NCBI GenBank assembly: GCA_036279355.1
Contig: DASUJH010000015.1
Span: forward strand, 1 to 35,754
DNA length: 35,754 nt
Source: Gemmatimonadales bacterium
Lineage (GTDB): Bacteria; Gemmatimonadota; Gemmatimonadetes; Gemmatimonadales; GWC2-71-9
Direction: 5' to 3'
Shown here piece by piece: positions 1-35,754 of the stretch. The translations under genes were made by a program, and so were the position numbers. The notes under the pieces are model-generated. The model was not told the DNA's origin. It saw only the letters and a list, made by a program, of their open reading frames with translations, and made no database searches. Positions within the stretch are counted from its first letter, which is position 1. The number at the start of each line of letters is the position of its first letter.

Positions 1-1
1 C

Positions 2-748
2 ATCGAGTCGTGGTACGATCTGGGCAATAAATCGAAGACCCGCCGCACCGGGATGGACAAGGTGCAACAGGTCTCCGAGCACGTGAACCTCATCCTCCGC
101 TACATCCCCTACATCCAGACCAATTTCGTGCTGGGCCTCGACGGCGACATGGGACCCGAGCCGTTCGAGCTCACCAAGCGGTTCATCGATCTCTGCCCCG
201 GCGCGTTCCCCGCGTACTCGCTGCTTTCGGCGTTTGGCCGCGCGGCGCCGATGAATCTCGAGTACCAGCGCGCCGGCCGGGTGCTGCCGTTCCCGTTCCA
301 CTTCCTCAACAACAACCACGCGATGAACGTGCGGCCCAAGCACTACAGCTGGCCCGAATTCTACGACGGGCTGGTGGACGTGTCGCGCCACTCGTTCTCC
401 TGGCGCGCCATCGGGCGGCGGTTCCGCGCGACGCGCACCGCGATCCCCAAGTGGATGAATGTCATGCGGGCGGTTTCGTCGGAGGGATTCGGGCGGGTCA
501 AGTACCACGCGGCAATGCGGGGGCTGCTCGACACCGATAGATCGGTGCGCGACTTCATGGAAGGGAAGACGACCGCGCTGCCGTCGTTCTACGTGGACCA
601 TATCCGCAGAGATCTGGGCCCTCTCTTCGAGTACCTGCCCGCGGGCGCGATGATGCACGATCCCAACGCGTACCTCAAGGCGAACGGCGCGGCCGCGCCG
701 ATCGCTCTGCGCCCCGGTATGCGCGCGGCGCGCCCAGCGGTGGCGTAG
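2..748 (+). CDS. Radical SAM protein, C-terminal part (5' end outside window)
   Basis: The frame is open from base 2 with no stop, so the gene starts upstream and only about 248 C-terminal residues are present. The run IPYIQTNFVLGLDGD near residues 38-52 of the visible part is the late beta-strand region typical of B12-binding-type radical SAM enzymes, which often show 'NF(V/I)xGLDGD' here. The CxxxCxxC cluster motif would lie upstream and cannot be seen. The rest is a family-specific C-terminal region rich in Trp, Tyr and His, ending in an Ala/Arg-rich tail. The reaction and substrate cannot be inferred. An ATG at 53 lies inside the domain and is not a credible start. The arginase gene follows after 18 bases on the same strand. 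Confidence 0.75.
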   Translation: MESWYDLGNKSKTRRTGMDKVQQVSEHVNLILRYIPYIQTNFVLGLDGDMGPEPFELTKRFIDLCPGAFPAYSLLSAFGRAAPMNLEYQRAGRVLPFPFHFLNNNHAMNVRPKHYSWPEFYDGLVDVSRHSFSWRAIGRRFRATRTAIPKWMNVMRAVSSEGFGRVKYHAAMRGLLDTDRSVRDFMEGKTTALPSFYVDHIRRDLGPLFEYLPAGAMMHDPNAYLKANGAAAPIALRPGMRAARPAVA

Positions 749-766
749 GGCCGGAACCGCGCGCCG

Positions 767-1675
767 ATGCGCCGGATCCGGATGATCGGCGTACCGCTCG
801 ATCTGGGCGCGAGCCGGCGCGGGGTGGACATGGGGCCGTCGAGCCTGCGAATCGGCCAGCTGGGGCCTCGGCTCGCGGCGCTCGGCGGCGAAGTCGAGGA
901 CATCGGCAACCTGCGCATTCCCGACCGCGCCTCGCTCACCGGTGTCGCGTCGCCCGTCGGATACCTGCCCACCATCACCGAAGTCTGCCGCGACATTGCC
1001 GCCGCCACCGCGCAGGCGGTGCGCGAGGGATTCGCGCCGCTCGTGCTGGGCGGCGACCACTCGCTCGGCGCGGGGTCGGCGGCGGGCGTCGCGACCGCGC
1101 TCGCGGAGCGGGGACAGCGCCTCGGGCTCCTCTGGCTCGACGCGCACGGCGACCTCAACACCCCGTCGAGCACGCTGAGCGGCAACGTGCACGGAATGCC
1201 GGTGGCGCACCTGCTGGGCTACGGCGACGCTGGCATGGCCGGGATCGCGTCGCCCGCGCCGGCCGTCCGAGCGGAGAACACGGCGCTCGTCGGCATCCGC
1301 GACCTCGATCCGGCCGAGCGGGAGCACGCGCGGCGCTACGGAGTTCGCGTGTTCACCATGCGGGAGATCGACGAGCGCGGGCTCAAGGCGGTGATGGAGG
1401 ATGCGCTTGCCATCGCCGGCGCGGGCACGGACGGGCTCCATGTGTCACTCGACGTGGACTGGATCGATCCGCGCGACGCGCCGGGTGTGGGCACGCCGGT
1501 GGCGGGCGGGGCCACGTACCGGGAAGCGCACCTCGCCATGGAGCTCCTGGCCGACACGGGGCGGATGGTGTCGATGGACGTGGTCGAGATCAATCCGGTG
1601 CTCGACGACCACAACCGGACGGCGGAGCTCGCGGTGGGGCTCGTGGGGAGCGCGTTCGGGCAGAAGATTCTTTAG
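767..1675 (+). CDS. rocF: Arginase (ureohydrolase family)
   Basis: This 302-residue protein has the usual length for bacterial arginase, which hydrolyses L-arginine to ornithine and urea in the cytoplasm. All manganese-binding motifs are visible: GGDHS (His98), DAHGD (Asp125, His127, Asp129) and SLDVD (Asp229, Asp231). Glu274 in DVVEINP is the family's conserved glutamate. The segment SGNVHGMPVAHLLG (138-151) is characteristic of arginases rather than agmatinases, because it matches the arginine-binding loop. Family members usually read DAHAD; Gly replaces that Ala here and does not touch a ligand. The gene lies 18 bases after the radical SAM gene and may be cotranscribed with it. No other arginine catabolic gene is present in the window. 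The arginase call is firm, and agmatinase or formimidoylglutamase is less likely. Confidence 0.93.
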   Translation: MRRIRMIGVPLDLGASRRGVDMGPSSLRIGQLGPRLAALGGEVEDIGNLRIPDRASLTGVASPVGYLPTITEVCRDIAAATAQAVREGFAPLVLGGDHSLGAGSAAGVATALAERGQRLGLLWLDAHGDLNTPSSTLSGNVHGMPVAHLLGYGDAGMAGIASPAPAVRAENTALVGIRDLDPAEREHARRYGVRVFTMREIDERGLKAVMEDALAIAGAGTDGLHVSLDVDWIDPRDAPGVGTPVAGGATYREAHLAMELLADTGRMVSMDVVEINPVLDDHNRTAELAVGLVGSAFGQKIL

Positions 1676-1705
1676 TGGCGGCAGTTCCAGACCGCGACAA
1701 TGTGC

Positions 1706-1736
1706 TTGCAAGGCGCGGGACGGCCCTCCATATATT
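1706..1736 (+). promoter_or_regulatory. Possible sigma-70-type promoter for the TonB-like gene
   Basis: TTGCAA at 1706-1711 and TATATT at 1731-1736 are separated by 19 bases, longer than the ideal 17. They lie in the 99-base gap between the arginase stop and the ATG at 1775. The A/T-rich box stands out in a 70% GC background. This is read by eye only. Confidence 0.35.
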
Positions 1737-1774
1737 GAGCGTCAGGTACCCCCGCTCCGGGTCGGCAGGCGACC

Positions 1775-2470
1775 ATGAGAGTCACCCTCCTCGAATCCGA
1801 CCGCCACTTTCTCCAGTCCGCCGAATGCGCGCTGCTGAGCCTGCTCGCGCACGGGGCGGTCATCGTAGGCGCCATTGCCGTGACCAGCGGCGGGCGTGTC
1901 CTCCCGAGCAACGCGCGGGAGGCACGCGTTTTCTTCTTGCTGCCGCCCGACCGCGTGGCCGCGAGCTCGAGCCAGCCGGCGATCATGCAATGGGGGCGCG
2001 AGGGCGGAGATCTGAAAGACGGGAGCGAGCTCACGAGGCCGGGTGAAGGCTGGCTCACCCACGCAGACGCGCACGGCCGCCGCGGCAAGCGGCCCAAGAG
2101 CGGCGCGAAGGGCGAGTTGCCGGTCGGGCCCGACGTGCGGCAGCCGGACTCGGTCTTCAGCGTGCTCGAGGTGGACTCGGTGGTGCAGCGCTACGAGACG
2201 AGCGCCGCGCCCGTCTATCCGCCGGAGCTGCTCGCAACCGGCACAGAGGGCGTGGTCTACGCGCAGTTCGTGGTGGACACCAGTGGCATGGTCGACACCA
2301 CGACGATCCGCCTGCTCACGAGCCCGCACCCCGCCTTCTCGGCGTCGGTGCGCCGGGCGCTCGGCCTGATGCGGTTCCGGCCGGCGGTGCGCGGCCGGCA
2401 CAAGGTGCGGCAGCTCGTCGAGCAGCACTTCCGCTTCACCATTGCGCCGCCGGTTCGCCAGATCAGTTGA
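1775..2470 (+). CDS. TonB-family energy transducer-like protein
   Basis: The 231-residue protein has one N-terminal membrane segment (about residues 17-40), a polar linker (about 60-140) rich in Gly, Arg and Lys, and a C-terminal TonB-like domain (about 144-224). The latter begins at PVYPPELLATGTEG and contains FVVDTSGMVD and ALGLMRFRPA, which match the usual 'YP..A...GxxGxVxxxFxVdxxGxV...A....rF.PA' pattern. Proteins of this kind couple the proton motive force, through ExbB/ExbD, to outer-membrane TonB-dependent receptors. No exbB or exbD lies next to it. The linker lacks the Pro-Lys/Pro-Glu repeats of classical TonB and is short, so it could instead be one of the many TonB-domain proteins with other roles. 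It could serve the receptor encoded at 6506-8506, but nothing in the sequence shows this. Confidence 0.75.
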   Translation: MRVTLLESDRHFLQSAECALLSLLAHGAVIVGAIAVTSGGRVLPSNAREARVFFLLPPDRVAASSSQPAIMQWGREGGDLKDGSELTRPGEGWLTHADAHGRRGKRPKSGAKGELPVGPDVRQPDSVFSVLEVDSVVQRYETSAAPVYPPELLATGTEGVVYAQFVVDTSGMVDTTTIRLLTSPHPAFSASVRRALGLMRFRPAVRGRHKVRQLVEQHFRFTIAPPVRQIS

Positions 2471-2478
2471 CCGGCCGC

Positions 2479-2503
2479 TGTTGGGGGCCGCACCCCGGCA
2501 ACA
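2479..2503. terminator. Hairpin between convergent genes
   Basis: TGTTGGGGG (2479-2487) can pair with CCCC (2493-2496) and CAACA (2499-2503), giving nine base pairs with a two-base bulge and a five-base loop. It sits between the convergent stops at 2470 and 2518, so it could end transcription from both sides. No T-run follows on either strand, so the call is tentative. Confidence 0.35.
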
Positions 2504-2517
2504 CCAGCCGCCAGCGA

Positions 2518-3501
2518 CTACTCCGGCGGCTTTGCCGTGGCGACGAATATGTCATCCACGTAGAGGTGGCGGGTGACGGGCTCGGGCGGCGCGCCGACGC
2601 CGGTGAGCGAGCCGTCGATCATGATGGAATTGAGTCGCAGGTCGGTCGTCTTGCGGAAGGCGATTCCCGACCACTCTCCGCGAAGCACGCCGTCGAGCCA
2701 GAATCGCTGCGCGCCGTCCGATGCATCCGGCGCGTTCAGCTTCACCCAGTACTCCAGTTTGTGCCACGTTCCGCGCGAGGCCGTGAGCGGCGGGTAATAG
2801 GTGGCCTCCCCGGTGCCGAAGCGCCCCCAACAGGTCTTCCCGTCATCCTCGCGCGCCATCGCGGGGTAGTAGCTGTAGAGCTGCAGCGGGCCCGGATCGC
2901 CCTTGGCGGGCCACGCGATGACGCCGGTCGAAAACCACTGGTACCCATCGGGGCAGAGACCCGCAGTGCCAAAGGCCGACCAGCGGTCGTCAATCCGTGA
3001 GCCGCGCACCCTGAGCAGCTTGGTGCCGCCGGTCCAGTTGGACTCGAAGCGCACGTAATAACGAACATAGAGCGAATCGTAGCCTGGCATGAACCAGCGG
3101 GTGAGCCAGCCGCCGGTTTCGCCGGCGGGATACGTCATCCGCAACACGTGGCTGCCGCCATGCGCGAGCGCCGCATCAGCGAGCACCTCATGCAGCGGCG
3201 AGTCCTTGCCGTCGTCCCAGGAGGCGAGCGTGTTGGACTCGAAGTCGTCACGGAAAATCGTGTCGATGCGTGCGGTGGAAGGCGCGGGCGGCGGCGTGGG
3301 CGATCCCGGCACGCCGCTGCCGGGCGACTCGGCGCCGGGCGGATCGGCGACGGCCGTGGGGCCGCCGGGCTCGCCCGCGCAGGCGAGCAGGGCGGCGGTG
3401 CCGGCGAGGGTGGCGGCGCTGGTGACGGCTATGAAGGCAACCCGGAAGCGTGCGCGGCGGCGCGCGCGGGGCGCGTCGGGCGCGAGCGGCGCGGCGGGCA
3501 T
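2518..3501 (-). CDS. Lipoprotein with polysaccharide-lyase-like jelly-roll domain
   Basis: The protein has 327 residues. An Arg-rich N-terminus is followed by a hydrophobic segment (about 20-40) and a lipobox LLAC with Cys41, so it should be a lipoprotein. A Pro/Gly/Ser/Thr linker (about 45-78) precedes a single domain starting RDDFESNTLASWDDG. That opening, the many aromatic residues (YVRYYVRF, LEYWVKLN), FWLDGVLRGEW and the closing HLYVDDIFVA are typical of concanavalin-type lyases and carbohydrate-binding jelly rolls such as the heparin-lyase-I-like families. A catalytic residue cannot be assigned by eye, so it may bind rather than cleave sugar polymers. The ATG start is supported by AAGGAG at 3507-3512, five bases upstream. 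It is monocistronic and convergent with the TonB-like gene. The 198 bases upstream, up to the kinase stop at 3700, hold no gene. Confidence 0.7.
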   Translation of the reverse strand: MPAAPLAPDAPRARRRARFRVAFIAVTSAATLAGTAALLACAGEPGGPTAVADPPGAESPGSGVPGSPTPPPAPSTARIDTIFRDDFESNTLASWDDGKDSPLHEVLADAALAHGGSHVLRMTYPAGETGGWLTRWFMPGYDSLYVRYYVRFESNWTGGTKLLRVRGSRIDDRWSAFGTAGLCPDGYQWFSTGVIAWPAKGDPGPLQLYSYYPAMAREDDGKTCWGRFGTGEATYYPPLTASRGTWHKLEYWVKLNAPDASDGAQRFWLDGVLRGEWSGIAFRKTTDLRLNSIMIDGSLTGVGAPPEPVTRHLYVDDIFVATAKPPE

Positions 3502-3699
3502 GCGCGCTCCTTGGAATTGGGTGGACCGCGACGAGCGGAGAGTGAACGTGTGTGCGAACGACGGCGCGGGGGACGCGGCAAGAAGCGGTCCGCGCGGGAT
3601 CCCGTCGAAGGGGGCCGCGCGGGCACGCGCGAACTCTGACTTCTTTCCCGAACTCGTGCAATTTCCGAGGGCCGCCGCGAGCGGGCCGGCCGCCTGCGG

Positions 3700-5907
3700 T
3701 CAGGCCGTAGCCGGCCGCGATGCGTCCACCGCGCCGCGCGCGGCCGCGAGCAGCTCGTCCGGCGTGAACGGCTTTGCCAGGCAGAGAGCATCCTTCTCGA
3801 GCGCTCCCCGCCCGCTCACGGCGTCGGCCGCGTAGCCGGAGATGAGGAGCACCGGCACGCTCGGGCGCCGCGTCCGGAGCGCCTGCACCAGCTCGGGACC
3901 CGACGCCACCGGCATCGTGACGTCGGTGATCAACAGGTCGATCTCGGCAGCATGCTCGGCCGCGAGCACGCGCGCGGCGCCACCGTCGTCCGCTTCCAGC
4001 ACGTGATAGCCGGCCTCGCGGAGCGTCCGCGCCGCGAGCGCACGCACGGCGGCGTCATCCTCCGCCAGGAGCACCGTCCCGCGACCCTGCATCGAGCCGC
4101 CGCCGGCCTCGGGCCTGGCGGGCTCGGTCTCTTCGGTTGCGACCGGCAGCAGCACGCGGAATGTGGCGCCGTGTCCCAACTCGCTCTCCACCAGGATCTC
4201 TCCCTCTGCCTGCTTCACGATGCCGTAACACATCGCGAGCCCGAGGCCGGTGCCCTGGCCCACCGGCTTGGTGGTGAAGAAGGGCTCGAAGATCCGATTC
4301 ATGATGTCGGGGGCGATGCCGGTGCCGGTATCGGCGACCGCCAGCTCGACATACGCGCCCGGCACGAGCTCACGCCGTGCCGCTTCCGCCGGAGCCAACT
4401 CGATCTCGCGGGTGGTGATCTCGAGCCGGCCGCCGACCGGCATGGCGTCTCGCGCGTTCACCGCGAGGTTCACCAGCACCTGCTCGAGCTGGCCGGGGTC
4501 CACGCGGGTGGGCGGGAGCGAGGGCGCGAGCCGCACCTCGATCGTCATGTCCTCGCCCAGGATGCGCCGGAGCAGCGGCTCGAGCGCGCGCACCGCCTCG
4601 TTCAGATTCACCAGCGTCGGCAGCACCATCTGGCGCCGGGCGTACGAGAGGAGCTGCGAGGTGAGCGAGGCCGCGCGCCGGGCGGCGCGCTCCACCTGGT
4701 CCAGGTCGCTCCGCACCTGCGTGCCCTCGGGAAGTCGCCGCTGCGCGAATCTCACATAGCCGAGCATGCCGGTGAGCAGGTTATTGAAGTCGTGGGCGAT
4801 GCCGCCGGCGAGGTTGCCGATCGCCTCCATCTTCTGCGCCTGCATGAGCTGGCGCTCGAGTTTGCGCCGATCGGTGACGTCCTGCAATACCCCGATGAGC
4901 TGGCCCGGCGTACCAGGCGCGTCGAGATACGCGTGACCGCGGATCGCGATCTCGCGCTCCTCGCCGTCCGGCCCCGTCCGCCGGAATTCCGTCTCCACCG
5001 AGCCGCGGTCGCTGATGGCCTGCGCGATTGCTTGCCGCACCCTGGCTGCGTCGTCCGGATTCGCGCCCTCGAGAAGGGTCCCGAGCGCCGCCTCATCGAT
5101 CGTGGGGCCCAGCGGGAGCACCCAGGTGCGCATGCTCGCGGCGCCGAGCGCGAGCCGGAGGCGGGCCTCGCTCTCGCGCAGGGCGGCCGCCCGTTCCTGC
5201 ACCGCCGCATCCCGTTCCTGCAGCGTGTCGAGCATGCGGTTGAACCCATCCGTCAGCGCCCCGATCTCGTCGTCCGCGTGCGCCGGCACGCGGAGCGTGA
5301 GATCGCGGGTCGCGGTGAGGCGGCGGACGGTGTCGGCGAGGCCCAGGAGCGGTGTCGCGACCGAGCGGCCCAGCGCCGCGAGGAGCAGGATCGCCGTCGC
5401 GCCGACCGCGATGAGCACCACGACGACGACGATGGCGTACGGCGGAAGCCGCTGCCAGAAGGTCGGCAGCCGGTACTGCAGCCGGAGCCAGCCGAGCGGC
5501 TGGTCGTCGGACGCCACCGGCAGCGTCAGCACCAACTCGTCGCCTTGAACGACCAGACCGGAGTCCGCGGGCGGCGGTGCCAGGAGCGGCGGCGCGCCCG
5601 CGCGCCGGTAGGACGCGAACAGCGATCCGTCGGGGCGGTACACGGCGGCAGCGCCAATCTCGGCGCGGCTGCGCAGCGTCGCGAGGTTCTCGCGAGCGGC
5701 GGCGGAGTCGTCGAAGAGCAAGGCGGGGACGGTGTTGGTGCGGACGATGGCGCCGAGCGTGGTCACGTCGCTCACCGCGCGGGGCCGGAAGGTCGTGAGA
5801 TCGTAGATCGTGACCGCCGCGGCCGCGAGCGCCACGCCGCCCATGGAGGCGAGCGCGATCAGGATGCCCACCTTCTGGCGGATCGGACGGTCACGGAAGG
5901 CTCGCAC
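3700..5907 (-). CDS. Hybrid histidine kinase with CHASE8-like sensor and C-terminal receiver
   Basis: From the GTG at 5907 the protein has 735 residues. In order: membrane segment (about 12-36); a periplasmic region (about 40-155) beginning SDVTTLGAIVRTNTVPALLFDD and reading AAVYRPDGSLFASY, which looks like CHASE8; a second membrane segment (about 156-180); HAMP (about 180-235); a short coiled coil; a weak PAS-like region (about 250-345); HisKA with His372 in GGIAHDFNNLL; HATPase with N484, DTGTG and GQGTGLGL; and a receiver with Asp662 and Lys712. It should autophosphorylate on His372 and pass phosphate to its own receiver. The open frame runs further upstream to 6120, but that part overlaps the YfiR gene and is a shadow. 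The GTG overlaps the operon in typical fashion: it starts three bases past the YfiR stop, with GGGGGAG just upstream. It is the last gene of a four-gene operon. Confidence 0.85.
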   Translation of the reverse strand: MRAFRDRPIRQKVGILIALASMGGVALAAAAVTIYDLTTFRPRAVSDVTTLGAIVRTNTVPALLFDDSAAARENLATLRSRAEIGAAAVYRPDGSLFASYRRAGAPPLLAPPPADSGLVVQGDELVLTLPVASDDQPLGWLRLQYRLPTFWQRLPPYAIVVVVVLIAVGATAILLLAALGRSVATPLLGLADTVRRLTATRDLTLRVPAHADDEIGALTDGFNRMLDTLQERDAAVQERAAALRESEARLRLALGAASMRTWVLPLGPTIDEAALGTLLEGANPDDAARVRQAIAQAISDRGSVETEFRRTGPDGEEREIAIRGHAYLDAPGTPGQLIGVLQDVTDRRKLERQLMQAQKMEAIGNLAGGIAHDFNNLLTGMLGYVRFAQRRLPEGTQVRSDLDQVERAARRAASLTSQLLSYARRQMVLPTLVNLNEAVRALEPLLRRILGEDMTIEVRLAPSLPPTRVDPGQLEQVLVNLAVNARDAMPVGGRLEITTREIELAPAEAARRELVPGAYVELAVADTGTGIAPDIMNRIFEPFFTTKPVGQGTGLGLAMCYGIVKQAEGEILVESELGHGATFRVLLPVATEETEPARPEAGGGSMQGRGTVLLAEDDAAVRALAARTLREAGYHVLEADDGGAARVLAAEHAAEIDLLITDVTMPVASGPELVQALRTRRPSVPVLLISGYAADAVSGRGALEKDALCLAKPFTPDELLAAARGAVDASRPATA

Positions 5908-5909
5908 GC

Positions 5910-6518
5910 TCAGCGCTCCCCCGGCTCGTCCTGCACCCGGGTCGCCAGGCTCAGCACCCGCGAGCTGATCCGCAGGCCGGCCGCTCTGGCCGCGGTCAGA
6001 TTGATCCCGAAGCGTACCGTCTCGTTCACGATCACAAATCCGATCATGCCGTCCCGATCGACGAACTGCGCGCCCTCGCCGACGCTCAGGACGGGCCGGC
6101 CGCGAATCGCCTTCAGCCACTCGGCTTCATCGGGTGTATCCGGCGGAAGATAGAGCAGGTTGCAACGATCCGCCGCCGACGGGGAATCGACGCTCCGGGT
6201 CTGCAGCACGCGCCCGCGCTGCCGCCGCTCCGCCAGCACGCGATCGAGGATGCCGCGGAACGTCCCCAGCCCGGCCACGCAGAGCATGAGCGGCGCCTCG
6301 GAATCGGGCACCACCGAGCTGGGCCATTCGACGTAACGGGTGAAGTTGACGAGGTAGGCGGCCTTCACTCCGGCCTCGAGCTCCGAGGCGGGCACCTGGG
6401 CGCCGGCGGTGCCGATGCCGAACCCGAGCAGCAGGAACAGCGCCGCGGGCGGGCCAACGATGCCGCAGCGCGGGCCCCGCCGGCGGGCGCGCGACAGTCC
6501 AGCCGCTAGAAGCGCCAC
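5910..6518 (-). CDS. YfiR-family (DUF4154) periplasmic protein
   Basis: The 202-residue protein has a signal peptide (hydrophobic core about 22-40, ending AGA-Q). The mature part carries the family hallmarks: VKAAYLVNFTRYVEWP (51-66), LMLCVAGLG (Cys80), DRCNLLYLP (Cys119), and the ending FVIVNETVRFGINLTAARAAGLRISSRVLSLA. YfiR of Pseudomonas is a periplasmic repressor that binds the CHASE8 domain of the cyclase YfiN and is redox-controlled through disulfides. Cys80 and Cys119 could form the equivalent of its conserved disulfide. Translation starts at a GTG (6518) overlapping the receptor stop by 13 bases, and the kinase start follows its stop by two bases, so translation is coupled. The neighbouring CHASE8-like kinase is the obvious partner. 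The family call is strong; the partner is inferred from context. Confidence 0.87.
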   Translation of the reverse strand: MALLAAGLSRARRRGPRCGIVGPPAALFLLLGFGIGTAGAQVPASELEAGVKAAYLVNFTRYVEWPSSVVPDSEAPLMLCVAGLGTFRGILDRVLAERRQRGRVLQTRSVDSPSAADRCNLLYLPPDTPDEAEWLKAIRGRPVLSVGEGAQFVDRDGMIGFVIVNETVRFGINLTAARAAGLRISSRVLSLATRVQDEPGER

Positions 6519-8506
6519 TCGAGGTCGAGGCGAACCCGGCGTTCGATCGCGCGCCGCTCGGCTTCGAAGGGGCCCGGGCGGAACTCCGCGTGGCGCGGCG
6601 CGAGCAGGTCCTGCCCCACCAGCGCCACCCTGAGACCGGGGCGGACCGACCAGGCGACGCGCGCGTCGCCCTGGAGATAATCCGGAATCGCGGGAATGGC
6701 GGGCGGGTGCAGCGCAGAGACGTAGCGCAGTGCAAGATCGAGATCCACGGCGGCCGGCAGCGAAAAGGAGGAGCGAAGAGCAGCCTCGTGGCGCGGATTC
6801 AATTGAGCGACGAAATCGGGGAGCGCATTCGGGGTGCTCTCGTCAGGCTCGATGGTGCTGTGCAGGTAGGTATAGCTCGCGCGGAGCCGCATCCGCCGCG
6901 TGGTCTGCCACGTGGCGGCGAGCGTACCGCCGTAGCTCGCCGCGGTGGCGTCGTTGACAATCGCGAACGGAAGCACCAGCCGCCCGTCCACCCTGCCGAC
7001 CGAGCTCGGAAGCAAGGCACGGATGCGGCTGTAGTCGTTGTAGAAGAGGTCGGCATCCAGCGCGAGGCCCCTCACCGGGTGGCCCCGGTAGCCCAGCTCG
7101 TACGCGATGAGCCGCTCGGCCGCGAAATCGTCGTTGCCCTCGACCACGGCTGTCACCGGCGGCGGGCCCGGAGCGGTGACCGCGTTCTCGAAGATGTCGG
7201 TGTCCACCCGCGACGGGATGCGCACCGCCCGCGATACGGCCGACCAGAGGGTGTGCCGCGGAGTAAGCTGCCAGAGCAGCCGGACGTTCGGCTGTACCTC
7301 GAGCCCGCTGAAGCTGTTGTGCTCCAGCTTGGTGCCGAGGGTGAGATGCCAGCCATTCGCGCCAAGCGCGATGTCGTCCTGCAGGAATCCGGTGACGAGG
7401 TGCGTGGTGCGGCTCGAGGGCTCGAACGAGACGGGGTACGCGCCCGAGATGTCGTCCGCGTTGAGCCGAGCGCCGAGACCCCACACGATGTCGTGGCGGC
7501 CGCCGAGGATGAAGCGGTGCTGCACTTCGACGTCGGCGGTCGTGAGCGCGGCGCGCCCGAAGTAGGGCGCCTGGTCACGCACGTTCCGGTCGACGTAGGC
7601 CCGCGCGGAGAGCTCGCTCGCGCCGGAGAGCCGCCGGCTCCAATGCCCGAGCAGATTGCCGCCGTGCGTACGCACGTCGTAGGCGGTGAGCGCGGTGAAC
7701 GGCGGGTCCGGGGTGGGGAGCTGCTGGCGCTCGCCGCCCCGGGCGACATAGACATCGCCCTGGAGGGTGACATTGTCCCGCGGCGACAGGCGCGCGTCGA
7801 GGCGGAACCCACCCTGTCCCATGCGCCAGTCGTCGGGGGCCGGGTCGCCGGTAGTGAGATCCGCCGGGTCCTGGTAGAGATACCGCGCGTAGGCGCGCGC
7901 GTCGACGGCTCGCCCGAGCGCGCCGCCGTACTGCACGGTGCCGCCGACCCGGTCTTCGGTGCCGACATGCGCCAGCGCAAGACCGCCCGTGGTCTCCGCC
8001 GCCGGACGGGTGATGATGTTGATGACGCCGTTGACCGCGTTCGATCCCCACAGGGTGGCGCCGGGCCCGAGGATCACCTCGATGCGGTCGATGTCCTGCA
8101 GGACGACATCCTGCACGTCCCAGAAGACGCCCGCGAAGAGGGGCGAGTAGACGGCGCGGCCGTCGATCAGCACGAGCAGCTTGTTCGAAGTCACTTCGTT
8201 GAACCCGCGCGCGCTGATCGCCCATTCGCGCGCGCCGGCACGCGCCACCTCGAGCCCCGGCGCGAGCCGGAGCGCCTCGGGGAGCGAGGCCGCGCCGCTG
8301 CGCTCGATGTCCTCGCGGGTGATCACGAAGACCGCGGCGGCGGCCTCGGAAATCGGCTCGGGGCGCCGGCTCACGGAGGTCACCCGGATCCGCGCCAACT
8401 GCGTGATGTCGAGGTCGCCCAGGCTCTGGTCCGGCGCCGGTTGCTGGCCGGCCAGCGCCACCGGCAGGAGGATCGCGGCGGTGGCGAGAAGGGTGGCGCG
8501 GCGCAC
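6506..8506 (-). CDS. TonB-dependent outer-membrane receptor
   Basis: The 666-residue protein starts with a signal peptide (about 1-20, ending LAG-QQ). A plug domain (about 33-165) follows, with ITREDIERSGAASLPEALRLAPGLEV, SARGFNEVTSNKLLVLIDGR and the closing IEVILGPGATLWGSNAVNGVINIIT. The rest (about 170-666) is a beta-barrel with alternating aromatic strands and ends LDLEWRF, with the terminal Phe usual for outer-membrane barrels. VTSVSRR at about 43-49 could be the TonB box. The plug resembles vitamin B12/catecholate receptors in general; the ligand cannot be read from the sequence. Translation starts at GTG (8506), four bases after the receiver gene's stop. Its place in front of yfiR-like and kinase genes suggests a sensing role as well as, or instead of, bulk uptake. 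Confidence 0.9.
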   Translation of the reverse strand: MRRATLLATAAILLPVALAGQQPAPDQSLGDLDITQLARIRVTSVSRRPEPISEAAAAVFVITREDIERSGAASLPEALRLAPGLEVARAGAREWAISARGFNEVTSNKLLVLIDGRAVYSPLFAGVFWDVQDVVLQDIDRIEVILGPGATLWGSNAVNGVINIITRPAAETTGGLALAHVGTEDRVGGTVQYGGALGRAVDARAYARYLYQDPADLTTGDPAPDDWRMGQGGFRLDARLSPRDNVTLQGDVYVARGGERQQLPTPDPPFTALTAYDVRTHGGNLLGHWSRRLSGASELSARAYVDRNVRDQAPYFGRAALTTADVEVQHRFILGGRHDIVWGLGARLNADDISGAYPVSFEPSSRTTHLVTGFLQDDIALGANGWHLTLGTKLEHNSFSGLEVQPNVRLLWQLTPRHTLWSAVSRAVRIPSRVDTDIFENAVTAPGPPPVTAVVEGNDDFAAERLIAYELGYRGHPVRGLALDADLFYNDYSRIRALLPSSVGRVDGRLVLPFAIVNDATAASYGGTLAATWQTTRRMRLRASYTYLHSTIEPDESTPNALPDFVAQLNPRHEAALRSSFSLPAAVDLDLALRYVSALHPPAIPAIPDYLQGDARVAWSVRPGLRVALVGQDLLAPRHAEFRPGPFEAERRAIERRVRLDLEWRF

Positions 8507-8510
8507 CGGG

Positions 8511-8972
8511 TCAGTCCGGGCGCAGCAGGCGGGTCACTCTGCGGAGCAGCTCCTCGGGGTCAAATGGCTTGCGGAGGAACGTGGCTGCGACGGAGGCCGG
8601 CGGCTCGATGTCGAATCCAGAGATGTAGAGCACGGGAATCGGCGCGCGGCGCTCGGCGAGGCGGCGTCCGAGCTGCCAGCCATCCATGTGGGGCATGCGC
8701 ACGTCGGTGATGATGAGATCGAAGCCGTCGGAATCGGTCTCGATCAGGCGCCAGGCCCGCGCGCCGTCGGGGGCCACCGCCACGCCGTAGCCGCTTTCCT
8801 GCAGCAGGCGGGCGACGTAGGACCGGACGATCTCCTCGTCATCCACCACGAGGACGCGGCCGAGATGCGGCGCGGTCGCGCCGCCCGGGTCATCATCGGG
8901 GGCGGGGCGCCAGCCGGCGTAGCCGTCGCGGGCATCGGCGTCGAGGAGCAGAAGGGTGGGGCCGCAGGGCAT
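8511..8972 (-). CDS. Stand-alone response-regulator receiver protein
   Basis: The 153-residue protein has one receiver domain (about 38-150) with Asp44/Asp45, phosphoacceptor Asp90 in LIITDVRMP, Ser118 in place of the usual Thr/Ser switch, and Lys135 in RKPF. No output domain follows, so it can only act through protein contacts or as a phosphate relay or sink. It has a 37-residue N-terminal extension that is not part of the domain; its start, TLLLLDADARD, looks a little like a second receiver beta-strand. The ATG at 8972 has CGGAG about ten bases upstream. It is the first gene of the operon with the receptor, the YfiR-like protein and the hybrid kinase, and is a likely partner for that kinase. 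Confidence 0.85.
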   Translation of the reverse strand: MPCGPTLLLLDADARDGYAGWRPAPDDDPGGATAPHLGRVLVVDDEEIVRSYVARLLQESGYGVAVAPDGARAWRLIETDSDGFDLIITDVRMPHMDGWQLGRRLAERRAPIPVLYISGFDIEPPASVAATFLRKPFDPEELLRRVTRLLRPD

Positions 8973-9146
8973 TGCGGGAACTCCGGGGACAGGACTACGG
9001 TGGCGGTCGAGCGATGCGTGTGCCTAACATGGCCCGCGGGGAACTTGCGTCAAGGGCGGCGGGTGCTGGGGACGGCATTCGATGCTTGAATGGCGCTATC
9101 GTCCCCCGCCGGCCCCGAGCTATATTTTCGATTCCCTTCGAGTTCC

Positions 9147-9217
<71 letters not shown>

Positions 9218-9388
9218 TGCAGCAGACGCAATTGCGCCGAGCCGCACCGGTGAGCCTGAGGGTGCCGGCTGATTCGAGCCCCACCGCGCCGTCGTACACA
9301 CCACAGCCAACCGCTCCGCGATGTTCGCCGCGACCATTTCGCGGCGCCGGCAAGGTCCCGTGCCTCCGAACTCGCGCGCCGCGCGCTC

Positions 9389-9416
9389 TTGCGCCTTTCG
9401 CGCCCGCCTCTATTAT
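9389..9416 (+). promoter_or_regulatory. Probable promoter of the tetR-RND operon, with small inverted repeat downstream
   Basis: TTGCGC (9389-9394) and TATTAT (9411-9416) are 16 bases apart, 44 bases before the GTG start. Just after them CAATTATTG (9426-9434) has symmetrical CAAT/ATTG arms, around the expected transcript start, and could be part of a TetR operator. These are the only A/T-rich bases in a GC-rich 242-base gap after the tRNA, which otherwise shows nothing. Confidence 0.4.
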
Positions 9417-9459
9417 TTGCACGCTCAATTATTGGCATCCCTCGCCAAAGGCGGCCACC

Positions 9460-10224
9460 GTGCTCCGACAACCCCGCGCCACACCCGCCGCCGACGTGGA
9501 GCTTTGTCCCCGCTCGCCCCGCTGGCAGCGCCGCCCCGCCGAGCGGCGGCGCGAGATCATCGATGCCGCCGTCTCGACCTTCGGCCGCTGCGGCTTCGAG
9601 CGCGCCACCCTGGCCGACGTGGCCGAGCGCGCCGGCGTCTGCCCCGGCACCGTCTCCCACTACTTCGGCTCCAAGGGTGGGCTCTTCCAGGCCGTGATCG
9701 CCGAGCGGTTCGTCGGCTTCATCGCCCAGGAAGAAGCGCTCCTCGCGGACGAGGACGCGCCCACCTCCGCAACCGTGCGGCTCGACCAGATGCTCCGCCG
9801 ACTCTGGGAGCACACCTGGTCGCCCGGCACGCTCGAACTGATCCAGGTGACCCAGGTCGACTCGGCCGACTTTCCGGAATCCGGCCGGCTGCTCTGCCGA
9901 GAATTGAGCGGCCGCTGGCGGCGGCTCATGGGCGCCACCCTCGAGACCGGCATCCGCTCGGGAGAGTTCCGCCGGGTCGATTCCGACGTCACCGCGCGGA
10001 TCATCGGGTACACGGTGCTCGGCGTCGCGCAGAAGGTTTCAGCGTTCGCGCCCTATGATGCCGACATGCCGAGCCGGGAGGCGACGTGGAAGGTGGTGCG
10101 CGAGCTGGTGCATCGATACGTGAAGGCGGACGGCACGCTAGCGCACCGCAAGACTGCGAACCGCGCTAGCGCGCGAACACCCCGCAAGGGCGCCGCAGCC
10201 CGCACGCGGGCGGAGGATGCATGA
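9460..10224 (+). CDS. TetR-family transcriptional regulator of the RND pump operon
   Basis: From GTG 9460 the protein has 254 residues. The N-terminal DNA-binding domain spans about 28-75: RREIIDAAVSTFGRCGFERATLADVAERAGVCPGTVSHYFGSKGGLF, a very typical TetR helix-turn-helix. The remaining helical part (about 80-230) is the ligand-binding and dimerisation domain, ending in a basic Ala/Arg/Lys-rich tail of about 30 residues that is unusual. The open frame extends back into the tRNA at 9217, which excludes that start. AAAGG at 9447-9451 is eight bases before the GTG and decides it. The stop overlaps the adaptor start in ATGA (10221-10224), so the regulator is translated with the pump. AcrR-like repressors of RND pumps are usually divergent; here it is the first gene of the pump operon. 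Negative autoregulation is likely but inferred. Confidence 0.88.
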   Translation: MLRQPRATPAADVELCPRSPRWQRRPAERRREIIDAAVSTFGRCGFERATLADVAERAGVCPGTVSHYFGSKGGLFQAVIAERFVGFIAQEEALLADEDAPTSATVRLDQMLRRLWEHTWSPGTLELIQVTQVDSADFPESGRLLCRELSGRWRRLMGATLETGIRSGEFRRVDSDVTARIIGYTVLGVAQKVSAFAPYDADMPSREATWKVVRELVHRYVKADGTLAHRKTANRASARTPRKGAAARTRAEDA

Positions 10225-11363
10225 AATCGTCTCGATCCATTGCCGGCCTGCTGGCGCTCCTCGTCGCTTCGAGCTGCAAGCATGCCGCGCCGCCCCAGGC
10301 GCCGCCGCCCCCCGAGGTCGCCGTCGTAACGCTGGCACCGCGGCCCGTGCCGGAATCCTACGAGTTCACCGGCGAGGTGCAGCCGTACCGCCGTGTGGAA
10401 GTGCGCGCGCGGATCGACGGCGTGATCGAGGCGCGCCCCTTCACCGAAGGCGCCTTCGTCAAGCCCGGCCAGGTGCTCTACCGGCTCGACCGCGTCCGCC
10501 CCGAGGCCGCCTACCAGAACGCGCTTGCCCGCGCGCAGAACGCCCGCCGCACGCTCGCGCGGCTGGAGCCGCTGCTGGCGCAGAACGCGGTGGCGCAGCA
10601 GGACGTCGACAATGCGCGCACCGAGGTGCAATCGGCCGAGGCGGCGCTCGCGGAAGCGAAAAAGAATCTGGACGACACGGTGGTGCGCGCCGAGATCGCG
10701 GGCCGGGTGGGCCGCACCATGCTCGACGTGGGCGCCCGCGTCCGAGGGTCCGACGACATCCTCACCACGATCGACGTGCTCGATCCGATCTACGTGAGCT
10801 TCCGTCCCTCGGCCCAGCAACTGCTCGACTGGAAGGAGCACCCCGAGAGCCGCGCACTCGTCCAGCCGGGGAGCCAGCTCGCCGTGCACGTGACGCTGCC
10901 CAATGGATCGCCGCTGCCGCGCACCGGTCACCTCGACTTCGTGGCGCCGTCGCTCGATGCCACGACCGGCACGCAGGAGTTCCGCGCCCGGTTCGACAAC
11001 GACGACCACCTGCTCGTACCCGGCCAGTTCGTGCGGGTGCGGCTCACCGGCTTCGTGCGCGACAGCGCGCTCGCCGTGCCGCAACGCGCCGTCCAGCAGG
11101 CGCTCGGCCGCCAGTTCGTGTACGTGGTGGGCAAGGGCGACACCGTGGCCACCCGTGACATCGAGCCCGGCCCCTGGAGCGGCGGGCTCTGGATCGTCGA
11201 CCGCGGCCTCGCCGCGGGTGAGCGGGTGATCGTGGACGGCGTGCAGAAGGTCGCGGCGGGCCAGCCGGTGCATCCGGTGCCGGCCGCCGACACGACCGGT
11301 GCCGCCGGCGCCGACAGCGCGGCGCTCGACACCGAAACCTCGCAGCTCGGGGCCACGCGGTGA
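10221..11363 (+). CDS. RND efflux periplasmic adaptor (membrane fusion lipoprotein)
   Basis: The 380-residue protein of the AcrA/MexA family starts with a short signal peptide and a probable lipid-modified Cys19 (VASSC, a slightly unusual lipobox). The first lipoyl half-motif is FTGEVQPYRRVEVRARIDGVIE (about 49-70); ITEG-type text follows as FTEGAFVKPGQVLYRLD. A helical hairpin (about 92-150) carries YQNALARAQNA and NLDDTVVRAEIAGRVG. Then come the second lipoyl half, the beta-barrel domain (PIYVSFRPS, LVPGQFVRVRL) and the membrane-proximal region to about 355, followed by an Ala/Thr/Asp-rich tail. It should bridge the inner-membrane pump and the outer-membrane channel encoded next. Its stop overlaps the pump's GTG. 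Confidence 0.92.
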   Translation: MKSSRSIAGLLALLVASSCKHAAPPQAPPPPEVAVVTLAPRPVPESYEFTGEVQPYRRVEVRARIDGVIEARPFTEGAFVKPGQVLYRLDRVRPEAAYQNALARAQNARRTLARLEPLLAQNAVAQQDVDNARTEVQSAEAALAEAKKNLDDTVVRAEIAGRVGRTMLDVGARVRGSDDILTTIDVLDPIYVSFRPSAQQLLDWKEHPESRALVQPGSQLAVHVTLPNGSPLPRTGHLDFVAPSLDATTGTQEFRARFDNDDHLLVPGQFVRVRLTGFVRDSALAVPQRAVQQALGRQFVYVVGKGDTVATRDIEPGPWSGGLWIVDRGLAAGERVIVDGVQKVAAGQPVHPVPAADTTGAAGADSAALDTETSQLGATR

Positions 11364-14300
11364 ACGACATGCCCCGAAAGCCCGGCGCGGCCAACGCGGA
11401 CGCCGAGATCAGGTACTTCTTCATCCGGCGGCCGGTGCTCTCGGTCGTCATCAGCCTGGTCATCACGCTGCTCGGCATCTTCGCCATCCGGCTGCTGCCG
11501 ATCTCGCGCTATCCGCAGATCACGCCGCCCGCCGTGACGGTGCAGGCGACGTACCCCGGCGCCACCGCCGAGGACGTGGCCGAAGCCGTGGCGGCGCCGA
11601 TCGAGCAGCAGCTCTCGGGGTTGCAGGGACTGCTCTACTACTCGTCGGCCAACGCGAGCGACGGGACGATGAGCCTGAACGTGTACTTCGACGTCACGCG
11701 CGACCAGGACCTGGCGGCGGTCGACGTGCAGAACGCCGTGCAGCTCGCCGAACCGCAGCTTCCCGATGCCGTGCGGCAGAACGGTGTCACCATCCTCAAG
11801 GCCAACACCGACATTCTCGGCGTCGTGGCGCTCACCTCGGACGATCCGCGGTACGACGCCGCGTACCTCACCAACTACCTCCGCCTCTACATCGAGGACG
11901 AGATCAAGCGGGTGCCAGGCATCGGCAACGCCAACACGTTCGGCGGTCTCGAGTTCTCGATGCTGATCCAGCTCGACCCCGACCGGATGGCGCAGCTCGG
12001 CGTCACCACGGGCGATGTGGCGGCCGCGGTGCGGGAGCAGAACGCCACCAACCCGGCGGGCCGAGTGGGGCGCGAGCCGGCGCCGCCCGGCACCGAGCTC
12101 ACGCTGCCGGTGACGGCGCTCGGCCGGCTCAAGACCCCCGAGCAGTTTGCCGACATCGTGGTGCGCGCCAAGCCCGACGGCGCGCTCATCCGGATCCGCG
12201 ACGTGGGCCGCGTGGTGCTCGGCTCGCGCAACTATGACCTCGTGGGCCGGCTCAACGGCAAGCCGTTCGCGGCGCTGCTCATCTATCTCCGGCCCGGCGC
12301 CAATGCGCTCGCGGTGAAGGACGCGACGGTGAAGCGCATGGCGGAGCTCGCGCGCAACCTGCCGGCCGGCGTGCACTGGGCGATCCCGTTCGACACGACG
12401 CCATTCGTCACCGCATCGATCAAGGAGGTGGTCACCACCCTGGTCGAGGCGATGCTGCTGGTGACGCTCGTGGTGTTCGTCTTCCTCCAGAGCTGGCGGG
12501 CGACGCTCATCCCGATGCTGGCGGTGCCGGTGAGCGTCATCGGCACGTTCCTCGGCCTCCTCATGCTCGGCTTCACCATCAACGTGCTGACGCTCTTCGC
12601 GCTGGTGCTCGCGATCGGCATTGTGGTGGACGACGCGATCGTGGTGATCGAAAACACGGAGCGCATCATGGCGAGCGAAGGCCTCGCCGCGCGCCCCGCC
12701 GCCGACCGCGCCATCCGCCAGGTGGCGCCGGCGCTCGTCGCCATCGTGCTCTCGCTCTGCGCCGTGTTCGTGCCGGTCGCGTTCCTCGGCGGGGTGACGG
12801 GCGAGATGTTCAAGCAGTTCGCGGTGACGCTGGTGATCTCCGTCGTGCTCTCGGGTCTCGTGGCGCTCACCCTGACTCCGGCGCTCTGCGCCATGTTGCT
12901 CAAGGAGTCGAACGAGGCGCACCAGGGCGGCATCTTCGGTGCGTTCAACCGCGGTTTTGCGCGGGTGACGCGGGGCTACACCGGCGGCGTGGGCCGCATG
13001 CTCGGCCGGCCGCGGCTCTGGCTCGCAGTATTCGCCGTCCTGGTGGCGCTCGCCGTGGTGCTCTGGCGGACGATTCCGAGCGCGTTCATTCCGACGGAGG
13101 ACAAGGGCTACTTCGCGATCGCGCTGCAGCTCCCCGATGCCGCGTCGCTGCAGCGCACCGAGCAGGTGATGCAGCGGGTGGAGGGCTTCCTCAAGGCGGA
13201 GCCGTCGGTGCAGAACATCGTGGCCCTGGGCGGACTCGACATCCTCACGCGGACCAACCAGACCAACAGCGCCACGATCTTCATCAACCTGGTGCCGTGG
13301 GAGAAACGGGGCGCCGGCCAGTCCATCGACGACATCACCGGGCGGGTGAACGCCAAGCTGTTCGGGATGAAGGACGCGATCGGCTTCGCGTTCAACCTGC
13401 CGGAGATACCCGGCCTGGGTGCCACGTCGGGCGTCGAGGCCAACCTGCAGAACCGAAGCGGGCAGAGCGTGGCCGAGTTCGCCACGAAGGTGCAGGAGTT
13501 CGTGGCGGCGGCCAACCAGCTCCCGGCGGTACAGGGGGTCAACACCAACTTCCGCGCCAACGTACCGCAGGTGTACGTCGACGTGGACCGCGCCGCGGCC
13601 AAGTCGCGTGGCGTGAGCCTCACCGACCTCTTCAGCACGCTGCAGACGTTTCTCTCGACGCTCTATATCAACGACTTCAATCTCTACGGCCGCACCTACC
13701 GGGTGCAGGCGGAAGCGCAGCCGCAGTTCAGGAGAACGCCTGAGGACATCGGCCGGCTCTACGTGCGGGGGCGCAACGACGAAATGATTCCGGTGTCGGC
13801 GCTCACCCGGACGGAGTTCCGCAGCGGGCCCACGCAGCTCCTCCGCTTCAACGGCTTCGGCTCGGCGCTGATCACGGGAAATCCCAAGGCCGGGCGCAGC
13901 TCGGGCGAGGTGCTGGATCAGCTCGACCAGCTCGTCGCCGCGAAGTTCGCGTCGCAGGGGGTGGGCATCGCCTACTCCGGCCAGTCATTCCAGGAGCGGG
14001 CCGGCAGCGGGCAGGCCGGGCTCGTCTTCGCGCTCGGGCTCGTGATGGTGTTTCTCGTGCTCGCCGCGCAGTACGAGAGCTGGTCGATTCCGTTCGCCGT
14101 GCTGCTTGGCGTGCCGTTCGGGGCGCTCGGTGCGCTGCTCGGCATCTGGCTCCGGGGCACGCCGAGCGACATCTACTTCCAGGTGGGGCTCATCACCGTG
14201 GTGGGGCTCGCGGCCAAGAACGCGATCCTCATCGTCGAGTTCGCCAACGACATGCGGGTGCGGGGCACGCCGCTCCGCGAGGCGGCCGTCGAGGCGGCGC

Positions 14301-14569
14301 GCGAGCGGTTCCGGCCGATCCTCATGACGTCGTTCGCGTTCATCCTCGGCGTGTCGCCGCTCGTCATCGCGAGCGGTGCGGGCGCGGCGAGCCGGCACTC
14401 GCTCGGCACCGGCGTGTTCGCCGGTATGCTCTTCGCCACGACGATCGGGATCTTCTTCATCCCGCTCTTTTTCCGGGTGATCCGCGGGGCGGCGGAGCGG
14501 ACCGATGAGCGTCGCAAGCACAAGGACGTTCAACGCGAGGCGGCGCGACTGCCGGAAAGCGCGCGGTGA
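11360..14569 (+). CDS. RND multidrug efflux pump, HAE1 (AcrB/MexB) family permease
   Basis: At 1,069 residues this has the normal length of an HAE1 permease. The first membrane helix begins after FFIRRPVLSVV (20-30). Two large periplasmic loops follow helices 1 and 7, including YPGATAEDV (65-73) and the funnel motif near VPGIGNANTFGG. Helix 4 carries the paired proton-relay residues Asp424 and Asp425 in AIGIVVDDAIVVIEN. Helix 10 carries GLAAKNAILIVEF, with the family's lysine. It exchanges protons for hydrophobic drugs, bile salts or similar compounds; the substrate cannot be predicted. It starts at a GTG overlapping the adaptor stop (GTGA); an ATG three codons later is also possible. The stop overlaps the next gene's GTG by three bases. 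Confidence 0.95.
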   Translation: MNDMPRKPGAANADAEIRYFFIRRPVLSVVISLVITLLGIFAIRLLPISRYPQITPPAVTVQATYPGATAEDVAEAVAAPIEQQLSGLQGLLYYSSANASDGTMSLNVYFDVTRDQDLAAVDVQNAVQLAEPQLPDAVRQNGVTILKANTDILGVVALTSDDPRYDAAYLTNYLRLYIEDEIKRVPGIGNANTFGGLEFSMLIQLDPDRMAQLGVTTGDVAAAVREQNATNPAGRVGREPAPPGTELTLPVTALGRLKTPEQFADIVVRAKPDGALIRIRDVGRVVLGSRNYDLVGRLNGKPFAALLIYLRPGANALAVKDATVKRMAELARNLPAGVHWAIPFDTTPFVTASIKEVVTTLVEAMLLVTLVVFVFLQSWRATLIPMLAVPVSVIGTFLGLLMLGFTINVLTLFALVLAIGIVVDDAIVVIENTERIMASEGLAARPAADRAIRQVAPALVAIVLSLCAVFVPVAFLGGVTGEMFKQFAVTLVISVVLSGLVALTLTPALCAMLLKESNEAHQGGIFGAFNRGFARVTRGYTGGVGRMLGRPRLWLAVFAVLVALAVVLWRTIPSAFIPTEDKGYFAIALQLPDAASLQRTEQVMQRVEGFLKAEPSVQNIVALGGLDILTRTNQTNSATIFINLVPWEKRGAGQSIDDITGRVNAKLFGMKDAIGFAFNLPEIPGLGATSGVEANLQNRSGQSVAEFATKVQEFVAAANQLPAVQGVNTNFRANVPQVYVDVDRAAAKSRGVSLTDLFSTLQTFLSTLYINDFNLYGRTYRVQAEAQPQFRRTPEDIGRLYVRGRNDEMIPVSALTRTEFRSGPTQLLRFNGFGSALITGNPKAGRSSGEVLDQLDQLVAAKFASQGVGIAYSGQSFQERAGSGQAGLVFALGLVMVFLVLAAQYESWSIPFAVLLGVPFGALGALLGIWLRGTPSDIYFQVGLITVVGLAAKNAILIVEFANDMRVRGTPLREAAVEAARERFRPILMTSFAFILGVSPLVIASGAGAASRHSLGTGVFAGMLFATTIGIFFIPLFFRVIRGAAERTDERRKHKDVQREAARLPESAR

Positions 14570-16119
14570 GCGCCCCCGCACGCGGGGTGCGCACGCCGGG
14601 CGCGCGCACGACAGCCGCCCGCGCCGTCGGCGCGCTCGTGCTCGGCGCCGCGGCGCTCGTGCTCGGCTGCGCCGTGGGCCCGAGCTACCACCCAGTGGGA
14701 GTCGTCCCACCGGACACGCACTTCGGCTCCGGCGCCGACACCGGTGCGACGCGCGCCTACTTCGACTCGCTCGCCGCCGCACGCACCGCCGACACCGTTC
14801 CGCTCGGCCCCACGCCCGAGCCCGCGGTGGCGCCGCCGGGCGTGGCGCCGCCGCTCACGCGCGCCGCCGACTCGCTCGCCGGTGCCGCATGGCTCGATAT
14901 CCTCCGTGACACGACGCTCGTGCGGCTGGTCGAGACGGCCGTGCGGCAGAACCGCGACGTGCAGACGGCGGTGCAGCGGATCCGCGAGTTCCGCGCGGAG
15001 CTGGGCGTCGCCCGCTCGCCGCTGTTTCCCGAGGTCTCCGTCAACGCGAGCGCCAGCACCAACCAGGTGGCGGTGGGCGCATTCCCGCCCACGTCGTTCA
15101 ACGCCCTGCGGGTGACGGGCGATCTCGCATGGGAGCTGGATCTCTGGGGCCGGATCCGGCGGGGCGTCGAGGCGGCGCGCGCCGATCTGGGCGTCGAGGA
15201 GGCGGCGCACCGCGCGGTGCTGCTGACGCTGGTGAGCGACGTCGCCTCCAGCTATCTCCAACTCCTCGAGCTCGATCAGGAGCGCACGATCGCCGAGCGG
15301 ACGCTCGCCTCGCGGCGGGAGACGCTGCGCCTCGCGCGGAGCCGGTTCCAACAGGGCGTGATTTCCGAGCTCGACGTGCGGCAGTTCGAGGCGGAAGCGG
15401 CGGTCCCGGCGACGACGCTGGCCACGCTCGAGCGGTTGCGCGCCCAGCAGGCGCACCAGTTGAGCGTGCTGCTCGGCGAGGCACCGGCGCCGATTCCGCG
15501 CGGCGGCGCGCTCAACGACGCGGTGGCCGCGCTCGTGGTGCCCGATTCGCTGCCGGCGAGCCTGCTTGCGCGGCGGCCCGACATCGCGGAGGCGGAGCGT
15601 GCGTACGCCGCCGCGACGGCGCGGATCGGCGTGGCCCAGGCGGAACGGCTGCCGACGGTGTCGATCACGAGCTCGTACGGCTCGCAGTCGCCCAACACGA
15701 GCAACCTGTTCACCGGACAGACCGAGGTGTACCAGGTGCTGGGCGGCGTGTCGCTCCCGCTCTTCACCGGCGGCCGGATTTCCAACCAGATCGAGGCGGC
15801 GCGCGCGCGGGCGGAGCAGGCGCGGGCGCAGTACGAGCAGTCGGTGCTCGTGGGCTTGCGCGAAGCGGGCGACGCGCTCGCCGCGATCGGAAGCGCGCGG
15901 GACCAGGCCGCGGCGCAGGCCACGCAGGTGGAAGCACTCCGCCGCGCGCTCGCCCTCGCCGCCGTGCGCTATCGGAGCGGGGTGGCCAGCTACCTCGAAG
16001 TGCTCGACGCCCAGCGCAGCCTCTTCTCCGCGGAGCTCGGGCTGAGCCAGGCGCAACTCCTGCAACTCACGTCCGCCGTGCAGCTTTACCGCGCCATCGG
16101 AGGCGCCTGGAACCCGTAA
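14566..16119 (+). CDS. Outer-membrane efflux lipoprotein, NodT/OprM family
   Basis: The 517-residue protein starts with a basic region, a hydrophobic segment and lipobox LVLGC (Cys35), followed by AVGPSYHPVG, the usual 'CxVGPxYxxP' start of mature NodT-type outer-membrane factors. An unusual linker of about 60 residues (about 47-105, rich in Asp, Thr, Ala and Pro) separates this from the first helix at AAWLDILRDTTLVRLVETAVRQNRDVQ. Two repeated halves follow, the second with ARRPDIAEAERAYAAATARIGVAQAERLPTVS and LEVLDAQRSLFSAELGLSQAQLLQ. The protein should form the trimeric channel of the pump. It is the last gene of the tetR-adaptor-pump-channel operon and starts at a GTG inside the pump's stop region. 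No other channel gene is nearby. Confidence 0.93.
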   Translation: MSAPARGVRTPGARTTAARAVGALVLGAAALVLGCAVGPSYHPVGVVPPDTHFGSGADTGATRAYFDSLAAARTADTVPLGPTPEPAVAPPGVAPPLTRAADSLAGAAWLDILRDTTLVRLVETAVRQNRDVQTAVQRIREFRAELGVARSPLFPEVSVNASASTNQVAVGAFPPTSFNALRVTGDLAWELDLWGRIRRGVEAARADLGVEEAAHRAVLLTLVSDVASSYLQLLELDQERTIAERTLASRRETLRLARSRFQQGVISELDVRQFEAEAAVPATTLATLERLRAQQAHQLSVLLGEAPAPIPRGGALNDAVAALVVPDSLPASLLARRPDIAEAERAYAAATARIGVAQAERLPTVSITSSYGSQSPNTSNLFTGQTEVYQVLGGVSLPLFTGGRISNQIEAARARAEQARAQYEQSVLVGLREAGDALAAIGSARDQAAAQATQVEALRRALALAAVRYRSGVASYLEVLDAQRSLFSAELGLSQAQLLQLTSAVQLYRAIGGAWNP

Positions 16120-16140
16120 CCCTTCGGGCCGCGCATCATC

Positions 16141-16160
16141 GGCGTGAGCCACGTCACGCC
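16141..16160. repeat. Inverted repeat after the efflux operon
   Basis: GGCGTGA (16141-16147) and TCACGCC (16154-16160) are perfect seven-base arms around a six-base loop, 22 bases after the channel gene's stop. No T-run follows, so it is a weak terminator candidate; it could also be a protein-binding site. It overlaps an upstream in-frame GTG (16144) of the next gene, which argues against that GTG as the start. Confidence 0.4.
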
Positions 16161-16263
16161 GCTCGTCCTGCCCATCTCGCAGCCGCAGGACCCTTCCTCT
16201 CCCATCATCGCTTGTCCGCCCCGGCGGGCCGAGGGCCCGGGTTCCCCAGCGGGCGGAGGCGAG

Positions 16264-17487
16264 ATGGCAAGCAGCAGTGAGTCACACGAGTTGCGGGCAC
16301 GGGAGATCGACGGCCTCCGCTTCGCCGCGGTCGGGTTCATCGCGCTCTTCCATGTCGTGCATTACTACGTAAAGATCGGCGGCGCCGGGCCAGTCTCGGC
16401 GAGCGGTCCGGCCACGCGGTACGTGCTCGCGGATCTCGCGCCTTACGGACATCCGGCCATCGCACTGCTCGTGCTCTGCAGCGGGTTCATTTTCGCGTGG
16501 CCGTTCGCGATGCACTACCTGGGCGGCGCGCCCTGCCCGCGTTGGCGGCCGTTCGTGCGCCGGGCGATCGGCGCGCACCGGGTGCTCTACGTCCTGGGCC
16601 TCACGTTCTTCCTTGGCTGCTTCACCATCGCCGAGGCCCGATCGCTGCTCACGCTCGTGCCGCACTACCTCGCCGGCGTCTTCTACATCCACAGCCTGGT
16701 CTTCGGCCAGCCGAACCCGATCGATGCCGGGACATGGTTTCTCGAGGTCGAGGTGCAGCTCATCCTGCTGGCACCGCTCCTCGCGCGCCTCTTCGCAATC
16801 CGAAGCGCGCGAGCGCGCCGCGGCGTGCTGGTGGCGCTCATCGTGGTGCTGGCCGCCGCGCAAGCGTGGCTCGTGCCGCCGGGCTCGCGCCTCGCGCTCA
16901 CCGCGATTCCATTCCTGCCCGTCTTCTTTGCGGGGTTTCTGCTGCTGGACCTGCACGTGGCCGGAGGCCGGCCGCCGGAGACGAGCCCCGCGTGGGATGT
17001 CGTCGCGCTCCTCGCCCTCGCACTCATGGCGGGTGTATGGCGCACCACCCAGCTCAACTGGCTCGCGCTCCCCGCGCTCACGCTCCTGCTCGGCGTCGCG
17101 ACGCTCCGCGGCCGCTATCTGAGTCGCGGCCTGCGCAGCCGGCGAATGATGGGCGTGGCCGCGGGCTGGTATGGGCTTTACCTGCTGCACGGGCCGCTGG
17201 TGGTCGTCGCGGTGGAGCTGACGCGGCATCTCGTCGTCACCGACTCGTTCGCGGTGAACCTGCTCGTGCAGTGTCTGCTGGTCGCCCCGCTGCTCGCCGC
17301 GCTGCTTGCGGCGGTTCTGGCCGGCGAGCGCGTCGTCGGCGCGTGGACGCTCCCGAGCTGGTGGGATCGTATCGGCCGAGAGGGCGTGGGTCCCGGCGAG
17401 GCGGTGCATGGGCCACCGCGGCGGAGCAGCCTGGAGCTCTTGCTTGGGTCGCCGCCGGCGATTCGGGGCGAGTCCACGGCGGAGTGA
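16264..17487 (+). CDS. Acyltransferase family 3 (OafA/YrhL-like) membrane protein
   Basis: From ATG 16264 the protein has 407 residues with about ten membrane segments. It opens with the family signature REIDGLRFAAVGFIALFHVVHYY (about 13-35) including His30, and later has GTWFLEVEVQLILLAPLLARLF, equivalent to the family's 'WSLxxExQFYLxxP'. These enzymes move acetyl or other acyl groups from the cytoplasm onto sugars of surface polysaccharides, lipids or antibiotics. GGAGGCGAG directly before the ATG decides the start; upstream in-frame starts lie in an inverted repeat and low-complexity sequence. The Arg/Gly-rich C-terminal tail of about 45 residues (from WDRIGREG) is cytoplasmic. The acceptor is unknown. 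It runs tail to tail with a second member of the same family, with five bases between the stops. Confidence 0.88.
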   Translation: MASSSESHELRAREIDGLRFAAVGFIALFHVVHYYVKIGGAGPVSASGPATRYVLADLAPYGHPAIALLVLCSGFIFAWPFAMHYLGGAPCPRWRPFVRRAIGAHRVLYVLGLTFFLGCFTIAEARSLLTLVPHYLAGVFYIHSLVFGQPNPIDAGTWFLEVEVQLILLAPLLARLFAIRSARARRGVLVALIVVLAAAQAWLVPPGSRLALTAIPFLPVFFAGFLLLDLHVAGGRPPETSPAWDVVALLALALMAGVWRTTQLNWLALPALTLLLGVATLRGRYLSRGLRSRRMMGVAAGWYGLYLLHGPLVVVAVELTRHLVVTDSFAVNLLVQCLLVAPLLAALLAAVLAGERVVGAWTLPSWWDRIGREGVGPGEAVHGPPRRSSLELLLGSPPAIRGESTAE

Positions 17488-17492
17488 CGCCG

Positions 17493-18578
17493 CTAGTCCA
17501 CCACCGACTCCGCCGTCACGGTACGCCCGCGTCTATCGAGCCAGCGCTCGATGCGCCGGCGCCCTCGGAGCGCCGGCTGCTCGACGAGGTAGTAAGCCAG
17601 TACGGCAGCCGCCGCGGTCAGGACGAGGTTGAGCGGGAACGCTGAACTCACCGCGGTGGCGCCCCGGTCGAGAAACGGGTTCTGCCACAGATAAATCGAG
17701 TAGCTCATGAGTCCGATGGTCACCATCGGCGCGGAGTTGAGCAACCGGCCGACGATGCCGCCGGGGTGGCGCACGCACCAGTCAACGGAGACGGCGAGCG
17801 CCACGTCCATCGCCGCGTAGCCGGCCACGGCCATCGCGTTCGGCGCGTTGGCATCGATGCCGGAGAACGAGAGCCACGCCACGGCGACGGGTGCGAGCAG
17901 CACGAGGGGCGACTCGAGAAAGGCTCGATATGCCCGGCGGCGCCAGAGCCAGTCGCGCCAGAGCGCGAGCAGGCAGCCGATGCCGACGGTCTGGAACATG
18001 AGCAGGATGCTCGCCGGCCAGAGCGGCACCACCGCGTGGTAGTGGGCGCCCCACTGCATCACGGAAATCCCCGCCACGGCCGCGAGCGCCACCCAGATCC
18101 CGCGCCCGACGCCCCCGAGGAGCAGCAACGCCGGCCAGACGAGGTAGAACTGCTCCTCGACCGAGAGCGACCAGGTATGGGCCACCGGCCACGCGGTTTC
18201 CTGCGGGGCGTAGATCGTGGTATAGCTCGCGGCGCGGAGCAGGTCGCCGGGATGGAGGTCGACGTATGCGACGAGGTTCAGCAGCGCGATGATCGAGAGG
18301 AACGCGTAGTACGGCGGGAAGATGCGCAGCGTGCGCCGCAGATAGAAGCGGCGGAGCGACACTCGGCCCGTGGCCTTCCATTCGCGCAGCAGGAGCCCGG
18401 TGATGAGAAAGCCGGAGATGACGAAGAACACCCGCACGCCGAGCGAGCCCAGGATCCAGAGCGGGAGGTCGGTGTGCGGAAAACCGTCCGTGCCGCTCAC
18501 GTGGCCCAGGCACACGAAGAGAATCGAAACAGCGCGCAACCCATCGAGCGATGGGATGCGGGTGGCGGATTGCCTCAC
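17493..18578 (-). CDS. Second acyltransferase family 3 membrane protein
   Basis: From GTG 18578 the protein has 361 residues. It begins RIPSLDGLRAVSILFVCLGH (7-26, His26), then LGVRVFFVISGFLITGLLL, RRFYLRRTLRIFPPYYAFL (76-94) and WSLSVEEQFYLVWPALLLL, all standard for OafA-type acyltransferases. The start is uncertain. The frame stays open to a TTG at 18710 with an ATG at 18683 and a GTG at 18623, but the extra residues are low in G/C at third positions and do not belong to the family, so the GTG nearest the domain is preferred; no clear ribosome binding site supports any of them. No SGNH hydrolase domain is attached. It differs clearly from its convergent neighbour, being closer to the mainstream OafA group, and is not a recent duplicate. 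Confidence 0.85.
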   Translation of the reverse strand: MRQSATRIPSLDGLRAVSILFVCLGHVSGTDGFPHTDLPLWILGSLGVRVFFVISGFLITGLLLREWKATGRVSLRRFYLRRTLRIFPPYYAFLSIIALLNLVAYVDLHPGDLLRAASYTTIYAPQETAWPVAHTWSLSVEEQFYLVWPALLLLGGVGRGIWVALAAVAGISVMQWGAHYHAVVPLWPASILLMFQTVGIGCLLALWRDWLWRRRAYRAFLESPLVLLAPVAVAWLSFSGIDANAPNAMAVAGYAAMDVALAVSVDWCVRHPGGIVGRLLNSAPMVTIGLMSYSIYLWQNPFLDRGATAVSSAFPLNLVLTAAAAVLAYYLVEQPALRGRRRIERWLDRRGRTVTAESVVD

Positions 18579-18753
18579 GGCAACGTCGGGGGCGCAGGTA
18601 TCCGCAAGGTAGGTGCGCCGCACGGGGCGCGAAAGAGCCAGTGCGCCTCTTCCGGCGGCGCGCGGCTTCACGCATGGGCCCATCGGCGCCGCGCCGGCGC
18701 GATGCGGCAAGGCGGGTGCCGCCGCGCGTCAATCCTTGAGGATCAGGAGCGAA

Positions 18754-19152
18754 TCAGTCGAGCAGCTTTGCGTCGGCGAGATCGCGCGCGAGCTCGGGGC
18801 CGGGGTTCGCGGGGCGGCGAAAGTACCACCACTGGTGTGCCGGGTCGTGGCCCTCGTCGGCCGCCACGGGGGCGCCCCAGATCGGGCCGGTCGGCACGGT
18901 GAGCTCGTGAAAGCGGGCGTCGGCGCCGGCAAGGCGGGACTCGGTCCGCTCGTCACGGCGCGCGCTGCGCGGCCGGCCGTGGTGCGGCGCGCCGGGCGGG
19001 TCGGTCGCGTCGTCCGTGAGCGCGCGGGCGATCCGCTCGCGCAGGTCCATGTCGTTGAGATAATCGTCGAGCGTGAGATCGTAGCCGCGGGCGACCTCGT
19101 CCACGATGGCCTCCCACCGGCGCACCAGCTCGTCCAGCTCGTGCGGCGTCAT
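18754..19152 (-). CDS. Small acidic protein, possible immunity partner of the upstream lipoprotein
   Basis: The 132-residue protein has no signal peptide or membrane segment. Residues 1-50 read as an amphipathic helical part: LDELVRRWEAIVDEVARGYDL (about 6-26), then LDDYLNDMDLRERI. A charged, Pro/Arg-rich middle (51-72) leads to a second part, ADARFHELTVPTGPIWG and HQWWYFRRPANPGPELARDL. I do not recognise a named family. The ATG (19152-19150) overlaps the preceding stop (19151-19149) as ATGA, so it is translationally coupled to the toxin-like lipoprotein gene. The acidic helical first half and this position are what one sees in immunity proteins, but no sequence motif proves it. Confidence 0.72.
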   Translation of the reverse strand: MTPHELDELVRRWEAIVDEVARGYDLTLDDYLNDMDLRERIARALTDDATDPPGAPHHGRPRSARRDERTESRLAGADARFHELTVPTGPIWGAPVAADEGHDPAHQWWYFRRPANPGPELARDLADAKLLD

Positions 19153-19592
19153 GGCTCGGCCGCCCGGCGGGCCTGGCGCCGGAAGTAGGCTTCGCCGTCG
19201 TTCGGGCGGAAGAAGGTGCGGATGGTGCCGTCCGGATCGAAGGCGATGAACGCGCCGCTCGCGCGGTCGAAGCGGGTGACAACGCCGTCGGCGCGGCGGA
19301 GCTCCAGCACGTCGCCGCCGGCAGGGCGGTCGCGGAGCGTCTGGGCGAGGGCGAGGTACTGCGACTGGGTGATGTGGCCGAATTCGCGCCCGTGCTTCCG
19401 GTAGTGCTCGTGGAGGCGGTCGCGGGTGCGGAAGCCGACGCTCGCCGCCGGACCGGCCGCCGCGATCGAGCCCGCGGTATCGGCCGGCGCCGAATCCGAT
19501 GCACGCGCTCCGCAGCCGCCGAGCGCTGAACCCGCCGCGACGAGCAAAGCGACGGCGAATGCGAGGCGCGCACGGCGGAGCAGGGAACGCAT
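19149..19592 (-). CDS. Lipoprotein with nuclease-toxin-like domain
   Basis: The 147-residue protein has a basic start and a hydrophobic segment (8-25) with lipobox LGGC (Cys27). A short Ala/Ser linker follows, then one compact domain (about 54-140). It shows HEHYRKHGREFG (61-72), with His61, His63 and His67, then QYLALAQTL, a beta-rich part LELRRADGVVTRFDRASGAFIAFDPDG, and TIRTFFRP (123-130). This layout (KHG.EFG, then T-x-F-F near the end) resembles BECR-fold ribonuclease toxins (barnase/EndoU/colicin-like) found at the ends of polymorphic toxins. Here it stands alone behind a lipid anchor. The ATG at 19592 is chosen over an upstream TTG; TATGCT sits only six bases before it and no ribosome binding site is visible, so a leaderless transcript is possible. 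The function is inferred from motifs only. Confidence 0.72.
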   Translation of the reverse strand: MRSLLRRARLAFAVALLVAAGSALGGCGARASDSAPADTAGSIAAAGPAASVGFRTRDRLHEHYRKHGREFGHITQSQYLALAQTLRDRPAGGDVLELRRADGVVTRFDRASGAFIAFDPDGTIRTFFRPNDGEAYFRRQARRAAEP

Positions 19593-19756
19593 CAGCGTAG
19601 CATACAGCAACAGGGGACACCGCGCCTCCCCGGGCGCCGGGCGGCGCCCACGATTTGCCGCTTGCCACCGCCCCGTCCCCGACTTACATCTTCCCGAGCC
19701 CCCAGGGCAACCATCACGACAGCTCTCGTCCCGTTACCACCCATCCGAGACCGCGT

Positions 19757-22700
19757 ATGCCGCTTTCCCGATGTCGGCGCCTGCTCGTCACCACCGCGCC
19801 GGCCGCCCTCGCCGCGCTCACGCTTCTCCTTCCCACGCCCCTTTCCGCGCAGGCCGCCGCGCCCGACAGCTCGGTCGACAGCGCCGCCGACAACGCCAAC
19901 AAGGGGCCCGCGCCGTTCGATGCGCTCAAGTTCCGCGCGATCGGACCCGCGGCGGGCGGCCGGGTGGCGCGCGCCTCGGGCGTCGCTGGCGATCCGCTGA
20001 CCTATTACGCGGCGACCACGGGTGGCGGCGTCTGGAAATCCTCGGACGGCGGCATCCACTGGGCCCCGATTTTCGACGCCGAGCCGATCGCGTCCACCGG
20101 TGCGATCGCCGTGGCGCCGTCGGACCCGAACGTGGTGTACGTCGGATCGGGTGAGGCCAACATCCGCGGCAACGTGTCGCCGGGCAACGGGATCTACAAA
20201 TCGACCGACGCCGGCAAGACGTGGACGCAGGTATGGCGGCAGGAAGGGCAGATCGGCACCATCGTGGTGCACCCGCGCGATCCCGACGTCGCGTACGCCG
20301 CCGTGCTCGGCCATGCCTTCGGCCCGAACCCGGAGCGCGGGGTCTATCGCACCCGCGACGGCGGGCGCACCTGGGAGCAGATCCTCAAGAAGAATCCCGA
20401 CACCGGCGCCTCCGACGTGGCGCTCGATCCCTCCAACCCCAACATCGTCTTTGCCGGACTGTGGCAGGCGCGCCGGCGGCCGTGGGAGCTCACGAGCGGC
20501 GGCCCCGGCAGCGGGCTCTACATGTCGCGCGACGGCGGCGACACCTGGACGCATCTCGTGGGCAAGGGCCTTCCCGGCGGCATCTGGGGCAAGGTGGGCG
20601 TGCGTGTCGCGCCCTCGGACGGACGCCGAGTGTACGCGCTCATCGAGGCGGATTCGGGCGGGCTCTTCCGCTCGGATGACGGCGGCTCGAGCTGGAGCCG
20701 CGTGAGCGGGCACCACGTGTTGCGCCAGCGGGCGTGGTACTACACCACGCTCACGATCGACCCCGGCGACCCCGACGTGGTGTGGTTTCCCCAGGTGAAC
20801 CTGCTCAAGACGATCGACGGCGGCCACACGATCGTCTCGGTCAAGGGCCCGCACCATGGCGACCATCACGACATCTGGATCGATCCGCTCAACCCCGCAC
20901 GGGTCATCAGCGGCAACGACGGCGGCGTCGACATCACCAGCGATGGCGGCGAGCACTGGTTCGCGCCGCCGCTTCCGATCTCGCAGTTCTATCATGTGGC
21001 GGTGGACAACGCGGTGCCGTACGGCGTCTCCGGCGCGATGCAGGACATCGCCACCGGCGCGGGCCCGAGCAACAGCCTGAGCCGGAGCGGCATCCGCCCT
21101 TCCGACTGGCACCAGGCGGGCGGCGGCGAGGCGGGCTACACCGCGCCCGAGCCCGACGACGCCAACGTGCTCTACGCCGGCGAGTACGGCGGCTATATCA
21201 CCCGCTACGACCAGCGCACGCGGCAGGCGCGCGTCGTCGGCATCTATCCGGACAACCCGTCCGGCCACGGCGGCGAGGATCTCGAGTATCGATTCCAGTG
21301 GACCGCGCCGATCGCCACCAGTCCGCACGATCCGCGCGTCGTCTATCACGCGGCCAACGTGCTGTTCAAGTCCACCGACGGCGGCGAGCACTGGACCAAG
21401 ATCAGTCCCGACCTCACCCGCAACGACAAGAGCAAGGAGCACTGGTCGGGCGGGCCGATCACGGGCGATAACACCGGCGTCGAGGTGTACTGCACCATCT
21501 TCGCGGTGGCGGAGTCGCCGGTCGAGGCGGGACTCATCTGGGTCGGCAGCGATGATGGGCTCGTGCACCTCACGCGCGACGGGGGCACCACGTGGACCGA
21601 CGTCACCCGCAACGTGCCCGGCCTCCCCGAATGGGGCACGGTCAATTCGATCGAGCCGTCGCCGTTCGCGGCGGGCACCGCCTACCTCGTGGCGGATGCG
21701 CACCGGCTCGACGACATGCACCCGTATCTCTGGCGCACCGACGACTACGGGCGGAGCTGGCGCCGGATCACCCGCGGGCTCGCACCCGACGCGTACCTGC
21801 ACGCCGTGCGCGAGGACCCGACACACCGCGGCCTCCTCTACCTCGGCACCGAGCGCGGCGTCATGCTCTCGCGCGACGGCGGCGCATCGTGGCAGCCGCT
21901 CAAGCTCGGCCTCCCGACGGTGGCGGTGCACGATCTCAAGGTGAAGGACAACGACCTGGTGCTCGCGACCCACGGCCGCTCGCTCTGGATCTTCGACGAT
22001 CTCACGCCCATCCGCGCGATGTCACCATCAATCGCGGCGTCGGACGCGTATCTCTTCGCGCCGGAGCCCACCATCCGCTGGCGCTGGCACGACGAGCCCG
22101 ACGAGCTCGGCGCGATGGCCAACCCTCCGCGCGGGGCGATCATCAATTACTTCCTGAAGGACAAGCCGAAGGACGAGATCCGCCTCGAGATTCTCGACGC
22201 CCACGGCCAGGTGGTCCGCACGCTCAAGAGCACGGCGGAGCCCGCCGACTACGCCGAAGATGATCCCGATGAGCCGACCGATCCGCGGAAGCCGGCGCTC
22301 GCCACGGCGCCGGGCGCGGAGCGCGCGGTGTGGGACCTGGCGTACGAGGGCGCACGAAAGATCCCCGGCGCCAAGCTCGATGCCGGCGATCCGACGGCGG
22401 GTCCGACGGCGCTGCCCGGCACCTACACGGTGCGGCTCGTGGTGGACGGGAAGAGCTACACCCAGCCACTCGTGATCCGGCCCGACCCGCGAGTGACGGT
22501 GTCCGAGGCCGACCTCGCGGCGCAATTGACGTTCGGCCTCACGGTGCGGGACGCGATCTCGCGGGTGGCCGACGCGGTGAAGGCGGTGCGGTCGGTGCGG
22601 CGCCAGATCGACGATCGCATCGAGCTGTGGCGCACGAATTCCAAGGCCGCTCCGCTCATTACCCGCGCCGACACGCTCGGCGCGCGGCTCGATTCACTCG

Positions 22701-22999
22701 AGGCAAAGCTGCACAATCCCCGTGCCAAGGTTGTCTACGACATCCTCGCGCAGCGGGGCGGGGCGAAGCTCTACTCGCGGCTTGCGCCACTGTACACGTG
22801 GGCCACCGAGACGGACGGCGCGCCCACGCAAGGGATGCGTGAGGTGTTCGCCGAGGAATCGAAGGAGCTGGAGGCGCTCGAGGCGGAGCTGCACGGGCCG
22901 GTGGCGACCGAGCTTGCGGCGCTCAACGCCGAGGCGCGCGAGCTCGGGCTCGGAGACATTGCAGTTCCCGCGTCGGCCGGAGCGACGGTGAGCCGGTAG
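19757..22999 (+). CDS. Exported BNR/Asp-box (sortilin-VPS10-like) propeller protein
   Basis: From ATG 19757 the protein has 1,080 residues and starts with a signal peptide (MPLSRCRRLL... to LSAQA, about 1-33). Residues about 50-750 hold repeated Asp-box motifs S/T-x-D-x-G-x-x-W: KSSDGGIHW, KSTDAGKTW, RTRDGGRTW, MSRDGGDTW, RSDDGGSSW, KSTDGGEHW, LTRDGGTTW, RTDDYGRSW and LSRDGGASW, enough for one or two ten-bladed sortilin-type propellers. A beta-sandwich-like region follows (about 750-920, PGTYTVRLVVDG), then a helical C-terminus (about 925-1060). Large BNR proteins of this type are common in Gemmatimonadota and Acidobacteriota and are often annotated as glycosyl hydrolases, but no catalytic residues are known for them. 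The open frame extends to 19655 without a family reason. Its promoter region is shared with the divergent toxin-like gene. Confidence 0.88.
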   Translation: MPLSRCRRLLVTTAPAALAALTLLLPTPLSAQAAAPDSSVDSAADNANKGPAPFDALKFRAIGPAAGGRVARASGVAGDPLTYYAATTGGGVWKSSDGGIHWAPIFDAEPIASTGAIAVAPSDPNVVYVGSGEANIRGNVSPGNGIYKSTDAGKTWTQVWRQEGQIGTIVVHPRDPDVAYAAVLGHAFGPNPERGVYRTRDGGRTWEQILKKNPDTGASDVALDPSNPNIVFAGLWQARRRPWELTSGGPGSGLYMSRDGGDTWTHLVGKGLPGGIWGKVGVRVAPSDGRRVYALIEADSGGLFRSDDGGSSWSRVSGHHVLRQRAWYYTTLTIDPGDPDVVWFPQVNLLKTIDGGHTIVSVKGPHHGDHHDIWIDPLNPARVISGNDGGVDITSDGGEHWFAPPLPISQFYHVAVDNAVPYGVSGAMQDIATGAGPSNSLSRSGIRPSDWHQAGGGEAGYTAPEPDDANVLYAGEYGGYITRYDQRTRQARVVGIYPDNPSGHGGEDLEYRFQWTAPIATSPHDPRVVYHAANVLFKSTDGGEHWTKISPDLTRNDKSKEHWSGGPITGDNTGVEVYCTIFAVAESPVEAGLIWVGSDDGLVHLTRDGGTTWTDVTRNVPGLPEWGTVNSIEPSPFAAGTAYLVADAHRLDDMHPYLWRTDDYGRSWRRITRGLAPDAYLHAVREDPTHRGLLYLGTERGVMLSRDGGASWQPLKLGLPTVAVHDLKVKDNDLVLATHGRSLWIFDDLTPIRAMSPSIAASDAYLFAPEPTIRWRWHDEPDELGAMANPPRGAIINYFLKDKPKDEIRLEILDAHGQVVRTLKSTAEPADYAEDDPDEPTDPRKPALATAPGAERAVWDLAYEGARKIPGAKLDAGDPTAGPTALPGTYTVRLVVDGKSYTQPLVIRPDPRVTVSEADLAAQLTFGLTVRDAISRVADAVKAVRSVRRQIDDRIELWRTNSKAAPLITRADTLGARLDSLEAKLHNPRAKVVYDILAQRGGAKLYSRLAPLYTWATETDGAPTQGMREVFAEESKELEALEAELHGPVATELAALNAEARELGLGDIAVPASAGATVSR

Positions 23000-23023
23000 G
23001 CGGCGGGGCGCTCAGACCGGCAA

Positions 23024-25456
23024 TCAGCCGAGCACGTCGCGGATGACCTGCTCCAGCTCGGCCAGCTCGAACGGCTTCTCGATCACCGGCCGATCGGTGC
23101 GGGCGAGGAGTGCGGCCGCTTCCGGCGACGCGACGTCGCCGCTCATGACGACGAGCCGGGTGAAGAGGTCGGGCCGCTCGGCCGACAAGCGGTCGTGGAA
23201 CTCGGTGCCCGAGATGCCGGGCATCCGGAGATCGGTGATGATCACGTCGTACGACTGGGCCGGCTTGCCGAGCAACCGGGCGAGGCCGGCCTCGCCGTCA
23301 TCGGCCTCATCCACGTGCCAGCCGCGCCGCTCGAAGTAACGCCGGAGCGCGAAGCGGATCGACGGCTCGTCTTCTACCAGCAGCACGGTGGCGTCGCGGG
23401 AGCCGTTGGAAGAGACGGTAGAGGCGGTAAGGGCGGGAAGGGCGGTAGCAGTGGGCGCGGCGTCGGCCGGGGTGGCTCGCGCCACTGTCCTGCGCTCGGC
23501 CGCCGGCGTCGTTTCGGCCGCGGCGGCGCGGAGCCAGAGCGTCGCGCGGGCGCCGCGCTCGGGCGCGGGGCGGTTTCTTACCTCGAGCTTGCCGTGGTAC
23601 TGCGTTGCAATGCCGAGCGACACCGAGAGGCCGAGGCCGGTGCCCTGGCCCGTGGCTTTGGTGGTGTAGAACGGCTCGAAGATGTGCGGCATCACGTCGG
23701 GTGCAATGCCGGGCCCGTCGTCCTCCACCACGACCGCGCAGCCGTTTCGTTCAGCGCGCGCGACGATCGACACCGCGCCGCCGCGGCCGGCCGCCTGCGC
23801 GCCGTTGGTGATGAGGTTGCCCAGGATCTGCTCGAAGCCGACCGGATCCACGTACACCCTGGGCAGATTCGGCCCGATGGTCACGGCGACGCGCACACCG
23901 GTGCGGTCCATCTCATGCCGGAGTCCGTCCACCGCACGCTCGAGCACCAGGGCCACGTCGGTGGGCGCGCCGCGGTCTTCGCGGCGGCGCACGAAGGCGA
24001 GCAGCTCGCGCACGATGCTCCGGGCGCGGCGCGCCTGCACCGACACCACCTCGAGTGCCTCGCGCTCTGCCGCCGGGCGGGTCTCGACCCCGAGCAGCTC
24101 GTCGGTAAGATTGAGGACCGCGGCGAGCGGATTGTTGAGCTCGTGCGCCACGCCTGAAATCACCCGTCCCGCGGCGGCGAGCTTCTCGGTCTGCACCAGC
24201 CGGTCCTGCGTGGCCGCGAGCTCGGAGTAGGCGCGGCGCAGGTCGCTCTCGTCGGCGCGGACCCGCCTCGCCATGGCGTCGAACGCGCGTGCGAGTGCCG
24301 CGACCTCGTCGCCGCCGGCCATCGCAAGCGCGCCCACCTCGAGCTCGCCGGCGGCCATCCGATCGGTGGCCGCGTGCAACTGGCGCAGCGGGTCCACGAT
24401 GCTGCGCGCGAGCATCGCGGAGAGTACGAGACCCACGATCAGCACGGCGCCGCCGAGCGCCGCGGCCGTGCCGGTGGAGCGGAGCGCGGCCTCGCGCCAG
24501 TCGCTCATGGGCGACACGGCGACGAAGATGGCATCATCGCCGTCCGGCAGCAGGCTTGGCACGTCGTTGAACGCGACCACCTTGTGCTCGCGGTCGCGGC
24601 CCGCGAAATGGCCCCGGCTCCGGGTCGCGACCGCGCCGAAATCGCTCTGCCCATCGCTCAGCAGAATCCGGCCGGCTCCGGTCCCGGCCACAATGAATCG
24701 GTTCGAGCGGCGTGCGACGAAGCCGTACACGTGGGGCCCGAACGGCGCCAGCGCCGCCTCGAGGCTACCGTATGATCGCGCCGGCGCGACCGCGTCCTCG
24801 AGCTGCATGCCCAGCGTCTCTTCGGCCATGAGCTGGCGCTGGCCCAGCCCGTAGAGCAGGATCGGCGCGGCGACCGCGAGCGTCAGCGCGACGGCGATCG
24901 AAAGCACCTTGCTGTACACCGATTGGAGCACACCGCCGGAGCGCGCGGGAAACGGCATCGCCGGCGTCTCGCGCATCAGCTCGGCCTTCCGTATGGCTCC
25001 CTCGGCCAGCAGGTAGGCGGCGGCCGCGAAGAGCGCACCGATCACGAAGCCCTGCACGACCATCTTTGCCGCCTCGAGCAGCGGCAACGCCGCCGCGCGG
25101 TGCACCACGAAGGCGCGGACACCCGCGCCCAGGATGCTGATGGCGAGCGCAAGCGAGGCGACCTGTCCGGGGTAGCGCGCGATGCGGCGCGCCGCGTCAG
25201 GCTCCGACGCGCGCCGCGCTACCCGGCGCCAGAGGAGCCACGGCAGGAGTACCGCACCCGGCCATCCCACGAGCGGCACCTGCCAGGCGTAGCAGACCAG
25301 AATCGCATGGGCCTGCTTCGGATTGACCAGCCACCAGAGCCGCGAGAACGGGATGCCCAGCGCCCACCAGCAGATGACCGACGCGAGCCAGAGCTTGGCC
25401 GCGAGCAAGCGCCCGGCCCGGGCAGCCGGGCCGGCGGGGCGTGCGGGCGTATTCAC
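23024..25456 (-). CDS. Membrane hybrid histidine kinase with N-terminal four-helix module
   Basis: The 810-residue protein has about four membrane segments in an N-terminal module (about 22-152), a fifth at 184-205, a periplasmic region (about 206-328), a sixth at 331-350, HAMP (350-400), HisKA with His438 in ISGVAHELNNPLAAV, HATPase with N551, EDDGPGIAP and GQGTGLGL, an Ala/Thr-rich linker (about 645-690) and a receiver with Asp742 and Lys794. The catalytic part belongs to the NtrB-like HisKA group. The N-terminal module (WWLVNPKQAHAILV and on) matches nothing I know. No DNA-binding partner is adjacent; phosphate may leave via an unlinked histidine phosphotransfer protein. The start MNTPARPAG (ATG, 25456) is followed by the first helix. 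It is convergent with the BNR gene, with 24 bases between the stops. Confidence 0.87.
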   Translation of the reverse strand: MNTPARPAGPAARAGRLLAAKLWLASVICWWALGIPFSRLWWLVNPKQAHAILVCYAWQVPLVGWPGAVLLPWLLWRRVARRASEPDAARRIARYPGQVASLALAISILGAGVRAFVVHRAAALPLLEAAKMVVQGFVIGALFAAAAYLLAEGAIRKAELMRETPAMPFPARSGGVLQSVYSKVLSIAVALTLAVAAPILLYGLGQRQLMAEETLGMQLEDAVAPARSYGSLEAALAPFGPHVYGFVARRSNRFIVAGTGAGRILLSDGQSDFGAVATRSRGHFAGRDREHKVVAFNDVPSLLPDGDDAIFVAVSPMSDWREAALRSTGTAAALGGAVLIVGLVLSAMLARSIVDPLRQLHAATDRMAAGELEVGALAMAGGDEVAALARAFDAMARRVRADESDLRRAYSELAATQDRLVQTEKLAAAGRVISGVAHELNNPLAAVLNLTDELLGVETRPAAEREALEVVSVQARRARSIVRELLAFVRRREDRGAPTDVALVLERAVDGLRHEMDRTGVRVAVTIGPNLPRVYVDPVGFEQILGNLITNGAQAAGRGGAVSIVARAERNGCAVVVEDDGPGIAPDVMPHIFEPFYTTKATGQGTGLGLSVSLGIATQYHGKLEVRNRPAPERGARATLWLRAAAAETTPAAERRTVARATPADAAPTATALPALTASTVSSNGSRDATVLLVEDEPSIRFALRRYFERRGWHVDEADDGEAGLARLLGKPAQSYDVIITDLRMPGISGTEFHDRLSAERPDLFTRLVVMSGDVASPEAAALLARTDRPVIEKPFELAELEQVIRDVLG

Positions 25457-25585
25457 GGCGTACTCACGATGAGGTCGTGCTCACGCTTCGACGCATCGAG
25501 TCGCCGGGTGCCGCCCGGCAGTCAGTGCTGACCAGAGGGAAAGCGAAATATCGGCGCGCCAGCGGCCGGAGAGAAGGTGGCGCGC

Positions 25586-26161
25586 TCAGCGCGTGTCGGG
25601 CAGCGTGCGCTCGGGCAGGTGAGGGGGATACACCTCGCAGTGTGCGCCGCGCACGCTGTAGAGCACGCAGAACGCGCCCTGGCGCGCCCATCGATCGCTC
25701 CAGGCGGACATCACGGCGCGGTCACCGGGACTGAAGCGGGGCGCGGGCGCGGTGTCGTCGGTGGACCGCACGTGACTGTGCGCGGTGCCGATCCACTTCG
25801 GTGGCACGCAGGTGGTGAGCGAGCGGTTTGCTGAGGCGCCGAGCGAGTCGGAGTAATCCGCGTCGAGCACCTCGGCGCGCGTGATCCGCACCGTGTCGGC
25901 CTGGATCACGCCGCCCAGGCAGGCGACGCGCTCGCGCCTCGCGGCGACGCTCTGGGCCCAGAGCTTTTTCAGTGCGGGGCGGGCCGCGGGGGTGATGATC
26001 CAGGTGGGAAGCACGCCCTGGGGCAGCGCGCCCTGGGGCAGCGCGCCCTGGGGCAGCGCGCCGCCAAGCAGTGCGCCCGCCGCGAGCACGCCGCCCAGCG
26101 CGAGCGCCGACCGCATACGCCACGCCGCCGTGCGGCGGCCGCCGCTCAATTGCCTGCCCAT
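25586..26161 (-). CDS. Exported JAMM/MPN-type metallopeptidase-like protein
   Basis: From ATG 26161 the protein has 191 residues; GGAGA six bases upstream decides this start over an open frame reaching 26326. The N-terminus has a hydrophobic export segment (about 17-35), then a short repeat of LPQGA (about 36-50). The following domain has the full set of JAMM residues: Glu77 in ERVACLGG (the MPN 'ExxGxLxG' strand), HSH (His128, His130), and S-P-G-D (Ser144, Asp147). The usual HxH-to-Ser spacing is about seven; here it is thirteen. JAMM proteins are zinc isopeptidases, DNA-repair-associated RadC-like proteins or cyanobacterial-type processing enzymes; most are cytoplasmic. Cys81, Cys118, Cys165 and Cys175 suggest a periplasmic fold with disulfides. 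No substrate can be named. Confidence 0.7.
   Translation of the reverse strand: MGRQLSGGRRTAAWRMRSALALGGVLAAGALLGGALPQGALPQGALPQGVLPTWIITPAARPALKKLWAQSVAARRERVACLGGVIQADTVRITRAEVLDADYSDSLGASANRSLTTCVPPKWIGTAHSHVRSTDDTAPAPRFSPGDRAVMSAWSDRWARQGAFCVLYSVRGAHCEVYPPHLPERTLPDTR
26015..26059. repeat. Tandem 15-bp repeat inside the JAMM-like gene
   Basis: Three identical 15-base units (GCCCTGGGGCAGCGC) lie head to tail and encode the LPQGA repeat just after the export segment. Because 15 is a multiple of three, copy-number changes would keep the frame. Confidence 0.9.
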
Positions 26162-26306
26162 GATCGTCTCCGCTCGCGAAATCTTTCGGCGGCGCAGAGG
26201 AGGGGGACCGCCGCGCGCCGGCTGGCGTCCGTCGAATGCGACTTGTCCGCAAGGTATGTACGTTCGTGTGCGCTCATCGTGACGAGTCTCACAGGCCCGC
26301 GAAACG

Positions 26307-27740
26307 TCATGCCGCCACCAGCGCACGGCGGCGCCCCGCTACGTACACTGCCGCTCCGATCAGATTCGCCGCCACCAGCACCGCGACGATCTTGCCACCG
26401 AACACCCACCAGCTCGCCACGTCCACGATCGGGAAGATCGCGAGCACCGTGTAGAGCAGCGTCATGCCGAAGCCGGCAACCGCCGCCACCCGGAGCCAAC
26501 GCGGTGGCGGCTCGGCCAGACGCCGGGCAGCCGCGAGCGGCAGGGCGAACATCGCGAGGTAGGCAAAGGCGTAGAAGATTCCCGCCGCGTTGTCGAGCAG
26601 TTGAAACGCCTCCTGCACGCCGACGCCGGCATTCGCCGCGGCCGTGAGCGCCGCGGTAATCACACCGACGAAGAGGATCGAGTTGGTCGGTGTGCGGAAG
26701 CGCGGGTGCAGCCGGGTGAACCATGCGGGGAGAAGGCCGTCCCAGCCGGCCACCATCGGGAGGCGGGTGTTGCCGGCAAAGATGTACGTCATGCTCCCCA
26801 CCTGGCGCACCAGCAGGAGCAGGATGAGGGCGGGCACGACGTACGCCGCCACACCCAAGCCGCGAAAGCCGAGCGTGAGCGCCTGCGGAATCGGGCTCAC
26901 GAGGTCGATATCGTGCGCGGGGACGAGCGCCAGCACGCTGCTCGTGCCGAAGATGAACATGAGCGCGATGAGCGGGACGGCGACCACGACCGAGCGCCCG
27001 ATCGAGCGCGCCGGGTTCCGGCATTCACCGGCCAGGATGGCGACGTACTCGAAGCCGCTGAACGCGCCAAGCGCGAGCTTGCCGAGAATGTTGAGGGTGA
27101 GCAGAGTGAAGCTCGGCGCCGCCGTGGCGAGCGGGTGGTAGGCGGCAAGGGCACCGCGGCGCACGGCGACGAACGGCACGATGATGAGCGCGCCGAAGGT
27201 GAGAAACTGCGCCGCGCCGCCCGCGTTCTGCAGCCACTTGCCCGCGCTGAGCCCCCGGACCGACACCAGCATGATACCGCACACGACGGCGACACCGAGG
27301 CCGGCGGTGTACCACCGGGCGCCGGTGAGCCACGCGGCGCCGGGCCCGAGCAGGTAGGAAACATTGGTGGCGACGATGACGCCGAACGTCGCCATGACGA
27401 GGATGGTATAAGCCCAGAGATTCCACGCCACGAAGAAGCCCGCGCGCTCGCCGAATCCGGCGGCTACCCACTGGTAGAGCCCGCCCTCGAGCGGCATCTG
27501 TCGGTTGAGGTAGATGACGATGGCGGCTTGCGGCAGGTAAAACAGCGCGGCGGCGAGTATCCAGAAGACGATGTGCGACGGGCCGAGCTTGGCCGCCGTG
27601 CCGACCCAGCCCGAACCCACAACGTAGAGCACCTGGATGAGCACCAGGTCCACGAGGCCCAGCTCGCGGCGGAACTTGGTGCTCCGGGCCTCGACCGCGC
27701 GAACGCGGCGGGCCGCGAGCTCGCGGGCGTCGGTGGCCAT
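26307..27740 (-). CDS. APC-superfamily amino acid/polyamine permease
   Basis: The 477-residue protein has about twelve membrane segments. The first, after FRRELGLVDLVLIQVLYVVGSGWVG (about 24-48), carries the family's glycine-rich helix 1. LPLEGG-type text appears as QMPLEGGLYQWVAAGFGERAGFFVAWNLW (81-109), and LGAFSGFEYVAILAGECRNPARSIGRSV (about 227-254) is the typical helix 6 with its 'F.GFE...AGE..NP.R'. HPRFRTPTNSILF also matches. The substrate is probably an amino acid or amine and is not predictable. It lies 58 bases after the Mo-hydroxylase genes on the same strand and could be cotranscribed with them. Confidence 0.88.
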   Translation of the reverse strand: MATDARELAARRVRAVEARSTKFRRELGLVDLVLIQVLYVVGSGWVGTAAKLGPSHIVFWILAAALFYLPQAAIVIYLNRQMPLEGGLYQWVAAGFGERAGFFVAWNLWAYTILVMATFGVIVATNVSYLLGPGAAWLTGARWYTAGLGVAVVCGIMLVSVRGLSAGKWLQNAGGAAQFLTFGALIIVPFVAVRRGALAAYHPLATAAPSFTLLTLNILGKLALGAFSGFEYVAILAGECRNPARSIGRSVVVAVPLIALMFIFGTSSVLALVPAHDIDLVSPIPQALTLGFRGLGVAAYVVPALILLLLVRQVGSMTYIFAGNTRLPMVAGWDGLLPAWFTRLHPRFRTPTNSILFVGVITAALTAAANAGVGVQEAFQLLDNAAGIFYAFAYLAMFALPLAAARRLAEPPPRWLRVAAVAGFGMTLLYTVLAIFPIVDVASWWVFGGKIVAVLVAANLIGAAVYVAGRRRALVAA

Positions 27741-27798
27741 GCGGATTCCGAGGCTGAGAGATGCGACTCAAGCTCTATGCCCGAGCCGCTCTCCGCAA

Positions 27799-30105
27799 CT
27801 ACTCGATGCGCACGGCGACCGGATCGCTCGCGGGAAACGTCTGCTTCAGCGCTTCGTCGAGGCGCTGGTCGAGATTGCGGCCGGGCACGCCCATGTCGCT
27901 CGCCGCGGGATTGGCCGGGGTGATCGACTGCGTCATCGGCGGCCGCAAGGAAACCAGCTTGTCCGGTGTGACGGGCAGCTCGCGCACGCGCTTGCCGGTG
28001 GCGTGATAGACCGCGTTCACGATCGCCGGCGCCACACCGCAAATCGCGAGCTCCGCCAGGCCCTTGCTCCCGAGCTCGCTCAACCGCCTGTCGTCGCTCG
28101 CCACGAACAGCGCCTCGAGCGCGGGCACGTCCGCATTCACCGGCACCAGGTACTCCGCGAGGTTCGCGTTCATTACCCGGCCGAACCGGGGGTCCCACGC
28201 CGCCTCCTCGAACAGCGCCATGCCGATCCCGCCCACCATCCCGCCGATGCACTGGCTGTGCGCCGTCTTCGGGTTGATCACGCGGCCTACGTCGTACGCG
28301 CCTACCATGCGGGGCACGCGCACTGTGCCGAGGTCAGGGTCCACCCGCACTTCGGCGAAGATGGCACCGAAAGAGTAGGTGGAGAAATGCTCCGACTCAT
28401 CGCCCGGCTCGACATGCGCGCTGGCCTCGAGCCGGTCGAGGCCGTGGTCGCGGAGCGAGGCACCCTCGAGCGCCCGCGCCTTGTCGCGCACCGCTTCGCA
28501 CGCGGCGCGCACCGCGCTCCCCACGCTCGCCATCGTGATCGAGCCGCCGTGTACCGGCGCCTCGGGATACTCGGTGTCGCCCAGCTCGAAGCGCACGCGG
28601 TCGAGCGGCAGGCCGAGCGCGTCGGCGGCCACCTGGGTCATCGAGGTGTAGGTGCCGGGACCCATGTCGGACGCGGCGCTCCGGACGAGCGCGGTGCCGT
28701 CGGCAAAAAGCGTGGCCGACGCTGACGCGGCGCGTCGGCGGGCCGGATAGATCGCCGTCGCCATGCCGTAACCGACGAGACTCCCGCCGTCGCGCATCGA
28801 GCGCGGCTCCGGCGTGCGGTGGTCCCACCCGAATCGCTCCGCCGCCAGGTGATAACACGCGCGCAGCTCCTTGCTCGACCACGGCAGGTCCTTGTGCTCG
28901 TCGCGCTCGGCGTAGTTCCTGAGGCGGAGCTCGACCGGATCCATCCGGAGCGTTACGGCCAGTTCGTCCATCGCGATCTCGAGCGCCAGCACACCGGTAA
29001 CGGAGCCGGGGCCGCGCATGGGGCAGGGCGTATTCGTGTTGAGATCGACGAAGCGATAGCGGGTGCGCACGTTGGCGCAGGCGTACGCGGTGCGCGGCGG
29101 GTCGAGCACCTCTTCCGCGTACTCCTCGTAGGTCGAAGTCTGCGCGGTCACCTCCTGGATGAGCGCGGCGAGAGTGCCGTCGCGCCGGGCGCCGAGGGCC
29201 ACCCGTTGCTCGGTGCGAGGGCGGAAGCCGGTGGAGGTGTACATCTCGCGCCGAGTGAGCTCGAGGCGGACCGGCCGGCCCACCTCGCGCGCCGCGAGCG
29301 CCGCGACGGTGACGTGCGGCCAGGTGCGGAGCGCGGAGCCGAACGCGCCGCCCACGAACGGCGAGATCACGCGGATGTGATCTTCGGGAATCCCGAACAC
29401 ATGCGCGATCTCGGAGCGGTCGTTGTCCACCCACTGGGTCTTGTCGTAGAGCGTGAGCTGGCCGCCCTCCCACGAGGCGACCGTCACGTGCAGCTCAATC
29501 GGGTTGTGGTGCTCGCGCGGCTGCACGTACGTCGCGTCCACCGTGACCGGGCACTCGGCAAAGGCGCGGTCGGCGTCGCCGCGGTGAGCGTCACCGGGTT
29601 GGCGCGCCTTGGCGGTGGCTTCGCTCGGTGGCCGGCCGTGGCTCGGGGCGAACACGGTTGCGGCTTCGGAGGTCTCGTAACTCACGCGGACGAGCGCAGC
29701 GGCGTGCCGCGCCTGCTCGACGGTATCGGCCACGACGACGCCGACCGGCTGGCCGCTGAAGAGCACCTCGGGTCCCTGGAAGACGCGGAGCTGCTCGCCC
29801 GACTCGGGGTCCACCGAGGGGCGCTTCTCGAGCGGACGGTAGGGAAGCTTCGGCGCGTTGAGATGGGTGATGACGGCGTGCACGCCGTCGGCGCGCTCGG
29901 CGGCGGCGGTGTCAATGGCCGTGATACGCCCCCGGGGCACCGTGCTCATGACGAGCGCAGCATGCACGAGCCCCGGCAGGTCGAACTCCGCCGCGTAGGA
30001 TGCCGAGCCGGTGACCTTGGCGCGGCCATCGACGCGGCTCAGCGGCTGGCCGATGGCGCCGCTCGTCTGGCGCGGCTCCCTCGTGGTCCGTCGCGCGCCG
30101 CTCAT
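27799..30105 (-). CDS. paoC: Molybdenum hydroxylase large subunit (PaoC/YagR, xanthine dehydrogenase family)
   Basis: From ATG 30105 the protein has 768 residues; the longer open frame to 30282 overlaps the FAD-subunit gene. N-terminal domain: IGQPLSRVDGRAKVTGSASYAAEF. Cofactor-binding motifs: FVGGAFGSALRTWPH, CPMRGPGSVTGVLALE and ASDMGPGTYTSMTQVAADALGL. The catalytic glutamate is Glu685 in GLAELAICGVAPAIVNAV, close to its position in E. coli PaoC. The enzyme hydroxylates aldehydes or N-heterocycles with water, using molybdopterin (cytosine dinucleotide in this subfamily). The last 46 residues (723-768) are an extension ending LDEALKQTFPASDPV, a short motif I associate with many small proteins of unknown role. 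The start overlaps the FAD-subunit stop in ATGA. No paoD/xdhC chaperone gene is in view. Confidence 0.9.
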   Translation of the reverse strand: MSGARRTTREPRQTSGAIGQPLSRVDGRAKVTGSASYAAEFDLPGLVHAALVMSTVPRGRITAIDTAAAERADGVHAVITHLNAPKLPYRPLEKRPSVDPESGEQLRVFQGPEVLFSGQPVGVVVADTVEQARHAAALVRVSYETSEAATVFAPSHGRPPSEATAKARQPGDAHRGDADRAFAECPVTVDATYVQPREHHNPIELHVTVASWEGGQLTLYDKTQWVDNDRSEIAHVFGIPEDHIRVISPFVGGAFGSALRTWPHVTVAALAAREVGRPVRLELTRREMYTSTGFRPRTEQRVALGARRDGTLAALIQEVTAQTSTYEEYAEEVLDPPRTAYACANVRTRYRFVDLNTNTPCPMRGPGSVTGVLALEIAMDELAVTLRMDPVELRLRNYAERDEHKDLPWSSKELRACYHLAAERFGWDHRTPEPRSMRDGGSLVGYGMATAIYPARRRAASASATLFADGTALVRSAASDMGPGTYTSMTQVAADALGLPLDRVRFELGDTEYPEAPVHGGSITMASVGSAVRAACEAVRDKARALEGASLRDHGLDRLEASAHVEPGDESEHFSTYSFGAIFAEVRVDPDLGTVRVPRMVGAYDVGRVINPKTAHSQCIGGMVGGIGMALFEEAAWDPRFGRVMNANLAEYLVPVNADVPALEALFVASDDRRLSELGSKGLAELAICGVAPAIVNAVYHATGKRVRELPVTPDKLVSLRPPMTQSITPANPAASDMGVPGRNLDQRLDEALKQTFPASDPVAVRIE

Positions 30106-31085
30106 GGAATCCCCGCCACGGTCCGGAGCGCGCGCTCGACCGTGCGCCTCAGCAGCTCGACCTTGAACGCGTTCCCGGCGCGCGGCTCCGCGCCATCCGC
30201 GGCGCGCTCGGCGGCGGCGTGGAACACGTCGGCGTGGGCCCGCGAGCCGACGAGCCGCTCCTCGACCTGCGGCAGCCGCCACGGCTTGGTGCCGACGCCC
30301 CCGACCGCGACCCTCGCCTGGCGAATCGTGTCCCCGTCGGTATCGAGCCCCACCGCGGCCGAGGTGAGGGCGAACTCGAAGCTGGCGCGATCGCGCAGCT
30401 TGAGGTAGTGCGACTGCGCGGCAAAGGCGGAGGCAGGAATGAAGATGCCGGTGATGAGATCGCCTGGGGCGAGGATAGTTTCGACCTCCGGCGTGTCGCC
30501 CGGCATGCGGTGCAATTCGCCGACCGGGATCGTGCGCTCGCCCTGCTCACCGGTGACGAGCACGTCCGCGTCGAGCGCTACGAGTGCGACGGCGAGATCG
30601 CCGGCGTAGGCGGCGATGCAATGCGGGCTCCCGCCCAGAATGGCATTCATCCGATTCTGGCCGTCCTGCGCCGGGCAGCCGGAGCCGGGCTCGCGCTTGT
30701 TGCACGGAGTGGCCACGTCGCGGAAGTAGAGGCAGCGGGTGCGCTGCAGGAGGTTGCCGCCGATCGTCGCCATGTTCCGCACCTGGGGCGACGCGCTCGC
30801 GACCAGCGCTTGGACGACAACGGGAAAGAGCTCCTGCATCCCCGGGTCGTCCGCCACGTCGGCCATGCGGGCCAGCGCGCCGATTCGGGCGCCGGCGGGT
30901 CCTACGTCGATATCTGCGAGCGGCAGCCGGCTGATGTCGATCAGCTCGGCCGGCGCGCGCACGCGCTCCTCGAGCAGTTGCAGCATGTCGGTGCCGCCCG
31001 CGATGAACTCGGCGCCACGCGTGCGTGCCGCGTGGGTCACGGCGGCATCGACATCGTGCGCGGCGGCGTACGCGAACGGCACCAT
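30102..31085 (-). CDS. paoB: Molybdenum hydroxylase FAD subunit (PaoB/YagS)
   Basis: The 327-residue protein has the FAD-binding motifs FIAGGTDMLQLL (27-38) and NMATIGGNLLQ (104-114) of the CO dehydrogenase flavoprotein family. It also carries four cysteines, Cys118, Cys128, Cys137 and Cys156, in RTRCLYFRDVATPCNKREPGSGC and SPHC, the pattern of the extra [4Fe-4S] cluster described for E. coli PaoB. It passes electrons from the iron-sulfur subunit to the final acceptor. It starts three bases after the small-subunit stop and its own stop overlaps the large-subunit start. The C-terminal domain includes HYLKLRDRASFEFALTSAAVGL. Confidence 0.92.
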   Translation of the reverse strand: MVPFAYAAAHDVDAAVTHAARTRGAEFIAGGTDMLQLLEERVRAPAELIDISRLPLADIDVGPAGARIGALARMADVADDPGMQELFPVVVQALVASASPQVRNMATIGGNLLQRTRCLYFRDVATPCNKREPGSGCPAQDGQNRMNAILGGSPHCIAAYAGDLAVALVALDADVLVTGEQGERTIPVGELHRMPGDTPEVETILAPGDLITGIFIPASAFAAQSHYLKLRDRASFEFALTSAAVGLDTDGDTIRQARVAVGGVGTKPWRLPQVEERLVGSRAHADVFHAAAERAADGAEPRAGNAFKVELLRRTVERALRTVAGIP

Positions 31086-31088
31086 GGC

Positions 31089-31619
31089 TCAAACGCCGGC
31101 CGCGCGGGCGAGGGTGCGCTCGGCCACCTCGCGGATGGCGGCGGTGATGTTGGTATACGCGCCGCAGCGGCAGATGTTGCCGCTCATGTACTCGCGGATC
31201 TCGGCCTCGGAGTGGATGCGGCCCTCGTTGATGAGCCCGACGCCGGAGACGATCTGTCCGGGAGTGCAGTAGCCGCACTGGAAGCCGTCGTGCTCGATGA
31301 AAGCCGCCTGGAGCGCGTGGAGCTCGTCGCCCTCTGCCAGGCCTTCGATCGTGGTGATCGCCTCGCCCTCGTGCATCACGGCCAGGGTGAGACAGGAGTT
31401 GATCCGGCGCCCGTCGATCAGCACGGTGCACGCGCCGCACTGGCCCAGCCCGCAGCCCTTCTTGGTCCCGGTGAGGTGCAGGCGATCGCGGAGGGCGTCG
31501 AGCAGGGTGGTGCGGGCGTCAATGTGGACGCGGTGCTCGGTGCCGTTCACGAAGAGCACGATGTCGAAATCCTTGCGTGCGGCGACGGAGCGGGTGGCGC
31601 CAGGCTTGGTGGCGGACAT
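31089..31619 (-). CDS. paoA: Molybdenum hydroxylase [2Fe-2S] small subunit (PaoA/YagT)
   Basis: The 176-residue protein has two iron-sulfur sites: the plant-ferredoxin-like set Cys56, Cys61, Cys64 and Cys76 (CGLGQCGAC and SC), and the helical set Cys115, Cys118, Cys150 and Cys152 (CGYC and CRC). It carries electrons from the molybdenum site to the FAD. E. coli PaoA has a twin-arginine signal for export; here the N-terminus (MSATKPGATRSVAARKDF) has no RR motif and no hydrophobic stretch, so the complex should stay in the cytoplasm. It is the first gene of the three-gene unit. No strong ribosome binding site is visible. The 175 bases upstream, to the next gene's stop, show nothing further. Confidence 0.93.
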   Translation of the reverse strand: MSATKPGATRSVAARKDFDIVLFVNGTEHRVHIDARTTLLDALRDRLHLTGTKKGCGLGQCGACTVLIDGRRINSCLTLAVMHEGEAITTIEGLAEGDELHALQAAFIEHDGFQCGYCTPGQIVSGVGLINEGRIHSEAEIREYMSGNICRCGAYTNITAAIREVAERTLARAAGV

Positions 31620-31794
31620 GGGCGGGAAGGTACTGGCTTCCTCCGTGGCAATGCGTGATCGCCCTCACAGGAACGACGTCGGGCGTGAGGCGCAGCGACG
31701 ATGGCTCGAACGGCCAGCAGGGTGGCGAGGCGTGGACATCGACCGCGGCGCGCCATTGTGGTCGCCCAGTCACATCGCTCCTCCTGTTTGGCGC

Positions 31795-33051
31795 TTAGCG
31801 TGCCGTGCCCACGCCGGAGGCGCTGAAAACCGCGCCATGCGGCATGGCGGCCCCGGTGGCGCCGTGGGGCCATGCGGCACGATCGAAGTCGACGCCCAGC
31901 CGCTTCGTGTCGGGATCGCGGAACGTCGAGTCCCAGGATATGGTCCCGCGAGTCGAGTCGAAGCGCGCGAGCAGTACGCGATGGTCATTCCTGCCGGACG
32001 TGGCCACCAGACGGTTCGACCCGGGCTCGCGCGTCAGCCAGTGCGGATGAAAGGTTGAGTCCGTCATGAGGGAATCCGCGGGGCGGGGGTGGCGCGGATC
32101 GGCGATATCGAGCACGAGGAATTCGTGCGCCCGCCCGATCGGCATGATCCAGTAGTGGCCGAAGAGGAGGGGGACGGCGCAGCCGTAACTTTGCGGGCGC
32201 GGGAGCGACAGGACCCGCTCGATGCGCGGTACGCTCGTGTTGAGGTCGGAAAGAAGGTAGAACCCGCAGTAATAGGTGTTGAGCAGAGCGGTCGTGTCGC
32301 CGGGTAGAAACCGAACCTCGAAGGGATAGCGGAAGGACGAATCTCCGGGGGTGACCGGCAGCGCGAGCGTGCGCAGCAGGTGCATATCGGAGAGGCGCCA
32401 GACTTGGACGACGTCGGCGCTCGGCACGCCGTCCATGGGCGTGCTCGTCGTGATGATCCGATCCTTTACCGGCGAGACATCGAGCGAGTAGGTCCGGATC
32501 GGGGCGTCGGGGAACGCCGAGTCGGCGGCGCTCGAGGTCTCGAGCACTTGCCCGTGAGATGCGAGCAGCGCGATGCCGCCTGGATTTCCCGGTCGCGAGC
32601 CGTTGCCGTACTGCACGGTCGCGACGAGCCGGCCATCCGGCAGCCGCCAGTAGCTGTGCGGCTTCACGAAGCCGGGGATGCTGTCGAGCGTGGCCGCGAG
32701 CCGCGGCGCCAGCGGGTTCGCGAGGTCGAAGAGGAACGTGCGGCCGGACATGAAGCCGTTGGCGAAGAGCCACTGCCCGTTGCCGGGCATGGTAAGCTCC
32801 GTGTGGTGGGGCATCGTGCCGGCGGCGCCGATCGGGGCGGTCGCGAGGACGCGGGCGTAGGTGGGGCTCGCGGGGTCGGCGTCGATCACGGCGAGGAAGT
32901 CGCTGTCGCCGGGGCGCTTGTCATCATCGCCGGCGAAGGCGTAGATGTAGGAATGGCTTCGTGCGCCGGTGGACGGGGTGGCGCGCGCACAGCCCTGCGC
33001 CAGGTTGACGGCGAGCGCCAGCGTAAGCAGCCTGCCGAGGGATGGGGGCAT
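31795..33051 (-). CDS. Exported selenium-binding-protein-like beta-propeller
   Basis: From ATG 33051 the protein has 418 residues; GAGGA about ten bases upstream supports this start, and the open frame to 33948 overlaps the opposite hydrolase gene. An N-terminal hydrophobic segment (about 7-19) ends in AQG-Cys21, so it is exported and perhaps lipid-modified, although Gln at -2 is unusual. The mature part has DFLAVIDADPASPTYARVLATAP and TMPHHTELTMPG, then FVKPHSYWRLPDGRLVATVQYG, all resembling the SBP56/methanethiol oxidase propeller. The typical His residues (HH, H) are present, but a metal site cannot be verified by eye. A role in sulfur compound oxidation is only possible. It is divergent from the dienelactone hydrolase gene, with 96 bases between the starts. 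Confidence 0.75.
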   Translation of the reverse strand: MPPSLGRLLTLALAVNLAQGCARATPSTGARSHSYIYAFAGDDDKRPGDSDFLAVIDADPASPTYARVLATAPIGAAGTMPHHTELTMPGNGQWLFANGFMSGRTFLFDLANPLAPRLAATLDSIPGFVKPHSYWRLPDGRLVATVQYGNGSRPGNPGGIALLASHGQVLETSSAADSAFPDAPIRTYSLDVSPVKDRIITTSTPMDGVPSADVVQVWRLSDMHLLRTLALPVTPGDSSFRYPFEVRFLPGDTTALLNTYYCGFYLLSDLNTSVPRIERVLSLPRPQSYGCAVPLLFGHYWIMPIGRAHEFLVLDIADPRHPRPADSLMTDSTFHPHWLTREPGSNRLVATSGRNDHRVLLARFDSTRGTISWDSTFRDPDTKRLGVDFDRAAWPHGATGAAMPHGAVFSASGVGTAR

Positions 33052-33147
33052 GGACGACGGGTTCCTCAGTTGAGAGTGAGCCTGTTTCAGAACTAGATCT
33101 TGCGGGTGGGCTCCCGCCGCCATCCCGCTTAGGGGGCACTGCACGAA

Positions 33148-33906
33148 ATGACACGCGTAACCAGCACCGAGATCGAAATCCGAACTCGCGACGGCATCTG
33201 CCGGAGCTTCGTCTTCCGCCCTGAGGGGCGCGGGCCGTGGCCCGCGGTGCTCGTTTACATGGATGGCATCGGCATCCGGCCCGCAATGCTGGAGCTGGGC
33301 GAGCGGCTCGCGACGCACGGCTACTTCGTGCTGCTGCCGGACCTCTACTACCGCTCGGGGCCGTACGACCCGATGGACGCGCGCACGGTGTTCACCGACC
33401 CGGCGGCGCGCGCGGTGCTCACCGAGAAGTTCATGGCGCACGCGACGGCGGACAACGTCATGTCCGACACCGCCGCGTTCCTCGACTGGCTGGCGGCGGA
33501 GCCCGACGTCCTTCCCGGCGGCATCGGCGTCGTCGGCTACTGCCTGGGCGGGCGGATGGCGTTCATCGCGGCGGGGACGTTTCCCGATCGCATCGTCGCG
33601 GCCGCGGCATATCATCCGAGCCGGCTCGCGACCGACGCGCCGGACAGCCCGCACCTGCTCGCCCCGCGGATCAAGGCGCGGGTGTACATCGGCGGCGCGA
33701 GCGACGATGCGTCGTTTCCCGAAGAGATGCAGCGGCGGCTGGACGAGGCGCTCACGGCGGCAGGGGTCGAGCACGTGGTCGAGACGTATCCGGCGAAGCA
33801 TGGGTGGGTGTTTCGGGATACGGCGGCATACGACACCGGGGCGGCGGAGCGGCACTGGGAGACGATGGTGGGGCTGTTCGCGCGGGCGCTCGGGCCGCGG
33901 AAGTGA
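33148..33906 (+). CDS. Dienelactone hydrolase family protein
   Basis: The 252-residue alpha/beta hydrolase has nucleophile Cys132 in GVVGYCLGG, Asp187 in GGASDDASF and His218 in KHGWVFRD. The Asp-to-His spacing of 31 equals that of classical dienelactone hydrolase. The opening IRTRDGICRSFVFRPEG and WPAVLVYMDGIGIRPAM are typical. The classical enzyme opens dienelactones in chlorocatechol breakdown, but most homologues outside those clusters have unknown ester or lactone substrates, and no catechol gene is present here. Start at ATG 33148, with only a weak GGGGG about 12 bases upstream. Confidence 0.9.
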   Translation: MTRVTSTEIEIRTRDGICRSFVFRPEGRGPWPAVLVYMDGIGIRPAMLELGERLATHGYFVLLPDLYYRSGPYDPMDARTVFTDPAARAVLTEKFMAHATADNVMSDTAAFLDWLAAEPDVLPGGIGVVGYCLGGRMAFIAAGTFPDRIVAAAAYHPSRLATDAPDSPHLLAPRIKARVYIGGASDDASFPEEMQRRLDEALTAAGVEHVVETYPAKHGWVFRDTAAYDTGAAERHWETMVGLFARALGPRK

Positions 33907-33975
33907 GGGGCGCCAAGCTGTCGTACCGACTGCAGACTGCCCCGGCACCGCACTGCGCTCGCGCCCGCGGTCGAA

Positions 33976-34197
33976 TCAGTGATAGCAGGCTTGCTTCTCC
34001 GTCGCGAACGATGGGTACCGATCGCCCGCTTCCTTCAGACTCCGATCGTCGAACGAAGATCCGAGTACGCGCATCGATGCGTCCGGCAGTCGGGCCATGA
34101 CTGCGGCGTCCACCAAGCACCGGCAGTAGATCTCCATCGCGGTCGTTTCGCCTGAGGCGGCCGCACCAGCGGTGTGCTCGCTGCATCCTTGCTTCAT
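33976..34197 (-). CDS. Doubtful small Cys-containing protein or gene remnant
   Basis: The 403 bases between the hydrolase and the aminotransferase hold no convincing gene except this ORF. From ATG 34197 it has 73 residues: MKQGCSEH, then EIYCRCLVD, and a final ACYH. The layout C...CxC...C resembles small secreted proteins of the type 'xxC......YCxCxxd.l.......C', which normally have a signal peptide. None is found: the frame remains open to 34407 but the extra residues are Arg-rich and look like a shadow of other sequence. Third-position G/C is lower here than in neighbouring genes. It may be a degraded gene whose 5' part is lost, or not coding at all. Bases 34198-34309 show nothing else. Confidence 0.35.
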   Translation of the reverse strand: MKQGCSEHTAGAAASGETTAMEIYCRCLVDAAVMARLPDASMRVLGSSFDDRSLKEAGDRYPSFATEKQACYH

Positions 34198-34309
34198 CGC
34201 CTGCGCGGGCGTGACCACCCGTGGCGCGCGGGGATTGAAACCGACCTCGCACCCTCGCACGCCACCTACTGAGCATCGCTCGCGGCGAACGTCATGCCAG
34301 CGTCTGACT

Positions 34310-35302
34310 TCAGCCGCTCGTACGCGAGGCCACCACTCGCTCCGCGCGTGCGCCGCTCCGATCCGCGCCAGGCGCGCCGCGCGCGTGCGTGAGCCACCCA
34401 TGCGCATCCGGCAATGTCCCCTTCGCCGTCCCTAAATACCTCTCCTGCAGCACCCGCGTGATGGGTCCCCTGGCGCCATCTCCCACCGGTAGCCGATCCA
34501 CGCTCCGAATCGGCGTCACCTCGGCTGCCGTGCCGGTGAAAAACAGCTCGTCCGCCCCGTAGAGCATCTCCCGCGGCACCTGCTGCACGCTCGTCGGGAT
34601 GCCGAGGTCGCGCGCGAGGGTGAGAATCGTCTCCGCCGTGATGCCGGCCAGGATGGTGCCGTCGATCTCCGGCGTGATCAGCACGCCCTTTCGCACCAGG
34701 AACAGATTGTTGCCCGTGCCCTCACTCAGGAGTCCCGTGGGCCCCACGGCGATCGCCTCGTGATAGCCGTTCCGCTGCGCCTCCCACTTCATGAGCTGGC
34801 TGTTGAGATATTGCCCGGCGGCCTTGGCCATCATCGGGAACGTGTTGGGCGCGGCGCGCTGCCAACTCGTGACACAGGCGTCCACACCATTCTCGAGGGC
34901 GCCCGCGCCGAGATATGTGCCCCAGGGCCACGCCGCCACATACGCCTCGACCGGGCTGCCGATGGCGTCGATCCCCGCGGCACCATACCCCCGCAGAATC
35001 ATCGGGCGGATGTAGCACGCTTCGAGGGCATTCTTCCGCACGATCTCGCAGCAGACTTCAGCCAGCTGCTCCGGCCCCCATGCCGTCTCCAGCCGATAGA
35101 TGCGACAGGAGTCGTGCAACCGGCGCAGATGGTCCTGCAGTCGGAAGATCGCGGGGCCGTCCGGCGTGCCGTAACACCGAATCCCCTCGAACACCGACGT
35201 GCCGAACTGCACCGCCGTCGACAAGAGATGAATCCGCGCGTCCTCCCAGTGGATGAACTCGCCTTCCTTCCAGATCCACTCGGTCTTCGTAATTGTCGCC
35301 AT
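34310..35302 (-). CDS. ilvE: Branched-chain amino acid aminotransferase
   Basis: The 330-residue fold-type IV PLP enzyme moves amino groups between Leu, Ile or Val and 2-oxoglutarate in the last step of their synthesis. Lys160 in MMAKAAGQYLNSQ should bind PLP, and Glu194 in LSEGTGNNLF should hold the ring nitrogen, one residue from the E. coli IlvE numbering. VQFGTSVFEGIRCY (31-44) and ELFFTGTAAEVTPI (252-265) are signatures. The C-terminus after HGWLTH (301-306) runs about 24 residues longer than usual and is Arg/Ala/Gly-rich. The start (ATG, 35302) has GCGAGG just upstream. The SDR gene ends 50 bases before it on the same strand, so both may share a transcript. Confidence 0.95.
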   Translation of the reverse strand: MATITKTEWIWKEGEFIHWEDARIHLLSTAVQFGTSVFEGIRCYGTPDGPAIFRLQDHLRRLHDSCRIYRLETAWGPEQLAEVCCEIVRKNALEACYIRPMILRGYGAAGIDAIGSPVEAYVAAWPWGTYLGAGALENGVDACVTSWQRAAPNTFPMMAKAAGQYLNSQLMKWEAQRNGYHEAIAVGPTGLLSEGTGNNLFLVRKGVLITPEIDGTILAGITAETILTLARDLGIPTSVQQVPREMLYGADELFFTGTAAEVTPIRSVDRLPVGDGARGPITRVLQERYLGTAKGTLPDAHGWLTHARGAPGADRSGARAERVVASRTSG

Positions 35303-35352
35303 GGGGCCTCGCTCGTCCGCTTCCTCGCTGGTGGGGTGCTGCTTCCGCCTCG

Positions 35353-35754
35353 TCAGTACAATGCCTTGATCCAGCCGCCGTCCACCGGAATCGATGTGCC
35401 CGTGATGTATGCCGCGCGCTCGGACGCGAGGAACGCCGCCAGTGCCGCAAGCTCGCGCGGTTCACCCAAGCGGCCCATCGGGATCTGCCGCTCCCACTCG
35501 GCGAACGCCGCCGCGGCTCCCACCGCCGGATCCGCGCCGCGCGCGCGGGCGCCGGCCGCCGCCAGCTCGGTGAGCCGCTCCGTGCGCGTGTAGCCCGGCA
35601 GCAGGTTGTTCACGGTGACGCCGAACGGCGCCACTTCATTCGCAAGCGTCCGCGCGAAGCCGGTCACCGCCGCGCGCACGCTGTTCGAGAGCATGAGCCC
35701 CTCGACCGGCTGCTTCACCGTGATGGACGTGACGTTGAGAATGCGCCCCCAGCG
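35353..35754 (-). CDS. SDR-family oxidoreductase, C-terminal part (5' end outside window), atypical active site
   Basis: The frame is open to the edge of the window, so about 133 C-terminal residues are seen. It reads GRILNVTSITVKQPVEGLMLSNSVRAAVTGFARTLANEVAPFGVTVNNLLPGYTRTERL, then MGRLGEPRELAALAAFLASERAAYITGTSIPVDGGWIKALY, which is a standard short-chain dehydrogenase/reductase C-terminal half. The usual catalytic YxxxK is replaced: the segment LSNSVRA has neither the Tyr nor the Lys, while the Ser of NVTS is kept. A group of 3-oxoacyl-ACP-reductase-like SDRs shows similar LMLSN text. Activity is therefore uncertain. The NAD(P)-binding half is outside the window. Confidence 0.85.
   Translation of the reverse strand, partial: RWGRILNVTSITVKQPVEGLMLSNSVRAAVTGFARTLANEVAPFGVTVNNLLPGYTRTERLTELAAAGARARGADPAVGAAAAFAEWERQIPMGRLGEPRELAALAAFLASERAAYITGTSIPVDGGWIKALY

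Follow-up and report, generated by a model that had tools for sequence, protein, structure and literature searches.

In textbook signalling by TonB-dependent receptors (TBDRs), an STN domain acts on an anti-sigma factor, and FecA/FecR/FecI and the other STN-bearing transducers share with the pathway proposed here a TBDR-linked route from the outer membrane to the cytoplasm. A second group of relatives comprises YfiBNR (TpbB) of Pseudomonas aeruginosa and DgcN/YfiR/YfiB of Escherichia coli, which have in common with the present locus the DUF4154 YfiR fold and a CHASE8-HAMP transmitter. NCBIfam holds uncharacterised models of all three components considered below (NF053590, TonB_dep_TOL0244; NF053591, TOL_0243; NF053592, HK_near_YfiR_like), and the gene set is therefore already catalogued; these models have the same gene neighbours as found here and supply names only, and our literature search returned no paper describing a receptor–YfiR–kinase system or giving its function.

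The window analysed here, a stretch of 35,754 nucleotides from a soil bacterium of the Gemmatimonadales, carries on its minus strand (8972–3700) a four-gene operon in the order receiver, TBDR, YfiR, hybrid kinase. An earlier note on this DNA had described the genes as tightly packed, and the junctions are indeed 4 nt, a 13-nt overlap and 2 nt. The features are as follows:

8511..8972, minus strand: stand-alone receiver, 153 aa (Pfam Response_reg, 81.2 bits)
6506..8506, minus strand: TonB-dependent receptor, 666 aa (Pfam Plug, 73.5 bits, and barrel, 104.7 bits)
8363..8446, minus strand: periplasmic N-terminal tail of the receptor, residues 21-48 (read from sequence)
8024..8353, minus strand: plug domain of the receptor, residues 52-161 (Pfam)
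6506..6518, minus strand: 13 nt shared by the end of the receptor gene and the beginning of the YfiR gene
5910..6518, minus strand: YfiR-like periplasmic protein, 202 aa (Pfam DUF4154, 133.5 bits, cut-off 24.9)
3700..5907, minus strand: hybrid histidine kinase, 735 aa, GTG start at 5907
5479..5778, minus strand: CHASE8 periplasmic sensor, kinase residues 44-143 (Pfam, 53.5 bits, cut-off 27)
5215..5373, minus strand: kinase HAMP domain (Pfam)
4138..4818, minus strand: kinase HisKA + HATPase_c core, CckA-like, HDFNN type (Pfam)
3739..4074, minus strand: C-terminal receiver of the kinase (Pfam)

The longest reading frame of the kinase extends to 6120, and the start that fits is the GTG at 5907, two bases past the YfiR stop; Pfam gives the domain order CHASE8, HAMP, PAS, HisKA, HATPase and REC, and by reading its H, N, G and receiver Asp motifs are intact. 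The stand-alone receiver likewise retains its DD, phospho-acceptor Asp, Ser and Lys positions, and the receptor tail holds a TonB-box-like RVTSV at residues 41-45. Scans for promoters and terminators yielded nothing above chance.

The Pfam scores bear out the proposal that the kinase sensor region is CHASE8 and the periplasmic protein a DUF4154 member. AlphaFold2 models agree with these assignments: the YfiR model (pLDDT 86.6) finds P. aeruginosa YfiR structures as its best Foldseek matches, and the CHASE8 model (pLDDT 91.6) has a PAS-like fold flanked by two long helices. Against the NCBIfam models, the receptor scores 677.7 bits (cut-off 645) and YfiR 130.6 bits (cut-off 125), both above threshold, while the kinase sensor matches the full length of HK_near_YfiR_like at 180.9 bits, just below its cut-off of 194; for the same model the orthologue at locus L025 scores 176.1 and a GGDEF-EAL protein at locus L234 scores 217.5. 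The genome, 97.5% complete, contains a single detected DUF4154 and a single detected CHASE8, both inside this operon; the sole detected CHASE8 lies in this kinase, which leaves YfiR without an apparent YfiN-type cyclase to act on.

To place the operon among its relatives, we use a survey of 86 loci from several phyla for which YfiR was the sole criterion of choice. The gene immediately upstream of YfiR encodes a TBDR in 79 of these, and the one immediately downstream encodes a CHASE8 protein in 84, so that the anticipated recurrence of the receptor–YfiR–kinase order in other genomes is borne out; for background, the 512 genes more than two places from YfiR include 8 TBDRs and 2 CHASE8-type kinases. 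A start giving the 13-nt TBDR/YfiR overlap is available in 52 of the 79 loci, spread over several phyla. The full four-gene order occurs in five family relatives (L025, L281, L282, L284 and L285), where stand-alone receiver orthologues, 48-61% identical, lie upstream of the TBDR; about half of the survey loci are without an adjacent stand-alone receiver, and some relatives are without a TBDR beside YfiR. Terrimonas pollutisoli and Chryseolinea serpens are among the cultivated bacteria in which the cassette occurs. Five natural DUF4154-TM-kinase fusions stand directly behind plug-plus-barrel receptors, of which the three checked all fall outside the TOL_0244 family, and three other YfiR–kinase fusions have no TBDR directly upstream on the same strand. 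A seeming TBDR–YfiR gene fusion at locus L048 was discarded, its single reading frame being produced by runs of N. The operon is real and conserved and is a variant of YfiBNR-type sensing; the functional reading developed below is a prediction from sequence.

Distance correlations show which parts of the operon evolve together. YfiR correlates with CHASE8 at 0.62 and with the TBDR at 0.56, and the kinase core correlates with YfiR at 0.28 and with CHASE8 at 0.29; TBDR, YfiR and CHASE8 co-vary as one cassette, and the output part is exchanged, being supplied by different kinases or by GGDEF-EAL. We also computed inter-protein couplings between YfiR and CHASE8 on 193 pairs; 9 of them passed z>4.5, where random shuffles gave a mean of 0.2 and within-cluster shuffles means of 1.0 or 3.4. 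The top pair, R187–E73, ranks within the top 20 in 10 of 10 subsamples, joins K/R with E/D in 127 of the 193 pairs, and offers a concrete test at the level of residues. The couplings point to one face of YfiR, the face used by P. aeruginosa YfiR and described for YfiN/YfiB, and support a putative contact there, with the qualification that the YfiR–kinase-core control was itself not free of signal: 3 and 6 of its couplings exceeded 4.5, vs 10 for CHASE8 at the same loci.

The receptor, YfiR and the membrane kinase probably form one surface-to-inside signalling line. We propose that the outer-membrane receptor, on binding its ligand or during transport powered by TonB, would alter the state of periplasmic YfiR, which would act on the CHASE8 domain through a face made of its first and C-terminal helices; the activity of the kinase core would then change, and phosphate would pass to the kinase's own receiver, to the stand-alone receiver or to both, and from there to a downstream protein encoded elsewhere. 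If YfiBNR is a guide, the transmitter is probably kept off by free YfiR, and the receptor would relieve this. That the receptor is the input, which way control runs and which path the phosphate takes are our inferences, and we assign this overall explanation, receptor input passed through YfiR and the CHASE8 kinase to a phosphate relay across the envelope, a probability of about 0.64. The earlier note had further held that the sensor pair drives a phosphorelay and not c-di-GMP synthesis. That view is supported for this genome insofar as no CHASE8 cyclase was detected in it, but it does not extend to the cassette as a whole, which in Gammaproteobacteria carries a GGDEF-EAL output.

For the step from receptor to YfiR, contact through the periplasmic tail or plug of the receptor, by which it would take over the part of YfiB as the earlier note supposed, has a little under even odds, and we lean slightly towards it over binding of the imported ligand by YfiR. 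In TBDR–YfiR couplings (90 and 120 pairs) the plug and tail were overall no stronger than barrel segments. In a targeted block set against the YfiR pocket, YfiR I159–receptor L32 stood above all shuffles; this link of tail to pocket is suggestive and weak, the tail region having been picked after the fact and the coupling resting on rare residues. Alternatively, the receptor may merely import, and YfiR may be a small periplasmic ligand-binding protein that captures the imported compound and, once loaded, holds the CHASE8 kinase differently, never being touched by the receptor, a reading that agrees equally well with the coupling results and that we consider somewhat unlikely. It draws on the similarity of the YfiR fold to substrate-binding proteins (3lft with L-Trp; an R. 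marinus SBP), on the binding of vitamin B6 or L-Trp by P. aeruginosa YfiR in the pocket it uses for YfiB F57 as well (PMC4887326), and on the pairing of YfiR–kinase fusions with receptors of other families, which suits ligand hand-over. However, the affinities reported for P. aeruginosa YfiR lie in the ten-millimolar range (PMC4887326), the pocket residues are well conserved in the family while the receptors vary, and the targeted pocket–tail couplings, with the post hoc choice just described, also speak against it.

A distinctly less probable reading reverses the direction of control: YfiR would sense the envelope or redox state and the kinase would set the expression of an ordinary uptake receptor, which would be the regulated product and not the input. 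Two-component genes often adjoin the transporter they control. C80 and C119 align with Cys71 and Cys110 of P. aeruginosa YfiR, a redox-responsive pair. The conserved cysteine pair of the earlier note calls for correction: a pair conserved throughout the family is rejected, both cysteines occurring in just 47 of 196 members, and C119 by itself occurs in 160, mostly with Gly at position 80. Beyond this scarcity of the pair, feedback control is opposed by the operon in the window, which has no DNA-binding regulator, by the GGDEF-EAL output of some relatives, by the co-variation of receptor, YfiR and CHASE8 from which the kinase core is excluded, and by the TBDRs that adjoin even YfiR–kinase fusions. 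It is very improbable that a standard YfiBNR system operates with a YfiN-type cyclase at another locus, the kinase being an unrelated neighbour; the genome does encode about ten GGDEF proteins, but its sole CHASE8 found is in this kinase, next to YfiR in an adjacency kept in 84 of 86 loci.

If the receptor-input reading is true, the locus would represent another portable surface-to-cytoplasm route, present in Gemmatimonadota, Bacteroidota, Verrucomicrobiota, Fibrobacterota, Acidobacteriota and Proteobacteria, and YfiR/CHASE8 would be an input module of general use, for which a cyclase is one output among several. In its most general form, which we regard as possible but doubtful, the module would read the state of the TBDR by contact, the receptor tail entering YfiR at the pocket where the Pseudomonas protein accepts YfiB; this route, independent of STN and anti-sigma factors, would in several phyla feed kinases, cyclase/phosphodiesterases or fused kinases. 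What the receptor family may respond to is suggested by alkane exposure: in PMC6304351, its name member, TOL_0244 of T. oleivorans, rises sevenfold on the n-C28 alkane, and OmpS of Alcanivorax dieselolei, a TBDR 40.3% similar to TOL_0244, is reported as needed for alkane detection.

Compared with the NCBIfam cassette, the operon adds a CckA-like hybrid kinase core, which scores 406.5 bits against the CckA equivalog, below its cut-off of 1000, and a stand-alone receiver that leads the operon. In contrast to FecA/FecR/FecI, there is no adjacent sigma/anti-sigma pair and the receptor has no Pfam match to STN, the genome's only STN found lying elsewhere; the periplasmic partner would instead be YfiR. 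Relative to YfiBNR, the structural Cys145–Cys152 pair of P. aeruginosa YfiR is absent, the aligned residues being V153 and G160; the outer-membrane neighbour in the operon is a TBDR, where YfiBNR has the OmpA-like lipoprotein YfiB; and the output is a histidine kinase (CHASE8-HAMP-PAS-HisKA-HATPase-REC), where YfiN has GGDEF.

The operon comprises four minus-strand genes, as the earlier note had read them at 3700–8972, joined by a 4-nt gap (receiver/TBDR), a 13-nt overlap (TBDR/YfiR) and a 2-nt gap (YfiR/kinase):

8511–8972, minus strand, stand-alone receiver, phospho-acceptor site intact by reading
6506–8506, minus strand, TonB-dependent receptor (TBDR) with plug and barrel (Pfam)
5910–6518, minus strand, YfiR, DUF4154 at 133.5 bits (Pfam)
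3700–5907, minus strand, hybrid kinase with CHASE8, HAMP, PAS, HisKA, HATPase and receiver domains (Pfam)

Profile searches bore out two assignments made from the sequence alone, the YfiR-family protein by its DUF4154 match and the CHASE8-like kinase sensor by a match of residues 44–143 at 53.5 bits (cut-off 27). GTG 5907 is the fitting kinase start, though the ORF extends open to 6120; by reading, the catalytic motifs and receiver phospho-acceptor site of the kinase are intact. A Pfam search of the receptor found no STN domain. Against NCBIfam, the receptor scores 677.7 bits with TonB_dep_TOL0244 (cut-off 645) and YfiR 130.6 with YfiR_like_TOL0243 (cut-off 125), which on profile evidence makes them members of the catalogued TOL_0244 and TOL_0243 families; the kinase sensor reaches 180.9 with HK_near_YfiR_like, just under the cut-off of 194. 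Since models exist for all three components, curators had already noticed the receptor–YfiR–kinase association; our literature search found no paper on it.

To survey gene order, the GTDB genome collection was scanned with the YfiR alignment only, so that neighboring genes were unselected; 328 relatives were found and 80 kept, from Gemmatimonadota, Bacteroidota, Verrucomicrobiota, Fibrobacterota, Acidobacteriota and Proteobacteria (per record titles), and six loci from a phylum search brought the survey to 86. The receptor–YfiR–kinase order recurs: a TBDR lies directly upstream of YfiR on the same strand at 79 of the 86 loci and a CHASE8 protein directly downstream at 84 (the exceptions being L026, at a contig edge, and L105). 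The 512 genes lying farther than two positions from YfiR include only 8 TBDRs and 2 such kinases. An in-frame YfiR start giving the 13-nt overlap with the receptor stop is available in 52 of the 79 loci, which points to translational coupling of the two genes. The full four-gene order, with leading receiver and CckA-like hybrid kinase, is found again at three loci (L025, L282, L285) and, as far as the contig end, at two more (L281, L284). This YfiR family occurs in 22 of 102 genomes of the window's family. Two loci titled Micromonosporaceae (L033) and Chloroflexi (L038) carry YfiR 73% and 65% identical to Gemmatimonadota cassettes, and their contigs are probably misbinned. Three Bacteroidota loci (L170, L174, L175) have neighboring duplicate YfiR-like genes, partly without a CHASE8 kinase. 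In gammaproteobacterial L243 (3999-6594) YfiR is followed by a TBDR, and neither a kinase nor a cyclase gene adjoins the two.

Across 54 loci, pairwise distances of YfiR correlate with those of CHASE8 (0.62) and the receptor (0.56) and with those of the kinase core at 0.28; CHASE8 and core correlate at 0.29 despite sharing a polypeptide. The bootstrap interval for the difference from YfiR–core is 0.14 to 0.55 for YfiR–CHASE8 and −0.01 to 0.52 for YfiR–receptor. Kinase cores are of differing types in the alignment, a stand-alone receiver adjoins the kinase at 30 of 67 loci with room, and other neighbors are LuxR-type regulators, REC-GGDEF and REC-GGDEF-EAL proteins. Three gammaproteobacterial loci (L234–L236) read TBDR–YfiR–CHASE8–GGDEF; the L234 sensor scores 217.5, above the HK_near_YfiR_like cut-off, its receptor and YfiR pass their own, and the protein also matches EAL-type models. 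By these comparisons, YfiR, CHASE8 and the receptor appear to form an input cassette with variable output.

Natural fusions show that YfiR can act as a kinase input domain and suggest that the receptor–YfiR link arose more than once. Five single chains from the Bacteroidota search (L156–L160) consist of DUF4154, a long predicted coiled coil, a TM helix and a histidine kinase; CHASE8 is absent from all five, and each has a plug-and-barrel receptor directly upstream. The three of these receptors compared with NCBIfam are all far from the TOL_0244 family. The Verrucomicrobiota and Gammaproteobacteria searches gave three more fusions (L240 1-1773, L241 4020-6752, L242 1909-4494), none of them immediately preceded by a TBDR on its own strand; next to L242 lies a TBDR in convergent orientation. 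An apparent TBDR-YfiR fusion (L048 6114-8564) was rejected as spurious, produced by stretches of N in its contig.

The AF2 model of YfiR (pLDDT 86.6) best matches P. aeruginosa YfiR (E 2.7e-9, TM 0.77 by target), followed by substrate-binding proteins, one Trp-bound; the kinase N-terminus (pLDDT 91.6) is modeled as a PAS-like domain flanked by two long helices, nearest to the WalK and CitA sensors. Mean-field DCA on 193 YfiR/CHASE8 pairs yielded 9 inter-protein couplings with z > 4.5; random pairing yields 0.2 on average, and within-cluster shuffles 1.0 or 3.4. The top pair, YfiR R187–kinase E73, is among the top 20 in 10 of 10 70% subsamples, and K/R stands opposite E/D in 127 of 193 pairs (Fisher p 2.7e-7, uncorrected for phylogeny). 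Eight of the top 10 couplings involve YfiR helix 1, last strand or C-terminal helix region (51, 57, 62, 167, 181, 187, 188) and seven involve kinase residues 61–74; in P. aeruginosa this conserved face of YfiR is the YfiB-binding one and has been proposed as the site for YfiN (PMC4655355; PMC4887326). Pairing YfiR with kinase cores as a control produced 3 and 6 couplings versus 10 for CHASE8 at the same loci, so we take DCA as supporting evidence, short of proof, for a YfiR–CHASE8 interface through that face.

Couplings between TBDR and YfiR (120 pairs) leave the plug/tail segment overall indistinguishable from barrel segments. In a targeted block, YfiR I159–receptor L32, in the periplasmic tail, exceeds all 65 shuffles, with the tail chosen post hoc and variation slight; I159 is equivalent to F151, which forms the bottom of the pocket for YfiB and YfiN. 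At high concentration, vitamin B6 or L-Trp occupies this pocket in P. aeruginosa YfiR (PMC4887326). The step from receptor to YfiR may be direct contact or ligand hand-over. In PMC6304351, TOL_0244 of Thalassolituus oleivorans, the protein after which the receptor family is named, rises sevenfold on n-C28 alkane and shows 40.3% similarity to Alcanivorax OmpS, called essential for alkane detection and utilization.

The window genome (97.5% complete) has one detected DUF4154 and one CHASE8, both in the operon; none of its about ten GGDEF proteins has a detectable CHASE8. Three ExbD genes indicate that TonB energy is available. A TonB-like protein (TonB_C, 39.6 bits; 1775-2470, plus strand), about 1.2 kb past the kinase gene on the opposite strand, could energize the receptor. 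A secreted polysaccharide-lyase-14-like protein (2518-3501, minus strand) lies 198 nt downstream of the kinase and, because its gene is not conserved in the relatives compared, is probably outside the signaling system. At 23024-25456 (minus strand) is another CckA-like hybrid kinase, with HAMP, HisKA, HATPase and REC domains and no CHASE8. Divergent from the operon, 9217-16119 (plus strand) holds a TetR-type regulator, then an RND-efflux-like operon in which Pfam identifies the outer-membrane efflux protein and the adaptor and pump were read from the sequence.

The earlier note had inferred that the YfiR–CHASE8 pair drives a phosphorelay and that the receptor replaces YfiB. The system it described is real and conserved, and comparative evidence supports the YfiR–CHASE8–kinase reading well; a receptor in YfiB's place is plausible, unproven. 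The predicted system would work like a YfiBNR-type sensing module, differing from YfiBNR in its outer-membrane partner, a TBDR, and in its output, a kinase.
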